Part shown: positions 1 through 62,032 of the stretch, one piece after another
Layout: each line of letters starts with the position of its first letter
Numbering within the stretch: position 1 is the first letter of the stretch
DNA from: Parvularcula sp.
GTDB lineage: Bacteria > Pseudomonadota > Alphaproteobacteria > Caulobacterales > Parvularculaceae
Length of the DNA: 62,032 bases
Assembly: GCA_002704915.1 (NCBI GenBank)
Contig: PAIP01000070.1
Coordinates: 1-62,032 of the forward strand
Direction: 5' to 3'
Position numbers and translations under genes: made by a program
Notes under the pieces: generated by a model
Seen by the model: the letters and a program-made list of their open reading frames with translations, nothing else
Databases searched by the model: none
Told to the model about the DNA's origin: nothing

Positions 1-1
1 A

Positions 2-529
2 TCCGGCGGCGTGCCGGGCGGTTATGTCCGGAACACGGCGGAATTCGAACCGCTTGCAGAAGAAAAAAGATTTATCGCGGTGGTGGAGGCGCTGACGCCC
101 TGCACCGATCCGGAATATCGCCAATTCGATTTCTGGCTCGGGACCTGGGATGTGACGCCCGCTGGCCAAAGTTCTTCGACGGCGACGAATAAGATTTCGA
201 CCGAGCATGGCGGTTGCGTTGTGCTGGAGCAGTATGATGCGGGCGGCTTCACCGGCATGAGCATCAACTTCTATGACACTAATGACGGTCATTGGCATCA
301 GACATGGATGTCGAACGCCGGCGCCGCGCTTTACCTCAAGGGCGGGCTTGAGGACGGCGCCATGGTGATGTCTGACAAAGAGCTTGCAGACTCAGACACC
401 ATCAATCGGATCACCTGGACGCCCAATGAGGATGGCAGCGTGCGCCAGCATTGGGAGACGTCGACCGATGACGGCGCAAGCTGGACGACGGTTTTTGACG
501 GCCTCTACACGAAGAAAGCGCAAGACTAG
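2..529 (+). CDS. DUF1579-like hypothetical protein, 5' end cut by the window
   Basis: The reading frame is open to the first base of the window; the first possible internal start is a GTG at 11, so the true N-terminus is probably missing. The protein carries the pattern QFDFWLGTWDV near residue 40, then a WHQ(T)W segment and a C-terminal FDGLY motif after a GSVRQHWE stretch, which I associate with the DUF1579-like family of small beta-rich, lipocalin-like proteins. The biochemical role is unknown. It converges on the next gene (minus strand), which has a related W/DGG(E/A)xW pattern, so the two may be distant relatives. Family assignment is from motif memory. Confidence 0.75.
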   Translation, partial: SGGVPGGYVRNTAEFEPLAEEKRFIAVVEALTPCTDPEYRQFDFWLGTWDVTPAGQSSSTATNKISTEHGGCVVLEQYDAGGFTGMSINFYDTNDGHWHQTWMSNAGAALYLKGGLEDGAMVMSDKELADSDTINRITWTPNEDGSVRQHWETSTDDGASWTTVFDGLYTKKAQD

Positions 530-545
530 GCGATGGCGACGCGGA

Positions 546-1304
546 TCAGTTCAGGGGGGCGTCCTCAACGGAGACAACGCCCTTTTCAAAGCTCCATGTC
601 AGCGTCCGCCAGACCCAGCCGCCATCTTTCGGCGCCAGCGATGCGAAGCTGAAGCCCGTTGGCGCGCCTGTTTTGTCAGTGTCGAACCGGCCCCAGGCGT
701 TTCCGTCGAGGAAGATCATGCCGTCTTCAGGCGTCAGCCTCGATGCAAAAGGCGCGAATTGCGCCGACCATTCTTGCGGGAGGGGCGGCGGCGTTGCGAG
801 TGTTTTCAAATATTCGATGATGTTGAACGGCGTGCGCCATGTCTCGCCGCCATCATAGCTGCGGCTCATTTCGAAATGCTGGTCGCCGCCGCGCAGGAAA
901 TCCGTCGCCCATTTTTCCTTGAAGACGCCGTCGGGATCGTGACCTTCGCCTTCCGCCAAGAGCCGGGCGCCGTCCCAGTGCAGCTTGATATCCGTGTAGC
1001 CGTCCACGCCGACCATGACCCAGAGCGTTCGCCCGCGGCTGCGGTCCTCGTTCCAGATGGTGATGCTGGCGCCATGGAAAACCGGCGCGCCGGCCGGGCC
1101 GATGGTCCGGTATTCCGAGATATCGGCGCGTCCGTCATGAAAACAATATTGCGTGGCGCGGTCATGACTGGATTGAGCCGCGCCGTTTTCGTCAAAACCC
1201 GTGCTCCAGGCCTCAAGCACCGCCGGTTCGCATTCAGTGCGATAGCCGGGCAGCTCCGGCGCCGTCTGCAAGGCGAGAATGGCTGCAAGGAAAATGGACT
1301 GCAT
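546..1304 (-). CDS. Secreted hypothetical protein, DUF1579-like pattern
   Basis: The 252-residue product starts with a short hydrophobic stretch (MQSIFLAAILALQTAP) that looks like a signal peptide, so it is probably exported. A YDGGETWRTPF segment in the second half resembles the DGASWTTVFDG segment of the convergent gene at the left edge, suggesting shared ancestry or fold. No catalytic motif is recognisable and I assign no function. It lies 32 bp downstream of ubiG on the same strand and could be co-transcribed with it, although nothing else links it to ubiquinone synthesis. Confidence 0.75.
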   Translation of the reverse strand: MQSIFLAAILALQTAPELPGYRTECEPAVLEAWSTGFDENGAAQSSHDRATQYCFHDGRADISEYRTIGPAGAPVFHGASITIWNEDRSRGRTLWVMVGVDGYTDIKLHWDGARLLAEGEGHDPDGVFKEKWATDFLRGGDQHFEMSRSYDGGETWRTPFNIIEYLKTLATPPPLPQEWSAQFAPFASRLTPEDGMIFLDGNAWGRFDTDKTGAPTGFSFASLAPKDGGWVWRTLTWSFEKGVVSVEDAPLN

Positions 1305-1336
1305 TGCTGGCTCTCCCCAATTTTATGTTTTTTCGT

Positions 1337-2131
1337 TTACGGCTTCACCGCGCTCAACATGTAATTGACGCTGACATCGTCGCCGATGCGCCAGATATCC
1401 ATCAGCGGGTTGTAGCTGACGCCGGCTTCCGCTGTTACAGTAAGGCCCGCGCGCGACAACGCCGCCTTCGCTTCATCAGGCTTGACGAATTTGCGCGGGT
1501 CATGCGTGCCCGCCGGCAGCCAGCGCAGAATATATTCGGCGCCGATCTTCGCCAGCGCCAGCGCTTTCAGGGTTCGATTGATGGTCGCCATCACCATCAT
1601 GCCGCCGGGTTTGACGAGATTGCCCGAGCTTTGCAGGAAAACATCCACATCGGACACATGCTCGACGACTTCGAGATTAAGCACAATGTCGAAAGGCTCG
1701 GTGTTTTCCTCGACCAGCTTTTCGACGGTCGTGGCGCGATAATCGATATCGAGGCCAAGCGGCTCTGCATGCGCCATGGCCGTCTTGATGTTGCGTTCCG
1801 ACGCATCGATCGCGGTCACGCGCGCGCCGAGGCGGCGCATGGGTTCGGCGACGAGCCCGCCGCCGCAGCCGATATCGAGCAGGCGCAGCCCCTCCAGCGG
1901 TTTCTCAGCGCGCCGGTCGCGGTTGAAATGCGCGCAGGCGCCGTCGCGGATATAGGCGAGGCGGACCGGATTGAATTTGTGCAGCGGCTTGAATTTGCCG
2001 AAGGGGTCCCACCATTCATCGGCGATGGCTGAGAACTTTTTGACCTCATCTGGGTCGATTGTGGTAATTCCTGAGCGTGAAATTGCGTCTTCGTCTGTGG
2101 TCTTTAACCCGGACTGCGCCATTTTTGACAT
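1337..2131 (-). CDS. ubiG: UbiG, bifunctional 2-polyprenyl-6-hydroxyphenol / 3-demethylubiquinol O-methyltransferase
   Basis: Performs the two SAM-dependent O-methylations of ubiquinone synthesis in the cytoplasm. The 264-residue length is normal for alphaproteobacterial UbiG. The class I methyltransferase glycine motif [14 protein letters not shown] lies near residue 86, followed by an acidic ribose-binding position ([11 protein letters not shown]), a [10 protein letters not shown] segment and the family-typical [17 protein letters not shown] near the N-terminus. It is transcribed divergently from lysC across a 98-bp gap, a neighbour pair common in alphaproteobacteria. Confidence 0.97.
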
Positions 2132-2229
2132 TTCCTCGCTTGCGCGCGGACGCGCTGCTTTCTAGAGATACGCCAGATTTGCGCCTCCGGCTGGCGGGGG
2201 CAAGAGGGACATGATTTCGCAGGCGCAAT

Positions 2230-3528
2230 ATGGCCCGTATCGTGATGAAATTCGGCGGCACGTCGGTCGCCAATCTCGACCGCATTCGCGCGGCGGCGGA
2301 TTTTGTGCGTCGCGAGGCGGATGCGGGCCATTCGGTCGCTGTCGTCGTCTCAGCCATGGCGGGCGAGACCAATCGTCTGGTGGGCCTGTGTGCTGAAGCG
2401 GGTGAGCCGGCGCCCGCGCTAGACGCGCGGGATGTGGAATATGACGCCGTTGTCGCCTCGGGCGAGCAGGTGACGTCCGGGCTCCTGGCGCTTGTCATGC
2501 AAAATCTTGGTTATCGCGCCCGGTCCTGGCAGGGCTGGCAGATCCCGCTGAAGACCGATCTCGCCCATGGCAAGGCGCGAATCGCCGAGATTGAAGGCGA
2601 GGCGCTGGGCGAGGCTATCGACAGCGGCGAAATCGCCATCTGCGCCGGGTTCCAGGGCATTGCGCCCGATGGCCGCATCGCGACGCTCGGCCGCGGCGGT
2701 TCGGATACGTCGGCGGTGGCGCTCGCCGCTGCGGTGGGTGCGGAGCGCTGCGACATCTATACGGATGTGGACGGCGTCTATACGACCGACCCGCGGCTCA
2801 CCAAACAGGCGCGGCGCATCAACAAGATTTCGTTTGAAGAGATGCTGGAAATGGCGTCTGTGGGCGCGAAGGTGCTGCAGACCCGTTCAGTCGAGCTCGC
2901 CATGCGCTATAAGGTGCCGGTGCGGGTGCTTTCGAGCTTCGATCCGCCCGACGCGCCGGGGCCGGGCACGCTCATCTGCGATGAGGATGATATTGTGGAA
3001 GAAAACGTCGTCACCACCGTCACCCCCGATTTCAACGAAGCGAGCGTCACGATTCTCGCCGTGCCCGACGAGCCGGGAAGGGCGGCCGGAATTTTCGACG
3101 CGCTCGCCGCGGCGAATATCAATATCGACATGATCGTCCAGAGCGCCTCGCGCGAGGCCGGGTTCGCCAATATTTCTTTCACCACGAAAGAAGGCGACCT
3201 TGACCGCGCCATGAAAGTGCTGTCGGAAGAGCAGCCCAAGATCGGCTTCAAGGCGACGCAGTCTGACCGGAATGTCGCCAAGGTCTCCGTCATCGGTCTC
3301 GGCATGAAGAGCCATGCCGGCGTCGCCGCGACTATGTTCCGCACCCTCGCGGAAAAAGGCATCAATATCCAGAATATTTCCACATCCGAGATTAAGATCA
3401 GTGTCCTGATCAATGCAGACGCGGCCGAATATGCTGTGCGCGTGCTGCATGAGGCTTATGGTCTTGATAAACTGCCGCAAGCCGCGAAGGGCGGAATGGC
3501 CCTTGCGCGCAGCGAAAGGCCGCGATGA
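2230..3528 (+). CDS. lysC: Aspartate kinase
   Basis: Phosphorylates aspartate, the first committed step to lysine, threonine, methionine and diaminopimelate. The 432-residue product starts with the family signature MKFGGTSVANL, has the substrate loop SGEQVTSGLLAL and the GRGGSDTSAVALA motif, and DIYTDVDGVYTTDPR near residue 180. The C-terminal third holds two ACT domains, which in this family bind the feedback inhibitor. The start at 2230 gives the conserved MARIVMKFGG N-terminus. It overlaps ptsP by 4 bp (ATGA), so the two genes are translationally coupled. Confidence 0.97.
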   Translation: MARIVMKFGGTSVANLDRIRAAADFVRREADAGHSVAVVVSAMAGETNRLVGLCAEAGEPAPALDARDVEYDAVVASGEQVTSGLLALVMQNLGYRARSWQGWQIPLKTDLAHGKARIAEIEGEALGEAIDSGEIAICAGFQGIAPDGRIATLGRGGSDTSAVALAAAVGAERCDIYTDVDGVYTTDPRLTKQARRINKISFEEMLEMASVGAKVLQTRSVELAMRYKVPVRVLSSFDPPDAPGPGTLICDEDDIVEENVVTTVTPDFNEASVTILAVPDEPGRAAGIFDALAAANINIDMIVQSASREAGFANISFTTKEGDLDRAMKVLSEEQPKIGFKATQSDRNVAKVSVIGLGMKSHAGVAATMFRTLAEKGINIQNISTSEIKISVLINADAAEYAVRVLHEAYGLDKLPQAAKGGMALARSERPR

Positions 3529-5816
3529 GCATTGAGAAAACACGCCCGCCTCATGGCGGTCATGGCGAACAGGGCATCACGGTGCTCCTGAAGCGCATGC
3601 GCGACGCCGTTGCGCATGATACTAGCGCTCAGGAACGTCTCGACCTCCTGACGAAAGTCATCGCCAGCCATGTGGTCGCGGATGTCTGCTCCATCTATCT
3701 GCGCCGCCCCGACGACGTTCTGGAGCTTTATTCCACAGAGGGCCTCAATCCACAGGCTGTGCATAAGACGCGGCTCAATTGGGGCGAAGGTCTGGTGGGT
3801 CTCGTCGCCAAACGCGCCAGCCCCATGGTGACCTCTGAGGCGCCGAAGCATCCCTCTTTCTCCTATCGTCCGGAAACGGGCGAAGATCCGCTGCACTCAT
3901 TTCTGGGCGTTCCCCTGATCCGGTCCGGCAAGACGCTTGGCGTGCTTGTCGTTCAGAACAAGGCGGCGCGTGAATACACGCATGAAGAAATCGAGGCCGT
4001 GCAGGCCGTCGCGACGCTGCTCGCGGAAATCGCCGCATCGGGCGAACTCTTAAGCCAGGAAGAAACGCATCTCGTCGGCGAGATGCTGCACCGTCCGGAA
4101 AAACTGAAAGGCTTCGGCATTGTTTCGGGCATCGCCGTCGGCAAGGCGGTCTATCTCCAGCCGCCTGCGCCCAAGCACAAGGTCTTTGCCAAAAATCCGG
4201 CGGAAGAAGCGGCGCGGCTTGAGGAAGGCTTGAATGAGTTGCGCCAGTCGGTGGATGCGATGCTGGCGACCAATGCGTCCCTGAGCGGCGTCTCGCGCGA
4301 AGTGCTCGAGACCTATCGTCTCTTCGCTTATGACCGCGGCTGGAAGGACCGGCTGCGCGCGGCTGTCTTTTCAGGGCTCACGGCGGAATCGGCGGTCGAG
4401 CAGGTCAAGTCGGAAAACCGGGCGCGCCTGTCGCAATCGCGCGATCCTTATCTGCGTGAGCGCATGCACGATCTCGACGATTTGTCGAACCGGCTGCTGC
4501 GCCACCTCGCCGGCGACAAGAATGTGGGCAAGCGCGCGCTTTATGACGAAACGATCCTCATTGCGCGCACCATGGGGCCGGCGGAACTGCTCGAATATGA
4601 CCGCAAGCGCCTGAAAGGCCTGGTGCTTGGCGAGGTGTCCGCCACCTCCCACGTCGCCATTGTCGCCCGCGCCTTGAAGCTTCCCATGGTCACCGGCGCG
4701 CCCGAGGCCATGGAGCTGACGGAGGAGGGGGACACGGCGATCATCGACGGCGACGCCGGCGAGATTCACATTCGCCCGTCTTCCGAAACGCTGGAGGAGT
4801 TTCGCGCCAAGCAGACGCGCTATCGCGAGCTTGAAGAAAGCTATGTCAGCGAAAAGAACCTCCCGTCGCGGACGAAGGACGGCGCCGACGTCGCGATCAT
4901 GATGAATGCGGGGCTCGCGCTCGACATGCCTTATCTGGACCAGACCGGCGCCGAAGGCGTGGGGCTTTTCCGGACCGAACTTCAATTCCTGATCGGCTCG
5001 CAATTGCCGAGCGTCGCCAGCCAGGAAGCGCTTTACCGCGAGGCCTTGGACCTTGCGAACGGCAAGCCGGTGATCTTCCGCACGGCCGATATCGGCGGCG
5101 ACAAGACCGCGCCATACATGGATCATGGCAATGAGGTGAACCCGGCCATGGGCTGGCGGGGCTTGCGCATGGCGGTGGACCGGCCCGGCATGATCAGGCC
5201 GCAATTGCGCGCGCTTCTCTCCGCGGCGGCGGGCCGGACCCTTTATGTGATGTTCCCCTTTGTCACCCTGCCGACCGAAATCGATGACATTCGCGCGCTG
5301 CTCGATCGCGAAATCGACCGGGCGAAGCGCCGCGACAAGGAATTGCCCGAGGCGATCAAGGTGGGGGCCATGATCGAGACGCCGGCCTCGGCCTGGCGCG
5401 CTGACCTGATCGCGGAGAAAGTCGATTTCCTGTCGGTGGGCGGCAACGATCTCGCGCAGTTCTTTTTTGCCGCGGACAGGGATTCAGAACGCGTACAGCG
5501 GCGTTATGATCCCATGAATGGCGGTTTCCTGAACTTTTTGAAAAACACCGTCGAGAAAGTGTCCCGCACCGGGACGCCCTTATCTTATTGCGGCGAGCAG
5601 ACGGCGGACCCGGTGACGGCTGCTGCTCTGATCGGCGTCGGGGTGCGGTTGTTCTCGCTTCCTGCCGCCTTTGTCGGCCCGTTCCGGCGCATGGTGCGCA
5701 CACTCGATGCAAAAGCCGTGGCTGAGTGGCTCGACGCCAATATGAGCGCGCCGGAAGTGACCTTGCGTCCCGCTTTCAGGGAGTTTCTGAAAAATTCCGG
5801 CGTCACGCTTGAATAA
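3525..5816 (+). CDS. ptsP: PtsP, nitrogen-PTS enzyme I (phosphoenolpyruvate-protein phosphotransferase)
   Basis: Transfers phosphate from PEP to NPr in the nitrogen-related PTS, a regulatory cascade. The 763-residue protein has an N-terminal GAF domain (about residues 20-165, containing LGVPLIRSGKTLGVLVVQN), which distinguishes EI-Ntr from sugar-PTS enzyme I. The swivelling domain has the phosphohistidine in ATSHVAIVARAL (His376). The PEP-binding barrel shows GAEGVGLFRTELQFL, RTADIGGDK and GGNDLAQFF, with a cysteine in LSYCGEQTADP. It overlaps lysC by 4 bp, a linkage usual in this class. NPr and EIIA-Ntr are not in the window. Confidence 0.96.
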   Translation: MSIEKTRPPHGGHGEQGITVLLKRMRDAVAHDTSAQERLDLLTKVIASHVVADVCSIYLRRPDDVLELYSTEGLNPQAVHKTRLNWGEGLVGLVAKRASPMVTSEAPKHPSFSYRPETGEDPLHSFLGVPLIRSGKTLGVLVVQNKAAREYTHEEIEAVQAVATLLAEIAASGELLSQEETHLVGEMLHRPEKLKGFGIVSGIAVGKAVYLQPPAPKHKVFAKNPAEEAARLEEGLNELRQSVDAMLATNASLSGVSREVLETYRLFAYDRGWKDRLRAAVFSGLTAESAVEQVKSENRARLSQSRDPYLRERMHDLDDLSNRLLRHLAGDKNVGKRALYDETILIARTMGPAELLEYDRKRLKGLVLGEVSATSHVAIVARALKLPMVTGAPEAMELTEEGDTAIIDGDAGEIHIRPSSETLEEFRAKQTRYRELEESYVSEKNLPSRTKDGADVAIMMNAGLALDMPYLDQTGAEGVGLFRTELQFLIGSQLPSVASQEALYREALDLANGKPVIFRTADIGGDKTAPYMDHGNEVNPAMGWRGLRMAVDRPGMIRPQLRALLSAAAGRTLYVMFPFVTLPTEIDDIRALLDREIDRAKRRDKELPEAIKVGAMIETPASAWRADLIAEKVDFLSVGGNDLAQFFFAADRDSERVQRRYDPMNGGFLNFLKNTVEKVSRTGTPLSYCGEQTADPVTAAALIGVGVRLFSLPAAFVGPFRRMVRTLDAKAVAEWLDANMSAPEVTLRPAFREFLKNSGVTLE

Positions 5817-5951
5817 ATCGCAGGTTAACGCATTCCTGTTTAAAGATGGGTGATATTTCACCTTGAAGAGGCCCTTCAGCGCGGCTTTTTTTGCTATGCT
5901 TGCAGAAAGCTGCGGATTCGAAGGCGAATGCGACAAGCGAAAGGCGTTAAC

Positions 5952-6773
5952 GTGACGACGGCGAACGGGTCAGCGGAAATAGTCGATATGGCGGATGCGC
6001 GGGCGCGGCTGGCGGCGGACGCCGGAGAATTTGAACATGTGGGCGCGAAGCTCGCCGCCATTCGTGAAAGCCGCGGCGTTACCTTGCGCGAAGCGGCGGC
6101 GCGCACCCATATCCGCGAAAACCATCTCGCCGCCATCGAAACAGTCGATGCGAGCGGGCTTCCCGCTCGGCCTTACGCGCTGGGCTTTGTGCGGACTTAT
6201 GCGGAGTTTTTGGAAATCGACGCACGCGCCGCTGTCGAACAGTTCAAGTTCGATGCAGGCTATGATGCGCCGCAGCCGGTCGACGCGGAGAAGTTCCGCG
6301 CCCCCGAGGAGACGGCTGAGATTCAGGGACGCGACATGTCGCTTCCCGTCTTTGTCGCGATCATCGCCTTCATCCTCTGGGCTGCGTGGCAGATCACATT
6401 GACATCGAAGGTCACGCCCATCGGCGAAAACGCCGAGCCGGCGCCCGCGGCCGTTTCGCCGACGACCCAGACGCCCGCCCCGGCGCCTGTCATTGGCGAA
6501 CTCATCGAAGCGCGTCCGGTGGAGCAGATCGATCCGGTCTATCCGTTCAACTGCGCGCCGAGCGCACAGGGCGTCGAAACCGTCACGGTCGCCTTTACGG
6601 TCACCTCAACCGGCCGCATCGCCGGCGAACGCGTTGCGGGCTCCACAAACGCCTGTTTTGACGAGGCCTCGCTCAACGCCTTGCGGCGCTGGCGCTATGA
6701 GCCGCGCACGGTCGATGGCGTCGCCAAGCCAGCCTACGATCAAATCCACGTTTTCCGCTTTGAGCGCCCGTAA
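5952..6773 (+). CDS. RodZ-like HTH / transmembrane protein with a TonB-type C-terminal domain
   Basis: The N-terminal region (about residues 20-100 from the GTG start) is a Cro/C1-type HTH like RodZ: VGAKLAAIRESRGVTLREAAARTHI, then RPYALGFVRTYAEFL. One membrane helix follows (SLPVFVAIIAFILWAAWQI), then a Pro/Ala-rich spacer. The C-terminus is not the usual DUF4115 but a TonB-C-like fold: IDPVYPFNCAP, TVAFTVTSTGRI, ASLNALRRWRYEP. I chose GTG 5952 because AAAGG sits 7 nt upstream; an ATG at 5928 and one at 5850 are also in frame. Likely an inner-membrane protein with a periplasmic TonB-like domain; whether it scaffolds MreB or transduces energy cannot be said. Confidence 0.8.
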   Translation: MTTANGSAEIVDMADARARLAADAGEFEHVGAKLAAIRESRGVTLREAAARTHIRENHLAAIETVDASGLPARPYALGFVRTYAEFLEIDARAAVEQFKFDAGYDAPQPVDAEKFRAPEETAEIQGRDMSLPVFVAIIAFILWAAWQITLTSKVTPIGENAEPAPAAVSPTTQTPAPAPVIGELIEARPVEQIDPVYPFNCAPSAQGVETVTVAFTVTSTGRIAGERVAGSTNACFDEASLNALRRWRYEPRTVDGVAKPAYDQIHVFRFERP

Positions 6774-6931
6774 GAAGGCGCACCCAGTAAGCCTTTGAAC
6801 GCCCATAGCCGCCGTTTTGCGCGCCTTTAAGGGCGAGGGCCCAGATGGGGCTTGACTTCACAGCCGGGCGCGCAATCTTGGCGGTGCAATACCGGGTGTT
6901 TAAAAGGCCCCGCAAGGCGAGAGCAGGTTCC

Positions 6932-8062
6932 ATGTCAGTTCGTCCCTGGCGCGATATTGAGCGCCGAAAATGCCGTCAGATCATGGTGGGCAATGTGCCT
7001 GTGGGCGGCGATGCGCCTATTGCGGTCCAGTCCATGACCAACACGCTCACCTCGGATGCGCAGGCGACGATCCGTCAGGTGAACGAGATCGCCGAGGCCG
7101 GCGCCGATATCGTGCGTGTTTCCTGCCCGGATGTGGACTCGACAAAAGCGCTCAAAGAAATCTGCAAGAATGTGCCGGTGCCGATCGTTGCGGACATTCA
7201 CTTCCACTACAAGCGGGGCATCGAAGCGGCGGAAGCGGGCGCGGCCTGTCTCAGAATCAATCCGGGCAATATCGGCTCGGAAGACCGCGTGCGCGAAGTC
7301 ATCAAGGCGGCGAAGGATCATGGCTGCTCCATGCGCATCGGCGTCAATGGCGGAAGCCTTGAAAAAGACCTGCTCGAAAAATACGGCGAGCCTTGCCCTG
7401 AAGCGATGGTGGAAAGCGCTCTCGACCACGCAAAAATTCTTCAGGACAATGACTTTCACGAGTTCAAGATTTCGGTGAAGGCGTCTGACGTGTTTCTGAC
7501 GGTTGCGGCCTATCACGCGCTCGCCGACGCTATCGATTGCCCCTTGCATCTTGGCGTGACCGAGGCAGGCGGTTTGCGCATCGGCTCCATCAAGTCGGCG
7601 GTCGGTCTCGGCAATCTTCTTTGGGCCGGCATTGGGGACACCATCCGCGTGTCGCTTTCCGCCGACCCGGTGGAAGAGATCAAAGCCGGTTATGACATTC
7701 TGAAATCGCTGAACCTGCGCCATCGCGGCGTCAATGTGATTTCCTGTCCGTCCTGCGCGCGTCAGGGCTTCAATGTCATCGAAACAGTCGAAACGCTTGA
7801 AAAGCGCCTTGCGCATATCACCACCCCGATGACGCTTTCCGTCATCGGCTGCGTCGTCAACGGGCCAGGCGAAGCGCGCGAGACCGATATCGGTTTTACG
7901 GGCGGCGGGGCCGGCAAGGAGCACGGCATGATTTATATCAATGGCGACGTGGATCATCGCATCGACAATTCAGAACTTGTCGACCATCTCGTCGAACTGG
8001 TTGAAAAACGCGCAGCCGAAATCAAGGCGGAGGAAGAAGCACAGTCCGTCGCTGCGGAATAG
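6932..8062 (+). CDS. ispG: IspG (GcpE), 4-hydroxy-3-methylbut-2-enyl-diphosphate synthase
   Basis: Catalyses the penultimate step of the MEP pathway to isoprenoid precursors using a [4Fe-4S] cluster. The start at 6932 (MSVRPW) gives the 376-residue length usual for the short bacterial form; the open frame extends upstream to 6845 without homology. Cluster cysteines are visible in [11 protein letters not shown] and in [13 protein letters not shown], and the N-terminal TIM-barrel signature [13 protein letters not shown] is present. A strong intrinsic terminator follows at 8080-8113. Confidence 0.97.
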
Positions 8063-8079
8063 CGAAGCAACATTTGCAA

Positions 8080-8113
8080 GCGCGCGTGAGGGACGCCCTC
8101 GCGCGCGTTTTTT
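8080..8113 (+). terminator. Rho-independent terminator after ispG
   Basis: A 13-bp GC-rich inverted repeat (one G-T pair) closes on a 3-nt ACG loop at 8093-8095 and is followed directly by a run of six T at 8108-8113. It lies 18 bp after the ispG stop. Confidence 0.85.
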
Positions 8114-8131
8114 CATGAAGAAAGAAGAAGA

Positions 8132-8500
8132 ATGATAAAAACGATTACGCTCGCGCTTGTTGCACTAGTCCTGGCATCCTGCGTGCGCGGCGGCGCCGAG
8201 GCGGCGGAAGGGGAGACAACCCATCTCATTATCATCTTTCATGTGGCTGAAGGTCATCTGGAGGATTTCCTGCCGATCATGACCGGCATTAACGAAGGCA
8301 TGTCGGGCGAGGAAGGGTTTGAAAATGCCGTCGTCTATCGCGATGCGGACGATCCGCTGACTTTCACCCTCATCGAGAGATGGGAAAGCCGGGCGTTCCA
8401 CCGCGCCCATTACGACCGCATTGTGGAATCGGGCGACTGGGCGAATATTTTGGCCATGCTGACCGAGACGCCTGTGTTGCGTTACAATGAAAAACTCTGA
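8132..8500 (+). CDS. Putative lipoprotein with antibiotic-biosynthesis-monooxygenase-like (ABM) fold
   Basis: The 122-residue product begins with a signal peptide ending in a lipobox-like LASC (Cys17), so it may be a lipid-anchored envelope protein. The rest has the ferredoxin-like pattern of ABM/quinol-monooxygenase-type proteins: HLIIIFHVAEGHLEDFL, GFENAVVYRDADDP, FTLIERWESRAFHRAH. In that family such domains oxidise quinols or simply bind small aromatics; no substrate can be named. It ends 11 bp before prfA. Confidence 0.7.
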   Translation: MIKTITLALVALVLASCVRGGAEAAEGETTHLIIIFHVAEGHLEDFLPIMTGINEGMSGEEGFENAVVYRDADDPLTFTLIERWESRAFHRAHYDRIVESGDWANILAMLTETPVLRYNEKL

Positions 8501-8511
8501 TTGCGTAAATT

Positions 8512-9585
8512 ATGATCCCTCAGGAAAAGCTGAACGCACTGATTGCGAAATTCGAAAAGATCGAAGCCGCCATGGCGACCGCCGCCGGCGCGGAAGAAAT
8601 TGTGCGTCTGTCCAAGGAGCATGGCGAGCTGAAGGACGTCGTCGAAAAGGCGCGCGAACTCACTTCTGTGCGCACACAGATCGTCGAGCTTAAAGAACTA
8701 TCCGAAGGCGACGATAAGGAAATGGCTGACATGGCCTATGAAGAGCTGCAGGAGCTGAAAGAGAAAGCGCCTGAAATCGAGCACGATCTTCAGCTCATGC
8801 TGCTCCCCAAGGACAAGGCCGACGATAGCTCCGTCATCCTCGAAGTGCGCGCGGGCACTGGCGGCGATGAGGCGGCGATTTTCGCCGGCGATCTTTTCCG
8901 CATGTATCAGCGCTACGCCCAGCTTCAGGGATGGAAGGTTGAAGTGCTCTCAGCCTCGGAGTCGGATAAAAACGGCTATAAAGAAATTCAGGCGAGCATC
9001 TCCGGCGACGGCGTCTTCGCCAAGATGAAATTCGAAAGCGGCGTGCATCGCGTTCAGCGGGTGCCGGAGACGGAAACGCAAGGCCGCGTTCACACATCGG
9101 CGGCGACGGTGGCGGTGCTGCCCGAGCCGGAGGATGTCGATATCGAAATCAACGAAGCGGATCTCAGGATCGACGTTTTTCGCGCCTCGGGTCCGGGCGG
9201 CCAGTCGGTGAACACAACCGACTCCGCGGTGCGCATTACGCACATTCCCACCGGCGTCGTCGTTTCCCAGCAGGATGAAAAATCGCAGCATAAAAACCGC
9301 GCCAAGGCGATGAAGATCCTGCGCGCGCGCCTTTACGAAGCCGAACGCGCCCGCGCCGAGGCGGAACGGGCCGCCGCGCGCAAGGGCATGGTCGGGTCGG
9401 GGGATCGGTCGGAGCGCATCCGGACCTATAATTTCCCGCAAAGCCGCGTTACCGATCACCGCATCGGCCTTACAGTTCACAATCTCGATGAAGTCATTCG
9501 CGGCGACGGGCTCGATCCCATTGTTGAAGAATTGCGCGCACAGGATCGTGCCGACCGCCTTGCGGCGATGCAGGAAGATGCCTGA
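8512..9585 (+). CDS. prfA: Peptide chain release factor 1
   Basis: Recognises UAA/UAG stop codons and triggers peptide release on the ribosome. The 357-residue length is standard. The catalytic GGQ is at residues 229-231 within [11 protein letters not shown]; Gln231 is the residue methylated by PrmC, whose gene overlaps the 3' end. The C-terminal motifs [19 protein letters not shown] are typical of RF1. The stop overlaps the prmC start by 8 bp, so the enzyme and its substrate are co-translated. Confidence 0.97.
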
Positions 9586-10450
9586 TGCGCTGCCGACCAT
9601 CGGCGAGGCTTTGCGCAATGGGGCGCGATTTCTAAAGGAAAGCGAGACGCCGCAGCTCGATGCGCGAACAATCCTGAAGCACGTGCTCCGCGCCGATGAC
9701 AGCGCGCTGATCGCTAATGCTGATAGCCGTCTCGGCGCGGACGACTACAAACGATATTTAAAACTTCTGGACCGGCGCGCCGCGGCCGAACCCGTCGCTT
9801 ATATTGTTGGTGAGAAAGAGTTCTGGAGCCTTCCGTTTGAGGTCACGCCCGACGTGCTCATCCCGCGTGATGATTCGGGCGCGCTGATTGAGGCGGCGAT
9901 AAAGCGGCGAGACAAAAACGAACCGCTGCAAATTGCCGATCTGGGAACCGGATCGGGATGCCTTCTATGCGCGCTTCTGACGGAATTTCCCAAGGCCCGG
10001 GGTGTTGGCGTCGATCGGTCGGAGGCGGCGCTGGCTGTGGCGAGGCGGAATGCAACGCGGCTGGGGCTTGCTGAGAGAGCGGGTTTTGTCGCCGGGGACT
10101 GGCTGGCGGCGCTGTCGGGCGCTTTTGACATTGTGATCGCAAACCCGCCTTATATCCCGCAAGGAGACAAGGCTGGGCTTTCTCGCGATGTGGCCGCCTA
10201 TGAGCCGCCTGGCGCCCTGTTCGCCGGCAAGGATGGGTTCGACGCCTATCGCTCCATCCTGAAGGATCTGCCCTGCTATCTGGCGAAAGGCGCGCTTGTG
10301 CTGATGGAATGCGGCGCTGACCAGGCCGATTCTCTTGCTGTCATGCTCGCCGACATAGCGCCCGAAAACGCAATATTTACCTTCTGCGACCTCGCCAACC
10401 GCCCGCGCGGAGCCGGATTCGACCTCAGAAAGGCGGAAAAAAAGGATTGA
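9578..10450 (+). CDS. prmC: PrmC, release factor glutamine N5-methyltransferase
   Basis: Methylates the glutamine of the GGQ motif in release factors 1 and 2. The start at 9578 ([12 protein letters not shown]) is chosen because it matches the family N-terminus and overlaps the prfA stop; the open frame extends further upstream inside prfA. The SAM site [16 protein letters not shown] lies near residue 112 and the substrate-binding NPPY motif appears as [11 protein letters not shown] near residue 189. The N-terminal helical domain keeps the usual AxxYIxGxKEFW-like segment ([12 protein letters not shown]). Confidence 0.95.
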
Positions 10451-10749
10451 AATGCGCGGGTTAAACACTATCATAGGAAGCAAGACAGGGGTTCAACGCC
10501 TTCGACTTCCTTTGAATCATCGGCGGCCCGGTCTTGCATCCGACCATCGTCCGGCCTTGACGTGATCCGTTTGGGGGATCGTTTTACGGAAACAGTCGGT
10601 GCTGATCCCGCAGCCTCGCTGCGCCAGGAACAAGACAATAGCATGAAGAAAAGGGCGGACCTTATCCGCCGCTAGCTCGACAGACTGTTTTCATCGCGAA
10701 AAGACGGGTGCGCCCGCTTTTCGGAAGGGGAATTGTTAAAGGTAATCCT
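10451..10749. other. 299-bp non-coding leader before the DUF4167 gene, with two hairpins
   Basis: No gene is seen. Two inverted repeats stand out near the 3' side: GGCGGA/TCCGCC around 10650-10670, and the longer stem at 10697-10723 (CGAAAAG, a bulged A, CGGG; loop; CCCG, CTTTTCG) ending 26 bp before the start codon. The second stem is not followed by a T run, so it looks more like a 5' UTR structure than a terminator. Confidence 0.5.
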
Positions 10750-11289
10750 ATGAAGCGTGGCCGTAACCAACGCCGCCGTCCGGGCGGCGCCAATCCAAAC
10801 CGTGCGCTCGACTCCAACGGACCCGATGTGCGCATCCGGGGCACTGCGAACCAGATTTACGACAAATATCTGGCGCTTGCCCGCGACGCCTCATCCTCCG
10901 GCGACCGGGTGAAGGCGGAAAGCTACCTTCAGCACGCAGAACACTATTTCCGGGTGATCCGCGCCATGCAGCCGGCCCCGCAGCCGAATCAGCAGGGCGC
11001 CGACGCCGAGGGCGAACAGCCGAGCATTGACGACAACGATCAGGACCAGCAGCCCAAGCGCGATTCGCGCCAGCAGCGCGGACGCCGCAATGGCGCTGAC
11101 GAGGAAGCTGGCGAGCAGGGCGACAAGGACGGCGGCAAGAAAGAAAACGACGCCGCCGCCAAAGACGAAGAGTCCAAAGACGCCGCTGAAGAAGAAAAGA
11201 AGCCTCGCCGTCGCCGCGCCCCGCGCCGCAGCGCCAAGAAGGACGAAGACAGCGACGCGGATGCGCCCGCCGCCGCTGCGGCGGAGTAA
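10750..11289 (+). CDS. DUF4167 protein, putative nucleic-acid-binding
   Basis: The 179-residue product has the alphaproteobacterial DUF4167 signature in its first 80 residues: basic RGRNQRRRPGGANPNRAL, then SNGPDVRIRGTANQIYDKY, SGDRVKAESYLQHAEHYFRVI. The second half is low-complexity, rich in Asp/Glu/Lys/Gln, ending in an RRRRAPRR-like basic patch and an acidic/alanine tail, as in other members. The basic N-terminus suggests RNA or DNA binding; no function is established that I know of. The start at 10750 fits the family N-terminus; an upstream in-frame ATG at 10708 lies inside the leader hairpin. Confidence 0.9.
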   Translation: MKRGRNQRRRPGGANPNRALDSNGPDVRIRGTANQIYDKYLALARDASSSGDRVKAESYLQHAEHYFRVIRAMQPAPQPNQQGADAEGEQPSIDDNDQDQQPKRDSRQQRGRRNGADEEAGEQGDKDGGKKENDAAAKDEESKDAAEEEKKPRRRRAPRRSAKKDEDSDADAPAAAAAE

Positions 11290-11390
11290 GTGTCCAAGGG
11301 CGGTCAGCCTCGAAATATAGCGCTGCATTGCGTTGTGTCGGCGAGCGCTCTCATCGCCTAAGCTCCTTTTGAAAAATTCAGGAGGGGCGC

Positions 11391-12182
11391 ATGAGCCTAT
11401 CAGAGTCTCTGTTCGATCTTTCAGGCAAAACCGCCATCGTGACCGGCGCCTCGCGGGGCATTGGCGAGGCCATTGCGCGCCGGCTGGCCCAGCACGGCGC
11501 CTCCGTCGTTGTCTCGAGCAGAAAGATCGACGCCTGCGAGAGCGTGGCGAGGTCGATCAACGAAGCCGAGGGCCGCGAAGCCGCCTTCCCAATCGCCTGC
11601 AATATTTCTCATAAGGAGGAATTGCAGCGTCTTGTCGATGAAACGAAAGCGAAGTGGGGGCCGGCGGACATTCTTGTGGCCAATGCGGCCGTCAATCCTT
11701 TTTACGGTCCGTCCTCTGAGATGGGTGACGACCAGCTCGACAAGATCCTCTCCTGCAATGTGAAGGCGCCCCACTGGCTTTCGCAGATGGTGCTGCCGGA
11801 CATGCGGGCCAGAAAGAACGGCGCAATTGTCATTATTTCGTCAATTGGCGGTTTTGTCGGCTCGGGCGCAATCGGCGCCTACAATATTTCCAAGGCGGCG
11901 GACCTGCAACTTGCGCGTAATCTCGCCGTGGAAGCGGGGCCGGACAATATTCGCGTCAATTGCATCTGTCCGGGCGTTGTCAAAACCCGTTTCGCCGAAG
12001 CGCTGTGGAAAGACCCGAAGATCGAAAAGATGATGACCGAGCGCTTGCCGTTGCGCCGTTTCGGCGAGCCGGACGACATCGCCGGCGCCGCGGTGTTTCT
12101 CGCCTCGCCCGCAGGGCGCTGGATGACGGGACAGGCGATGATCATCGATGGCGGAACGCTTATCTCGCTGGGCGAGCTTTAA
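11391..12182 (+). CDS. Short-chain dehydrogenase/reductase
   Basis: A classical SDR of 263 residues: NAD(P)-binding TGASRGIGEAIA near residue 18, NAA motif (VANAAVNPF), catalytic Ser in IISSIGGF, and Tyr/Lys in AYNISKAA. The C-terminus IIDGGTLISLGEL is typical. A Shine-Dalgarno AGGAGGGGC precedes the ATG. Arg/Ser rather than Asp after beta-2 (VVSSRKID) may favour NADPH; that is inference. Substrate unknown. Its stop lies 5 bp from the stop of the convergent peptidase gene. Confidence 0.93.
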   Translation: MSLSESLFDLSGKTAIVTGASRGIGEAIARRLAQHGASVVVSSRKIDACESVARSINEAEGREAAFPIACNISHKEELQRLVDETKAKWGPADILVANAAVNPFYGPSSEMGDDQLDKILSCNVKAPHWLSQMVLPDMRARKNGAIVIISSIGGFVGSGAIGAYNISKAADLQLARNLAVEAGPDNIRVNCICPGVVKTRFAEALWKDPKIEKMMTERLPLRRFGEPDDIAGAAVFLASPAGRWMTGQAMIIDGGTLISLGEL

Positions 12183-12187
12183 GGCGA

Positions 12188-14005
12188 CTAAAGCGCACGC
12201 GTCGATTTTTCGAACCAGTCCTTGATCTCGGCGGGAATGAGCGCACCAAGCGTTTTGCGCACCCGTGCGTGATAGTCATTGAGCCATTGGCGCTCGCCAT
12301 CGGTCAGCAAGTCTGTTTTCACAAGATCGAGATTGATCGGCGCCAGCGTGATGGTCTCGAATTCCATCATTTCGCGCTCGCCGCCTTCAACGGGCTTTGG
12401 CGGCGTCACGACGATCAGATTTTCAATGCGGATGCCGAAAGCGCCTTCCTTGTAATAACCGGGCTCGTTGGAAAGGATCATGCCAGGTTTCAGGGCTTGC
12501 GTATTCACGGCTTTGGCGATGCGCTGGGGGCCTTCATGTACGCCGAGAAACGAGCCGACGCCGTGGCCGGTCCCATGATCGTAATCGAGGCCGGCGTCCC
12601 ATAAGGGTTTTCTAGCAATCATATCGAGTTGGTGACCCGTCGTCCCCGCCGGAAATTTCATGGTGGCGAGCGCGATATGTCCTTTCAGGACGCGGGTGAA
12701 CCGGTCGCGCATTTCTTCCGTCGCCTCGCCGATTGGGACGGTGCGGGTAATGTCGGTGGTGCCGTCGGGATATTGCCCCCCGGAGTCCACGAGATAGAGC
12801 GTCCCGCGTTCGAGCTTGATATTGGATTCCGTCGATACGCGATAATGGGGCAGGGCGCTGTTGGGGCCGGCGCCGGAAATCGTATCGAAGCTTAAATCGC
12901 GCAGCATGTCCGACTGGGCGCGGATCGACTCCAGTTTTTGCGCAGCGGTGATTTCATCGATCTCGCCGGATTGCGCTTGCGTGTCCAACCAGTGAAGAAA
13001 AATAGTGATCGCGGCGCCGTCGCGAATATGGGCGGCGCGCGCGCCTTCGATCTCGGTTTCGTTTTTCGCCGCGCGCGGCAGGGCGCAAGGATCGGTCATC
13101 CCGATGATGCTCGCGCCGGCGTTTTTCAGATCGTCCACATATTTCGACGGGGCAAGGGCCATGTCCACGGCGACTTTCGCGCCCTGTTTGCCGAGCTTAT
13201 CAAGCGCGGCGGCCACATCGCTTTCTGCGCGGATGTCCACATCGTCGCCCAGAAAACCGGGCAGCTCATTGCCGACTTTTTCCGGCGCGATGAAAAGCGT
13301 CGCTGTTCCGTCCTTGTTGATCAGCGCGCGGCCAAGCGGCAAGGGCGAGCGGGAGACGTCGGCGCCGCGCACATTAAAGAGCCAGGCGATCGACGGCGGC
13401 GCCGTGATCAGCGCCGTATCGGCGCCGGCTTTGGCGACAGCGGCTGCGATCTCGTTGCGTTTTTCTTCCGACGACTTGCCTGCGAATTTGAGGTCATGCG
13501 GCTTAACCGGCGTCAGCGGCGCCGCCGGCTGGTCTTTCCAGGCCGCATCCACCGGATTTTCGGTGACGGCGACAAGCTGGAAACCGGTTTTGTCTGCGGC
13601 GGCTTTCAGTTTTTTGACATTCGCCGAGGTATGCAGCATGGGATCGTATCCAATGCGCCATCCATTTTGCGCATTTTCGCCGAGCCAGACATGCGGCGGC
13701 GTTTCCATGAGATCGACATAATCGAAAAAGGCGTTGTCCGCCTGCTGGCGCACCTGCACGGTGTAGCGACCGTCGGTGAACATGAACGCCTTGTCCATCA
13801 GGATGAGCGCTGCGCCGGCGGAGCCTGAAAAACCCGTCGCCCACATCAAGCGTTCGGCGTAGGCAGGGATATATTCGTTCTGATACTCATCGTCGTGAGG
13901 GATCAGGAACCCGTCGAGCCCTTGCTTCTTCATTTCCTCGCGCAGTAGCGGCAAATGCTTGCCGGCGAAGGAACGATCGGAAACGGGTTCAAAGGTTTGA
14001 AACAT
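12188..14005 (-). CDS. Xaa-Pro aminopeptidase (aminopeptidase P, M24B family)
   Basis: Cleaves N-terminal residues that precede proline, using two metal ions. The 605-residue three-domain form has two creatinase-like N-terminal domains and an M24 catalytic domain. Metal ligands are visible in DSGGQYPDGTTDITR, the histidine of GVGSFLGVHEGP and the glutamates in SNEPGYYKEGAFG and MEFETITLAPI. The ATG at 14005 (MFQTFEPVSDRSF) is preferred; the frame opens to 14068 without family homology. It follows prmA by 74 bp on the same strand and may share its transcript. Confidence 0.93.
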   Translation of the reverse strand: MFQTFEPVSDRSFAGKHLPLLREEMKKQGLDGFLIPHDDEYQNEYIPAYAERLMWATGFSGSAGAALILMDKAFMFTDGRYTVQVRQQADNAFFDYVDLMETPPHVWLGENAQNGWRIGYDPMLHTSANVKKLKAAADKTGFQLVAVTENPVDAAWKDQPAAPLTPVKPHDLKFAGKSSEEKRNEIAAAVAKAGADTALITAPPSIAWLFNVRGADVSRSPLPLGRALINKDGTATLFIAPEKVGNELPGFLGDDVDIRAESDVAAALDKLGKQGAKVAVDMALAPSKYVDDLKNAGASIIGMTDPCALPRAAKNETEIEGARAAHIRDGAAITIFLHWLDTQAQSGEIDEITAAQKLESIRAQSDMLRDLSFDTISGAGPNSALPHYRVSTESNIKLERGTLYLVDSGGQYPDGTTDITRTVPIGEATEEMRDRFTRVLKGHIALATMKFPAGTTGHQLDMIARKPLWDAGLDYDHGTGHGVGSFLGVHEGPQRIAKAVNTQALKPGMILSNEPGYYKEGAFGIRIENLIVVTPPKPVEGGEREMMEFETITLAPINLDLVKTDLLTDGERQWLNDYHARVRKTLGALIPAEIKDWFEKSTRAL

Positions 14006-14079
14006 GAAAATATCCAAATCTGGGGAGCTGAATGACGCGAATATCGCGCTTCGCCGTCGCGCCCACAAGGGCGCGCCGA

Positions 14080-14967
14080 TTACATTTTGACGAAGAGCAG
14101 GACCGGCCAGGTCGCCTGATCGAGGCGGTTGATCATGCGAAAACCTGCGGCTTCGTAAGCGGAAACGACGCTCTCTTCTTGCTCCGTCATCAGTCCCGCA
14201 AGCATGACACGGCCGTTTTTCGCCACGTGGTCGGCCATATCCGGCGCCAGCTCGGCGAGCGGCCCTGCGAGAATATTGGCGAAGATGAAATCGAAAGGCG
14301 CCGCCGCTTTGATGTCGTCATGATCGAACCCGGCGGCGGTCACCATCTTCAACCTGTCGCCGACCTCGTTGAGGGCTGCGTTTTCCGCTGCGATTTCCAC
14401 CGATGTTTCGTCGATATCGCTGGCGAGAATCTCCCGGCCCCACAGCTTCGCCGCCGCAATAGCGAGCACCGCCGAGCCGCAGCCGAGATCGAGGATGGAT
14501 TTCGGCGCCCAGCCGGCGAACCGGTCAAGCAGCGTCAAGCAACCCGCTGTCGTCGGATGATGTCCTGTACCGAAGGCTTGATTGGCGTCGATGCGGATCA
14601 GAATGTCGTCCGCTTCATTAGGCAGCTTGTCTGCGTCATGCACGCCGTAAAGCACAAAACGGCCGCATCTGACGACGCCCAGCCCTTCCAGCGAGTGCGC
14701 AACCCAGTCGATGTCGGGCAACTCTTCCAACTCTGCATCCCTGACCTGGTGTTCCGCCGCGATGGTTTCGACTGCCTCCATGTTCGGCATGTCTTCGAAA
14801 TAGGCGTCGAGACGCCAGGCGCTGGCGCCGTCTTCAACCGTTGCGTCGTCTTTGCTCAGGCTGACGGCGCCCGCAGGCGGCCAGAGGACTTCGCCCAGCG
14901 CATCGCCAAGGGCTTCAAGCGGCGTCTTTTCGCCCGTCCATGTCAGTTTAAAAGATGTCTTGTTCAC
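14080..14967 (-). CDS. prmA: PrmA, ribosomal protein L11 methyltransferase
   Basis: Trimethylates lysines and the N-terminus of ribosomal protein L11 using SAM. The 295-residue product has the catalytic-domain motif ILDLGCGSAVLAIAAAK near residue 150, preceded by QAFGTGHHPTTAGCL, which is diagnostic for PrmA, and followed by FDFIFANILAGPLAEL. The start overlaps the uvrD stop by 4 bp (ATGA), so the two are co-translated; this pairing is frequent in alphaproteobacteria. Confidence 0.95.
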   Translation of the reverse strand: MNKTSFKLTWTGEKTPLEALGDALGEVLWPPAGAVSLSKDDATVEDGASAWRLDAYFEDMPNMEAVETIAAEHQVRDAELEELPDIDWVAHSLEGLGVVRCGRFVLYGVHDADKLPNEADDILIRIDANQAFGTGHHPTTAGCLTLLDRFAGWAPKSILDLGCGSAVLAIAAAKLWGREILASDIDETSVEIAAENAALNEVGDRLKMVTAAGFDHDDIKAAAPFDFIFANILAGPLAELAPDMADHVAKNGRVMLAGLMTEQEESVVSAYEAAGFRMINRLDQATWPVLLFVKM

Positions 14968-17303
14968 GCGGCCTCAACAAACGTATCGATCACTTTCTTG
15001 GGGCCGGAATGTTCGAAGTCAACGGTGAGTTTCTGCCCCTCGATGGAGGCGATCTTTCCGTAACCGAATTTCTGGTGGAAAACGCGCTGGCCCTTCTTGT
15101 ATTTCGACTTGCCGGGCGCAGAGACGGAGACGGTCGCGCCCTTGCCCTCTATCAGCGGCGGTTCGGCGGCGGGACGCGATGACGCGGCGCGGGCGCGCCT
15201 CCAGCCCGGATTGTCATAATAGGCGTCGTCTTTCAGCTTCATGCCCTCAAAAGCGGAATGACTGGCGAGCGAGGAGGCGGCGTTGCCGTAAAGCCCCGGC
15301 TCCGACATCACTTCCACATGCTCTTCCGGCAACTCGTCGATGAAGCGCGACGGGATCGCCGCCTGCCATCGCCCATAGATCTGCCGGTTGGCGGCGAAGG
15401 AAATGCGGCAGCTTTCTTCGGCGCGCGTGACGCCCACATAGGCGAGGCGGCGTTCTTCCTCGAGCGCGGCGTTGCCTTTCTCGTCGAGCGAACGTTTCGA
15501 GGGAAAGATTTCCTCTTCCCAGCCAGGCAGGAACACAATTGGAAATTCGAGGCCCTTGGCCGCGTGCAGCGTCATCAGCCAGACTTGTCCGTCTACGGAG
15601 CTTTCGCTGAGTTCGGACACCAGCGCCACATGGTCGAGATAGGCTTCGAGCGTGTCGAATTCCGACACCGCCTGAATGAGTTCTTTCAAATTGTCGAGCT
15701 TGCCACCGGCCTGCGGGCTCTTGGAGTTCTTCCACATCTCAATATAGCCGGATTCTTCCAGCACGAGTTCGGCGAGGTCCGCAGGCGGCATGTCCTTCGC
15801 GTCTCGGGACCAGCGGTCGATGGTGTCGACGAAGTTGAGAAGCGAGCGGCGCGCCGCGGCGGCAAGGTCGTCGCTTTCAAGGGCGAGGCGCGAGGCGGTC
15901 ATCAGCGGAACCTCATTCGCCCGCGCGATCTTGTGCAGCGTCTGCAGCGCCTTGTCGCCAAGCCCGCGCTTGGGCTTGTTCACCACGCGGTCGAAGGCGA
16001 GATCGTCATCGGCGGAGCGGATGAGGCGGAGATAGGCGAGGGCGTCGCGGGTCTCCTCGCGCTCGTAAAAGCGCGGGCCGCCAACGACCTTATAGGCAAG
16101 GCCCAGCGTGTTGAAGCGTTCCTCGAAGGCGCGCATTTGAAAAGACGCGCGCACCAGCACAGCCATGTCGGAGAGCGAACGGCCTTTCATCTGTTCGGCT
16201 TCGATGTCGTCGCCGATGAGGCGCGCTTCTTCTTCGCCGTCCCAGACGCCGCGCACTTTCACCTTTTCGCCTTCGTCGATGTCCGTCCACAGCGTCTTGC
16301 CGAGCCGTTCGGAATTGGCGGCGATCAGTCCTGACGCCGCGCCAAGAATTGACGGCGTCGAGCGGTAATTGCGTTCAAGACGGATGACCGTCGCGCCCGG
16401 GAAATCCTTTTCGAAGCGCAGGATGTTTTCGACTTCGGCGCCGCGCCAGCCATAGATCGACTGGTCGTCGTCGCCGACGCAACAGATGTTTTTGTGTTTC
16501 TGGGCGAGGAGGCGCAGCCAGAGATATTGCGCGACGTTCGTGTCCTGATACTCATCCACCAGCATGTAGCGAAAACGCCGCTGATACTCTTCGAGCACGT
16601 CGGGATTGTTCTGGAAGATCGTCAGATTGTGGACCAGCAAGTCGCCGAAATCGGCGGCGTTGAGCGTCGTCAGCCGCGACTGATAGGCCTTGTAGAGATC
16701 GATCCCGCGTCCGTCGGCGAAATGCCAGGCTTCGTTCTCGGGAACTTTGTCGGGCGTCAGGCCGCGGTTTTTCCAGCCATCGATGACGATGGCGAGCCCG
16801 CGACCGGTCCAGCGTTTGACGTCGAGATTGGCCGCCTCGATCACCTGCTTGGCGAGCCGCGCCTGATCGTCGGCGTCGAGAATGGTGAAATTGGATTTGA
16901 GCCCCACGAGCTCCGCATGGCGGCGCAGGATCTGCGCGCCGATGGAGTGGAAGGTGCCGAGCCATTTCATGCCCTCGACCGATTCCCCGACGAGCTTTTC
17001 GATGCGTTCCTTCATCTCGCGCGCCGCCTTGTTGGTGAAGGTGACGGCGAGAATCTGCCAGGCCTGCGCGCGGCCTGTATGGAGAAGATGGGCGAGCCGC
17101 GTGGTCAGCGCTCTCGTCTTGCCCGTGCCCGCGCCGGCCAGCATCAGGACGGGGCCTTCGGTGGCCAGCACGGCGGCCCGCTGCTCCTCATTCAGCCCTT
17201 CAAGATAGGGGGCGTTTTCGCCGGCGCCGGCCGCAGGCCGGGCCTCGCGGGCCGCTATGGCGCGTTCTGAAATGCTGGGCTTGCGATCGCTGGCGGAAGT
17301 CAT
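14964..17303 (-). CDS. uvrD: UvrD/PcrA-type superfamily 1 DNA helicase
   Basis: A 3'-5' DNA helicase for nucleotide excision and mismatch repair. The 779-residue protein (ATG 17303) has Walker A LAGAGTGKTRALTTR near residue 55, motif Ia AVTFTNKAAREM, Walker B VDEYQDTN, motif III GDDDQSIYGWRGA, and motif VI YVGVTRAEE. A C-terminal Tudor-like segment (GQRVFHQKFGYGKI...VDFEHSGPKKVI) is typical of UvrD/PcrA. A longer frame up to 17372 lacks homology. First gene of the uvrD-prmA unit, divergent from the DUF1508 gene. Confidence 0.95.
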   Translation of the reverse strand: MTSASDRKPSISERAIAAREARPAAGAGENAPYLEGLNEEQRAAVLATEGPVLMLAGAGTGKTRALTTRLAHLLHTGRAQAWQILAVTFTNKAAREMKERIEKLVGESVEGMKWLGTFHSIGAQILRRHAELVGLKSNFTILDADDQARLAKQVIEAANLDVKRWTGRGLAIVIDGWKNRGLTPDKVPENEAWHFADGRGIDLYKAYQSRLTTLNAADFGDLLVHNLTIFQNNPDVLEEYQRRFRYMLVDEYQDTNVAQYLWLRLLAQKHKNICCVGDDDQSIYGWRGAEVENILRFEKDFPGATVIRLERNYRSTPSILGAASGLIAANSERLGKTLWTDIDEGEKVKVRGVWDGEEEARLIGDDIEAEQMKGRSLSDMAVLVRASFQMRAFEERFNTLGLAYKVVGGPRFYEREETRDALAYLRLIRSADDDLAFDRVVNKPKRGLGDKALQTLHKIARANEVPLMTASRLALESDDLAAAARRSLLNFVDTIDRWSRDAKDMPPADLAELVLEESGYIEMWKNSKSPQAGGKLDNLKELIQAVSEFDTLEAYLDHVALVSELSESSVDGQVWLMTLHAAKGLEFPIVFLPGWEEEIFPSKRSLDEKGNAALEEERRLAYVGVTRAEESCRISFAANRQIYGRWQAAIPSRFIDELPEEHVEVMSEPGLYGNAASSLASHSAFEGMKLKDDAYYDNPGWRRARAASSRPAAEPPLIEGKGATVSVSAPGKSKYKKGQRVFHQKFGYGKIASIEGQKLTVDFEHSGPKKVIDTFVEAA

Positions 17304-17444
17304 GAACTTTGTGTACCGAAATGAGAACGATTCTGGAACATTAAGAAATATAGAGCCTTGATGGATTTGCAATATTGACCTGAATCGCGAGACTGGGCTC
17401 GCGGAGATAAGGGCCGGAGCGGCCCATAAAGAGGAGACCGATGG

Positions 17445-17780
17445 ATGGCCGGAAAATTTGAGCTTTACAAGGACAAGGGCGGGGAGTTCCGCTTTCGCCT
17501 CAAGGCAGGCAATGGCGAGAAAATCCTTGCCAGCGAAGGCTATAAGGACAAATCCGGCGCTGAAAACGGCATTGCGTCAGTCAAGAAGAACGCGCCGGAC
17601 GACGAGCGCTATGAACGCAAGACGTCGACCAACGGCAAGCATTATTTTAACCTCAAAGCCGCGAACCATCAGGTGATCGGCACCTCAGAGATGTATGAGG
17701 CTTCTTCCGGCATGGAAGGCGGCATTGAGTCGGTCAAAAACAATGCGCCCGGTGCTGAGATCGACGACCAGACCGGCTAA
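17445..17780 (+). CDS. DUF1508 (YegP-family) protein, two tandem repeats
   Basis: A 111-residue protein made of two YegP repeats: KFELYKDKGGEFRFRLKAGNGEKIL...EGYKDKSGAENGI (about residues 4-50) and YERKTSTNGKHYFNLKAANHQVI...EMYEASSGMEGGI (about 55-100). These are small beta-rich proteins of unknown function. A GAGGAG Shine-Dalgarno lies 8 nt upstream of the ATG at 17445. A hairpin terminator follows, so the gene is a single-gene unit. Confidence 0.92.
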   Translation: MAGKFELYKDKGGEFRFRLKAGNGEKILASEGYKDKSGAENGIASVKKNAPDDERYERKTSTNGKHYFNLKAANHQVIGTSEMYEASSGMEGGIESVKNNAPGAEIDDQTG

Positions 17781-17802
17781 GTACGTAAATAGAGATTGTG
17801 AG

Positions 17803-17835
17803 AACGCCGCCCGTTGCGGGCGGCGTTTGCTTTTT
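17803..17835 (+). terminator. Rho-independent terminator after the DUF1508 gene
   Basis: An 11-bp perfect stem AACGCCGCCCG / CGGGCGGCGTT with a TTG loop is followed by TGCTTTTT. Confidence 0.88.
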
Positions 17836-17887
17836 ATAAGCAGTTCTTTTCCGTCAGTGTGCAAGCGCTTCGCCATGACCGACAAAC

Positions 17888-18442
17888 ATGACCGATAAAC
17901 CTGTATTTACGCATCGCATTGCAACCGAGGCTGATACGGACGCCATCGTCGGTTTGATGAAAGCGTCCATCGCCGAGAACATGAAGGGATTTCTGACGCC
18001 AGAAGAAATCGTGGCGGCGCAGGAAACCATGGGGCTCGATACGACGCTTCTTGAAGACGGGACCTATTTCGTGATCGAGGCGGAAAAGGACGGCAAAACT
18101 GTCATGGCCGGCTGCGGCGGCTGGGGCAAACGAAAAACGCTCTATGGCGGCAATCACACCAAAGGCCGCAATGATGCTTACGCCGATCCGGCGAAAGACG
18201 CTGCGCGCATTCGCGCCATGTACACCCATCCCGACTGGACGCGGCAGGGCGTCGGCACATTGTTGCTGGAGCTGGGCGAGAACGCGGCGCGTGCGGCGGG
18301 GTTCAAGTCGATAGAACTCGGGTCAACTGTGCCGGGAGAACCCCTTTATCGCGCGCGTGGCTATAAGGAAGTCAGCCGGGAAACGCAGATCGCCGCCAAC
18401 GGTCACGTTAATACGATTATTCTCATGCGAAAGGCGCTTTAA
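17888..18442 (+). CDS. GNAT-family N-acetyltransferase
   Basis: The 184-residue product has the GNAT acetyl-CoA loop in MYTHPDWTRQGVGTLLLELGE (R/Q-x-x-G-x-G/A pattern) near residue 112 and a C-terminal LGSTVPGEPLYRARGYKE motif of the acetyltransferase fold. Substrate unknown. Nothing nearby suggests a pathway. Confidence 0.9.
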   Translation: MTDKPVFTHRIATEADTDAIVGLMKASIAENMKGFLTPEEIVAAQETMGLDTTLLEDGTYFVIEAEKDGKTVMAGCGGWGKRKTLYGGNHTKGRNDAYADPAKDAARIRAMYTHPDWTRQGVGTLLLELGENAARAAGFKSIELGSTVPGEPLYRARGYKEVSRETQIAANGHVNTIILMRKAL

Positions 18443-18459
18443 CACCCCTCTTGGAGAGG

Positions 18460-19299
18460 TCATGAGCCTTCTATCAGAGTCTCATTTCCTTCGAGCAGCT
18501 CATCGCTGCTGCTCAGGAGGTCGTCCGAACCGGCGTCCTGCTCAATAAAGCCGTCAAGCACTTCCTCGCAGTCGTCCTGAACAAAGGCGAGATCGTCAAT
18601 CAGAAAACGCAGGATGTCGCCCGCTTCGGACGCATTTCCGCTCTTCATGCTGACCTCGATTTTTTTCGCGCGCCCGCCGACATAGTAAGCGCCGGCCATA
18701 TTCATCCAGCGCACGGTTTTCTTGCTCCATTCGAACTCGGCATTTGCGTCTGGCAACGCGGCGCCGGTTTCGTCCCAGCCCTTGATGGTGACGGTAAAGG
18801 GTTCATTGTCGGCGCCGCCGGTGGGATAGATCGCCATGGTGGCGACGCAAACCGGCTGATCGAATTCGATGACCAGCGGCGCATTGAGATAATCATAATA
18901 GCCGGCGGCATAAGAGCCGCTGGGCGCAGCCGGATAGGTGCAAATCGAGTCATAATAGAAATGGCGTTGGCCGTCGCAAATCTGACGTTTGACGCCCTTG
19001 CCGAAATGAACGCCATAGTCTTTGGCGTAAGCTTCGCGAATGATGTCGCCATGGCGCCCTGGCGGGACTTCGAAGTCGATGACGCGATAGGGGCCCGCCA
19101 TGTCTTCTGCGCTTCGCGTATCGCGCTTGATTACTTGTGTGATGGTCGCGGGATTTGTGTCGCCATCCGGATCGGGCCCGATGCCGTTTTCATGCACATA
19201 ACCGTCCGGCGTGTCGACGGCGAAAGCAAGGCCGGAGGGAAAGGCGGCGCACAAGGCTCCGCCCGCAAGGCAGTTAAGAAAATGAAGTCGTTTCATCAT
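18460..19299 (-). CDS. Secreted hypothetical protein
   Basis: About 279 residues with a clear signal peptide (MMKRLHFLNCLAGGALCAAFPSGLAFA) and a Tyr/Asp-rich mature part likely forming a beta-sandwich; the pattern VIDFEVPPGRHGDIIREAYAKDYGVHFG resembles proteins that bind or display surface carbohydrate, but I do not recognise a named family. GGGAGGA lies 5 nt before the ATG at 19299; a second ATG follows at 19296. The C-terminus is acidic and Ser-rich (DLLSSSDELLEGNETLIEGS). Divergent from the M28 peptidase gene. Confidence 0.75.
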   Translation of the reverse strand: MMKRLHFLNCLAGGALCAAFPSGLAFAVDTPDGYVHENGIGPDPDGDTNPATITQVIKRDTRSAEDMAGPYRVIDFEVPPGRHGDIIREAYAKDYGVHFGKGVKRQICDGQRHFYYDSICTYPAAPSGSYAAGYYDYLNAPLVIEFDQPVCVATMAIYPTGGADNEPFTVTIKGWDETGAALPDANAEFEWSKKTVRWMNMAGAYYVGGRAKKIEVSMKSGNASEAGDILRFLIDDLAFVQDDCEEVLDGFIEQDAGSDDLLSSSDELLEGNETLIEGS

Positions 19300-19481
19300 G
19301 CGTTCCTCCCCAGCCCTAATAATACTCCGCAAAAAGATGGGTTCCAACTGTCATGCGTGGCGGTCAAAAAGCGTTGCAAAATCACATCACTAGTCACGCC
19401 GCCGCGGGCGTCGGCGGCGTCCGCGCCTTGACCCATCGGGGCGGCGCGGCCCTAATCGCTGGCGTCTGTCAGGGAGTTTTC

Positions 19482-21152
19482 ATGTCCGGATTATTGTCTC
19501 GCTTTCTCACCGTCTTTCTGGTTTTTGCGCTTGCCGCGTGCGCCACATCCGAAGCGCCTTTGCCGCCGGAAATCGCCGCCGCCGCCGCGGATGCGCAAGA
19601 AGAGGACAGCGCGGCTGCACGCATGCGCGCTGACATTGCATGGCTGGCGGACGATGCGCGCGAGGGCAGGGAAGCGGGAACGCAAGGCTACGAAGACGCC
19701 GCCGATTATGTCGCCGCTCGCCTCAAAACCATGGGTGTTGAACCGGGCGCCGACGGACAGTGGAAACAAAAAGTTCCGCTTGTTTCGGGAACGCCTGTTC
19801 TTGAGGCGGCGGCGTTTTCCGTTACCTCACCTGAAGGAGAAGAACAAACACTGACAACGCTGGATGATTTCGTTGTCTATCCCTCTATTGCGTCGGATAC
19901 TTTCGAGATTGCCGATGCCCCGGCCGTCTTCGTCGGCTATGGCGTGCATGCCCCGTCTTTCAATCATGACGATTACGCTGGCGTCGATGTGAAGGGTAAG
20001 GTCGTCGTTTATTTCTCCGGGGCGCCGGACATTTTCGATAATGAAAGCCGGGCGCATTTCAACTCGTCCAGCCTGAAGGCGAAGGAAGCGTCAGCGCGCG
20101 GCGCCGTGGGTGCGATCGTTCTGCCAAGCGCCGCTAGCGAAAAGCGCACGCCCTGGGAGCGTCGTATTGCAAACCCCCGCTATTCCCTCATGACATGGCG
20201 GTGGCCGGACGGCCGGCCGGAAACATCCGGCCCGAATATTCAAGGAACGGCCTTTATTCGCGCCGGCAAGGCGCCGCTCTTGTTTGATGGCGCGCCGGTG
20301 ACTTACGAAGCCTTGCGCGCCGCGGCGAACGGCGAAGTCGAGATGCCTGGCGGGTTCGATCTTGCGGTGAAAGTCTCGATGGCGGGCGCGATGATGCGCG
20401 AGGATCTGACCAGTTCCAATGTCGCCGGCCTCATCCCCGGCGCCGATCCCGAATTGAAAGATGAATATGTCATCCTGACCGCCCATCTCGATCACATCGG
20501 GATCAATGAACGCCGTCTTGAAGAAGGCAAAGACGCGATCAATAACGGCGCCATGGATAACGCCACGGGTGTTGCGACCATGCTTGAGGCCGCACGCCGC
20601 TTCACGGAGGAAGGCGCGCCAAAAAGAAGCGTGCTGATCCTCGCCGTGACCGCAGAGGAAAAAGGTCTGCTCGGCGCAGATTACTTTGCGCATTTTCCAA
20701 CGATCGGCGACGGCGAAATGGTCGCCAATGTCAATCTCGACATGCCAGTCATGTTGCACGAATTTACCGATGTGATCGCCTTTGGCGCGGAGCGGTCTTC
20801 TATCGGAGCAGTCATGAAGGCTGCGCTCGAAGAGACGCGCGTTGCGCTGGCGCCGGATCCGATCCCCGAACTCGGGATTTTCACACGCTCAGACCACTAC
20901 CGCTTCGTTGAGAAAGGCGTGCCGTCAATCTTTTTATGGACCGGTTTTGCGAATGGCGGTGAAGAAAAATTCTGGGACTTCTACAAGAACCATTATCACA
21001 AACCGAGCGACGACATCACGCAACCGATTCTTTATGACGAGCTCGCGCGGTTTGCGGAGATCAATTACATCATTGCGCGCGCCCTCGCCAATGCCCCTCA
21101 AAAACCCGCGTGGAATGAAGGGGACTTCTTTGGCGATCTGTTCGCAAAATAA
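19482..21152 (+). CDS. M28-family zinc metallopeptidase lipoprotein with PA domain
   Basis: An aminopeptidase-type enzyme, probably anchored in the envelope: the signal peptide ends in LAACATS (Cys after ALAA). ATG 19482 is preceded by AGGGAG. The region around residues 150-290 is a protease-associated insertion (FVGYGVHAPSF, YAGVDVKGKVVVYFSG). Zinc ligands of the M28 domain appear in LTAHLDHIG, MDNATGVATMLE, TAEEKGLLG, VNLDMPV and, near the C-terminus, the His of YHKPSDDI. 556 residues. A bidirectional terminator lies immediately after. Confidence 0.92.
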   Translation: MSGLLSRFLTVFLVFALAACATSEAPLPPEIAAAAADAQEEDSAAARMRADIAWLADDAREGREAGTQGYEDAADYVAARLKTMGVEPGADGQWKQKVPLVSGTPVLEAAAFSVTSPEGEEQTLTTLDDFVVYPSIASDTFEIADAPAVFVGYGVHAPSFNHDDYAGVDVKGKVVVYFSGAPDIFDNESRAHFNSSSLKAKEASARGAVGAIVLPSAASEKRTPWERRIANPRYSLMTWRWPDGRPETSGPNIQGTAFIRAGKAPLLFDGAPVTYEALRAAANGEVEMPGGFDLAVKVSMAGAMMREDLTSSNVAGLIPGADPELKDEYVILTAHLDHIGINERRLEEGKDAINNGAMDNATGVATMLEAARRFTEEGAPKRSVLILAVTAEEKGLLGADYFAHFPTIGDGEMVANVNLDMPVMLHEFTDVIAFGAERSSIGAVMKAALEETRVALAPDPIPELGIFTRSDHYRFVEKGVPSIFLWTGFANGGEEKFWDFYKNHYHKPSDDITQPILYDELARFAEINYIIARALANAPQKPAWNEGDFFGDLFAK

Positions 21153-21178
21153 AAACGGCCCCCATGGGGCCGTTTTTC
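21151..21178. terminator. Bidirectional terminator between the M28 peptidase and SIMPL genes
   Basis: AAAAACGGCCCC, a short CAT loop, and GGGGCCGTTTTT form a strong stem with A and T runs on both sides, serving the convergent genes. Confidence 0.88.
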
Positions 21179-21203
21179 TGTTTCTGGCGCTTGATGTCCT
21201 GGC

Positions 21204-21917
21204 CTATTCGATAGCGTAGATCAGCGAGACTGTGACATTCACTTCCGATTCGCCCGCTTCCATGGGGACATTCGCGGCGGCGTCGGCCATCTCCATGCGC
21301 GCGGAATACATTTTCGGCTGCGGCGCCTGGGCGTAACCTTCCTGAATGGTGAGGAGTTTGCCGAGACGCACGCCCGCGGCGTCGGTTAGAAGTTCGGCCT
21401 TGCCTTTGGCGTCGGCGACGGCGTCGCGTCGTGCTTCTTCATAAAGCGGCTCAGGGTCCGAGAAGGAAAAGGAAATGCCGTTCAGGGAATTGGCGCCGGA
21501 TTGCACAGCCTGATCGATGACCGAGCCGGCTTTGGACAGATCGCGCAGGCGCACAGTGACATTATTCGACGCGGTAAAGCCGATCACTTCAGGGTTGGAC
21601 CGGTTTTTCTCGTAATCATAGCGCGGATTGATGGAGAGGCCGGAGGTCTGAATATCCTTGTCCGCGACGCCCAGTTCTTTCAGCTTTTTGATGGTCGCGG
21701 TCATGTCGGCGGAGTTCTGGCGCAGGGCGGCGGCTGCGTTCGGCGCTTCCGTGCGCACGCCAATATTAATGGACGCCATATCGGGCGCGGCGGCGGCGCG
21801 GCCTTCGCCGGTGACGGTAATGGTGCGCACGGCTTCGGCGGAATCGGCGGCGCTGGCGGCCGGGGCGGCGCAACCGGCGACGATCAGTGCGGCGGCGGGG
21901 ATAAGTGCAGAACGCAT
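21204..21917 (-). CDS. SIMPL-domain (DUF541) lipoprotein
   Basis: A 237-residue protein with a lipobox signal peptide (LIVAGCAAP, Cys16) and a SIMPL domain: ITVTGEGRAAAAPDMASINIGV at the start, QTSGLSINPRYDY, and a C-terminal VNVTVSLIYAIE strand. SIMPL proteins are periplasmic, often linked to oxidative or envelope stress; mechanism unclear. Single gene, last before the tRNA. Confidence 0.92.
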   Translation of the reverse strand: MRSALIPAAALIVAGCAAPAASAADSAEAVRTITVTGEGRAAAAPDMASINIGVRTEAPNAAAALRQNSADMTATIKKLKELGVADKDIQTSGLSINPRYDYEKNRSNPEVIGFTASNNVTVRLRDLSKAGSVIDQAVQSGANSLNGISFSFSDPEPLYEEARRDAVADAKGKAELLTDAAGVRLGKLLTIQEGYAQAPQPKMYSARMEMADAAANVPMEAGESEVNVTVSLIYAIE

Positions 21918-22129
21918 GAGATTTGGCTCCTTTTTAAGGTATCGTTGATGTGCAGGCCCGGCGCGGCGAAATCATGGCGGTGATTTTGCGGCAATGTGTC
22001 AACAAGGATGGGGGCTTTCAAGTTCGTGTGAGGACGCCAAAAGGCGGCGCGGGCGCTGGTCTTTCGCGTTTCTTCGATAGCTGATAAGACGGCGTTTCTC
22101 TTGAGCCGCGCCGTCCTGGCGCGTTGAAA

Positions 22130-22205
22130 GGGCCTGTAGCTCAACGGTTAGAGCTGGCGGCTCATAACCGCTAGGTTGGGGGTTCGAGTCCCTCCGGGCC
22201 CACCA
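22130..22205 (+). tRNA. tRNA with anticodon CAU (tRNA-Ile2 or elongator tRNA-Met)
   Basis: A full 76-nt cloverleaf: acceptor GGGCCTG/CGGGCCC (one G-T pair), D arm GCTC/GAGC, anticodon loop CTCATAA with CAT at positions 34-36, T loop TTCGAGT, discriminator A and an encoded CCA (22203-22205). The initiator-tRNA features (C1-A72 mismatch, three G-C pairs in the anticodon stem) are absent, so it is elongator Met or the lysidine-modified Ile(AUA) tRNA; GGGCC at the 5' end favours Ile2 but I am not sure. It is the probable attachment site of the downstream element. Confidence 0.93.
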
Positions 22206-22343
22206 TTTATTGAATTAAATCAATAACTTAGCGGTATTCGATTTTCTTGGGTAACAGCTTTTACGCCGTTTTAGCCCATTTGGGTAACAATCTGGGTAAC
22301 ACTGGTTCGCGCTAGGGCCCAGAAAAACGGAAAGGCTCTTACC
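22206..22343. repeat. Element left end: direct repeats GGGTAACA before the integrase gene
   Basis: The 138 bp between tRNA and integrase hold an inverted repeat TATTGA/TCAATA (22207-22224), adjoining the tRNA CCA, and three direct copies of GGGTAACA at about 22249, 22282 and 22294 (spacings 33 and 12 bp). Direct repeats of this kind next to attL are usually arm-type binding sites for the integrase or excisionase; that role is inferred. Confidence 0.5.
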
Positions 22344-23567
22344 ATGAAAACGCTCCGAATGACGGACCGTTGGATACGGACGATCTCGGTTGAATCCGGC
22401 CGTGAAGAATACTGTGACAGCGTCGTGCGCGGGCTTCGCCTGCGCGTCTCGTCCGCGTCAAAAAAATGGTCGGCGGTGACGCGCCGCGGCGGCAAGCAGA
22501 TGCGCACCAATATCGGTGACTATCCCGAGATTTCTCTCGGCGACGCCCGGAAGCACGCCGACCATATTCTCAATTCAAAGACGGAAGCGGCGGCGCGGGG
22601 CGAGACCCTGACAGATGACGATCTCTTCCCGTCACTCCAGACCCTCTGTGAAGACTATGTCGAGCAGATGAAGGCGAAAGGGCAGAGATCGCATGACGCC
22701 TATCATCGCGCGCTCATTCGCAGCGATCACAGCTTCTGCAATTACATGGAACGGGTGCTCAAGCGACCGGCGCGCGTCGTGGATGTGAAGCAGGAGCATG
22801 CCGTCGACTGGCTGCGCGAGACCTATCAGCGCTCGGCGGCGCACTCGCGCCATTGCCGCGCCTATCTCCACGCGGTCTTCGCCTGGGCGATCAAGGCCAA
22901 TCTTGATTTCACGACGAACGCCAGTCGCAAGAATTACGGCATCACCGTCAATCCCGTAGCGGGAACGCCGACGGGTCCGAAGGCGACGCCGCGCCAGCGC
23001 GTTCTTTCAAGGGAAGAGCTGAAAAAGATCTGGGAAAAGCTGCCTGACGCCTGCGATCCGCGCACGACCGCCGCGATCCGCATGGTCATGTGCATGGGCG
23101 GCCTGCGCATCACCGAAATCTCCGCCTCGAAAAAGGACTGGTACAAGGACGGCTGGCTGTGCCTGCCGACAACCAAGAACAAGCGCGAGCATCATGTGCC
23201 GCTGACCAAACATGCGCAACTGCAATACCAGATCGCGCTCGCGGTCACGAATTCGGAAAGCGACTATCTCTTTCCGAATACCTATGACATCCGCAAGCCG
23301 ATCGACCCGACGTCCCTCGGCAAGGTCGCACGGCGCCTGATGAGCGATTTCGGGATCGAGCCCTTCCAGCTGAAGGACTTGCGCCGCACCTTCAAGACGC
23401 ATCTCCTTGATGGCGAATATGTCGAAGAGCGCGAAATCGATATCTGGCACAATCACGGCCAGCATTCCGATGTGGCGCGCAAGCACTACACCTGGGCGGA
23501 ATACAAATCCGTCAAGCAGCGCGTCGCAGAAAAAGTGGATGCGTTTCTCAACGAGGTGGGCATCTAA
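22344..23567 (+). CDS. Tyrosine site-specific recombinase (integrase)
   Basis: Integrates and excises the element at the adjacent tRNA. The 407-residue protein has the N-terminal DUF4102-like/arm-binding part (LRLRVSSASKKWS), a SAM-like core-binding domain (residues about 95-195), and the C-terminal catalytic domain: box I Arg in MGGLRITEIS, the beta-hairpin Lys in TTKNKREHHVPL, box II LKDLRRTFKTHL, and nucleophile Tyr in SDVARKHYTWAE. Box II has Lys where His is usual (HxxR becomes KxxR). It lies 138 bp past the tRNA and points away from it. Confidence 0.93.
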   Translation: MKTLRMTDRWIRTISVESGREEYCDSVVRGLRLRVSSASKKWSAVTRRGGKQMRTNIGDYPEISLGDARKHADHILNSKTEAAARGETLTDDDLFPSLQTLCEDYVEQMKAKGQRSHDAYHRALIRSDHSFCNYMERVLKRPARVVDVKQEHAVDWLRETYQRSAAHSRHCRAYLHAVFAWAIKANLDFTTNASRKNYGITVNPVAGTPTGPKATPRQRVLSREELKKIWEKLPDACDPRTTAAIRMVMCMGGLRITEISASKKDWYKDGWLCLPTTKNKREHHVPLTKHAQLQYQIALAVTNSESDYLFPNTYDIRKPIDPTSLGKVARRLMSDFGIEPFQLKDLRRTFKTHLLDGEYVEEREIDIWHNHGQHSDVARKHYTWAEYKSVKQRVAEKVDAFLNEVGI

Positions 23568-23580
23568 AGTCAGGGCAGAC

Positions 23581-23613
23581 CTTACCCGACAAAAACCACT
23601 TTTGTAGGGTAAG
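23581..23613. terminator. Strong hairpin after the integrase gene
   Basis: CTTACCC-G-ACAAAA, loop ACCAC, TTTTGT-A-GGGTAAG: a 7+6 bp stem with one internal mismatch, starting 14 bp after the integrase stop. It lacks a strong T run on the plus strand, so it may end transcription weakly or act as an mRNA-stabilising structure. A TTGACT / GGATAT pair (23630-23635, about 23654-23659) just after it could be the promoter of the next gene. Confidence 0.5.
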
Positions 23614-23805
23614 GCGCTAAATTAGAGTATTGACTAAGCAAAATGGCGTGAAGGGATATATCTCTCTGTTTTAGCAATTATGTCTGCAATTATTTTACCG
23701 CTTTATTGGCGAGTATGCTTCTTGCCCAATATCGCTGTTTCTCGTTGGCAACCTTTATCCTATCGCCTAGGCTCCTGTTCGAATTGAGCGGGGGCGTGAA
23801 TAAAA

Positions 23806-24663
23806 ATGCAAAATTGGCAGATTGAAGATGTCTCATTCTTGACGATGGGAGTCGCCGCAGTGGTTTTGCTCGCTGCGATTTCACTCTCGATGATGTTGAT
23901 GAAAACTGTTCGTGCGTGGCATGCCTCACGCAAACCGATAAAGCTGATACTTGACGATTCTCCATTGAGTCCGAATGCAGGATACTGGTTCGGCGTAGGT
24001 ATACGAAAAGAAGCATTGCGCGATGCTCAGGCGTCTGAACCGTCTGCAGTGTTTACAATTGGCGATTGGACGAAAGATGTTGGCAATATCGGTGAACTAA
24101 TCACCACGCTTCTCCATGTGACTACTGGCTGGCGCCAGCTTCCATCGCAGCCGGACGGAGATCACGGTATCGACGGTATTTTCGTTCGAAAGAAAAAGGC
24201 CGGATACGAAGTACGCTTCGTTGAAACCAAGACCGTAACTGATTCCGATCCTTTGAAATGGTATAGAGAAGACCAATTAAGCGCTGTCGGACTAAGACGT
24301 CGACTAGATACACTTCGTCGAATTTATGAACCGGCCGACAAGCAGCATATGTGTCAGGGAAATATTGACGCGCTGAAAAATGCGATAGATCGGCGGTCCG
24401 TGCATATTTCTAGTTTGCTGTATGGGCACATCCTGAAAACAGGAGAAACACACATTTATTCCGCGAACAAGGACGGCGACCTTAATATACAATCGAAAGT
24501 AACGCTCAATTCCGATGAACATCATTATATCTTTGAGGGGCTGGCGATCGGACTTTCAAGATTTGATAGACGAAATCGGTATATTCAGGATCAAGTTGCG
24601 ATGGCGGACAATAACGGCGAAGATCTTCTCGAAGGCCGTGATCATATTCAAGAAATTGCGTAA
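23806..24663 (+). CDS. Membrane-anchored PD-(D/E)XK nuclease-like protein
   Basis: I do not recognise a named family. The 285-residue product has one N-terminal membrane helix (residues about 11-33, FLTMGVAAVVLLAAISLSMM), a short linker, then a soluble domain with a nuclease-like signature: Glu97 in IGELITTL, Asp123 in GDHGIDGIFV, and E140-x-K142 in VRFVETKTV, i.e. the E...D...ExK layout of PD-(D/E)XK enzymes. GIDG followed by a strand with ExK is typical of DNases in defence islands. The gene is AT-richer than its neighbours and converges on the Hsp70-like gene across 141 bp. Nuclease activity and membrane location are inferred; the active site would be on the cytoplasmic side if the helix is an N-out anchor. 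Confidence 0.65.
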   Translation: MQNWQIEDVSFLTMGVAAVVLLAAISLSMMLMKTVRAWHASRKPIKLILDDSPLSPNAGYWFGVGIRKEALRDAQASEPSAVFTIGDWTKDVGNIGELITTLLHVTTGWRQLPSQPDGDHGIDGIFVRKKKAGYEVRFVETKTVTDSDPLKWYREDQLSAVGLRRRLDTLRRIYEPADKQHMCQGNIDALKNAIDRRSVHISSLLYGHILKTGETHIYSANKDGDLNIQSKVTLNSDEHHYIFEGLAIGLSRFDRRNRYIQDQVAMADNNGEDLLEGRDHIQEIA

Positions 24664-24804
24664 TGGAACGCGCTACATCGTTACACGATTAAGCAACCCC
24701 AAATCTCGAAACCAGTGAGCAGGCGATTCGAACTTACTGGGCGGGCATTATTGAATTCGCCGAGAGTACTCTTATGCCTTACGCGACTTGAAAACCACCT
24801 TAAC

Positions 24805-26691
24805 TCACATCAATGGCTTGAACCCGCAGGATCCTTTGCAACCAGATACTGGCCCCTCAGCCAATATCTGAGAGATCTTACGTTTACACCGAGCACAGGG
24901 CACGTAGAAATTGCGCTCTTCGAGCTGACGTGGAGTTGCCGCATTGTTTCTGGTGTCGAAGTAAGTAGGCCGCCACCTGTCAATAAGATCTCCTGGGACA
25001 AGTTTCCAAAGGTCTCCATGGGTCTGGTTGCGCTCATCTAACTTGGCGACATTGGTCCTCTGGTAGAGATTTGTTTCCGCGAAAGCTCTAACTTGAACAA
25101 CCGGGCCCGGCTTAGCTCCAGATCCAAGCCCGTTACCCTGTTGATGCGGCGAAGTTGACTCGGCCAGCGACAGACCAAACTCGAGATCGTGAAATTCCTC
25201 CGAGGACTCGGCACCTCGCCCAGTGGACTTCAGGCTCACTCGCGCGACATAGTCATGATCGATCTGTAGGTTGCATTCGATCCGTTCAAGCAATGGCTGC
25301 GCTTTGGAGTCAACTTCGACCTTCACGATGCATAAAGAGCGTCGAGGATCGTTCGGCGAGGTCTTTCCGAGCCTTACCGGCTTTGCAACCTCCACTACCG
25401 CGACGCCCTCCCGTGGGTCCACGCAAAACAGGCGCGTGTTGGCGACGTTCTGCGTCTCGTTCTCGATCGGAAGGGTCCAACCGGCATCAACGAGAGCGTG
25501 ATAAGTGCCCCGGCCCGACGTGTCTGCGACCAGTATTTCGATCGGTTTTGACAGTTTGAGCCTTAGCCCATCATTCGCTATCCAAGCAGCGCCTTCGGCG
25601 ATGATACGGTCTCCATTTTCGATCCGCGGAACCCTCCCCACAAACCTTTCCGTCAGGCCATCCCGAATTGCCGGCATGTTGACCATCCCGCCAGTTGCCA
25701 GGCAGAGTTCGATGTCCTGGTAAGTCAGCTGCGCCTGCTCCAGTATCTCATCGATCCGAGCTAGCCCACGCGCGACAATGCTAGAACTAAGTTCCTCGAG
25801 TTCAGCCCGGGTGACCGATGCAAGGAGATTTTTTCCGGGCCCATCCGCCTTGAGGTAGTTCCGCACGATCACGTCTTCGGTATCGACCTTGGGGTCGGAC
25901 AAATGTATCTTCAGGATTTCGCATTGGTGCAGCAGCTTCGCCGCCATGCCTGGTTGCTCGAGAGCCGTGATGTCTTCCAAGCCATGCGCAGAAGCATGCT
26001 TTTCGCGTAGGTGATTTCGTAGCCGTTCGTCGAACCTGTCACCGCCAACTTCGTTGTCGCCAAGATTTCTGACCTGCATGATCGCACCACCAGTGATGCG
26101 GCAGAGCGTCAAGTCGAGCGTGCCGCCACCCCAATCGAATACCAGTATGGATCTTCCTTCGAGGCGCGCCAACTCGCGGCCAAGGTCAGGTTGCGCACGA
26201 AGGTGAGCATAAAGAGCAGCTACCGGCTCGTGTACAAACTGCACGACGCCAATGCCGGCTTTCCGGGCCGCTTCGCGAAGGGCTCGGCGCTCAGGCCCTC
26301 CGAAGTCGACTGGAATGGTAAAGACCGCTCGAGCGAGATCATGCGCAGGTGCACCGCCTCGTGCGATGGATGCGTCGGCTTTCAAGTGTCGGAGGACTTC
26401 GGCGACGGCATCAGTAGGCTCAACAGGTCTGCCATCCACGAATATGGGACCATCTCGCCTGAGCGACATCTTCGGAGATCGAACGAAGCCTGGTGGGGCG
26501 CCACCTTCGGTGATGTCCATGTTCTCGCGTGCTTTGCGTCCAACTACGATGTCCGCGCCACGGTACCAGATGACTGACGGATGAGGGCGACGGGTAACTG
26601 GATCTACGAGAGCGAGGGCGCGCCCCCCTACGGAGACCGCCGCGAGACTGTTCGTTGTTCCAAAGTCGATGCCGAAGACGGTCTCACTCAT
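24805..26691 (-). CDS. Hsp70/DnaK-like ATPase with a C-terminal zinc ribbon
   Basis: 628 residues. The Hsp70 actin-like ATPase domain is complete: phosphate-1 FGIDFGTTNSLAAV (residue 6 on), phosphate-2 LVFDWGGGTLDLTL near 195, connect-2 and adenosine motif LCLATGGMVNMPAI near 345. A shorter substrate-binding-like part follows (about 395-560). The alpha-helical lid of DnaK is absent; instead the protein ends in CARCKRK...GCKGSCGF, four cysteines (CxxC and CxxxC) that probably bind zinc. It is thus not the housekeeping DnaK. Its start overlaps the stop of the coiled-coil gene by 4 bp (ATGA). A dedicated chaperone or switch-like ATPase for the defence operon is inferred. Confidence 0.88.
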   Translation of the reverse strand: MSETVFGIDFGTTNSLAAVSVGGRALALVDPVTRRPHPSVIWYRGADIVVGRKARENMDITEGGAPPGFVRSPKMSLRRDGPIFVDGRPVEPTDAVAEVLRHLKADASIARGGAPAHDLARAVFTIPVDFGGPERRALREAARKAGIGVVQFVHEPVAALYAHLRAQPDLGRELARLEGRSILVFDWGGGTLDLTLCRITGGAIMQVRNLGDNEVGGDRFDERLRNHLREKHASAHGLEDITALEQPGMAAKLLHQCEILKIHLSDPKVDTEDVIVRNYLKADGPGKNLLASVTRAELEELSSSIVARGLARIDEILEQAQLTYQDIELCLATGGMVNMPAIRDGLTERFVGRVPRIENGDRIIAEGAAWIANDGLRLKLSKPIEILVADTSGRGTYHALVDAGWTLPIENETQNVANTRLFCVDPREGVAVVEVAKPVRLGKTSPNDPRRSLCIVKVEVDSKAQPLLERIECNLQIDHDYVARVSLKSTGRGAESSEEFHDLEFGLSLAESTSPHQQGNGLGSGAKPGPVVQVRAFAETNLYQRTNVAKLDERNQTHGDLWKLVPGDLIDRWRPTYFDTRNNAATPRQLEERNFYVPCARCKRKISQILAEGPVSGCKGSCGFKPLM

Positions 26692-27713
26692 TCCTTAGCC
26701 TCTTCAATAACTGAAAGCGCGGCTTTCACGCGTCGAAGCGCAGTTTCCGGCGCTGAAGGGTCGATTTCTAGAGCGTCAATAGCATCCGCAAGTAGAGGGC
26801 CAAGTCGTTCACCCAGAAGCACCTTCTGCTCGGCTTTTGTCTCCGTCAGATCGTGACCCCAATGATGGCGCTCAGCTGCAAGGGTCTGCTCCAATTGGGC
26901 GATGGCGGCGTCGCGTTCAGTGATGGATGTCCTTGCATTTTCAAGCTCGATGCGAAGCTTTTCGATCTTTCGGTTCGCATCATCGAGGCGATGTCGAACG
27001 TCATTGGAAATGTTCCTCTCGCGCGCCCGTTCTTCTTCCGCGACCTTGACCATCCGGTCGCCGACTGCCGCCATTGCAGCTGCAATGCGAAGCTCACCAA
27101 TCCTTCCCTTCTGAACGGCTCGCTGAGCCGCCCGCGTAGCCGTCTTCAAATCTTTGAAGAGAACTGGAGGAAGTTGTTCCGCGACCTGCCACGTTTTAAG
27201 CGACCGTTTCTCGACAAGCCAACAAATGGCGATCCGCAGAATATTTTCAGCGCGCCTCTTATCGTCCGTCTTTTCAGAACCTAGGCCTGCGAAGAGTTCA
27301 CGCAGAACGGATTTGAAGATGCGTCCTGCATCGTGGTCCTGCGGGTCGAAGGCTTCCCCAAGTTGCTCATTCAGGCGCGCCTGTGCGGCCCCCCATATCC
27401 ATGCATCGACTGGCTCCGGCGGTGAGGCTTGGGCCATCAAACTCCAGAGGCGCACCGCGTCGGGGTCCTTAGATGACATGAGCTTGACGGCCTCCTCTTG
27501 GTCCGCAGGGCGGAAGCGCTTAACTTTATTCTTGCGAAGAACCTTGAAAAATTCCGAGGGGCTCGCACGATGTTCGCCGAAATACCCCACAAGTGTGGGA
27601 GGAATTTCAACTTCGTCAGGCGGGGCGCTCTGGGCGTTATTCGGCCCCTCTGCCTGCTTCTGGGTATCCGTGCTATCGGCCTTGGTTCCTGGCTTCTCTT
27701 CTTTCTCGGTCAC
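26688..27713 (-). CDS. Coiled-coil protein, middle gene of the chaperone-like trio
   Basis: Family not recognised. From the GTG at 27713, which overlaps the upstream stop as GTGA, the product has 341 residues; an ATG at 27746 would add 11. The first 40 residues are polar and disordered. A helical middle (LRIAICWLVEKRSLKTWQVAEQ) leads into a long heptad-rich coiled coil at about 220-300 (RHRLDDANRKIEKLRIELENA, AAIAQLEQTLAAERHHW) and a short C-terminal helical part. Position directly before an Hsp70 gene suggests a GrpE-like or adaptor role, but sequence similarity to GrpE is not visible to me. Confidence 0.75.
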   Translation of the reverse strand: MTEKEEKPGTKADSTDTQKQAEGPNNAQSAPPDEVEIPPTLVGYFGEHRASPSEFFKVLRKNKVKRFRPADQEEAVKLMSSKDPDAVRLWSLMAQASPPEPVDAWIWGAAQARLNEQLGEAFDPQDHDAGRIFKSVLRELFAGLGSEKTDDKRRAENILRIAICWLVEKRSLKTWQVAEQLPPVLFKDLKTATRAAQRAVQKGRIGELRIAAAMAAVGDRMVKVAEEERARERNISNDVRHRLDDANRKIEKLRIELENARTSITERDAAIAQLEQTLAAERHHWGHDLTETKAEQKVLLGERLGPLLADAIDALEIDPSAPETALRRVKAALSVIEEAKE

Positions 27714-28858
27714 GTTGATGCTTGCTCCAGGTATTTGCTCGCCCATCGGCTGAAGGGATAGACTTCGGCAATTTGCGTTAGTGGTTCCAAGGCGCACTCG
27801 GTCGAACCGAGTCTCCACGCTGATGCAGCCCATATGGCGAACGCCTTCTGGTGATCAGTTGCGTCGAATAGGTCGGAATATGCGAGCGTCCTACACTCCT
27901 CATCCAGGATCGGACTCCATCGCCGCTGTGCAGTGAGATGTTTTGAAAGTTCAAGCATCCGCCCTGTCCCGTGATCGATTGGACAAACTGGCCGTCGAGT
28001 GATGTTCCCCAGTGGGTGCGGCAGGCTGGCGGAGGTTGGGTTTGATAGCAGCTCGATAGCCAAGTCTAGCTCCCAATATCCCGTGCGGGCTCCACTCTCT
28101 CTAAGGTCGTTCAAGGAGAAGCGTATTATGCAGGTAATCAACCTTGCGAGTGGCCGCGGGAAGTCCTTTAGGACATCGAGCGCACGTCCGTACAGTTCTC
28201 TATAGCGGGAGAATGGAGTGGTGAGCTTCTCACCTTCTGGTCGCTCTTTGATTAGAACCCCGAGGCAATAGTCGGCTAGGCCTGAGGCATATTCCTTTCC
28301 TGATCCCTGAGTCCTTTCATCTCCGAGAAAGGAGCCAATCGAACTTCTGGTTATCGCTTCTGACGCTAGGATTTCGGAGAACGCTTGCTCCACGCGCTTC
28401 AATTCAGTTTCTTGCGCAATACGGAACGAGAAATCATAATCAGTCGCAACGGGTGTAGCTTTAGGTTCAGATGCATTAACCAGTTCAAGCCTCAATTCAG
28501 CTTGGAACGTCGTCGATATTATCTTTTTGAGTTTGTCAGCGGAGACCGGCTTTTGTTGAACGCCGTCCAGGCGAACAATTGCATGGCTTGTGTTCGCAAC
28601 AGCAATTTCTGATAACGCTAAGGTCGATCGGACGACCGCTTGCCCGCTCGGTTCGCGGCCGCGCAGCATGATGAACGGCCGCTCTACGCGATGTTTGGCG
28701 TAGACATGGTCGTAGAACTCGGACTGGTTCGGAAAAACGGATGAGCAGAACGGGCAGGAAAAGCTAGGCTCCCTTACTGGCCCCGGATCAGGGGTAGTTT
28801 CGGTACCTTCATAAAAGGCATCTAGGTCACTCTCGCGTATCCATCCGACAGTCGGCAT
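27710..28858 (-). CDS. C2H2 zinc-finger protein, first gene of the chaperone-like trio
   Basis: Unrecognised 382-residue protein. Near the N-terminus is one C2H2 finger, Cys35-x2-Cys38-x12-His51-x4-His56 (CPFCSSVF...DHVYAKH), rare in bacteria and usually a nucleic-acid or protein contact. The remainder is mixed: a probable alpha/beta part up to about 150 and a helical C-terminal half with TPR-like character (CALEPLTQIAEVYPFSRWASKYL). It is separated by 117 bp from the helicase gene and overlaps the coiled-coil gene start. It could recognise the substrate passed to the Hsp70-like protein; this is inference. Confidence 0.75.
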   Translation of the reverse strand: MPTVGWIRESDLDAFYEGTETTPDPGPVREPSFSCPFCSSVFPNQSEFYDHVYAKHRVERPFIMLRGREPSGQAVVRSTLALSEIAVANTSHAIVRLDGVQQKPVSADKLKKIISTTFQAELRLELVNASEPKATPVATDYDFSFRIAQETELKRVEQAFSEILASEAITRSSIGSFLGDERTQGSGKEYASGLADYCLGVLIKERPEGEKLTTPFSRYRELYGRALDVLKDFPRPLARLITCIIRFSLNDLRESGARTGYWELDLAIELLSNPTSASLPHPLGNITRRPVCPIDHGTGRMLELSKHLTAQRRWSPILDEECRTLAYSDLFDATDHQKAFAIWAASAWRLGSTECALEPLTQIAEVYPFSRWASKYLEQAST

Positions 28859-28975
28859 TTGGACCTTTCGTGTGCAATCCTCTACCGTTCATTGAACGAA
28901 AAAAAACCTTATGGTCTTCATAAATTTGCTCGAATACAATACTCGGTCAATCCGAGCGTCAAAAAGATAACCACA
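28859..28975 (-). promoter_or_regulatory. Possible second promoter/operator between helicase and zinc-finger genes
   Basis: The 117-bp AT-rich gap holds, reading the minus strand, a short stem CTCGG/CCGAG, a TTGACC (28950-28945) with a weak AAATTT 17 bp on, a run of eight T, and the palindrome CGTTCA-A-TGAACG (28898-28886) 27 bp before the next start codon. This could be an independent, repressible promoter for the zinc-finger/coiled-coil/Hsp70 trio. Confidence 0.35.
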
Positions 28976-31714
28976 TTACTTGCTCCACGACGACCGCATT
29001 AACGCCTCAAAATCCCGGCGGGACAGGACCTCGGCGCAATCGCGCCAATCTTCGTGGCTCGGACTGCTTGAAGCGTTGTAGCGAAGGTCGAACCCAGTCG
29101 CTTTCTCTTGGGCGTTAATGTACTCATCCATCCGTACACCTAGCTCTTCAATATCTTCGATCCAGTCGTCCTGAATCGTATCCGGCAATGAGCCGAAAAG
29201 ATCGTACCGATCACGCATCCGTTCCGACAAGCGATCATAGACTTTTTCGTCAACTGTCCCTTCGTTCACCAGGTTGAGCATATCAACTTTTTCGCGCGTC
29301 TGACCGAACCGCTTTATTCGGCCGATCCGCTGCTCCAACCGGGTTGGGTTCCAAGGCAAGTCGATATTAATGAGCGTGCCGAGCGTTTGAAGATTGAGGC
29401 CCTCACACGCAGCATCTGTTGCGACCATGATTTTCAATTCATGATCTGCAACCATCTCTTTGAGCGTTTCGCGTTCAATGCTGACGCTTTCTCCTTTGCG
29501 ATAAAGTCTGCTCCTTGAGGCGCCGGCATAAAGCCCGACAGGTAGGTCAGGATACTTCGCCGCGAGCGCGTCCGCGCACCACTTCGCCGTATCGTAATAC
29601 TGGCTAAAAATGATCGCGCCGTGGTCGAGCCACTTTTCTCGTTCAAGAAAATGGATGACCGCGTCGATCTTCGGATCAGATGTCATGCCTTCGAGCCTCG
29701 CAATCAGGCGACGCAAAACATCCAGTTCCTCGGGGGCTTCAGATGACAGGGCTTGTTCTTCGTCGCCAGTGTCGGCCACGACAGTCTGACCTGCGATAAG
29801 CGCGCGAGCTGTGCTCAATCCGGCGGCGATACTGGAGCAGATCCGCTGCTCCATGAGGTTCTTCATGAAGCCGCTGCCCTGACCGCGTTTTGCGAGTGCT
29901 TTGCCGAAATTTCGCGCTTCACGGTAGGCTTCACGAAAATCCTCGCTGGTGCGTAGCGCCTTGCCCTCAAAAAGCGCGTCAAACCTTTGCACATCGCGGA
30001 CGAATTCCCTGTCCGGGTGCAGATCAACGCCAATCTTTGGCAGCAATCCTGATTCTTCGAGATCGCTGCGTTTACGGAGTACAACGTGCCGCGTGAAGGG
30101 GTTTTCACGCTGGAAAAAAGTCGCCTCCGAAATTCGCCTTTCGATCTCTTCTTCGAAAAGCTCTCGCGTCTCAATACTGAGGTCGGTCAGCGGACGGTTG
30201 CTGTCGGCTAATTTGTCATCGAGCGCGAGGTCTTCGCGGATGGCGCTGAAGAGCCGCCGCGCCCTCGGTTCCTCCGTTGATTTCACCAACGGAAGAGGGG
30301 AGCGCAGGAGATCCCAGGCATGAGCCAAAGTTGTGATGTCTTGCTGTCCGGAAATTATCGGCAACACCTCTGCCGGCGTGTGCCATTTCGCGAAATCGTT
30401 TCCGAGGACGAAGTTTCCGGCGCCCTGATGAAGAATGCCGACAAGGTCCCAAAGGTCTTCCGGACGCGTTTGGATCGGGGTTGCTGTGCCCAGCAACACA
30501 TGATCGCTGCGGGCTGCAATCTCCCGAGCGAACGACAGAAGCTCATTCGGCGACCCGGCGTCAGGGCCAAACCCCTGACGGCTGCGCGCCTTGTGGGCTT
30601 CATCGAGAATCACAACACCGAAACGCAACGACATTAGGTGCTGCTTTTCAAGACTGTGTCGCATCATCAGGCCGGTCGAAATGATACCGATCCGAAGGGG
30701 GCAGTTGACGATCTGCTCGCGCCCTGCTGGTGAAATCGCCCGGTCCTCAGGATCGAGCCAGACTTTCTTTTGCGTATCCCAGCGTGCGCAGGGTATGCCG
30801 AGTTTATCGATCATCTCGGTCTGCCACTGCTCGCAAAGGGTGGCGGGCGCGAATATGACGACCGGCTTTTGACGCTTATCTTCACGGTCGCGCAACAGGC
30901 ACAAGGCTAGCGCCGCCGTTCCGAGCGACAGTGTTTTGCCAAGGCCGACTTCATCGGCAAGTAGCAATCGAACAATGCCGTAATTTTCAAAGTGACGCAG
31001 GCACTCGGTCAGGAACCCTTGTTGCCAGGGGCGCAGTGAGAACCCCTCGCGATAGAGCGGGGACTCGATCAAGGCCGCCGGGGCCAGGTCTTCGGCGTCC
31101 TCGATCTCTTCGAATTGCACTTCGCGACGATTGCCACGGCGCGCGACTTCCCGGATCACGGCGCGCGGCAATTCCTTGGCGGCGTTCCATAGGAATTCGA
31201 ACTCCTCTTCTATCCATTTGACGCCTTCGGGCGAGGCGTCCTCCCAGAGGATTTCATAGTGTTTTCTCCAACCGCTGCGCGTCTCATTCATCGACCCGAT
31301 GAAGCCGAGCTTGCGGCCGTCTCTCAGCTCGATCACCCCGGCCTTGCCATGAAGGAATCCGCAAACGGAATCCGGCGCCACGCGAACCGCTTGCCCGTGC
31401 TTTTCAAGAAACGTGTCCAACAGCCGATAGCGCTCGCGTTGTAAGAGCGCTTCACCCTCCATCTCGCCCGCGTTCCAGCGACCAAGCATTTTCGCTTCCC
31501 GCAGCTTGGCGATCTTCAGATCGTCCGGGTGGATATCGACATTACAAACGATCTTCACGTCCGGAATTTTGTGCAGCGCTTCGCCTGCAACCTCGAACAA
31601 GGAACTCGTGAAATACCCGGCGATCCGGCGATAGCTGCGCGCGCCGTCGAGATGCTCCAGAAGCATGGATTGATCGAGCGGCCGCGTGCGGGAGGAGAAA
31701 CGCCGGATCGTCAT
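28976..31714 (-). CDS. PLD-domain SNF2-family helicase of the Hma-like defence module
   Basis: A 912-residue DNA translocase. The N-terminal ~190 residues form a phospholipase-D-like domain (HGKAGVIELRDGRKLGFIGS, an HxK motif with GSxN), followed by a superfamily 2 SNF2 motor: Walker A ADEVGLGKTLSLG, DEAH-type VILDEAHKAR, motif III LLGTATPIQ, and C-terminal motifs V-VI AACEGLNLQT and LEQRIGRIKRFGQ. Such PLD-helicases accompany DUF1156 methylases and DUF499 ATPases in predicted anti-phage modules. The gene starts 22 bp after the methylase stop on the same strand. Translocation along or remodelling of invading DNA is the likely role. Confidence 0.9.
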   Translation of the reverse strand: MTIRRFSSRTRPLDQSMLLEHLDGARSYRRIAGYFTSSLFEVAGEALHKIPDVKIVCNVDIHPDDLKIAKLREAKMLGRWNAGEMEGEALLQRERYRLLDTFLEKHGQAVRVAPDSVCGFLHGKAGVIELRDGRKLGFIGSMNETRSGWRKHYEILWEDASPEGVKWIEEEFEFLWNAAKELPRAVIREVARRGNRREVQFEEIEDAEDLAPAALIESPLYREGFSLRPWQQGFLTECLRHFENYGIVRLLLADEVGLGKTLSLGTAALALCLLRDREDKRQKPVVIFAPATLCEQWQTEMIDKLGIPCARWDTQKKVWLDPEDRAISPAGREQIVNCPLRIGIISTGLMMRHSLEKQHLMSLRFGVVILDEAHKARSRQGFGPDAGSPNELLSFAREIAARSDHVLLGTATPIQTRPEDLWDLVGILHQGAGNFVLGNDFAKWHTPAEVLPIISGQQDITTLAHAWDLLRSPLPLVKSTEEPRARRLFSAIREDLALDDKLADSNRPLTDLSIETRELFEEEIERRISEATFFQRENPFTRHVVLRKRSDLEESGLLPKIGVDLHPDREFVRDVQRFDALFEGKALRTSEDFREAYREARNFGKALAKRGQGSGFMKNLMEQRICSSIAAGLSTARALIAGQTVVADTGDEEQALSSEAPEELDVLRRLIARLEGMTSDPKIDAVIHFLEREKWLDHGAIIFSQYYDTAKWCADALAAKYPDLPVGLYAGASRSRLYRKGESVSIERETLKEMVADHELKIMVATDAACEGLNLQTLGTLINIDLPWNPTRLEQRIGRIKRFGQTREKVDMLNLVNEGTVDEKVYDRLSERMRDRYDLFGSLPDTIQDDWIEDIEELGVRMDEYINAQEKATGFDLRYNASSSPSHEDWRDCAEVLSRRDFEALMRSSWSK

Positions 31715-31736
31715 GAGTTACAGCGCCCCCATACGG

Positions 31737-34700
31737 TCAATTGCCAATCGCTCTCATATTCTTGAGCCGCGCCCCGAGAACTTCGGCCGCGTCGCGAACC
31801 TCGCTTTCCGGCGCCTTGCGTTCAAAGAACTCCATGAGGTCGATCAGGATCGAACGCACCTCAAGAAAGTCGGGCAGGTCGATCTGGATTTGTTCAAGAA
31901 CCGTTTGCGGCTCAACCTCATCGATGATCTGCCTGAGGCCGATGATAAGACGGCCAAGCCAGGTGCCGCCGATCTCGGTGCTGTCGGTCAGGTCGCGCGT
32001 CTCAAACGCGGTCACGCTTTTCAGCTTTGCGGCGTTCGCGGAAACGCTGCTCATCACTTTCGTGTAGTCTTCAACGCGGAACGCCTTCGCAAAATTCTGG
32101 TAATTGTCGAGCTTGCTCGCCCCGGTCGTCTCCATATCCATCATGCGCACATAGAAGCGCTGTATGCCGGAAAGCCGCGCCCAGGTTTCCGCATCAAGAC
32201 CTTCAGGAACGAGAAGGCTGTTCGCCGCCTCGGCCGCCTGCTGGACAATTTCGTCAACGACCGTGACCTCGCCCCTCGCTTTCGGGCGAAGCGCGAAGCT
32301 CGTGACATCCTCGCCGCCAATCTGCGTATAGGCGGTCAGAACCTTCAATGCCGCCGCATAACCGGCCATCTGCAAATCGGAATCGTTGAAGACGGGCTCG
32401 CCCATCTTGTCCTTCACCTCCTCATTGAGGTTCAGCATGCTTTCGATCTGACGTGCGACCTCGGTGCGCACAGCGGGGAGAATGCGCTGCTTGAAGCCGG
32501 GCTTGTCGCCGGGCGGGCGCTTACGCAGCATCAGGATCACCGTGCCCTGAACATAGCCGCCCTTTTTCAATTCGGAGGTTGTTTCCGTCGCAATGTACCA
32601 GGCGGCAACGACCTGAAGGCCGGCCGCCCAAAAAATCCCAATCATGTCTGACCAAACGCCGGTGTCCTGATGGGTGAACATGACGCATTGCATGCCATTA
32701 TCGGGCATATGGTCCGCCATCGCCTTGTAGGCGTCGACCATGCCTTTTCGGAAATCGTCGCCAGAACCCTTGATTACAAGCGCTCGACGGGAGTCCCACA
32801 CCCATTCATCGAACGGGGTGGGCGGATTCTTGCGCAACCAGGCGATGAAAAACTCGGTGATCTCGTGGTAGTTCACTGCATCAGCATAAGGAGGGTCGGT
32901 TATCCAGTAATCGCAAGAGCTAGCTGGCTCGTCGGCTGAGCCAGAAACCACGTCTCGCTTAACGTTCGGAAGGGGTGAAGAAGCCATCTTGAATGATCCC
33001 GAACCGAAGCCAGACCACGAACGCGTGGCATAATTATAAAAGGTATTAAGGGCTTGGTTCGAGAAAACCCCTTTGGGGCCACCGAGCCCTCCACCTTGTG
33101 AAGTAGCCCAGCGGCAGAGTCGCGAATTGAAATCTGCCATCTTGGCAAGATTCAGCCACCCAAGTGGAGCTGCTTCAGATTTACGCCACGCGGTCTGAGC
33201 CAACGCCTGCAATAATATCTGGCGTGCGTTGAAGAGATGATGCCAATGAGTCCATCCCCGCTCTCTAATAGGCTGGTTAGTATTATAGCCCGGCTCGATA
33301 TCCATATCAGTGACAATTCCTTCAGATTGCCAAGATGATAAGTTATCGGCCACGATCTCCTCAACCTTGCGTTCTCGCTCCAAATCAGCTTCGGACACAC
33401 CGAGAAAATAGGTATTTTGGCGTGCTTCGTAGATCGAGTCTTTCGTGATCCACTGAATCGCGTAGAGTCGTTCTTGGAAGATGTCGTCTTCACGCGGGAT
33501 GAAATCAAATTTTTCCCATCGGCGTAGTCTGTTGAGGGTTGATCCATCTGGTCCGCGATAATCTCCGCGCAGGGTTTTCACTGACGTTCGATAGGTACGG
33601 CCATCAAGCTCGTAGATGAGGGCGCCATCGTCTACGGTGCCTTTCTCCGCTTCCTTCAGTTCCTTCTTCGAGACATCACTCACGACTTCGATATCAAAGC
33701 GCTTGTTCGCATGATCAGGTCTAAGCCGCGCGATCGCGCCGAGCTTCGGCGAGATCACCCGGCTTGGCAGCATCGGCACCATCCATCCGGTTTCGGGGCA
33801 CTTAGTCTCTACGCAATAGAGATAGGCTTTGCCACGATTGCCATGTTCGTCGTGTTCAACGCCGAGATCGATTAGTTCCCTGTCGACGATCTCCGTTACC
33901 GCTTTCTGGGCTTTTTCGAAATTGGCGCGTTCCTTCTTAGAAGCGCCGATGATGTTCATTGCGCCCCATGTCAACATGCAAGCGATCGGATTAAGGTCGG
34001 CGGCATAGGCGTCACAGCCCATCCTGGCAGCTTCAAACGGGATAGATCCGCCACCGGAGAATGTGTCTCCGACACGCGGGCGATGACCAAAGCGCAATAT
34101 CCCTAATTGTTCGATTAGCTCAGGGAATGAGTTCGCCTTGATGCCCCATGCCTTGTAGTGTGCGTTAACTGCGGACCAAATCGGTGAATAGAGCCAAGTC
34201 TGATCGACCTCCTCGGGCCGCTTGCACAAATCGGCCTTTTCCTCATAGGTCGAAAACGTTGCGAGAGCGCGTTCGATCAGCTCAAGTTTTGTTCCATCTG
34301 AGACATCGCGGTTCCACCGAAGCGTAATACCTTCTTCATCTGCATCGAATGGGCATTCAAGGTTTTCATAGCGATCGCCATTCCCCTTCTTGTCACGTGC
34401 GGTAAACGAAAAGAATTTCCACGGATTTGAGATGGTAAGTCGTGCGGCAATGTCCTTCGGCTTCAGCTCGTTTTGAGCAAACGCACGACGCGCGAGCGCG
34501 TGGTCATCGAACGCCAAGAGTTTCTCCAGAATCGCCAAATCTTTCTGGTTGTCGCCGGTCTCCGGAAGTAAGCAGCCTAACACAATAGATCGAACAAGGA
34601 TCAATGGCTTGCGTCCTTTCCAATAGGAGCCAAGACCGGTAAGTGTTTGCGCAGCGACCGCTTTCCGCTCTTTCTGCGCCTCGAACGAAACTTTCTGCGC

Positions 34701-34763
34701 TGGGAATACCGACTCAATGAGGGCAGGGGCGTCTTTTAGGGCGAAGGGCGTCAGTTTCGTCAC
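31737..34763 (-). CDS. DUF1156 DNA adenine-N6 methyltransferase of the Hma-like module
   Basis: A 1008-residue methyltransferase. The SAM-binding motif FSGGGSIPFEAA lies near residue 232 and the catalytic DPPY (YWITDPPYADAVNYHEI) near residue 623, the order and spacing expected of an N6-adenine enzyme with a large intervening target-recognition region. The N-terminal ~70 residues fit DUF1156. It probably methylates a host motif so that the associated motors spare self DNA; the motif cannot be read from sequence. It overlaps the DUF3780 gene by 4 bp. In NCBI-style naming this is an anti-phage-associated DUF1156 protein (from memory). Confidence 0.92.
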   Translation of the reverse strand: MTKLTPFALKDAPALIESVFPAQKVSFEAQKERKAVAAQTLTGLGSYWKGRKPLILVRSIVLGCLLPETGDNQKDLAILEKLLAFDDHALARRAFAQNELKPKDIAARLTISNPWKFFSFTARDKKGNGDRYENLECPFDADEEGITLRWNRDVSDGTKLELIERALATFSTYEEKADLCKRPEEVDQTWLYSPIWSAVNAHYKAWGIKANSFPELIEQLGILRFGHRPRVGDTFSGGGSIPFEAARMGCDAYAADLNPIACMLTWGAMNIIGASKKERANFEKAQKAVTEIVDRELIDLGVEHDEHGNRGKAYLYCVETKCPETGWMVPMLPSRVISPKLGAIARLRPDHANKRFDIEVVSDVSKKELKEAEKGTVDDGALIYELDGRTYRTSVKTLRGDYRGPDGSTLNRLRRWEKFDFIPREDDIFQERLYAIQWITKDSIYEARQNTYFLGVSEADLERERKVEEIVADNLSSWQSEGIVTDMDIEPGYNTNQPIRERGWTHWHHLFNARQILLQALAQTAWRKSEAAPLGWLNLAKMADFNSRLCRWATSQGGGLGGPKGVFSNQALNTFYNYATRSWSGFGSGSFKMASSPLPNVKRDVVSGSADEPASSCDYWITDPPYADAVNYHEITEFFIAWLRKNPPTPFDEWVWDSRRALVIKGSGDDFRKGMVDAYKAMADHMPDNGMQCVMFTHQDTGVWSDMIGIFWAAGLQVVAAWYIATETTSELKKGGYVQGTVILMLRKRPPGDKPGFKQRILPAVRTEVARQIESMLNLNEEVKDKMGEPVFNDSDLQMAGYAAALKVLTAYTQIGGEDVTSFALRPKARGEVTVVDEIVQQAAEAANSLLVPEGLDAETWARLSGIQRFYVRMMDMETTGASKLDNYQNFAKAFRVEDYTKVMSSVSANAAKLKSVTAFETRDLTDSTEIGGTWLGRLIIGLRQIIDEVEPQTVLEQIQIDLPDFLEVRSILIDLMEFFERKAPESEVRDAAEVLGARLKNMRAIGN

Positions 34764-35380
34764 TCGGAATCATCCTGGAAAAGGTCAAGCGTCGGACGGT
34801 CGCCGGGCTTTGTGAGTTCGCGGCGCGCGCGCGGTTGCAGGAGGTCGCTTTGGGCGATGTCGCCAAGGGCGTGCTTTAGGGCGAGGCGCCAGCCTTTGCC
34901 CGCATCTTTGTAGGTGCCGGTGGCGATCGCCGTCATGCCGAAGAGCCACCAGCGTTCTTCCGGGCGAAGCGCTAGCCAGTTGCGTACGGCGATCGGGATC
35001 TTGTCGAGATCGAGATCTTCAACCGCCCAGGCGAGGACGCAAAGCTCCTTGCCGAGAAGCCGATCGACCTTGTTATTGCCGGATTTCCATGCCGACGTTT
35101 TTAGATCATGGCCTTTTAGCCGCGCATTGAACGCGCGCTGCACTTCAGCGCGAATCGCCGTCCAGCGCGCGCGATCGAGCCGCACACGGTCGATCACCGA
35201 AAACTCATCGCTCGTCGCCTGAAGACCCAGATATTCCCTGATCTCGACCTTGCCGGCGTTGGCTTTTGGAATGAGCACGTCGAAATGGTGCGGATCAGAT
35301 GTCGCCGGCACGCCGAACCCTAGGGTCGGTTTGGAAATCGGGTCCGGGTCGATCTTTCGTGATGCGCTTGCTCTCGCCAT
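34760..35380 (-). CDS. DUF3780 protein of the Hma-like module
   Basis: A 206-residue protein with DUF3780 landmarks: LDRARWTAIRAEVQRAFNARLK, the run KVDRLLGKELCVLAWAVE, and PEERWWLFGMTAIATG followed by KGWRLALKHALGD. The function is unknown; it is a regular partner of DUF1156 and DUF499 genes. The ATG at 35380 lies 4 bp past the DUF499 stop with GGAAGGCTGAGG upstream; a longer frame to 35440 would overlap DUF499 by 56 bp and is less likely. Confidence 0.88.
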   Translation of the reverse strand: MARASASRKIDPDPISKPTLGFGVPATSDPHHFDVLIPKANAGKVEIREYLGLQATSDEFSVIDRVRLDRARWTAIRAEVQRAFNARLKGHDLKTSAWKSGNNKVDRLLGKELCVLAWAVEDLDLDKIPIAVRNWLALRPEERWWLFGMTAIATGTYKDAGKGWRLALKHALGDIAQSDLLQPRARRELTKPGDRPTLDLFQDDSE

Positions 35381-35384
35381 TGCC

Positions 35385-38300
35385 TCAGCCTTCCTGAACG
35401 ACGTCGCCTGGGCGTAATTCGAGACTGGCGAGCTTCGCAAACTCTTTCACGTCGAAGCCGCTTTCGAATGTGATGCCGTCCGCGATCGTCACCGCCACAA
35501 GCGCGGCGTGATCATTCAACACTTCGCGCAAACTATTGACGACGCCTTCGATGATCTCGGCGGTGATTTCGCGCTCCTGAAATCTCACCGAAACCGTATG
35601 CTCGCCTTCGCCGATTTCGATGCGCACGCCCTTGAAGAGGGTGTTCGCGCTATCCCGGAAACGGTTGATAACGCCGAAGACCTTGTCCGTATCGTCGAGG
35701 GTCACCCGCTTCTTCTGGAGCCGCGCCGGCTTGGCGTCATCGACCTGGACGCTTGTGTCGCCGCGCGCCGGGATCTTGAAATCGGCGCTCTTGGTCGCTT
35801 CCCCGGATTGGGCGTAGACAAGCAATCGGACTTCATTCGCGCCGATCTCGAACGGCGCGTCATACTCAACCCCGTCTTTCGGATTGGACCCGTCTGTCGT
35901 GTAACGCAGTTTGGCGCGGGGCGAGGCTTGCAGCGTCACCTTGCGCTTATCCGCCGCCGGTTCGACCTGATGCCGGATCTTGATATCGGCGAGCCATCGG
36001 ACCGACGGGCCAGGCTCAAATTGCCCGGTCGGGTCCTTCGCCCAGAAATAGAGCGAGCCCTCTTCGGTTCTGAAATTGTCGAGGTCATCGACTTTCGGAT
36101 CGGCCTCGCTGACCGCCGCTTTTGTCGAGTAGTGAATATGCGGGCTGTCGCCGGCATGGCGCGGGGTCAGCATCAGAATCGAGGCGCCGTCATCGCCGCT
36201 TGTTTGAACGGTGACGTTGACGCTCGATTTTTCCGTGGGGAAGGGACCCTTCTCGATATAGCCGTCTTCGCCGAGCCGCCAGCGACCTTGCTTCAGTGCT
36301 TCCTGTTTCAGCGCGTCCATGCCGCCGGACCCGGGCATCCACGTCCATGCCGGATTGCTCCTTGCGCGGCTGACGACGTCTTTCCATGGCGTGCGGCGAT
36401 TGTCCTTTCCGGAGGGCCAAAGGTAGGCCTCCGCCATCGCGAAGGCCTCTTCGTAGTTTCCGGCAAGATCGAGCGTCAGTTTATAATTCGCGCGCGGGCT
36501 CGCCAGCAGCCGCTCGATCTGAACTTCCGCAGACTGATCGCCGTCTCCGATCTTGAGACCATTATCGATCGTGACCGGCGCCAGATGTTCGCGATCGTCG
36601 ATCTCTTCAACGCTCGGGAAATAGAGCCGGTTATAACCGGCCGACAGCGCCTTGTTGAACCGGTCCTCGGCTTCCTCGAGGCGATCGCGCGCCTCTTCAT
36701 AAAGCGTGTCGCCGGGCTTTAAGCGCTTTGCGATTTGCTCAATCGCATAAAGTTCGCGAAGCCGGTCCTCGACCGCGTCTGCGAGGTGGCTATCCTGACC
36801 CGTCAGGACCAGCATATTGTTCTTGTCCTGCTGATAGTCGAAGAAATTCTGTAAATCCTTGGGCGGCACTTTGCCGTCAGCGCGGATAACAATCAGAACG
36901 CGCGGTCCGCTGAGTTTCAAATCATCGAGCTTCGGCAGAACCTGCAGTTCCTGATAGGCTTTGCGACTCTCAGGCTGCAATATGCCCGTCAATCGATTGA
37001 TCAGCGCCTGATCGATTTTGGGTTGCGGGATTTCCTTCGCCGTGCGTTCGATCTGGCGCGAGAGATTCTCCGTTTCCTTGACGTAGAATCGTTGATCCTC
37101 CCGGTGAAGATACCACGCCTGCTCGCGCAGTCGCGTCAGGGCTTCCAGAAATTCATCCGGCTTGCGATTTGGCGCAGACAGGAACTCGATAATCTCGCTA
37201 TCGGACAAGCCAATTCGCCCGCCGACCGCGCGCGACAGTGACGAGGCAAGAAGCAGCGTCATCACCTGTTGCGCGGCGTCGTTGCCGAGTTCGTCATCGA
37301 TCGTCTCCGCAATGGCGTTGCCATTGTCGGAAATGTCGCGCGTAACGGCGGGCAGAAGTTTCGGCGCGATGCGTTCGATTTCGTCGCGCACCTGATCGTC
37401 CTCAAGATCGAGATGCTGCGTCCCGATAAGAAAAACATCGTCTGATTCTCGTTGCTCGACGCTTTTCAGAAGTCTGGCGGTGAACTGCATCAGGCCGCGT
37501 GTTTGTCGAAAGCCTTCGTTCTCCTTGAACAAGGCGACGAGGTGCTTGAATGACGGATGAAACGGATAGGTCTCGCGCACCTGTTCAGTGATCTGTTCGA
37601 TACTGGACGCGACGATATAGCCGCCGCCTTCAGCCTTCTTCACCTGCGCGGCATATTCTTCGGCGATATCCGCGATCACGCGATCATCGGGCAGTTCATC
37701 GATGAGCCGTTTTTTCAGGATTTCGTAGATTTCATTCCCGTTGAGCTGGACCGGCGTGATCGTCATCGCCTGGCGCCGGGTCTCCGATTTGAGATTCTCA
37801 ACGGCCTCTTTCAGCGCCTTGGTCTGGTTCGCATAGCTCCCGGCGAGGTTCGCGACGATAATGGCGCAGTTTGGCAATTCTATCGCGGCGCTCATCAGGG
37901 AGCTCAGGCTGTAGACAACCATGTCTGCAAGCGTACCGTTCCCATAAGACTGCGTCGCGGCGTTTTGCAGATAGGGCGGCAGCTCGTCGAGGAGAATCAG
38001 GGTGGGCGCATCGCCTATGATCTCCTTCCACATTCTTTGGTCGACTGATTTCGGACCGTTGACCCAATGCGGCTTGATCTTTTCTCCGGCGCCCAATTGC
38101 TCGGCGATTTCGCCCCAAAGGTAATTGTCAGGGCTGTTACGACCATTGAACGCCGCAATGCGCGCCGCCCCAAAGTCGAGGCGGCTGTTCAATTCCTCCG
38201 GGAGCACTTCCGGACGCAGATGCGGATGGCGCGCCAGCAATCCAAGCGCGACCATCATATGCGTTTTACCGCCGCCCATCGCTTGCGTCAGTTCGAAGAC

Positions 38301-38504
38301 GGCCTGATCCGATTTGCCGGAAAGGCGGAGCATCCCTTCTTTGAAGAGTTGCTCCATGCCCTTGGTGACGAAATTCCGCGAAAAGAACGCGCGCCCGTCG
38401 CCCTCGTCATTGATCAGGTCCCAGAGGTTTTCGATGCCTTGCGCCATCCGGTAATCGCGAACAACCGGATTGAAAGCGCAGGCTTGTTTGATTGTCTTAA
38501 TCAT
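35385..38504 (-). CDS. DUF499 ATPase of the Hma-like module
   Basis: A 1039-residue P-loop ATPase: Walker A AMGGGKTHMM at residues 75-84 and Walker B TLILLDELPPYL at 168-179, both typical of DUF499. The middle is helical. Near residue 850 there is a segment KLRYTTDGSNPKDGVEYDAPFEIG that matches the chitobiase/HEX C-terminal Ig-like repeat, an unexpected beta-domain that may contact DNA or a partner. DUF499 ATPases are thought to be motors or sensors next to DUF1156 methylases. Its start overlaps the ribbon-helix-helix gene by 4 bp. Confidence 0.9.
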   Translation of the reverse strand: MIKTIKQACAFNPVVRDYRMAQGIENLWDLINDEGDGRAFFSRNFVTKGMEQLFKEGMLRLSGKSDQAVFELTQAMGGGKTHMMVALGLLARHPHLRPEVLPEELNSRLDFGAARIAAFNGRNSPDNYLWGEIAEQLGAGEKIKPHWVNGPKSVDQRMWKEIIGDAPTLILLDELPPYLQNAATQSYGNGTLADMVVYSLSSLMSAAIELPNCAIIVANLAGSYANQTKALKEAVENLKSETRRQAMTITPVQLNGNEIYEILKKRLIDELPDDRVIADIAEEYAAQVKKAEGGGYIVASSIEQITEQVRETYPFHPSFKHLVALFKENEGFRQTRGLMQFTARLLKSVEQRESDDVFLIGTQHLDLEDDQVRDEIERIAPKLLPAVTRDISDNGNAIAETIDDELGNDAAQQVMTLLLASSLSRAVGGRIGLSDSEIIEFLSAPNRKPDEFLEALTRLREQAWYLHREDQRFYVKETENLSRQIERTAKEIPQPKIDQALINRLTGILQPESRKAYQELQVLPKLDDLKLSGPRVLIVIRADGKVPPKDLQNFFDYQQDKNNMLVLTGQDSHLADAVEDRLRELYAIEQIAKRLKPGDTLYEEARDRLEEAEDRFNKALSAGYNRLYFPSVEEIDDREHLAPVTIDNGLKIGDGDQSAEVQIERLLASPRANYKLTLDLAGNYEEAFAMAEAYLWPSGKDNRRTPWKDVVSRARSNPAWTWMPGSGGMDALKQEALKQGRWRLGEDGYIEKGPFPTEKSSVNVTVQTSGDDGASILMLTPRHAGDSPHIHYSTKAAVSEADPKVDDLDNFRTEEGSLYFWAKDPTGQFEPGPSVRWLADIKIRHQVEPAADKRKVTLQASPRAKLRYTTDGSNPKDGVEYDAPFEIGANEVRLLVYAQSGEATKSADFKIPARGDTSVQVDDAKPARLQKKRVTLDDTDKVFGVINRFRDSANTLFKGVRIEIGEGEHTVSVRFQEREITAEIIEGVVNSLREVLNDHAALVAVTIADGITFESGFDVKEFAKLASLELRPGDVVQEG

Positions 38505-38698
38505 TTGGATCCGCCCCCGCTGCGCATAGTAGAATCGCTATCACTATCGTCATCTTGTTTATTGGCGCAGTAATTCATAATCATCACTTCGATCATATTG
38601 GCGATAGATCGATGTTCTTTTTCCGCCGTTGTTCGGAGCGCCTCTTTAAGGTCCGGATCAATGCGAAGCGTCAGCGTCGCCGATTTGGTGTTCGCCAT
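38501..38698 (-). CDS. Ribbon-helix-helix (CopG-like) regulator, first gene of the defence operon
   Basis: 65 residues. The N-terminus KSATLTLRIDPDLKEALRTTAEKEHRSIANMIEVMIMNYCANK has the beta-strand then two helices of ribbon-helix-helix proteins (TLRI strand; LKEALRTTAEKE; SIANMIEVMI). The tail is acidic/Ser-rich. It starts the operon and overlaps DUF499 by 4 bp. Direct repeats over the presumed promoter just upstream suggest autorepression, so expression of the whole system may depend on this protein. Confidence 0.85.
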   Translation of the reverse strand: MANTKSATLTLRIDPDLKEALRTTAEKEHRSIANMIEVMIMNYCANKQDDDSDSDSTMRSGGGSK

Positions 38699-38708
38699 GG
38701 AGGTCTCT

Positions 38709-38744
38709 TACTGCAATTGTACTGCGCCTTGCATCATGGGTGGC
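38709..38744 (-). promoter_or_regulatory. Promoter with overlapping ribbon-helix-helix operator for the defence operon
   Basis: Reading the minus strand, GCAGTA at 38725-38720 and again at 38714-38709 form a direct repeat with an 11-bp period, one helical turn. Between them is TACAAT (38721-38716), a good -10 element overlapped by the first repeat. No clear -35 is visible at the standard distance. The start codon is 11 bp further on. Helical-turn-spaced repeats are the usual operator form for ribbon-helix-helix proteins. Confidence 0.5.
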
Positions 38745-38840
38745 TTCGCGAAAAAATGCAATCGACGACAGCGGCCATTCTTCTGAATTTGGTCATGACC
38801 GGATGGCAATCGGCGGGCTGCCGCACTTGCCGGTTCGGAC

Positions 38841-38852
38841 CAAACCGGTTTG
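38841..38852. promoter_or_regulatory. Palindrome CAAACCGGTTTG before the thermonuclease-like gene
   Basis: A perfect 12-bp palindrome ends 10 bp before the start at 38863; a CCGGTT half-site lies 9 bp earlier. A binding site is possible. Confidence 0.3.
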
Positions 38853-38862
38853 AGTTTTCCAC

Positions 38863-39288
38863 ATGAGGCAATTTATCGTCTGCTTGGTTTCGATGGCTGC
38901 TTGCAGTGCAGAGCGCGACATTGGCCCTGAGCCGGTTACCGAGATTGTATGGTTTGACGGTGACAGCGGTGCAATAAACGGCGTCGATTTTCGGTTGGCC
39001 GATGTGGATGCGCCGGAAACAGGGCCGCTGAAATCCAGAGGCGGCGCTCAATGCGAAAATGAGCGTGCGCGCGGTTTCGCGGCCAAGAAATTCATGATGG
39101 ATGCGACATCATCGGCGTCGATCCGCATCACTCAATCAATTGGCGCTGATCGATATGACAGAGAGATCATTCGCATCGAAGTGAATGGTGAAGATCTCGC
39201 TCAGCTTGGCGTATCGGCCGGTCATTTGGCCCCTTGGCCGCATCGCGGATCAAAAGCGCTCAAAGCAAAGCCGGATTGGTGTAAATAG
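38863..39288 (+). CDS. Thermonuclease-like (SNase) exported protein
   Basis: A 141-residue protein with a signal sequence ending near MAAC (possible lipobox Cys14). The staphylococcal-nuclease-fold signature is partly visible: WFDGDSGAINGVDFRLADVDAPETG with the conserved Arg and two Asp/Glu, then a later DRYDREIIRI segment matching the DRYGR active-site Arg region. In mobile elements such Ca-dependent nucleases are common, often near conjugation genes. It is divergent from the defence operon and no Shine-Dalgarno is clear. Confidence 0.85.
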   Translation: MRQFIVCLVSMAACSAERDIGPEPVTEIVWFDGDSGAINGVDFRLADVDAPETGPLKSRGGAQCENERARGFAAKKFMMDATSSASIRITQSIGADRYDREIIRIEVNGEDLAQLGVSAGHLAPWPHRGSKALKAKPDWCK

Positions 39289-39614
39289 CTCCGCATACGG
39301 CCGGCTTTTGAGAATTGCCCTAGTCATCAATCGAAGGGTGAGTCTGGCGTCACCTCAGTAACGTCGTTGCTCAGCTTAAAGCCTCTCTCCGCTTCGATAT
39401 CTGTCCCGACCAGCCGGGGGTGAGCGGACGGCGCGTTTGCCGGAGCGCGGTCGCCGCGCAAGGGGGCGGGTGTTTCTCGTCGACGACCGTCCTTGGACGT
39501 CCTACCTACGGCGGCCCCTTGCGCGCCGCCCTCGGGCGCTCCGGCCGATGCGCCTTTCCGCCGCCCACCCCCGCCTGATGCGGGAAAAACGAAAGGGCGG
39601 GGAAGGAGACTGAC
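39289..39614. promoter_or_regulatory. Structured ardA leader (326 bp, no gene)
   Basis: Contains a perfect 11-bp inverted repeat CGCGCAAGGGG (39455-39465) / CCCCTTGCGCG (39515-39525) enclosing a palindrome TCGTCGACGA and a hairpin CGTCC-TT-GGACG. The arms could fold the intervening 49 nt into a branched structure in single-stranded DNA or in mRNA. In other conjugative elements, ardA in the leading region is read early from hairpin single-strand promoters; a similar role here is inferred. Confidence 0.4.
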
Positions 39615-40178
39615 ATGACTGACCAACTCACGACCGACGCGCCCGCTGCGGCGACCGCACCCGCTCGGCCCGATCGACCGCGCATCTACGTGGCCTGCCT
39701 TGCGGCCTACAATAATGGCTGCCTGCACGGGCGCTGGATCGATGCGACCACCCCGGACGAGATCATGGACGCGGTGCGCGCCATGCTGGCGGCGTCGCCC
39801 GAGCCCGGCGCCGAGGAATGGGCGATCCACGATTATGAGGGCTTCGAGGGCGCAAGACTTTCCGAATACGCGTCCTTCGAGACCGTTTGCGCGCTTGCGG
39901 ATTTCATTGAGGAACATGGCGAACTCGGCGGCAAATTGCTCGAGCATTTCGGCGACGACCTCGCCGAGGCGCGCGCCGCTTTCGAGGACTACGCAGGCGA
40001 ATTCCACAGCGCCGCCGATTTTGTCGAGGAGCTTCATGACGATACCGGAACGCAGATTCCGGAATCACTTCGTTATTATATCGACTGGGAGGCGCTCGCC
40101 CGCGACATGGCGCTGAATGGCGAGATCATCGCCATTCAAACCGGCTTCGACGAAGTCCACATATTCTGGTCGCGGTAA
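39615..40178 (+). CDS. ardA: Antirestriction protein ArdA
   Basis: A 187-residue acidic protein mimicking B-form DNA to inhibit type I restriction enzymes during conjugation. Family marks: RIYVACLAAYNNGCLHGRWID near the N-terminus, DYEGF, the antirestriction helix region with many Asp/Glu (EEHGELGGKLLEHFGDD) and the C-terminal AxDMALNGEI(I/F)A...FDEVHIFW. The ATG at 39615 has GGAAGGAGA upstream. It starts the 39615-42698 gene run. Confidence 0.95.
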   Translation: MTDQLTTDAPAAATAPARPDRPRIYVACLAAYNNGCLHGRWIDATTPDEIMDAVRAMLAASPEPGAEEWAIHDYEGFEGARLSEYASFETVCALADFIEEHGELGGKLLEHFGDDLAEARAAFEDYAGEFHSAADFVEELHDDTGTQIPESLRYYIDWEALARDMALNGEIIAIQTGFDEVHIFWSR

Positions 40179-40191
40179 GGGAGGATTGAGC

Positions 40192-40404
40192 ATGACTCCC
40201 GAAACCACCCGCTTTCGATTTACCGTGGAAGAACTGCAGCAGGCCGATGACTGGTCGGAAGGCTTCTGTCTCGCCTGCCGCGCCCCGCGTGAATGCTGCG
40301 AGCCGGACGCCAGCGCCTACCCGTGCGACGAATGCGGCGAGAACGCCGTTTATGGTCCGCATTGGATCGCCATCGCCGGTCTCTTCAAGGAGGGCGCGCA
40401 ATGA
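40192..40404 (+). CDS. Small Cys-rich putative zinc-binding protein
   Basis: A 70-residue protein with FCLACRAPRECCEPD and PCDECGENAVYGPHW: paired cysteines (CxxC...CC...CxxC) suggest a treble-clef or zinc ribbon. It follows ardA by 13 bp with GGAGG upstream and overlaps the next start by 4 bp (ATGA). Such small genes ride with ardA in alphaproteobacterial elements; the function is unknown. Confidence 0.75.
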   Translation: MTPETTRFRFTVEELQQADDWSEGFCLACRAPRECCEPDASAYPCDECGENAVYGPHWIAIAGLFKEGAQ

Positions 40405-40877
40405 CGTTTACGGAACGATTTTCCGACTTTGTTTGCGAAGGCGACAGCATCGCATGCGAAATCGATGGCTTTGAGATCGTCGCGCGCATTGTGCGCGACG
40501 ATTGCCCGGATGCGCCCGATGAGCGCCAGGACGGATTTTGGCCCTCGCTCTACAAGGACGCACCGGGCTTTATCGGTCCCGGCCCGAACCATCGTCAGCG
40601 TTTCGCCAAAGCGCAAGCCGAGGCCGAAGCCGTCATGGCGGCATGGCGAAAGGATGAATGGTTCTATTGCGGAATCGTTCTTTCTGTCTCGCTTGATGGC
40701 GTGACGCTTGAGAGCCATGCCGCCAGTCTGTGGGGCGTCGAGGCGAACTACCCAGATAGCGACAACGCCTATCTGACCGAGGTCACGCGGGAACTTTTGC
40801 CCGAAGCGCTCGATGCCGGGCGCGCTGTCGCCCGCCGCCTTTGCGCGACCCTTGAAGCCAGCGGGGCGCCCGCCTGA
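40401..40877 (+). CDS. Hypothetical protein of the ardA-parB gene run
   Basis: A 158-residue acidic protein with DDCPDAPDERQDGFWPSLYKD, FYCGIVLSVSLDGVTLES and ANYPDSDNAYLTEV; I recognise these as a family common in alphaproteobacterial mobile elements between ardA and parB but without known function. ATG at 40401 overlaps the preceding stop. An in-frame extension upstream (to 40293) overlaps the zinc-binding gene and is unlikely. Confidence 0.75.
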   Translation: MTFTERFSDFVCEGDSIACEIDGFEIVARIVRDDCPDAPDERQDGFWPSLYKDAPGFIGPGPNHRQRFAKAQAEAEAVMAAWRKDEWFYCGIVLSVSLDGVTLESHAASLWGVEANYPDSDNAYLTEVTRELLPEALDAGRAVARRLCATLEASGAPA

Positions 40878-40925
40878 CCGCGAGCGCCCAGTCTCAAAGC
40901 AACTCAATCGAAAAGGAGCCGCATC

Positions 40926-42698
40926 ATGGCCCAGCCCGTTCTCAAAACCATTCCGCTATCCGAACTCAAAATCTCAAAACTCAATATGCGCCATGGGCGC
41001 AAGAAGCCTGACGTGTCCGACATCCTGCCGTCAATCCGGACAAGCGGCGTTCGCCAGACGCTTCTCGTGCGCAAGGAAGGCGATTTCTATGGCGTCGTCG
41101 CCGGACGCCGCCGCTATTTCGCGCTGAAAGAAATCGAAAAGGAAACCGGTGAAACGCCGGATGTTCCGTGTGCGATCATGCCGGAAGAGGATGCAGCGAG
41201 CGCAATCGCTGCATCGGTCATCGAGAATGTCGGACGGCTTCCGGCTTCCGAAATGGAACAGTACGCGGCCTTCAAACGCCTTCATGGAGAAGGCCGCAGC
41301 GTAGACGAGATCGCCGCCTTCTTTGGCGTCACCGAGCATCTGGTGCGCCGCGTTCTCGCGCTCGCGTCGCTCGCCGAACCTATCCGCAAACTCTATGCCG
41401 AGGACGAGATCGACCGCGAGACCATTCGGGCGTTGACGCTCGCCACGGCGGCGCAACAGGCGGAATGGTTGCGGCTTTATGAGAGCGCGGACGAACGCGC
41501 GACGCGCGGGCGTTCCTGCAAGGCGTGGATCACCGGCGGCGCTGCGATCACGACGGACAAGGCCTTGTTCGCGCTTGACGACTATGAAGGCGAGGTCATC
41601 GCCGATCTCTTCGGCGACCATGCGGTATTCGCCGACACGGACGCCTTCTGGAAAGCACAGTCTGCCGAACTGGCGCGGCGCATTGAGGGCTATGCCGCCA
41701 AGGGCTGGAACGATGTTGTCTGCCTCGAGCGCGGCGCATTCTTTCATCGATGGGACCACCAGAAGCTGACCAAGAAACAGGGCGGCAAGGTCTTTGTCGA
41801 AATACGCCATGACGGCGCCATCACTTTCCATGAAGGCTATGTTTCTCAGGCGGAAGCGCGTCGGCGAGAGAAGGCAAACAAAGATGGCAATGCCGCAAAC
41901 GACGACGCGGCAAAGCCGGAAATGTCGGGACCGCTCGCAGAATACATCCTCTTGCATCGCCATGGCGCAGCGCAGGCGAGCCTTTCCGCGCAACCCGCAA
42001 TCGCCCTTCGCTTGATGGTCGCGCATGCGATGACAGGGAGCGCGCTCTGGCATGTGCGTTCCCATGAATGCGCCAGCCGCAAAGAGGATACGCGCGCGAG
42101 TCTTGAAGGCTCGAAAGCCTCCGCCGAACTTCATGAAAAACGCTGTCGCGTCGAGTCGCACTTTGGCGCGTTAGGCGTTGACGGCAATGCGCGCCGCAAT
42201 GCCGATGCTTATCGGCTCTGCGAAATCTTCGCCGCGCTTCTCGCCATGGCGGATGAGGAAGTCATGGAAGTGCTGGCCTATGCCATGGCCGAGACGCTGG
42301 AAGCGGGCGGGCCGGTCGTCGAGTCGGTGCTAAATGTTTGCGAAGTGGATTTGTCCGCCTACTGGAAACCGGAACCCGTTTTTTTCGATCTCTGTCGCGA
42401 TAAACGCGCGATCAACGCCATGGTCGCCGATATCGGTTCGCAATCCCTCGCAGAATCCTGCGCGAAGGACGCCGCCACGCTCCAGAAATCCATCATCGCC
42501 GACCGCATCAAGGGCGAAGGCTGCGAAGCGAACCCCGAATGGCGGCCGGGCTGGATGCAAAGGCCGCCAACCCGGATCGTCGAAGGCGCTGGGTCGCCCC
42601 CAGCCGATGCCTGGGGGCGGATTGCGCATCTGTTCGACGTGACGGAGACAGGGTCTGCGTGCAACGTCGATACTTTGGCTCAACCGGACGCCGCCTGA
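40926..42698 (+). CDS. ParB/Spo0J-family protein of the mobile element
   Basis: A 590-residue protein. The ParB N-terminal nucleotide-binding domain is seen in VPLSELKIS-type start (IPLSELKISKLNMRHG) and the VVAGRRRYFAL box, then a helix-turn-helix (SVDEIAAFFGVTEHLVRRVLALASL). The long C-terminal part is helical and not ParB-typical in length, as in the plasmid/ICE ParB-like (RepB-type) family. No parA is adjacent. It may help element maintenance or act as a regulator. AAAAGGAGCC precedes the ATG. Confidence 0.9.
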   Translation: MAQPVLKTIPLSELKISKLNMRHGRKKPDVSDILPSIRTSGVRQTLLVRKEGDFYGVVAGRRRYFALKEIEKETGETPDVPCAIMPEEDAASAIAASVIENVGRLPASEMEQYAAFKRLHGEGRSVDEIAAFFGVTEHLVRRVLALASLAEPIRKLYAEDEIDRETIRALTLATAAQQAEWLRLYESADERATRGRSCKAWITGGAAITTDKALFALDDYEGEVIADLFGDHAVFADTDAFWKAQSAELARRIEGYAAKGWNDVVCLERGAFFHRWDHQKLTKKQGGKVFVEIRHDGAITFHEGYVSQAEARRREKANKDGNAANDDAAKPEMSGPLAEYILLHRHGAAQASLSAQPAIALRLMVAHAMTGSALWHVRSHECASRKEDTRASLEGSKASAELHEKRCRVESHFGALGVDGNARRNADAYRLCEIFAALLAMADEEVMEVLAYAMAETLEAGGPVVESVLNVCEVDLSAYWKPEPVFFDLCRDKRAINAMVADIGSQSLAESCAKDAATLQKSIIADRIKGEGCEANPEWRPGWMQRPPTRIVEGAGSPPADAWGRIAHLFDVTETGSACNVDTLAQPDAA

Positions 42699-42728
42699 TC
42701 GATCAGTCTCCCGTTCAGGCGGATGTCG

Positions 42729-42767
42729 AACCCGTCCGGCGCCATGGCGTCGGGCGGGTTTCCTTTT
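42729..42767 (+). terminator. Terminator-like hairpin after parB
   Basis: AACCCG-T-CCG pairs with CGG-G-CGGGTT around a small inner stem, followed by TCCTTTT; it lies 30 bp past the parB stop. Confidence 0.6.
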
Positions 42768-42957
42768 GCGCGTCGATGGAGTGGGCGCCATCAGCGCGGT
42801 TCATTTGACCGGCGCAAAAATCGCCCCGTCTTTGGGTCTCGCCGGGCAATCCGAATTGTCGGCCAGACTGCATTCTTCCGTTTCCGGAATATGTGCGCCG
42901 AACCCCTTGTTCCCGTCTCATGCCGTGTGACCTGGACGACGCCTGCCGGCCCTTGAA

Positions 42958-43100
42958 ACCGGCCCTTGCGAAGAATTTTCCCCGCCGCTTGTGCGGCTCC
43001 TCGCGCAGCAAAATTCTTCTCCGGGCCGGTGCTCCACTCACGTTTCGCCCCGCCTCGCGGCTCGCCCGAAAAGTGGAAGCCACTTTTCGGATAGGCGAGC
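42958..43100. other. Strongly structured non-coding block between parB and DUF736
   Basis: Part of a 507-bp gap without a gene. Nested inverted repeats: ACCGGCCC (42958-42965) with GGGCCGGT (43023-43030); AAGAATTTT (42971-42979) with AAAATTCTT (43010-43018); inner GCCGC-TTGT-GCGGC (42984-42997). Then a perfect 11-bp stem CCGAAAAGTGG / CCACTTTTCGG (43066-43090) inside outer arms GCTCGC/GCGAGC. The last palindrome resembles dispersed palindromes of alphaproteobacteria. Candidate cis-acting site (partition, transfer, replication) or RNA. Confidence 0.45.
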
Positions 43101-43205
43101 GCGCGGGAGATCGGGTTCAGGCCCGCCCTGCGCCGTCCGGGCGGTCCGGCGTCGACGGGGACAAGGGGTCCCCGGGACACAAACAGAAACGAAAGGAACC
43201 ACACC

Positions 43206-43529
43206 ATGGCCAACGCACTCGGATATGTCAGCGAGACCAAAACCGGCTTCGAAGGCGCTCTTGCAATGATGAACCTCTCAAGCCCCATCCGCATCGAGAA
43301 GAACGCGGAGAAGACCGCCGACGGCCAGCCGGACTACCGCATCTTCGCCGGGGAGACCTCGACCGAAATCGGCGGCGGCTGGGTTCGCAAAGCCAAGGCG
43401 TCAGGACGCGAATATGTCTCGATCACCCTCGCTGATCCGCAGATCGGCCCGCGCAAGATCTACGCGAACCTTGCGCCGGTCAAAGGCCGGGAAGGCCGGC
43501 ACGTCATCCTCTGGAATCCGCAAGGATAA
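43206..43529 (+). CDS. DUF736 protein
   Basis: A 107-residue protein with the DUF736 opening IGYVSETKTGFEGAL-like (ALGYVSETKTGFEGAL), GQPDYRIFAG, and IGPRKIYANLAP. DUF736 genes are hallmarks of alphaproteobacterial integrative elements and plasmids, in conserved positions near parB and transfer genes; function unknown. It has a good Shine-Dalgarno GAAAGGAACC and is closed by a strong terminator. Confidence 0.9.
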   Translation: MANALGYVSETKTGFEGALAMMNLSSPIRIEKNAEKTADGQPDYRIFAGETSTEIGGGWVRKAKASGREYVSITLADPQIGPRKIYANLAPVKGREGRHVILWNPQG

Positions 43530-43548
43530 ATGAGGACGCAATGCATGC

Positions 43549-43579
43549 AGCCTCCGGCGCTTCGGCGCCGGAGGCTTTT
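43549..43579 (+). terminator. Rho-independent terminator after DUF736
   Basis: AGCCTCCGGCGC / GCGCCGGAGGCT, loop TTCG, then TTTT: a 12-bp perfect stem. Confidence 0.85.
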
Positions 43580-43729
43580 CATGCGTGTTCACTCATGCGT
43601 GAGCGTCACGACCGCACGCGGAATTCCGCGTGCGCTGGTACGGATTCTGCAGATTCATTCGCGGGGAGACGACTGTCGAGGGGGCATGCGATGGGGTGCA
43701 TACTCAATCATTGTCATGGCGATATCGCT

Positions 43730-44188
43730 ATGGATATCGTGGTGATCGGCTATTACGCGACGTTCGTTGCGGTCATGATCGTCCTGTCGCTGCTGTCGCA
43801 ATCGAGGGCGATCCTCACCGCCGGATTTCTGATCGCGCTTGTCTGGCTCGTCTCCATTCTCTGGTTCTTCGCCGCTGACATGCGCCATTATTATGCGCTC
43901 GCTTTGCTTCTGGATGGCGCGCTTGCCTTTCAGTTCTGGCGCATGGGCCAGCGCGAAGTTTTCCCATCGGTACTGTGCTATTTGCTGATCGGCGAAATCA
44001 TTTTCATTGTCGCCGCGCGCGCCGTGTCGCTGAGTGATTTCTGGACGATCTTCGTCCTCAACCGCATCTTCGAGGCGATGCTTCTCTACGTGATCGGCTC
44101 GGCGATCTATCGCATCCGCACGTTAAGGGCGCCTGAAACGCATGCGCCGGAAGCTGATGCGAACCGTCTGAGATTTATCGCGGGATAG
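43730..44188 (+). CDS. Small membrane protein with about four transmembrane helices
   Basis: 152 residues from the ATG at 43730; the frame opens upstream to 43541 but that part is not hydrophobic. Four hydrophobic segments: VVIGYYATFVAVMIVLSLL, LTAGFLIALVWLVSILWFF, LALLLDGALAFQFW..., VLCYLLIGEIIFIVAARAV, plus IFVLNRIFEAMLLYVIGSAIY. Basic residues between helices suggest N-out. No family recognised. Confidence 0.7.
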   Translation: MDIVVIGYYATFVAVMIVLSLLSQSRAILTAGFLIALVWLVSILWFFAADMRHYYALALLLDGALAFQFWRMGQREVFPSVLCYLLIGEIIFIVAARAVSLSDFWTIFVLNRIFEAMLLYVIGSAIYRIRTLRAPETHAPEADANRLRFIAG

Positions 44189-44209
44189 CGCGCATTCGGG
44201 CGTCTATGG

Positions 44210-44452
44210 TCAGTGTTTCGTCGGTTCCTTCGACGCCAGTTCGGCGGCGAGAACGCGCAAAAACCGAAGAAATCTCGTCTCGACTGCGATCGTTTTGCCG
44301 CTGGAAAACGTCACCACGGTCTTGTCGCCGTCAACGCGCTCGTCGAGCTTGCAGCGCCAGTCCGCGTTCCTGAAAAGGTCGAATGACATGGGTGATGACT
44401 CGCCGTTCCTGATCACGGCGATGTCATTATAGGTGATGGCGTCCTTTGTCAT
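44210..44452 (-). CDS. Hypothetical 80-residue protein
   Basis: No family recognised. Small, mixed charge, with a likely C-terminal helix (LRFLRVLAAELASK). A GAGG Shine-Dalgarno precedes the ATG. It lies 35 bp downstream of the XRE gene on the same strand, so is probably its operon partner. Confidence 0.6.
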   Translation of the reverse strand: MTKDAITYNDIAVIRNGESSPMSFDLFRNADWRCKLDERVDGDKTVVTFSSGKTIAVETRFLRFLRVLAAELASKEPTKH

Positions 44453-44487
44453 CTGACCTCAGTGAATTTGTTTCCTAAGCGGCGCAT

Positions 44488-44847
44488 TCATTCCGGGATG
44501 CCAGTGAGAAGCAGGCCGAGCGCAGCGCCGTCCTTGAACGAGGCTGGAAAACTTCCCCGGTGTTTTTCCGCGAGTTCCAGAAGCGATTTCTGCGCCGGGT
44601 CAGCGCTGCCATTTGCAATGGCGTCGAGATTTTCATCGAGCAGCAGATGCGCCATGATCAGCGTCTGGATCGAAATCCCTGAGGCGTCCGCGACGCGCTG
44701 CAAGGCCTTCATGGAGACCGGACGTTCGCCCCGTTCGATCCGCGAATAGACGGGCTGGCTGATGCACAAAAGCTCGGCCATTTCCCGTTGTGTCAGCGAC
44801 CAGTATTGCCGGTAAACGCGAAGCAGGGGACCGAATTCAAGCGCCAT
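44488..44847 (-). CDS. XRE-family HTH regulator
   Basis: A 119-residue protein with an N-terminal HTH (LRVYRQYWSLTQREMAELLCISQPVYSRIERGERPVS, residues about 9-45) and a helical C-terminus. ATG 44847 has AGGAG 8 nt upstream. Divergent from the excisionase-like gene across 289 bp with repeats, so it probably controls both and its own transcription; maybe the switch for element transfer. Confidence 0.85.
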   Translation of the reverse strand: MALEFGPLLRVYRQYWSLTQREMAELLCISQPVYSRIERGERPVSMKALQRVADASGISIQTLIMAHLLLDENLDAIANGSADPAQKSLLELAEKHRGSFPASFKDGAALGLLLTGIPE

Positions 44848-44918
44848 CACTCATACTCCTGTAGGCGAAAAGTGTCCCGAATCCGGACGCGAATGACAAG
44901 CGTTTCGCGTCGGATTCT

Positions 44919-44961
44919 GGCGCCGTTATGATCACAAAACATGGTTAACGGGCGCCGTTAT
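44919..44961. promoter_or_regulatory. Direct repeat GGCGCCGTTAT in the XRE/excisionase divergent gap
   Basis: The same 11-mer occurs at 44919-44929 and 44951-44961, 32 bp apart (about three helical turns). A further ATTCGAA/TTCGAAT inverted pair is at 45007-45035. Likely regulator-binding sites. Confidence 0.4.
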
Positions 44962-45136
44962 TCTGTCAGCGAATAGAATTGGCGCGGGTGCGAATAATCA
45001 CGCGCGAAATTCGAAAGCGACCCGTGCGACTTCGAATGGGCGCGGCTTTTCGGGCGCTGTTTTTCCGACAACGATATTTCTAGCGCGACGGGAGAATTTT
45101 TCGTCGCGCAGGCCTCGTTCATGAGGCGCAGAGACG

Positions 45137-45373
45137 ATGAAAATGGAGAATTCGCGCGTCAGCATTCCGGAACTGACAAGCCCCTATCTGAAGGTGGAGG
45201 AAGCCGCTTTGTATCTTCGTGTCAGCCAGCGATCGCTGGAACATTTTCGCTCCGAAGGCGGCGGCCCGCCTTATCGGAAACACGGTGGATCGATTGTTTA
45301 TCACATCGAAGATCTTGATCGCTGGTCCGCCGGGCGACGCTTCGAATCGACGTCGAACAGGTCGGAAGAATGA
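45137..45373 (+). CDS. Excisionase-like MerR-fold HTH protein
   Basis: 78 residues with PYLKVEEAALYLRVSQRSLEHFRSEGGGPPYRKHGGSIVYHIEDLDRW, the winged-HTH layout of the helix_turn_helix_17/excisionase family: aromatic wing and a final YxxxDLxxW. May be the directionality factor for the integrase or a regulator for transfer genes. Its stop overlaps the traF start by 4 bp. Confidence 0.85.
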   Translation: MKMENSRVSIPELTSPYLKVEEAALYLRVSQRSLEHFRSEGGGPPYRKHGGSIVYHIEDLDRWSAGRRFESTSNRSEE

Positions 45374-45885
45374 TGCGCACCAGAACAACGACGATCCATC
45401 TTGCAGTCGCCGGCGTTGCTTCGATCTGCGTCGCCAGCGCGATCTCGTTCGCGCCGAAACTCGTGTGGAACGCATCGGCCAGCGCGCCGGTCGGGCTCTA
45501 CAGGATCGACGAAAGCGCGCTGGCGGTCGGCGATTTCGTGCTGGTTTCCCCGTCTGAAGAGGCGGCGAAACTTATCGCGGAGCGAGGATATCTGCCGCCG
45601 GATATCCCGCTCATCAAGCGCGTTGCGGCGATGTCCGGCGATGAAATCTGCCGCGAAGACAGCGCAATCTTCATCAATAAAACCTTCGTCGCGACAGCGC
45701 AAATTTCCGATTCTCTGATCCGAAAAATGCCGACCTGGAGCGGCTGTTTCACGCTTCATACAGACGAAATCTTTCTTCTCAACGACCATGAAAAATCGCT
45801 CGACGGTCGGTATTTCGGGGCGACAAGCAAGTCGGATGTGATCGGCGTGGCGCGGCCTGTCTGGGTGACGGAGGCGGCGCGATGA
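45370..45885 (+). CDS. traF: TraF-type S26 signal peptidase of conjugation
   Basis: A 171-residue serine peptidase that in conjugative systems cyclises or matures the pilin. Catalytic Ser38 lies in SAPVGLYRID (SxPxGxY), and the general-base Lys83 in LIKRVAAMSGD; DGRYFGATSKSDVIG is the usual box E (GxxxxSxDSRxxG-like). An N-terminal membrane anchor covers residues 8-27. ATGA overlap with the HTH gene. Confidence 0.9.
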   Translation: MMRTRTTTIHLAVAGVASICVASAISFAPKLVWNASASAPVGLYRIDESALAVGDFVLVSPSEEAAKLIAERGYLPPDIPLIKRVAAMSGDEICREDSAIFINKTFVATAQISDSLIRKMPTWSGCFTLHTDEIFLLNDHEKSLDGRYFGATSKSDVIGVARPVWVTEAAR

Positions 45886-45929
45886 TTGGGGAGCGGAGGA
45901 AGTATTTTTGGGGGAGGGCAAGATTAAAG

Positions 45930-46014
45930 CTTTGGCGCCACGAAGGCCCCAAAGCCAGTCTGCACGTCACGTCTGGGGGCGCCATCGCGGTTGGGGAGGG
46001 CGCCAATTGGCGCC
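45930..46014. other. oriT-like inverted repeats upstream of the relaxase gene
   Basis: CTTTGGCGCC (45930-45939) / GGCCCCAAAG (45945-45954) form a stem with one mismatch and loop ACGAA. A perfect 16-bp palindrome GGCGCCAATTGGCGCC lies at 45999-46014, ten bp before the relaxase GTG. Inverted repeats next to a relaxase gene commonly mark oriT; the nick site is not identifiable. Confidence 0.45.
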
Positions 46015-46024
46015 AGCTTTTACC

Positions 46025-47986
46025 GTGAGCACCGATGACGACTTCCGCCCAAAACTCGGGCGCATCCGCAGCGCCGGCGGGCGCGCGGCGAAGCGCTATA
46101 TGGCCAAGCTTTATGTGCGCATGGAAAAAGCAAAGCCCGGCGCTTTCGCCAGGCGCGCTGACGGGCGCTTTACGGGCGCGCGGATTGGACGCGGCGCGGG
46201 TGTCGCCGCCGCGTTTGTCAATCGCTCTCATCCCTTCGCGAAATTTCGCGCGCGCCGGGTTGCGGTGAAAATCCGCTCGGTGCGTTTGGGGAAAAACGGT
46301 CTGCCGAAGGCGCGGGCGCATCTGAAATACATCCAGCGCGACGGCGCCGAGCGGGACGGAACGCCGGGCAAGCTCTACGGGCCGGATCGCGACGTGGTGG
46401 ATGGCGCGGCGTTCCTCGAAGAGGGCAAGACTGACCGCCACCAGTTCCGCATCATCCTGTCGCCGGAAGAGGCGGGCGAGCTTGAAGACCTCAACCGGTT
46501 CACGCGCGATGTGATGGCGTCCGCCGAACGCGATCTCGGCACGAGGCTCGATTGGGTCGCGGTCAATCACTACGACACCGATCACCCCCATGTGCATGTC
46601 GTGCTGCGCGGGCGCGCCGATGACGGCAAGGACCTCGTCATCGCGCGCAATTACATCACCCACGGATTTAGAGCGCGCGCCGAGGAGCGCGCGACGCTCG
46701 AACTCGGGCCAAGGCGCGATCTCGATATCGCCGGGGCGCGCATGCGCGAAGCGACGAAAGAGCGCTTCACCTCCATCGACCGCGAGCTGCAGGCCTTGAG
46801 CGCTGATGGCCTTGTCAGATTGAGCGAGCCGAAAACCGTCTATGACCGCTTCCGGTCGAAACTGTTCATGGCGCGGCTCCGCACGCTTGAGCAGATGCAG
46901 CTTGCGCGCCGCGACCGCGACGGCTGGCGCCTGTCGCCGGCGATGGAAGCAACGCTTCGGGAAGCCGGCCGGCGCGGGGATATTATCCGCTCCATGGAGC
47001 AAGTCGTCGGCGAGCGGCTTTCGCTTCAGAATGTGCAGGACTATTCGGGTGAGGCCGCGCCGACCAGACTCGTCGGGCGGGTGATCGGTTCCGGCGCCGC
47101 GGACGACGCCCATGACAGGCGCTTCCTGGCGCTTGAAGGAACGGGCGGCAATCAGTGGCATGCGGAGGTTAATCTGGCGCCCGGCGCCATGCCGTCCGCG
47201 GGCGCCATCGTTGAACTGTCGAAGGCCGAGGGCGCGCCAAGAAAATCCGATGTCACCATCGCCGCGATCGCCGAGCGCCATGGCGGCGTTTATTCAGGCG
47301 ACCTTCATGCCGACGCCGACCCGAAATCGAGTGCCGACTATCGTCTCACGCACAAGCGCCGCCTCGAAGCGTTGCGACGCGCTGGAATCGTCGAACGGGA
47401 CCCGGATGGAAGCTGGCGTATTCCAGCAGACTATCTGGCACGCGCTGCAGAGTTCGAGCGCGGACAGGCTGGCGCGCAAGTCCGGGTTCTGTCCTGGGTC
47501 TCGCTCGAGCAACTGCCGGAAGCGCGGGCACGCACCTTTCTCGATGAGGCGCTCGAGAAGCGCGGCAATGTCGACACGGTCGCGTCGGGCTTTGGCGACG
47601 ACGTCAAAAAGGCCATGGCGGCCCGGCGTCGATGGCTGATGGCGGAGGGGCTCGCCAGTGAGGAAGGCGGACGTTTCGTCATCGACCGGAAGCGCCTCGC
47701 CCTCATGGAGCGCGAGGCGCTGGTCGCGGAAGGCGCTCGGCTTTCAAAGCAGTCTGGCAAATCCTTCGGGCAGGCCGTCGAGGGCGAGCGGGTCGCCGGG
47801 ATTTACCGGCAATCCGTCGATTTGCCGGCAGGTCGCTTCGCCATTGTCGAGAAGTCAAAGGAGTTCACGCTGGTCCCTTGGCGCGCGGCGCTGGAGGCGA
47901 GGGCCGGGATGGAGATTTCAGGAGTGATGCGTAGGGGCGGCGTCACCTGGGAGTTCGGGAAAACCCGCGGTGGCCCGGCGATCTAG
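46025..47986 (+). CDS. Relaxase/mobilisation protein (VirD2-like, DUF3363)
   Basis: Nicks oriT and leads the transferred strand. The GTG at 46025 gives the usual start VSTDDDFRPKLGRIRSAGG (653 residues); an ATG at 45908 lies upstream of the palindromes. The relaxase metal motif VNHYDTDHPHVHVVLRG (HPHVH at 187-191) and AHLKYIQRDGAERDG are typical. A long C-terminal DUF3363 part follows. No coupling protein or T4SS gene is downstream. Confidence 0.92.
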   Translation: MSTDDDFRPKLGRIRSAGGRAAKRYMAKLYVRMEKAKPGAFARRADGRFTGARIGRGAGVAAAFVNRSHPFAKFRARRVAVKIRSVRLGKNGLPKARAHLKYIQRDGAERDGTPGKLYGPDRDVVDGAAFLEEGKTDRHQFRIILSPEEAGELEDLNRFTRDVMASAERDLGTRLDWVAVNHYDTDHPHVHVVLRGRADDGKDLVIARNYITHGFRARAEERATLELGPRRDLDIAGARMREATKERFTSIDRELQALSADGLVRLSEPKTVYDRFRSKLFMARLRTLEQMQLARRDRDGWRLSPAMEATLREAGRRGDIIRSMEQVVGERLSLQNVQDYSGEAAPTRLVGRVIGSGAADDAHDRRFLALEGTGGNQWHAEVNLAPGAMPSAGAIVELSKAEGAPRKSDVTIAAIAERHGGVYSGDLHADADPKSSADYRLTHKRRLEALRRAGIVERDPDGSWRIPADYLARAAEFERGQAGAQVRVLSWVSLEQLPEARARTFLDEALEKRGNVDTVASGFGDDVKKAMAARRRWLMAEGLASEEGGRFVIDRKRLALMEREALVAEGARLSKQSGKSFGQAVEGERVAGIYRQSVDLPAGRFAIVEKSKEFTLVPWRAALEARAGMEISGVMRRGGVTWEFGKTRGGPAI

Positions 47987-48023
47987 GGGGATTTCGATGA
48001 AATGCAAAACGGCATCAATATAT

Positions 48024-48059
48024 AGAATACTTGCCAAATGGCATATTCTGTCCTATATG
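48024..48059 (+). promoter_or_regulatory. Promoter and operator of the Xre-RES toxin-antitoxin pair
   Basis: TTGCCA (48031-48036), 17-bp spacer, TATATG (48054-48059). Overlapping it is an inverted repeat AGAATA..TGCCA-AA-TGGCA-TATTCT (48024-48049) with a 2-nt bulge, a likely autoregulatory operator. Confidence 0.5.
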
Positions 48060-48084
48060 GAGGAAGCGACGAATGGAGCTGATA

Positions 48085-48492
48085 ATGTCCCTGCAACTGG
48101 TGGAAAAGGCCGCCGTCCCGGAAACCCTCGCGATGATCACGGACGAGGAAGGCGAGGCCATGGCCCGCGCCGCCGTCAACCTGTTCCGGCACTGGGGCAT
48201 TACCGATGCGGAGGCCTGCGTCCTCCTCGGCGGGGTTTCCAAGCGCACCTATGCGCGCTGGAAGGACGGCGAAATCGGCCGCCTCACCATCGACCAGAAA
48301 ACCCGGCTCTCGGTCCTCATGGGCATCCACAAGGCCCTGCGCATTCTCTTCACCGAGAAAGCGCGCGTCTATGAGTGGGTCAAGAAGCCAAACAAGGCAT
48401 TCGGCGGACGCAGCGCCCTCGACATCATGCTTGGCGGTTATCTCACCGACCTCTTCCGTGTGCGGCATTATCTCGATGCGGCGCGCGGATGA
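48085..48492 (+). CDS. MbcA/ParS/Xre antitoxin (DUF2384 C-terminal domain)
   Basis: 135 residues. An HTH-like N-terminal part (LFRHWGITDAEACVLLGGVSKRTYARWKDGEI) and the C-terminal toxin-binding domain (RILFTEKARVYEWVKKPNKAFGGRSALDIMLGG). ATG 48085 fits a transcription start near 48066; ATG 48073 with GGAGGA 8 nt upstream is an alternative. Neutralises the downstream RES toxin and probably represses the operon. ATGA overlap with the toxin gene. Confidence 0.9.
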   Translation: MSLQLVEKAAVPETLAMITDEEGEAMARAAVNLFRHWGITDAEACVLLGGVSKRTYARWKDGEIGRLTIDQKTRLSVLMGIHKALRILFTEKARVYEWVKKPNKAFGGRSALDIMLGGYLTDLFRVRHYLDAARG

Positions 48493-49193
48493 GGAAGGCG
48501 CTGCCTGTCTCGCGCATTGAGTGGCCGGATGCGCGGCGGATCATCTCGTCGCGCTATCCGCCGGTCGATCTTTTCGAGGACATCGCTGACCCGCGCGACT
48601 GGGAATTGCTTGCCGCTGCTGAGGCACGAACCAATCCCCGCGTCAATGAAAGCCTCGGACGGCTCGATCTCGTCCCGCCCGATCGGCGCATTTCCGGCGC
48701 CGGAGCCAGCTACGTCATGGCGCCGTTCGTTCACGTGAGCCCGGAATGGGCCGGGCGGTTTCATGACGGGACGTTCGGCACCTATTACGCTGCAAAGACA
48801 TTCGAGACCGCCGTCGCCGAGACCGCGTTTCACAAGGGCGTCTTCTTCAGGTCGACTGACGAGGCGCCGGGCTGGATCGCGCAAATGCGCGAGATGGTTG
48901 GCGCCATCGACAACGAGTTTCATGATCTGCGAGGGAAAAAAGCATTCGCGGATTGCCTTCATCCGGACAGTTACGTCGCCTCGCAGGAACTGGCGCGATC
49001 GTTACGGGCTGCAGGCTCAAGCGGGCTTGTTTATCCAAGCGTTCGTGACGCCGGCGGGGAATGCGTCGGCGCCTTCTGGCCGGATGTCGTCGGGCTGCCG
49101 GTGCAGGGGCGGCATCTCGGATATCATTTTGACGGTAAAAGGGTTGATCTCGTTCGGGACGAGGGGAGCGGGGATGTGTGGCGGCTGGTTTAG
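48489..49193 (+). CDS. RES-domain toxin (NAD-degrading family)
   Basis: 234 residues from the ATG at 48489, which overlaps the antitoxin stop. The RES domain shows YPPVDLFEDIADPRDWELL, RISGAGASYVMAPFVHVSP, then GTFGTYYAAKTFETAVAETAFH and a C-terminal GLVYPSVRDAGGECVG, with the family Arg-Glu-Ser-like positions. RES toxins deplete cellular NAD+ when freed. Maintains the element. Confidence 0.92.
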   Translation: MRKALPVSRIEWPDARRIISSRYPPVDLFEDIADPRDWELLAAAEARTNPRVNESLGRLDLVPPDRRISGAGASYVMAPFVHVSPEWAGRFHDGTFGTYYAAKTFETAVAETAFHKGVFFRSTDEAPGWIAQMREMVGAIDNEFHDLRGKKAFADCLHPDSYVASQELARSLRAAGSSGLVYPSVRDAGGECVGAFWPDVVGLPVQGRHLGYHFDGKRVDLVRDEGSGDVWRLV

Positions 49194-49445
49194 TTAGCTG
49201 TGCTCGACAAAGCTGAGGTCTTTCCCTGCGGCCGTTGGGCGCTTTATGCCAGAATCGAAAGGAAAAGAAGTTTTGATCTTTCTTGAAAGCTCAAGCTAGT
49301 GAGCTAGGAAAAATCACGATATTTGAAAGCTAATAGGAAAGAGTATGCAGATGTCGATAGTGCACTCACCACAGGCCTCATATTTGACACCGAGAGTTGC
49401 CGCATCTGTTGAGCCTCGCGATCGGGGACAGTGTGGGGATCGCAA
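49194..49445. other. Non-coding gap before the ABC-3C remnant
   Basis: No gene seen. AT-richer than its surroundings, so a promoter for the ABC-3C genes is likely here. Confidence 0.4.
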
Positions 49446-50411
49446 GTGAAGAAAGATTACCGGCTTTACGAGCTCAATGACGAGGAATTTGAGGATTTTG
49501 TGGTTCGGCTCTGCCTTCGTTGGCTGGGTCAGGGAGTGACGCCCTTTGCGACGGGAAAAGACGGCGGGCGGGATGGAAAGTTTCACGGCAAGGCGAATTG
49601 CTTTCCAAGTGCTGTAGGCGCGCATGAAGGCCATTTTGTCCTGCAAGCGAAGCATGTTGCTGCACCGAATATGTCGTGTTCGGACAATGAGTTTGAACGC
49701 CTCCTAAAAAATGAACATCAAAAAATCAAACGCCTTATTGAGGACGGCATTTGTGAGCATTACATCGTTTTCACCAACCGAAAACTCACTGGCGGCGCCG
49801 ATAAAAAGCTAATCAAACAGCTAATGCAGCTAGGATTGAAGTCGGCCGCGATAATTGGCGTAGAGCGGCTTCATCTTGCTTTGGAAGATGATCCGGCTTT
49901 GAGAGAATCTCTGCCGAATAAAGAAGATAAATCCCCATTCCGCTTCGAGCCGGACGATCTCGTCGAGGTGATCGGTGCCTTTCATGATTATACCAAATCT
50001 GACGATGGAGATGGCTTTGACAGCGCTCACGACTTTGAAAAAATCAGCCTAAAGACTGAAAAGAATAAATTGAACGGATTGAGCAAAACCTATTACGAGG
50101 AAATTATCATCAATGATTCAATGCCCTATTTCCATCGCATCGAAGCATTCCTCAAAAATCCGCGCAACGACGCTTTTCGTGATCTTTATCATGACGCTGC
50201 CGATGAATTGAAGCAGAAGATTCTCGTCAACCGCTCGAAATTTGAAACATTCGACGACGTATTTGCTTTCCTCTATGAGGCAGTGCAGAAACAGAGGACG
50301 GCGCTTAGAGGCAAACGACGCCTGATCACGATCTTGCTCCATTACATGTACTCAAACTGCGATATCGGCTCGAAACGCGCGGCGGAGAAGCCCCTAAATG
50401 CTGACACCTAG
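49446..50411 (+). CDS. ABC-3C system restriction-like component
   Basis: About 321 residues from a GTG at 49446 with GGGGAT upstream. The N-terminus is restriction-endonuclease-like: Asp43 in GKDGGRDGKF and Q67-A68-K69 in HFVLQAKHVA, i.e. QxK in place of ExK. The C-terminal half (EIIINDSMPYFHRIEAFLKNPRNDAFRDLYHDAADEL) is the ABC-3C C-terminal-domain pattern. ABC-3C systems are predicted three-component defence ATPase systems; here the ATPase is missing. Confidence 0.75.
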   Translation: MKKDYRLYELNDEEFEDFVVRLCLRWLGQGVTPFATGKDGGRDGKFHGKANCFPSAVGAHEGHFVLQAKHVAAPNMSCSDNEFERLLKNEHQKIKRLIEDGICEHYIVFTNRKLTGGADKKLIKQLMQLGLKSAAIIGVERLHLALEDDPALRESLPNKEDKSPFRFEPDDLVEVIGAFHDYTKSDDGDGFDSAHDFEKISLKTEKNKLNGLSKTYYEEIIINDSMPYFHRIEAFLKNPRNDAFRDLYHDAADELKQKILVNRSKFETFDDVFAFLYEAVQKQRTALRGKRRLITILLHYMYSNCDIGSKRAAEKPLNADT

Positions 50412-50571
50412 CAAGCATCTAAATCTCGACACGTCAGTTCTGCGCGTTTCCGCCATCATGCTGAAGGAGCTGAAGAAGCGCGGGATTGTGGAATTCGAAC
50501 GGCTAAGGAGCGTCGTCCTCAAACGCGTTGGTCCGGACGGCGACGTTGCGTTTATGCCGTCTTTGAGCTTT
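50398..50571 (+). pseudogene. ABC-3C middle component, truncated by IS insertion
   Basis: Starts MLTPSKHLNLDTSVLRVSA and continues to GPDGDVAFMPSLSF, a match from memory to ABC-3C middle components of about 80 residues. The gene is cut at 50571 where the IS inverted repeat begins; the frame runs on into IS sequence to 50652. The usual last ~20 residues are absent on the far side of the IS. It overlaps the preceding gene by 14 bp. Confidence 0.7.
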
Positions 50572-50633
50572 TGGCCTGACCCATCGAGGTGCTCCGAGCC
50601 ATTTGTTAGACTCGGCGGGTTGTGCGGCGGCGT

Positions 50634-51509
50634 TCATGCCGCCACGCTATGAACGTAAGGCGGCATGAACGGCCTTGGCAAGATGGCCTTTGGCGCTGGC
50701 GGTCGGTAGCCGAGCGAAGAATGTGGGCGGAACGTGTTGAAGTGTTCGCGCCACCATTCGATCAGCGTTTTGGCTTCTTTCATCGTATAGAAGATTTCTC
50801 GCGCAAGTAGTTCGTCTCTGAGCTTGGAGTTGAAGCTCTCGCAATATCCGTTCTCCCATGGGCTGCCCGGCTCGATGTAGAGCGTCTTGACGCCGAGCCT
50901 CGTCAGCCATTCCCGCAGCGCCGTCTCGATAAATTCGGGGCCGTTATCGGACCGAATATGATCTGGCGGACCGTGCGAGAGGAAGAGGTCGGCAAGCACC
51001 TCCAGAACAATTCTCGCGTTAAGCCTTCGCTCGACACGGATCGCCAGACACTCCCGAGTAAACTCATCAATGACGCACAGCATGCGGAACGGTTTGCCGT
51101 CATGGGTTCTATCCATCACGAAGTCGTAGCTCCACACATGATTTCGATGTTGCGGCCTCAAGCGCACGCAAGAGCCGTCATTCAGCCATAAGCGGCTTCG
51201 CTTCGGTTGTTTCTGGGGAACTTTCAGCCCTTCACGTCGCCAGATTCGGTAGACCCGCTTCTCGTTCACATGCCAGCCGTCTCGCCGGAGCAAGGCGGTG
51301 ATGCGACGATAGCCATAGCGACCGAACTGTTCGGCGAGAGCGATGATCGCTTTGGTCAGCGCCTTCTCGTCAAAGCGGCCACATGGCTTCTTGCGTTGGG
51401 TCGATCGGTGCTGACCGAGCGTCTCACAGGCCCGGCGTTCTGATACGCCAAGCCCTTCAACAACCCGGTCAACACACGCCCGGCGACGCGAAGGGCTTAG
51501 AAGTTTCCC
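50634..51509 (-). CDS. IS3-family transposase OrfB (DDE domain), expressed by -1 frameshift
   Basis: The catalytic part in the -1 frame after the slip: GKLLSPSRRRACVDRVVEGL, then HRSTQRKKPCG, the HTH_21 part and the rve integrase domain, with catalytic aspartates in WSYDFVMDRT and IRSDNGPEFI and the glutamate in SPWENGYCESFNSKLRDE. The C-terminus ends in RPHSSLGYRPPAP. Read as an independent ORF it would begin at TTG 51293. Confidence 0.85.
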   Translation of the reverse strand, partial: GKLLSPSRRRACVDRVVEGLGVSERRACETLGQHRSTQRKKPCGRFDEKALTKAIIALAEQFGRYGYRRITALLRRDGWHVNEKRVYRIWRREGLKVPQKQPKRSRLWLNDGSCVRLRPQHRNHVWSYDFVMDRTHDGKPFRMLCVIDEFTRECLAIRVERRLNARIVLEVLADLFLSHGPPDHIRSDNGPEFIETALREWLTRLGVKTLYIEPGSPWENGYCESFNSKLRDELLAREIFYTMKEAKTLIEWWREHFNTFRPHSSLGYRPPAPKAILPRPFMPPYVHSVAA

Positions 51510-51772
51510 TTGGCGGCCTCAGCGAGGATCAGCTTGTCGAGCGTCAGATCGGAGACCGCCTTGCGAAGGCGCAGGTTCTCTTTCTCAAGCTCTTTCAGCC
51601 GGCGCGCCTGATCGACGCCCATGCCGCCATATTCGCGGCGCCAGCGGTAGTAAGTTTGCTCTGTAACGCCGATCGCCCGAACCGCCTGGCCCGTCGTTTC
51701 GCCACGACTGAGGCGGACCTCAACCTCACGCAGCTTCGCAATAATCTCTTCTGGTTTGGCTCGTTTCGCCAT
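51497..51772 (-). CDS. IS3-family OrfA (HTH_Tnp_1)
   Basis: 91 residues: MAKRAKPEEIIAKLREVEV, QTYYRWRREYGGM, a leucine-zipper-like tail. It binds the IS ends. The last codons hold the slippery heptamer G GGA AAC in phase (minus strand 51509-51503), just before the TAA. Confidence 0.9.
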   Translation of the reverse strand: MAKRAKPEEIIAKLREVEVRLSRGETTGQAVRAIGVTEQTYYRWRREYGGMGVDQARRLKELEKENLRLRKAVSDLTLDKLILAEAAKGNF

Positions 51773-51838
51773 GTCTCAGCTCCTTTTTCAAAGCCGAGAC
51801 TAACAGATTCATCGGACCACTTTCCCGGTGGCAGACCA

Positions 51839-52054
51839 GTCTGTTAAATGATTTGCGCATTCTGGGCGCCGATCATCGTGATTCAGCGCGCTGAACGGCG
51901 GCGAAGGTGATGAATAGATTTGCGGCTGGCTGACTCTTTTCAATTACGTGCGCGCAATGCTACATTTACTTTTGACGCCTCATCGCAAGAGCTTTGATGG
52001 GCGCCCGAAGGTGGGAATCCTGTTATCGTTGAACCCTATTCAAATGGAGCGCCT
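51839..52054. other. 216-bp gap after the IS
   Basis: No gene identified. The end of a lost ORF may remain but nothing is recognisable. Confidence 0.3.
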
Positions 52055-52468
52055 ATGGGTTTGAAAGGCGGTTGTTATTGCGGGGCTGTGAGGTATGAGG
52101 CCGGCGGCGCGCCTTTGCTCAAAGCACAGTGTCATTGCCGCGCCTGTCAGCACTTCTCTGGCGGCGCGCCGAACTTGTTCATGCTGATGCCTGCAGAGGA
52201 GTTTCGTTACATGAAGGGGACTCCCAAGAGTTTTGCGCGGCCGGATAAGGCAGACGCAGTCACACGTGAATTCTGCGCGGAATGCGGCGCCCATTTGATC
52301 ACCCGCCGGCCAGGACTTCTGCCAGTCATTCTGAAAATTGGAACGCTCGACGACCCTAAGGTCTTTGGGGGCGCCGATATGGCGATTTTCACCGCGGAAG
52401 GACAGCCCTATCAGCTGATTGCCGAAGGAGCCCCGTCATTCGAAGGTCTGCCGCCGCCAAGATCGTAG
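52055..52468 (+). CDS. GFA/CENP-V-family protein (formaldehyde-activating-like)
   Basis: 137 residues with the family zinc motifs: GGCYCGAVRYE-like GGCYCGAVRYE replaced by GGCYCGAVRYEAGG at the start, CHCRACQHFSGG and the EFCAECGAHL pair. The fold binds zinc and in some members aids glutathione-formaldehyde chemistry; substrate unknown. GGAG lies before the ATG. Confidence 0.9.
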   Translation: MGLKGGCYCGAVRYEAGGAPLLKAQCHCRACQHFSGGAPNLFMLMPAEEFRYMKGTPKSFARPDKADAVTREFCAECGAHLITRRPGLLPVILKIGTLDDPKVFGGADMAIFTAEGQPYQLIAEGAPSFEGLPPPRS

Positions 52469-52667
52469 CGCGGGCCGGTCGATTGAACCAACTTTCAACT
52501 TTGAGAAGATCTCCATAAGGTCTTTTCGCGATTGCATCGTGATGTTTATCGCGGCGCGGCGTTCATTGCGCCCCGCTAAACACCGACTTTATCCTGAAAA
52601 ATACTTTGGCCGGACGATCTTCTATGAAGGCGGTTGCGTCCACCTACTACGCGGTTATCCTTCGAGT

Positions 52668-53090
52668 ATGCGAACCGCTACATGCCATTGTAAAAAGCTA
52701 ACGCTCGAATGTCGCGGCGAATCAACAAAGATATCCCTTTGTCATTGTTTCGACTGCCAGCGGCGCACCGGCTCTCTGTTCAGCGTCTCTGCATTTTTTC
52801 CCAAAACGAATGTCAGTTTAGTTGAGGGAGAGGCAAAGATTTTCACTCGTCATTCTGCAAGCGGATGCGATGTGACCTTCTATTTTCGCTCAGAATGCGG
52901 CTCGAACTTGTGGTGGAATCCCGAACGGCTTCCAGAATTAACAGGGGTGGCTGCGGGTTCTTTCGCCGACAGAGATTTTCCCATGCCGCAACAAGCGGTT
53001 TGGACAGTGGATCAGCATTGCTGGCTTCAGCTTCCGGATAAGATCCCGTCTTATCGACAAAATCCCTTTCGTGTTGCGCCAAAAGGATGA
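52668..53090 (+). CDS. Second GFA/CENP-V-family protein, with an altered zinc motif
   Basis: 140 residues from the ATG at 52668. CHCKKLTLECRG and LCHCFDCQRRTGS are present, but the usual CxxCG pair is FRSECGSNLWW, which lacks the first cysteine. Zinc binding may be weakened or shifted. The C-terminus QHCWLQLPDKIPSY is standard. Follows the first GFA gene by about 200 bp. Confidence 0.85.
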   Translation: MRTATCHCKKLTLECRGESTKISLCHCFDCQRRTGSLFSVSAFFPKTNVSLVEGEAKIFTRHSASGCDVTFYFRSECGSNLWWNPERLPELTGVAAGSFADRDFPMPQQAVWTVDQHCWLQLPDKIPSYRQNPFRVAPKG

Positions 53091-53467
53091 TCGAAGGGGC
53101 GACCTTCTTCCCAAATGATAAAATTGGACTATTCGGACAACCGGACAAACACCGCACGATTGATTGCATTGTCATACCATGGCAGAACATCGTCCAAAAT
53201 CTGTTAAACATGTCACTCGTGTTTGGACGTAGCAGCTCATTCATTCCATTTCCCACCGAAAATGGCGCACCGCGACACCTCTTCGAGCGCGATCAAAGTT
53301 GGCTGCGCAACCGCGCTTACAGACGATTGGGCGCGCGCTTGGAATTTGAAAGATGAGACAGCACACATCTATAATCCTTCTGAATCTGATGTCGTGGTTG
53401 CAAACACCCTTGCGTCAATCTGATAACGGCATGCTGAACTCGTCACTGAAGTCGCAACTTGACCGAT
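53091..53467. other. 377-bp region with no confident gene
   Basis: Short frames on both strands are not convincing. A plus-strand frame at 53223-53423 with IKVGCATALTDDWARAWNLKD could be a gene fragment; not recognised. Confidence 0.3.
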
Positions 53468-55228
53468 TTATTGCGGCGGTCTCAAGTCTCTCACGTCTAG
53501 CGAATTAAAGAGCCGCATGCCGATTGCGACGAGCATTGCTTCATCGAACACCCGGCCGGTCAAGCTAATCGAAAAAGGAACGGGATGCATTTCGGCGCCA
53601 GCGACAATATCTTCGGGCGGGACAAACCCGCAGAAATCCTTTCGAGTCGGTTGATGGACAAGACCAACGGGCAAGACGAGCGCGGGATTGCCGCAGTGAT
53701 TGCCAATGGCTAGGAGCCCGCCGGCTTCGTTAGGGTGCAGGATTGCATCCACATTCTCCATTGTCCGCGCAAACTCTCCCATCAGCTTGCGCCGAAGACG
53801 CTGCGCCTGGATGTAGTTTACAGCTCCTTCGTAATGCGCTGCACGCCAGCTATTCGGCCATGCGATGTCATCCTGCCATTTCATTTCCGCGTCACGGCCG
53901 CTCACCGTCAATTCCTGAAAGGTGGCGGCCGCTTCAAGGACGACAATGCCGCCAAGCGCGTTCATATCAAATTCCGGCATGCCAATATTGACGAGATTGA
54001 AGCCAGCCCGGCGCGCCGCGTCCAAGGCGGCGCGGTCTGTCGGGGGCCCGTCGGCGAACCACTCTTCTCGATATCCGAGCCGAACCCGCTTGGGCTCAAT
54101 TTCCGGAATCTCTAAAAGCGGCTCGTCAATCGCACAAGGATCAGATCCATCCGGCCCATGAAGGACAGTTAACACCCGCGCGGCGTCCAGCGGATCGCGC
54201 GCAATAACCCCGATCTTGTCGAGAGACCAGCACAAAGCCATCACGCCGGTGCGCGGCGTTCGCCCAAATGTCGGACGCAGGCCGACCGCTCCGCATCGAG
54301 ACGACGGCGACACGATCGATCCCATCGTCTCGGTGCCGATTGCAAATGCGCAAAGACCATCGGCGACGGCCGCCGCGCTTCCCGCCGAGGAGCCTGACGA
54401 TCCTTCAGACAGGTTCCAGGGATTTCGCGTGCGCCCTTCGTACCAGACATCGCCATAAGCAATGGCGCCGCAACTCGTTTTCGCAAGCAGGACCGCACCT
54501 GCATCGCGCAAACGCTTGACGATGACGGCGTCAAATTCCGGAATGCGATCCTTATAAGGTTCGGCGCCCCAAGCCGTCCGAACCCCCGCTGTGTCGACTA
54601 GGTCCTTCAGTCCGTATGGTAGGCCGTGTAGCGGTCCACGCCATTTCTCGCGCTCAAGCTCGCGATCGAGCTTGTCCGCTTCAGCGCGCGCCCGATCCGC
54701 AAGCAGCGTGGCGACACAAAAAAGCGGCGCGGCGCGCTCGGCGATGCGGGCGAGGTATATCTCAGTGAGATCCCGGCAAGTGAGTTCTCGCCGAGCGATC
54801 CAGGCGGACAGCCGCCACGCGGGTGCGAACGCTATGTCGTCACGCCCCTGCGGAGCCGACGGAGCGTTAGGCATGCGCATCGCCGAGCAATTTGATAGCT
54901 GCGGCGTCCAGCCCGGGAGGCGCGGATCGAACAATTCCGCCGGCGCGATTGCGTTCTCGATCGGCGTTTGCGCGATACGCCTGGCGCGCAGCATAATCTC
55001 TTCGACGGCGCCCGACATCTGTGTCCGCTCGGCGTCGTCAAAAGAAAGGCCAGTGAGCGGTTCGCAAGCGTCCAACAAGCGGGTCGGCGCTTTGCCCGCT
55101 GCTTGCGCGTTCGAGCCGAAAGCGCCGGCGGCCAGTCCCGCGAGAACTTCTCGTCGTTCCACGGTTCGCCGCCTGCACTCGGGCTCGGCTGGCCGCCGTG
55201 GAACGATGGTCCCCTTTTCATTCGACAT
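53468..55228 (-). CDS. Exported amidase-signature-family amidase
   Basis: 586 residues. The amidase triad is complete: Lys in GLKDLVDTAG, cis-Ser in GSSGSSAGSAAAVA and nucleophile Ser in GTETMGSIVSPSS. An N-terminal RRTVERREVLAGLAAGAFGS looks like a twin-arginine (Tat) signal. Its ATG shares one base with the stop of the TonB receptor gene (TAATG), so both are one operon. Hydrolysis of an imported or periplasmic amide, perhaps the receptor's ligand, is inferred. Confidence 0.9.
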   Translation of the reverse strand: MSNEKGTIVPRRPAEPECRRRTVERREVLAGLAAGAFGSNAQAAGKAPTRLLDACEPLTGLSFDDAERTQMSGAVEEIMLRARRIAQTPIENAIAPAELFDPRLPGWTPQLSNCSAMRMPNAPSAPQGRDDIAFAPAWRLSAWIARRELTCRDLTEIYLARIAERAAPLFCVATLLADRARAEADKLDRELEREKWRGPLHGLPYGLKDLVDTAGVRTAWGAEPYKDRIPEFDAVIVKRLRDAGAVLLAKTSCGAIAYGDVWYEGRTRNPWNLSEGSSGSSAGSAAAVADGLCAFAIGTETMGSIVSPSSRCGAVGLRPTFGRTPRTGVMALCWSLDKIGVIARDPLDAARVLTVLHGPDGSDPCAIDEPLLEIPEIEPKRVRLGYREEWFADGPPTDRAALDAARRAGFNLVNIGMPEFDMNALGGIVVLEAAATFQELTVSGRDAEMKWQDDIAWPNSWRAAHYEGAVNYIQAQRLRRKLMGEFARTMENVDAILHPNEAGGLLAIGNHCGNPALVLPVGLVHQPTRKDFCGFVPPEDIVAGAEMHPVPFSISLTGRVFDEAMLVAIGMRLFNSLDVRDLRPPQ

Positions 55229-58200
55229 TAGAAGTTTGCGCTGGCTCCGAGGAAGAAATAGCGGCCGATATTGTCGAACAACGCGCCGCGTCCCGTGCCC
55301 TGGAACGTTTCCCTGCTGAACGGCGGATCAACGTCGAACAGGTTGTTGACGCCGCCATAAAAGCGGAGACTGTCGTTCACATCGAACGAAGCGTATAGAT
55401 CGTTGTAAATGCGCGAGGACACCTCGTTGTCGCTGCGCGCTTCATCGCTCGCCTGCACGTTGACGTTGGTGTGCGAGATGTAGCGCACTGTCCAGTCGAA
55501 GCCGAACCTGCCAGTCGAGAAACCGGGCGTCGCGTTCAGGCGCCAGACCGGATTGTCGACTTCGCCGCGGGCGATGTCGAGCGTCGTCGGATCGCCTTCG
55601 ACGACTTCCAGCTTGTTTTCGATAAGATACGTCCCGGCGATGGCGAGGCGGCCTTCCACTGCGCCGATCGGCCGCTGATAGTTCGCGTGGAAATCGACGC
55701 CCTCCGCCGAAAGACTGCCGACATTGATCGGCGAAACGTTGACGCTTGAAATCGCGCCGTCGGAACTGCGCGTGACGAGAGTGCAGAAGGGGTTGTCGAT
55801 CGTCGACGCGTCGACACAATTGTCGACCGCGCGTTCGACCGGAACGGTGCCGACAGCGCCCTGAATGTCGATCTTCCACCAGTCGACGGACGCCGAAAGG
55901 CCGTGGATCGCGCCGGGCGTAAACACCGCGCCGGCGGTCCAGCTATTGGATTTTTCCGGGCCGAGATCCGGATTGCCGCTCGTGACGATGGTCTTGAAGA
56001 CGCCGGTCGTCGGATCGACATACCCTACCGGCAATCCGAGCGCCGCGCAGTTCGCCGCTCGATTGGGATTGAGATTGATGCGCGACGCGTCGCATGGGTC
56101 GAGAATGAACTGATTGCTCGTGGACCCGGGGTTGTAAAGTTCCGAGAGGTTCGGCGCGCGCACGCTGCGCGAACGCGTCGCCCGAAACCGGACATCCGAG
56201 GACGGCGCCCATTGCGCGCCGAGTTTCCATGTCGTCGTGCTTCCAATCGTATTGTAATCGGAAAAGCGCACGGCGCCTTCGAGCGAGAGTTCTTTCGCGA
56301 ACGCTTGATCGGCGAGAATCGGCACAAGCGCTTCGCCGAAGACTTCCTTGACATCGAATGAGGCGGCGATCGCGTCGTCGGTGAGATAAAGCAGCTCGCC
56401 CGCCGCCTGACGCGGATCCGGCGTCTCGTCCGTCTTCTCCTTGCGGTACTCAACGCCGGCCGCCGCCTTCACCCAACCCGCCGGCAGTTCGAATACGTCT
56501 CCGCTCAGTTGAAGCCCGGCGACTTGCTGCGTATTCAATACTGTGCGGTGAGACGTGTAGTCGAAATAGGCGAGTGCTTCAGGCGTCGCCGCCGCCGGAC
56601 CGAAGAGGTTGATCGGGACACATCCCATCGCCTGCGCGGCGGGATCGGCGCAAACCGGACCCCCCGCGCCCATGATCGCATCAACCGCTTCGTTGAAGCG
56701 CGCGGTTATGCGATTATGCGTGCGTTCCGCGTCGGCTTGATAGCGGCCGTACTGGTAGAAGGCGAGCCAATGGAAACGCTCGTTCAGATCGCCTTCAAAG
56801 CCTAGGACGCCGGTCACCGTGTCGCGATCGACATAGCGGAAGTTCTGACCCTGATCGACGTTGGTGCGCCCGATCGTCAGCGTGGTCTGACTTGCGGCCG
56901 ACATCAGCGCCAGCACGTCGGCGGGGATCGTCGGATTTGTGTCGGGAATTGTGATGCCGAGGTCGAAGGTCGGCTGAAGCGGCGCAACCGTCTCGGTATG
57001 TGCGTATTGCGCGTCGATGAAGAGATCGATCGCGTCGTTGATTTCGTATTCCAGATGCGTGGTGGCGGCGAACACCTCTGTGCCGTTGCGCAAAGGGGCG
57101 AAATCCGCGTCATTGAACCCGTCGCCGCCGACGCCCCAGAAAGAAACGCGCTGATCGTTCTGCAACGGCCTGACGCCGCCGGCGTCATAGGTGTAAAGCT
57201 CGCCGCCGATATCGAACGTGCCGCCATAAGACGTGCCCGGATAGCGGTAGTTCGTCACCGCAATTGAGTCGAAAACTCCGTCAGCGGGGCCGGTATTATC
57301 GGGATTGCCGAAGAGTTCGACCTGATTGCGGCCGAATTCGCGCTGATTGGCGCGCAGCAAATGATCTTTGTTGTAGGAAGCGCCGAAGACGACGCGCCCG
57401 CGCCCGTCGGCGAATTCCGAGCCGACCAGCGCGCCAAGCGAATAGCTTTCCGCATCGCCATTGTCGGAGATGCCGCCCCGGCCGGACACTTCAAGGCCCT
57501 GGACATGCGACTTCAGGGTGACGTTGACGACGCCAGTCACAGCGTCGGCACCGTAAACCGCCGCTGCGCCGCCGGTGATGACTTCGACGCGCTCGACCAT
57601 GTTGGCGGGGATCGTCGAGAGATCGACGGCCGACGAGAGCTCGGTGCCGGATACCCGGCGGCGGCCGTTTATCAGAACGAGCGTGCGGTTCGTGCCGAGC
57701 CCGCGCAAGTTAATGAAAGCCGCCCCGGCGTCGCCGTTATAGTAGCTGTTTGACTGCCCGAGACCGACCCCCACTGTGGGCGAGAGGGTCAGAACGTCCG
57801 CAATATTGCCGACGCCGGCCGCTTCGATCGTTTTTTCGGCGATTGCATCGACAGGCTGCGGCGTATCGTAGCCGGTGCGCGCAATGCGGCTGCCGGTGAC
57901 GACAATCCTGTCGCCGCTCGCGGCGCCATTTGAAACCGCGCTTGGACCCTCGTTTTGCTGCTCGCCCGCCTGCTGATCGGCCGTCAAAGCCACGCGAATT
58001 AGCCGCGGTTCGCCGGCCTGCGCGAATTCGTTATCCCGCGGATCGCCGATCAGCACCACGTCGGAAGCCGTTTTGCGCCAGGCAAGCCCCGTCCCGTCGA
58101 GAATCTTCGCAAGCGCCGCTTCCGGTTCGTAGTCGCCGACGACGCCCGCGGAGGTTTTCCCGGCGACGACCTCATTCGAGTAAAGAACCTGGCGGTCAGC

Positions 58201-58362
58201 CGCGACGCCATAGGCGTTGAGCGCCGAGGACAGGCTTTGTTCAGCGATTTCAAACGATATCTTTTCTGCGGCGGATGCTGCGGGCGCCGCAAAAGACAGA
58301 GCCACAGTCGCCGCTCCTGCAATCAAAACGGATTTCAGTGATATCTGTTTGGAATTCGTCAT
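55228..58362 (-). CDS. TonB-dependent receptor with STN secretin domain
   Basis: 1044 residues. Signal peptide (SVLIAGAATVALSFAAPAASA), STN signalling domain about residues 35-105, plug domain with TonB-box-like DRIVVTGSRI near 152, then a 22-strand barrel ending in aromatic FFLGASANF. The STN domain predicts signalling to the FecR-like anti-sigma upstream, so ligand binding probably controls this operon. Ligand unknown; the barrel is long and asparagine-rich as in carbohydrate or siderophore transporters. Confidence 0.95.
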   Translation of the reverse strand: MTNSKQISLKSVLIAGAATVALSFAAPAASAAEKISFEIAEQSLSSALNAYGVAADRQVLYSNEVVAGKTSAGVVGDYEPEAALAKILDGTGLAWRKTASDVVLIGDPRDNEFAQAGEPRLIRVALTADQQAGEQQNEGPSAVSNGAASGDRIVVTGSRIARTGYDTPQPVDAIAEKTIEAAGVGNIADVLTLSPTVGVGLGQSNSYYNGDAGAAFINLRGLGTNRTLVLINGRRRVSGTELSSAVDLSTIPANMVERVEVITGGAAAVYGADAVTGVVNVTLKSHVQGLEVSGRGGISDNGDAESYSLGALVGSEFADGRGRVVFGASYNKDHLLRANQREFGRNQVELFGNPDNTGPADGVFDSIAVTNYRYPGTSYGGTFDIGGELYTYDAGGVRPLQNDQRVSFWGVGGDGFNDADFAPLRNGTEVFAATTHLEYEINDAIDLFIDAQYAHTETVAPLQPTFDLGITIPDTNPTIPADVLALMSAASQTTLTIGRTNVDQGQNFRYVDRDTVTGVLGFEGDLNERFHWLAFYQYGRYQADAERTHNRITARFNEAVDAIMGAGGPVCADPAAQAMGCVPINLFGPAAATPEALAYFDYTSHRTVLNTQQVAGLQLSGDVFELPAGWVKAAAGVEYRKEKTDETPDPRQAAGELLYLTDDAIAASFDVKEVFGEALVPILADQAFAKELSLEGAVRFSDYNTIGSTTTWKLGAQWAPSSDVRFRATRSRSVRAPNLSELYNPGSTSNQFILDPCDASRINLNPNRAANCAALGLPVGYVDPTTGVFKTIVTSGNPDLGPEKSNSWTAGAVFTPGAIHGLSASVDWWKIDIQGAVGTVPVERAVDNCVDASTIDNPFCTLVTRSSDGAISSVNVSPINVGSLSAEGVDFHANYQRPIGAVEGRLAIAGTYLIENKLEVVEGDPTTLDIARGEVDNPVWRLNATPGFSTGRFGFDWTVRYISHTNVNVQASDEARSDNEVSSRIYNDLYASFDVNDSLRFYGGVNNLFDVDPPFSRETFQGTGRGALFDNIGRYFFLGASANF

Positions 58363-58621
58363 CTTGGCCCCTCCTGGCTGAACGCCTGATCAGGCGGATT
58401 TTTCCGCCTTACATGAGGGTTCGACGCATCACTCCCGATTCGCCTCAGTAGCAAATACGTCACACATCGGAACACAGAGCCGCAATTTCCGTTTTCGCCG
58501 ATCGAAATCATGATCTGACACCCTCGCGCCGCTTGTTGTGCGAATGCAAGAGCATTTCAACCATTGCCGCAACATATGCGCGCTTCGGCCATCGCAAGCG
58601 CGCCGCATCGCGGTCAAATGC
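58363..58621 (-). promoter_or_regulatory. Leader of the TonB receptor operon with two competing hairpins
   Basis: A 14-bp palindrome CGCCTGATCAGGCG (58383-58396) shares its right arm with the stem GGCGGA/TCCGCC (58393-58408, loop TTTT), so only one can form. They lie 21 to 46 bp from the receptor start, which has AGGAGGGG before it. The 259-bp gap otherwise holds no gene. Confidence 0.4.
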
Positions 58622-59698
58622 TCAAGCCGGCGCGTGGATAACGATGGAGCCATCGGCGCGCCGTTCAGCGCGCACGCCGAAATATACTTGCAGCGCCTCG
58701 ACAAAAGCTTCTGTGTCGCCTGTGTCAAAAACACCGCTGACGCCGAGCGCCGCGACCTTTTCGTCGCCGGCGACGAGGGAGATGCGCGAGTAGCGATTCA
58801 TGCGTTCGATCGCGAGGCCTAACGGCTCATCCTCGAAGTTTAGCTTGCCGCGCCGCCATGCTGTGATTTTCGATATGTCGGCCCGGGGCTCGACCGAAGA
58901 CGCGCCGGAGGCGTCAGCGACAAGGCGCTGGCCGGGCGTCAGTTCCCTGACGTCTGGCGGAAGATCCGCCTTGTCCACGCCGGGAACGACTTTCTCATTG
59001 CGATCACCGGCATCCGTAACCGCGACCTTGCCTTCGACGAGCGTGACAAAGACCTCGTCGTTGACGAGTTCGACGTTAAAGGCGGTGCCGAGCGCCACAA
59101 CCGTCTTGCCGCCCGCGGTCACGCGGAACGGCCGGGTCGGATCCTTGGCGACATCGAAAAAAGCTTGGCCATGCCTCAATTCGATCAACCGCAATTGCGG
59201 CGTGTAATCGACATCGACCGCGGTTTTCGCGTCGAGGGAGATTTTCGAATTGTCGGCAAGCGTTAAGACGCGCGTTTCGCCGATATCGGTCTCGTAATAC
59301 TGCGTCAATTTCGTTTCCGGCGCGGACGCGCCGCGCAGCGCCAAAACAAGCGGCGCAGCGAGAAAGGCGGCGGCGAGACTCGCCGCTATCGCGATCATGC
59401 GCGGGCGCCGGCCAACGCGCCAGCGGAAGATGGCGGCGCGGCGCGCGCGCGAAAGCGCATCCCGGCGCGCGGTCACGATCTCCGGCGCCGCGGCCGCGCC
59501 GTCCATCAGCTCCCAGGCGCTTTCCACGTCCGCATAGGCTTTCGCATGGGCTTCGCTTTGGCCGCGCCATTGCTCGAATGCGGCAAGGTCATAATCTCTC
59601 GCTCCTGCCCGCCGCAACGTCATGAACCAGCGAGACGCCTCGTCGTGGACGTCCGGTTCCGTATCGTTCATCTCTCCCAAGGCCTTGTCGGTCGTCAT
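58622..59698 (-). CDS. FecR-family anti-sigma factor / sensor
   Basis: 358 residues. N-terminal DUF4880 cytoplasmic part (HDEASRWFMTLRRAGARDYDLAAFEQW), one membrane helix (MIAIAASLAAAFLAAPLVLAL, about 105-125), a FecR periplasmic domain (YYETDIGETRVLTLADNSKI, VTAGGKTVVALGTAFNVEL), and a C-terminal STN-like domain (PLGLAIERMNRYSRI). It would relay receptor state to the sigma factor. Overlaps the sigma gene by 4 bp. Confidence 0.93.
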   Translation of the reverse strand: MTTDKALGEMNDTEPDVHDEASRWFMTLRRAGARDYDLAAFEQWRGQSEAHAKAYADVESAWELMDGAAAAPEIVTARRDALSRARRAAIFRWRVGRRPRMIAIAASLAAAFLAAPLVLALRGASAPETKLTQYYETDIGETRVLTLADNSKISLDAKTAVDVDYTPQLRLIELRHGQAFFDVAKDPTRPFRVTAGGKTVVALGTAFNVELVNDEVFVTLVEGKVAVTDAGDRNEKVVPGVDKADLPPDVRELTPGQRLVADASGASSVEPRADISKITAWRRGKLNFEDEPLGLAIERMNRYSRISLVAGDEKVAALGVSGVFDTGDTEAFVEALQVYFGVRAERRADGSIVIHAPA

Positions 59699-60228
59699 GG
59701 CTTGCCCATGCGCCTGGCGACATGCGCCAGCGCCTTCATTATGTGTTTTTCGACGGCGCTGAGCGAGACGCCGTAAAGATCTGCGATTTCGTGGTATTTC
59801 ATTCGTTCGAGACGGTGCAGCAGAAACATGTCGCGGGTTTTTTCGGTCAACTCGTCCAGCGCCGACATAAGCGTCGTCAGTTGTTCTCTACCCTCATAGA
59901 CGCGCTCAGGGGAAAGCACCTCAGCTTTTACAGCGGTTGCGAATTCTTCGGCTGCATGCTGGCGGCGAACCAGCGTTCGTCTCCCTTGGTCCCGCACTAG
60001 ATTGGCAGCCGCGTGAAAAAGAAAGGCCTCGGCGTTTTCGACTTCATCGAGGCCGCCTCTTTTCAAAACGCGGACGAAAACTTCCTGGGCTAGATCTTCG
60101 GCGTCAGCCTTAACTGGCGCGCGCCGGCGGAAATAGGCGATAAGCGCCGGACGATAGCGCGCGGCCAGTCGCTCGACAGCTGCGTCAAGTTCGTTCCCGG
60201 AGCCCTTGTTATCGTGCGCACTCTCCAC
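59695..60228 (-). CDS. ECF sigma factor, FecI type
   Basis: 177 residues from a GTG at 60228. Region 2 has AEDLAQEVFVRVLKRGG and FLFHAAANLVRDQGRR; region 4 HEIADLYGVSLSAVEKHIMKALAHVARRM. A longer in-frame start at ATG 60369 adds 47 residues without homology. With FecR and the TonB receptor it forms a cell-surface-signalling unit. Confidence 0.9.
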   Translation of the reverse strand: MESAHDNKGSGNELDAAVERLAARYRPALIAYFRRRAPVKADAEDLAQEVFVRVLKRGGLDEVENAEAFLFHAAANLVRDQGRRTLVRRQHAAEEFATAVKAEVLSPERVYEGREQLTTLMSALDELTEKTRDMFLLHRLERMKYHEIADLYGVSLSAVEKHIMKALAHVARRMGKP

Positions 60229-60416
60229 CGCTATTGACGCTCGCGTGGAGCTCTCCCTGCTGCCCGAAAAACTTTGCCCTAGTAGTGCTATTGTTACAAT
60301 CGCTCGACCGCGATTTTCAAAGCAAAAATCGGCCAACTCAATGCGGCTAGACACGAAAATGCGACGCAAGCGAATTTTTTTCAGACGGAAGGTGAGGATG
60401 ATTGGCGTTCGTGCGT
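60229..60416. other. Gap upstream of the sigma factor
   Basis: No gene identified; contains the likely promoter. Confidence 0.3.
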
Positions 60417-61187
60417 CTACATGAAGACAATTGGCTCATTAATACGCGGCCAATAGCGTTGACTGGTGACCGAGGCGGTAATATGCACGCCAACAGCCGC
60501 TGTGACCGCGTGCAGACTTGATTTGCACCAATAGCCAGGCGTCATGCGTCGCGACGACGAGTCCATGGAAGAATTCGCTTTTTTTACCGCGACTTTTCCA
60601 GCACTTCTCCATATGACTTCGCCCAGCGTTTCATCAAAAACAGCTGCGGGATCTGCACAAAGCACCGTCAATCCCCTAAAAAGCGCTGTTCAACAATCGA
60701 TTTTATTTCACAAGTCGTCGCCATGCCTATTTCCTTGGCTGTCTTTGCAGGCACGGTAGTGACAATCGATGTCTCTTGAGTGGTATGACGAGGCGATCTC
60801 ACGGTCACTAAGTACTCCGTGTCGATCTTCCTCAAACCGTCCTCGCTTTGTTGGCTTTCGACCTTTGGCCCGCGCCAGTGATCTTCCTTCAATCTTTCCC
60901 ACTGAATGTCCCTGTCGCCGGCACCCCGCGGGGTGGAACGGTTCTGGAACATCCATGTAAACATCGAACGTTTGATCGCTCTCGCGCATGATTTCCGCCG
61001 GACAGCTCTCGGCGCTCAATATTCGGGCTTCATGTCGCCGCTGGCCGCTGATCGGCTGCATATCGGCTGATGCGCCCAAAGACGCCAGCGACGCGTCGAG
61101 CAAGAGCGTTCGAAACAGCATTTCATTCCTCGTTTTCAAGCGAGCCGGGCAATCGGCCGGCCGATTGATAAACAAATCATTATCCAC
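60417..61187 (-). pseudogene. Possible decayed gene(s) of unknown function
   Basis: Three minus-strand frames follow each other: 61187-60708 (start MLFRTLLLDASLASLGASAD at about residue 23, signal-peptide-like), 60964-60668 in another frame (IDTEYLVTVRSPRHTT), and 60671-60417, which is again in the first frame. A frameshifted secreted protein would explain this, but no family is recognised. Uncertain. Confidence 0.3.
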
Positions 61188-61308
61188 ATAGCCTTGCGCG
61201 CTCAGAGGCCATCACGCTCGAAGCTTGTTGCCGCAGGCCGCTTATATTAGGTTCGTCGGATTTTGCGACGCTTGCAGAACTTAGTTTCCACTGTCGAGTA
61301 GCTCACCG
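61188..61308. other. Gap before the second IS copy
   Basis: Nothing recognised. Confidence 0.3.
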
Positions 61309-62032
61309 TGGCCTGACCCATCGAGGTGCTCCGAGCCATTTGTTAGACTCGGCGGGTTGTCGTACGGCGTTCATGCCGCCACGCTCTGAACGTAAGGCGG
61401 CATGAACGGCCTTGGCAAGATGGCTTTTGGCGCTGGCGGTCGGTAGCCGAGCGAAGAATGTGGGCGGAACGTGTTGAAGTGTTCGCGCCACCATTCGATC
61501 AGCGTTTTTGCTTCCTTCATCGTGTAGAAGATTTCCCTCGCAAGCATCTCGTCTCTGAGTTTGGAGTTGAAGCTCTCGCAATAGCCGTTCTCCCAAGGGC
61601 TTCCCGGTTCGATGTAGAGCGTCTTGACGCCAAGCCTCGCCAGCCAAGCACGCAGAGCCTTCTCGATGAACTCGGGGCCGTTATCGGAACGAATGTGATC
61701 CGGCGGGCCATGTGTGAGGAATAGATCAGCAAGCACTTCAAGAACGATCCTCGCATTGAGCCTTCGTTCCACTCGAATAGCCAGGCATTCGCGCGTGAAC
61801 TCGTCGATGACGCACAGCATGCGGAATGGTTTCCCGTCATGGGTTCTGTCCATCACGAAGTCGTAACTCCACACATGGTTTCGATGTTGCGGCCTCAAGC
61901 GCACGCAAGAGCCGTCATTGAGCCATAAACGCCCACGCTTTGGTTGTTTCTGGGGAACTTTCAGCCCTTCACGTCGCCAGATTCGGTAGACCCGCTTCTC
62001 GTTCACATGCCAGCCGTCTCGCCGGAGCAAGG
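61309..62032 (-). mobile_element. Second copy of the IS3-family element, cut by the window end
   Basis: Begins with the same TGGCCTGACCCATCGAGGTG end as the first copy and continues in the same orientation to the window edge. The flank at 61308 (CACCG) does not match that of the first copy. Differences from the first copy, such as the region after GGCGGGTTGT, show that the copies have diverged. Confidence 0.85.
61371..62032 (-). CDS. IS3-family transposase OrfB, second copy, partial
   Basis: Same rve domain and motifs as the first copy (WSYDFVMDRT, IRSDNGPEFIEKALRAWLARLG, SPWENGYCES). It is cut by the window edge, so orfA and the frameshift site are not visible. Substitutions relative to copy one (for example EKALRAWLARL against ETALREWLTRL). 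Confidence 0.88.
   Translation of the reverse strand, partial: LLRRDGWHVNEKRVYRIWRREGLKVPQKQPKRGRLWLNDGSCVRLRPQHRNHVWSYDFVMDRTHDGKPFRMLCVIDEFTRECLAIRVERRLNARIVLEVLADLFLTHGPPDHIRSDNGPEFIEKALRAWLARLGVKTLYIEPGSPWENGYCESFNSKLRDEMLAREIFYTMKEAKTLIEWWREHFNTFRPHSSLGYRPPAPKAILPRPFMPPYVQSVAA

Follow-up and report, generated by a model that had tools for sequence, protein, structure and literature searches.

The eight genes discussed here occupy positions 24,805 to 38,698 of a 62,032-nucleotide stretch of Parvularcula sp. DNA (contig PAIP01000070.1, assembly GCA_002704915.1), referred to below as the window, and all of them lie on the minus strand. The original prediction of eight minus-strand genes in a row, with their families, agrees with the open reading frames at these coordinates, and Pfam backs every family except the zinc finger, which stays below the cut-off, and the coiled-coil protein. 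The first gene (38501..38698) encodes a ribbon-helix-helix protein of 65 aa (RHH_1, 25 bits, cut-off 20.5), likely the regulator of the core operon, and overlaps by 4 bp the start of the gene for a DUF499 AAA+ ATPase (35385..38504; 1039 aa), which carries the Pfam domains DUF499 and, at about residues 853-900, Fn3_assoc. A standalone DUF3780 gene follows within the core locus (34760..35440; Pfam DUF3780, 255 bits); its ORF of 226 aa begins at TTG, and a later true start is possible. Next come a DUF1156 methyltransferase (31737..34763; 1008 aa; Pfam DUF1156) and a helicase of 912 aa (28976..31714), in which Pfam places PLDc_2, SNF2 and Helicase_C domains; PLDc_2 at residues 18-176 points to a predicted HKD/PLD nuclease fused to the helicase. 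The core genes overlap or are spaced by at most 22 bp.

Judged from its sequence, the core is the described DUF499/DUF3780/DUF1156-methylase/PLD-helicase system, called "Type-2 BREX-related" (BR). The signature of this type, a DUF499 ATPase, a DUF1156 methylase and a helicase, is complete by Pfam, PADLOC and NCBIfam, and the four core proteins reach the cut-offs of the anti-phage families NF042962 (DUF499 protein, 1504 bits, cut-off 1200), NF042961 (DUF3780 protein, 277 bits, cut-off 200), NF042963 (methyltransferase, 1363 bits, cut-off 1000) and NF042964 (helicase, 1199 bits, cut-off 1100). The core's place among the predicted anti-phage modules is supported. It had been called Hma-like, which is right for the superfamily and wrong for the subtype: the PADLOC models make Hma a sister subtype, as HmaA, HmaB and HmaC give 123, 68 and 161 bits, and their counterparts PLD_Helicase, DUF1156_MTase and DUF499 give 1376, 1423 and 1420; DUF3780 is present as well. 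PMC12839542 gives the name Hma to the whole DUF499 group, and hence we do not equate it with Type-1 BR. A search of the window's genome for PglZ, a feature of BREX or Type-3 BR, yielded nothing at E 1e-5.

A gap of 117 bp (28859..28975), with one weak hairpin (one found, 0.5 expected) and no match to a promoter consensus, separates the helicase gene from three further genes, the trio. The C2H2 gene (27710..28858) encodes 382 aa with a finger at residues 33-56, whose two Cys and two His do not vary in any of the 18 sequences aligned; the zf-Di19 match (21.8 bits) is the one below the Pfam cut-off. It overlaps the gene for a coiled-coil protein (26688..27833; ORF of 381 aa), which in turn overlaps the Hsp70 gene. 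The coiled-coil protein probably starts at Met30 (base 27746) or later, because in its relative at locus L007 a stop lies shortly before that Met; a structure model (pLDDT 80) predicts a helical domain at residues 75-242 and a single helix of 112 residues at 245-356. Residues 57-148 of the C2H2 protein resemble a beta-sandwich and residues 150-382 a TPR-like helical repeat, and both labels are suggestive only, since in fold searches with the two partner models no hit was as good as E 0.001 and the VIA-align Z score did not exceed 7.0. GrpE and DnaJ were considered as identities of the two partners and rejected: there was no Pfam match to DnaJ or GrpE at E 1 in the eight operon proteins, no match of the coiled-coil protein to GrpE in a profile search of PDB sequences, no support among PDB-sequence matches (including the best 60 of 131) and no clear fold match.

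The Hsp70 protein (24805..26691; 628 aa; Pfam HSP70, 166 bits) has a nucleotide-binding domain with intact motifs, and its ATPase motifs D9-S15, D186-D193 and G334-M336 are invariant in all 18 aligned sequences. A putative beta domain resembles that of DnaK. Most full-length DnaK matches end near residue 500 of 628, and because one of them reaches residue 572, the lid is described here as not clear. Three cysteines near the C terminus, C599, C602 and C618, form an invariant motif. A separate DnaK-type gene, distinct from the trio Hsp70, is carried on another contig (C64) of the same genome.

The order C2H2, coiled coil, Hsp70 was found in 20 of the 24 genome loci that contain the trio Hsp70, some of which are cut or broken, as well as in six further distinct plasmid or viral-contig loci; the trio is therefore not a chance grouping. 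No PADLOC v2.0.0 family matches any of its three proteins at E 0.01, no NCBIfam cut-off is reached, and a literature search covering passages and listings of papers found no description of such a trio. BREX or DUF499 genes are present in five of the 24 loci. Besides the window, the trio recurs with DUF499 systems at three of the 24 and with BREX at two, to which the viral contig L031 is added. McrBC or a remnant of it accompanies it at five of the 24 and at L028. At 14 of the 24 loci the fetched flank, on several short contigs, holds no BREX, BR or McrBC gene. The trio had been proposed as a non-standard extension of the core, and its recurrence with DUF499 systems, BREX and McrBC or its remnant supports that proposal. 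Viral loci L034-L041 (26-33% identity; eight of 13 matches) were dropped, as they have neither the C2H2 nor the coiled-coil gene, and nine phage-collection matches at about 30% identity or less lie outside the locus set; further scans of viral contigs for the trio yielded either two loci already in the set or none.

In two deep lineages the trio sits inside the partner operon. The order in L031 is BrxB-BrxC-PglX-[trio]-PglZ-BrxL, with 2 bp before the trio and a 4-bp overlap after it; in L017 and L018 it is DUF499-163aa-[trio]-methylase-helicase, with 4-bp overlaps up to the trio and 51 bp after it. The 163-aa protein of L017 was considered as a DUF3780 relative and rejected for lack of similarity. 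McrBC follows the trio after 23 bp in L003 and L004, the BREX genes of L007 lie on the strand opposite to the trio, and in L009 an Hma operon ends 70 bp before it, with an inverted repeat, recognised by eye, in between. Partners vary even among copies whose Hsp70 is 85-90% identical. A divergent XRE gene of its own stands beside the trio in five loci, two of which also have an ImmA/IrrE-type peptidase, and one copy is carried by a conjugative plasmid, with a DUF262 pair and a methylase/helicase in the vicinity. Several copies have integrase, recombinase or transposase genes nearby; no att repeat of the tRNA end was found in the window.

Among 23 trio genomes (L025, of the same strain as L021, was left out), eight of 15 PglZ, DUF499 or McrC genes share a contig with the trio and are less than 20 kb away from it, where about 0.14 would be expected. 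For L008 and L014, whose genomes lack the C2H2 gene, the distance was assessed on the flanking sequence fetched. None of the 14 HsdR genes of the same genomes, used as a control, lies within this distance (Fisher P 0.0015, or 0.006 with close pairs merged, at a limit chosen after the distances were known and in fragmented assemblies whose contig breaks hide some pairs), which argues against chance clustering in defence islands. PglZ alone was not significantly commoner in trio genomes (3/23 versus 7/189, P 0.08). Within the class, the C2H2 gene of the trio occurs in one of 385 genomes, the window's own, versus DUF499 in eight of 190, and a fixed place of the trio in the DUF499 system is thereby rejected. 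The C2H2 gene is also absent from the one other DUF3780 genome. The original prediction had taken absence of the trio beside other DUF1156/DUF499 loci, coupled with frequent occurrence alone, as a sign that it is unrelated, and half of this pattern was found: all seven other DUF499 genomes of the class sample lack the C2H2 gene, and 14 of the 24 trio loci have no recognised partner. Accordingly, the trio is a movable module with partner preference and not a fixed or obligate subunit.

The cassette recurs as a conserved unit, repeatedly next to operons that encode AAA+ restriction motors and, in two deep lineages, within them. The reading we favour, tentatively and at somewhat less than an even chance, is that the window holds a Type-2 BR restriction operon followed by a portable Hsp70 cassette working with AAA+ restriction motors such as BrxC, DUF499 and McrB. 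We infer that the trio is a dedicated Hsp70 machine: the zinc-finger/beta-sandwich/helical-repeat protein would act as an adaptor recognising the client, the coiled-coil protein may couple or regulate the Hsp70, and the Hsp70 would remodel a folded multi-subunit client through ATP cycles. The client would most likely be the AAA+ restriction complex, during loading, release from DNA or reset, and less likely a phage complex. Weighing against this reading are the 14 loci with no recognised partner, the five XRE genes, which an autonomous unit would be expected to have, the 117-bp gap, the lack of a DnaJ/GrpE match or strong structural match, the opposite strand in L007, the spacing and inverted repeat in L009, and the PglZ result taken alone. 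The main rival, a real possibility to which we give about one chance in three, is such a unit, acting alone in defence and merely sharing islands with restriction systems. The XRE and peptidase genes, the change of partners at short distance and the plasmid copy speak for it as well, but it is at variance with the embedding of the trio in BREX and DUF499 operons, whose genes overlap or nearly touch, and with a bias to AAA+ motors that does not extend to type I restriction-modification.

Two further readings are unlikely. The zinc finger and Hsp70 might bind RNA or ribosome-associated phage products, supplementing DNA restriction with an arm directed at RNA or translation, in the manner of CoCoNuTs, which according to PMC11090510 unite the Hsp70-like CnuD with coiled coils and McrBC and form superoperons with BREX and type I restriction-modification. 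Here too an Hsp70 and a coiled coil are found together with McrBC or BREX; however, Pfam finds no HEPN domain and no AAA_5/McrB match, as would mark a McrB-like GTPase, in the eight operon proteins, and the Walker A-like motifs of CnuD are described there as degenerate, whereas the ATPase motifs of the present Hsp70 are intact. Quite improbable is a stress-response chaperone cassette carried on mobile islands with no role in defence: mobility genes near several copies and the separate DnaK-type gene would suit it, but not operon embedding in two deep lineages together with the bias to restriction motors.

That the cassette is flanked by pglX and pglZ in one BREX operon, is enclosed in DUF499 operons and adjoins McrBC suggests a control point shared by the AAA+ machines of BREX, its DUF499 relatives and McrBC. 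It is a rather doubtful extension that the trio is an undescribed, exchangeable Hsp70 remodelling machine dedicated to AAA+ restriction motors (BrxC, DUF499 and McrB), in which case control of loading, arrest or reset by the chaperone cycle would be a general level of BREX-type immunity that has been overlooked. The trio is a gene set whose removal would test the shared control point directly, and it offers defence annotation a new searchable module.

Among the known systems closest to the core is the one that Gao et al. 2020 reportedly described as 'restriction-like'. The DnaK-DnaJ-GrpE triad is likewise a three-protein unit around an Hsp70 of the DnaK type, whereas the trio lacks both a match to DnaJ or GrpE and a clear lid, and has a Cys motif at the C terminus. 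Hma, as defined in PADLOC, shares with the window core a helicase, a methylase and a DUF499-type ATPase of the same superfamily, but against the models of the other subtype the bit scores of the window proteins are higher by a factor of about 9 to 21. CoCoNuT type III similarly combines an Hsp70-like protein and coiled coils with a restriction ATPase and co-occurs with BREX; the window differs in its three separate genes, its zinc-finger protein, its intact Hsp70 motifs and an operon without McrB-like or HEPN domains. Closest is the DUF499-centred Type-2 BR (PMC12839542), with which the window has in common all four core genes, DUF3780 included, the PLD-helicase fusion and the Fn3-like domain in DUF499. 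The main text of that census makes zero mentions of Hsp70, DnaK, chaperone or C2H2, and the trio is what the window has in addition.

As in the original prediction, eight open reading frames follow one another on the minus strand of the window from 38698 to 24805. The ribbon-helix-helix, DUF499, DUF3780, DUF1156 methylase and PLD-SNF2 helicase genes of the core overlap or lie at most 22 bp apart. The C2H2 zinc-finger, coiled-coil and Hsp70 genes (the trio, 24805-28858) overlap one another, and the 117-bp spacer between core and trio holds a single weak hairpin and no match to the promoter consensus searched for. The core is clearly assigned by Pfam, PADLOC and NCBIfam, with DUF3780, DUF499, the methylase and the helicase all exceeding their NCBIfam equivalog cut-offs. 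The label Hma-like is apt in that the system is centred on DUF499, a group to which others gave the name Hma according to the main text of PMC12839542, but the PADLOC HmaC, HmaB and HmaA models score 161, 68 and 123 bits, against 1420, 1423 and 1376 bits for the rival DUF499, DUF1156_MTase and PLD_Helicase models (DUF3780, 317 bits). The predicted defence role of the core agrees with its architecture, that of the Type-2 BREX-related (BR) system in the same text. No PglZ was detected in the window's genome, which sets the core apart from both BREX and Type-3 BR.

The three trio genes form a conserved unit. When genome contigs were scanned with the Hsp70, 24 loci emerged, two of them (L021, L025) on contigs of a single strain, and in 20 of the 24 all three genes were detected in the order C2H2, coiled coil, Hsp70; among these 20, contig ends cut L005, L019, L021 and L024, and the Hsp70 frame is broken in L015. 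Among the four exceptions, contig ends interrupt L010 and L025, the C2H2 gene has been lost from L008, which adjoins an IS21 element, and L014 retains a truncated Hsp70 as its sole trio remnant, with plasmid-partition and IS66 genes nearby. The order is also kept in six more distinct loci, on the plasmid L027 and the viral contigs L028 (identical to L029), L030, L031, L032 and L033. In L027, a conjugative Paenarthrobacter plasmid, an IS3 transposase interrupts the C2H2 gene (13821-16275). A further eight viral loci, whose Hsp70 matches were weaker and which had neither the C2H2 nor the coiled-coil gene, were dropped. The trio spans Pseudomonadota to Actinomycetota (L023, L027) and is rare, turning up once among 199 relatives and once among 385 class genomes, both times in the window's own genome.

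None of the three proteins matches a PADLOC model (E 0.01), and only Hsp70 matches NCBIfam, through general DnaK and MreB models far under their cut-offs. The C2H2 finger lies below the Pfam cut-off (zf-Di19, 21.8 bits), and its C35, C38, H51 and H56 are invariant in all 18 aligned sequences. The same 18/18 conservation holds for the Hsp70 phosphate-binding motifs (D9-F10-G11-T12-T13-N14-S15, D186-W187-G188-G189-G190-T191-L192-D193, G334-G335-M336) and K74. Similarity to full-length DnaK mostly stops near residue 500 (once at 572) and is followed by a variable stretch and a C-terminal cysteine motif with invariant C599, C602 and C618; a separate DnaK-type gene lies on another contig of the genome, C64. 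Predicted structures comprise a finger, beta-sandwich and helical repeats for the C2H2 protein (pLDDT 86), and a helical domain with a single 112-residue helix for the coiled-coil protein (pLDDT 80); structure searches with both gave weak matches.

In L031, L017 and L018 the trio sits inside BREX or DUF499 operons. The viral contig L031 reads BrxB-BrxC-PglX-trio-PglZ-BrxL (251, 1586, 1574, 977 and 1007 bits for the BREX genes), with a 2-bp gap between pglX and the C2H2 gene and a 4-bp overlap between Hsp70 and pglZ. L017 and L018, the latter known from tblastn matches only, read DUF499-163aa-trio-methylase-helicase, with 4-bp overlaps as far as the trio and a 51-bp gap behind it. The 163-aa protein (L017, 7304-7795; L018, 5564-6055) matches nothing in PADLOC or PHROGs, and its L017 copy shows no similarity to the window's DUF3780. 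Elsewhere, HmaA-HmaB-HmaC precede the trio in L009 across a 70-bp gap containing an inverted repeat (by eye), L022 reads PglX-PglZ-BrxL-143aa-trio, and L007 carries BrxA and BrxC on the strand opposite to the trio. McrB and McrC follow the trio in L003 and L004, 23 bp past Hsp70; McrB pieces lie downstream of Hsp70 in L002 and L014, McrBC lies upstream on the other strand in L021, and L028 reads XRE-ImmA-McrB-McrC-trio in a single direction. In all, 5 of the 24 genome loci have a BREX/BR partner and 5 McrBC or a remnant, besides the window, L028 and L031.

The trio shows a partner bias. In the 23 genomes carrying trio loci, 2 of 3 PglZ, 3 of 6 DUF499 and 3 of 6 McrC genes lie near the trio (same contig, at most 20 kb, a limit chosen post hoc; greatest distance counted, 12.6 kb), together 8/15 versus 0/14 for the control HsdR-N (Fisher P 0.0015, or 0.006 with L003/L004 and L017/L018 each counted once); about 0.14 of 15 would be expected under random placement. 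In L006's genome one HsdR-N, the only such gene to share a contig with the trio, lies 55 kb from it. DUF499 is more frequent among trio genomes than in the class sample with the window's genome left out (6/23 versus 7/189, P 0.0009, kinship ignored); for PglZ the difference is not significant (3/23 versus 7/189, P 0.08). The supposed link to DUF499 is supported by L017, L018 and L009, which carry both, but the trio C2H2 gene occurs in 0/7 other DUF499 genomes of the class sample. A quick-method Hsp70 tree (27 trio rows without L014; long branches for L031 and L032) requires at least seven changes between partnered and unpartnered copies. The window's nearest kin (88-90% identity) have McrBC (L003, L004), an McrB piece (L002) or none of these genes (L016), and L007 (85%) has BREX.

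That the trio is an autonomous defence unit remains a strong alternative, because most copies lack a BREX, BR or McrBC partner and several have their own regulator. By tblastn with reference proteins drawn from the partnered loci, no such gene was found in the fetched flanks of 14 of the 24 genome loci. Among the neighbours annotated, some of these copies have other restriction-like genes: GmrSD_N and a PD-(D/E)XK 'REase-ARP' gene (L012), a WYL gene together with a ResIII helicase whose N terminus looks HKD-like by eye (L005), UvrD-type helicases (L011, L016) and a RAMP-superfamily gene (L020). A divergent XRE gene stands immediately upstream of the trio in L002, L003, L006, L007 and L016 (the other four 70-89% identical to that of L002), and in L002 and L006 it is followed by an ImmA/IrrE-type peptidase, an arrangement that suggests inducible control of the trio; the window's 117-bp spacer is too short for such a gene. 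Set beside this alternative is the reading we infer, in which an adaptor, the coiled coil and Hsp70 would remodel an AAA+ restriction complex. Known Hsp70s dismantle multiprotein DNA complexes, as DnaK does with the lambda replication complex and RepA, and motor loading or release would therefore be the most plausible client step. An AAA+ ATPase is common to all partner types, BrxC and DUF499 according to the main text of PMC12839542 and the McrB-like proteins by Pfam AAA_5.

The window locus is probably part of an integrated element. A tRNA-Met gene followed by a tyrosine integrase occupies 22130-23567 (+), but the tRNA end was not detected a second time within the window. Beside the defence operon, all on the plus strand, ArdA antirestriction (39615-40178) and ParB_N-domain (40926-42698) proteins and a relaxase-like frame recognised by eye (45908-47986; no PHROGs relaxase match) have the look of an integrative-conjugative element. 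A 285-aa protein (23806-24663, +) that begins with a hydrophobic N-terminal stretch and shows a D..ExK pattern, nuclease-like to the eye, matches nothing in Pfam, PADLOC or PHROGs. A 300-bp direct repeat (50572-50871 and 61309-61608) has 94% identity and 10.7-kb spacing.

The core of the window locus is already known. No description of the C2H2/coiled-coil/Hsp70 trio was found in the literature searched, and the terms Hsp70, DnaK, chaperone and C2H2 do not occur in the main text of the BREX/BR census PMC12839542. The theme of Hsp70 in restriction is already known from CoCoNuTs, whose parts differ from those of the trio.
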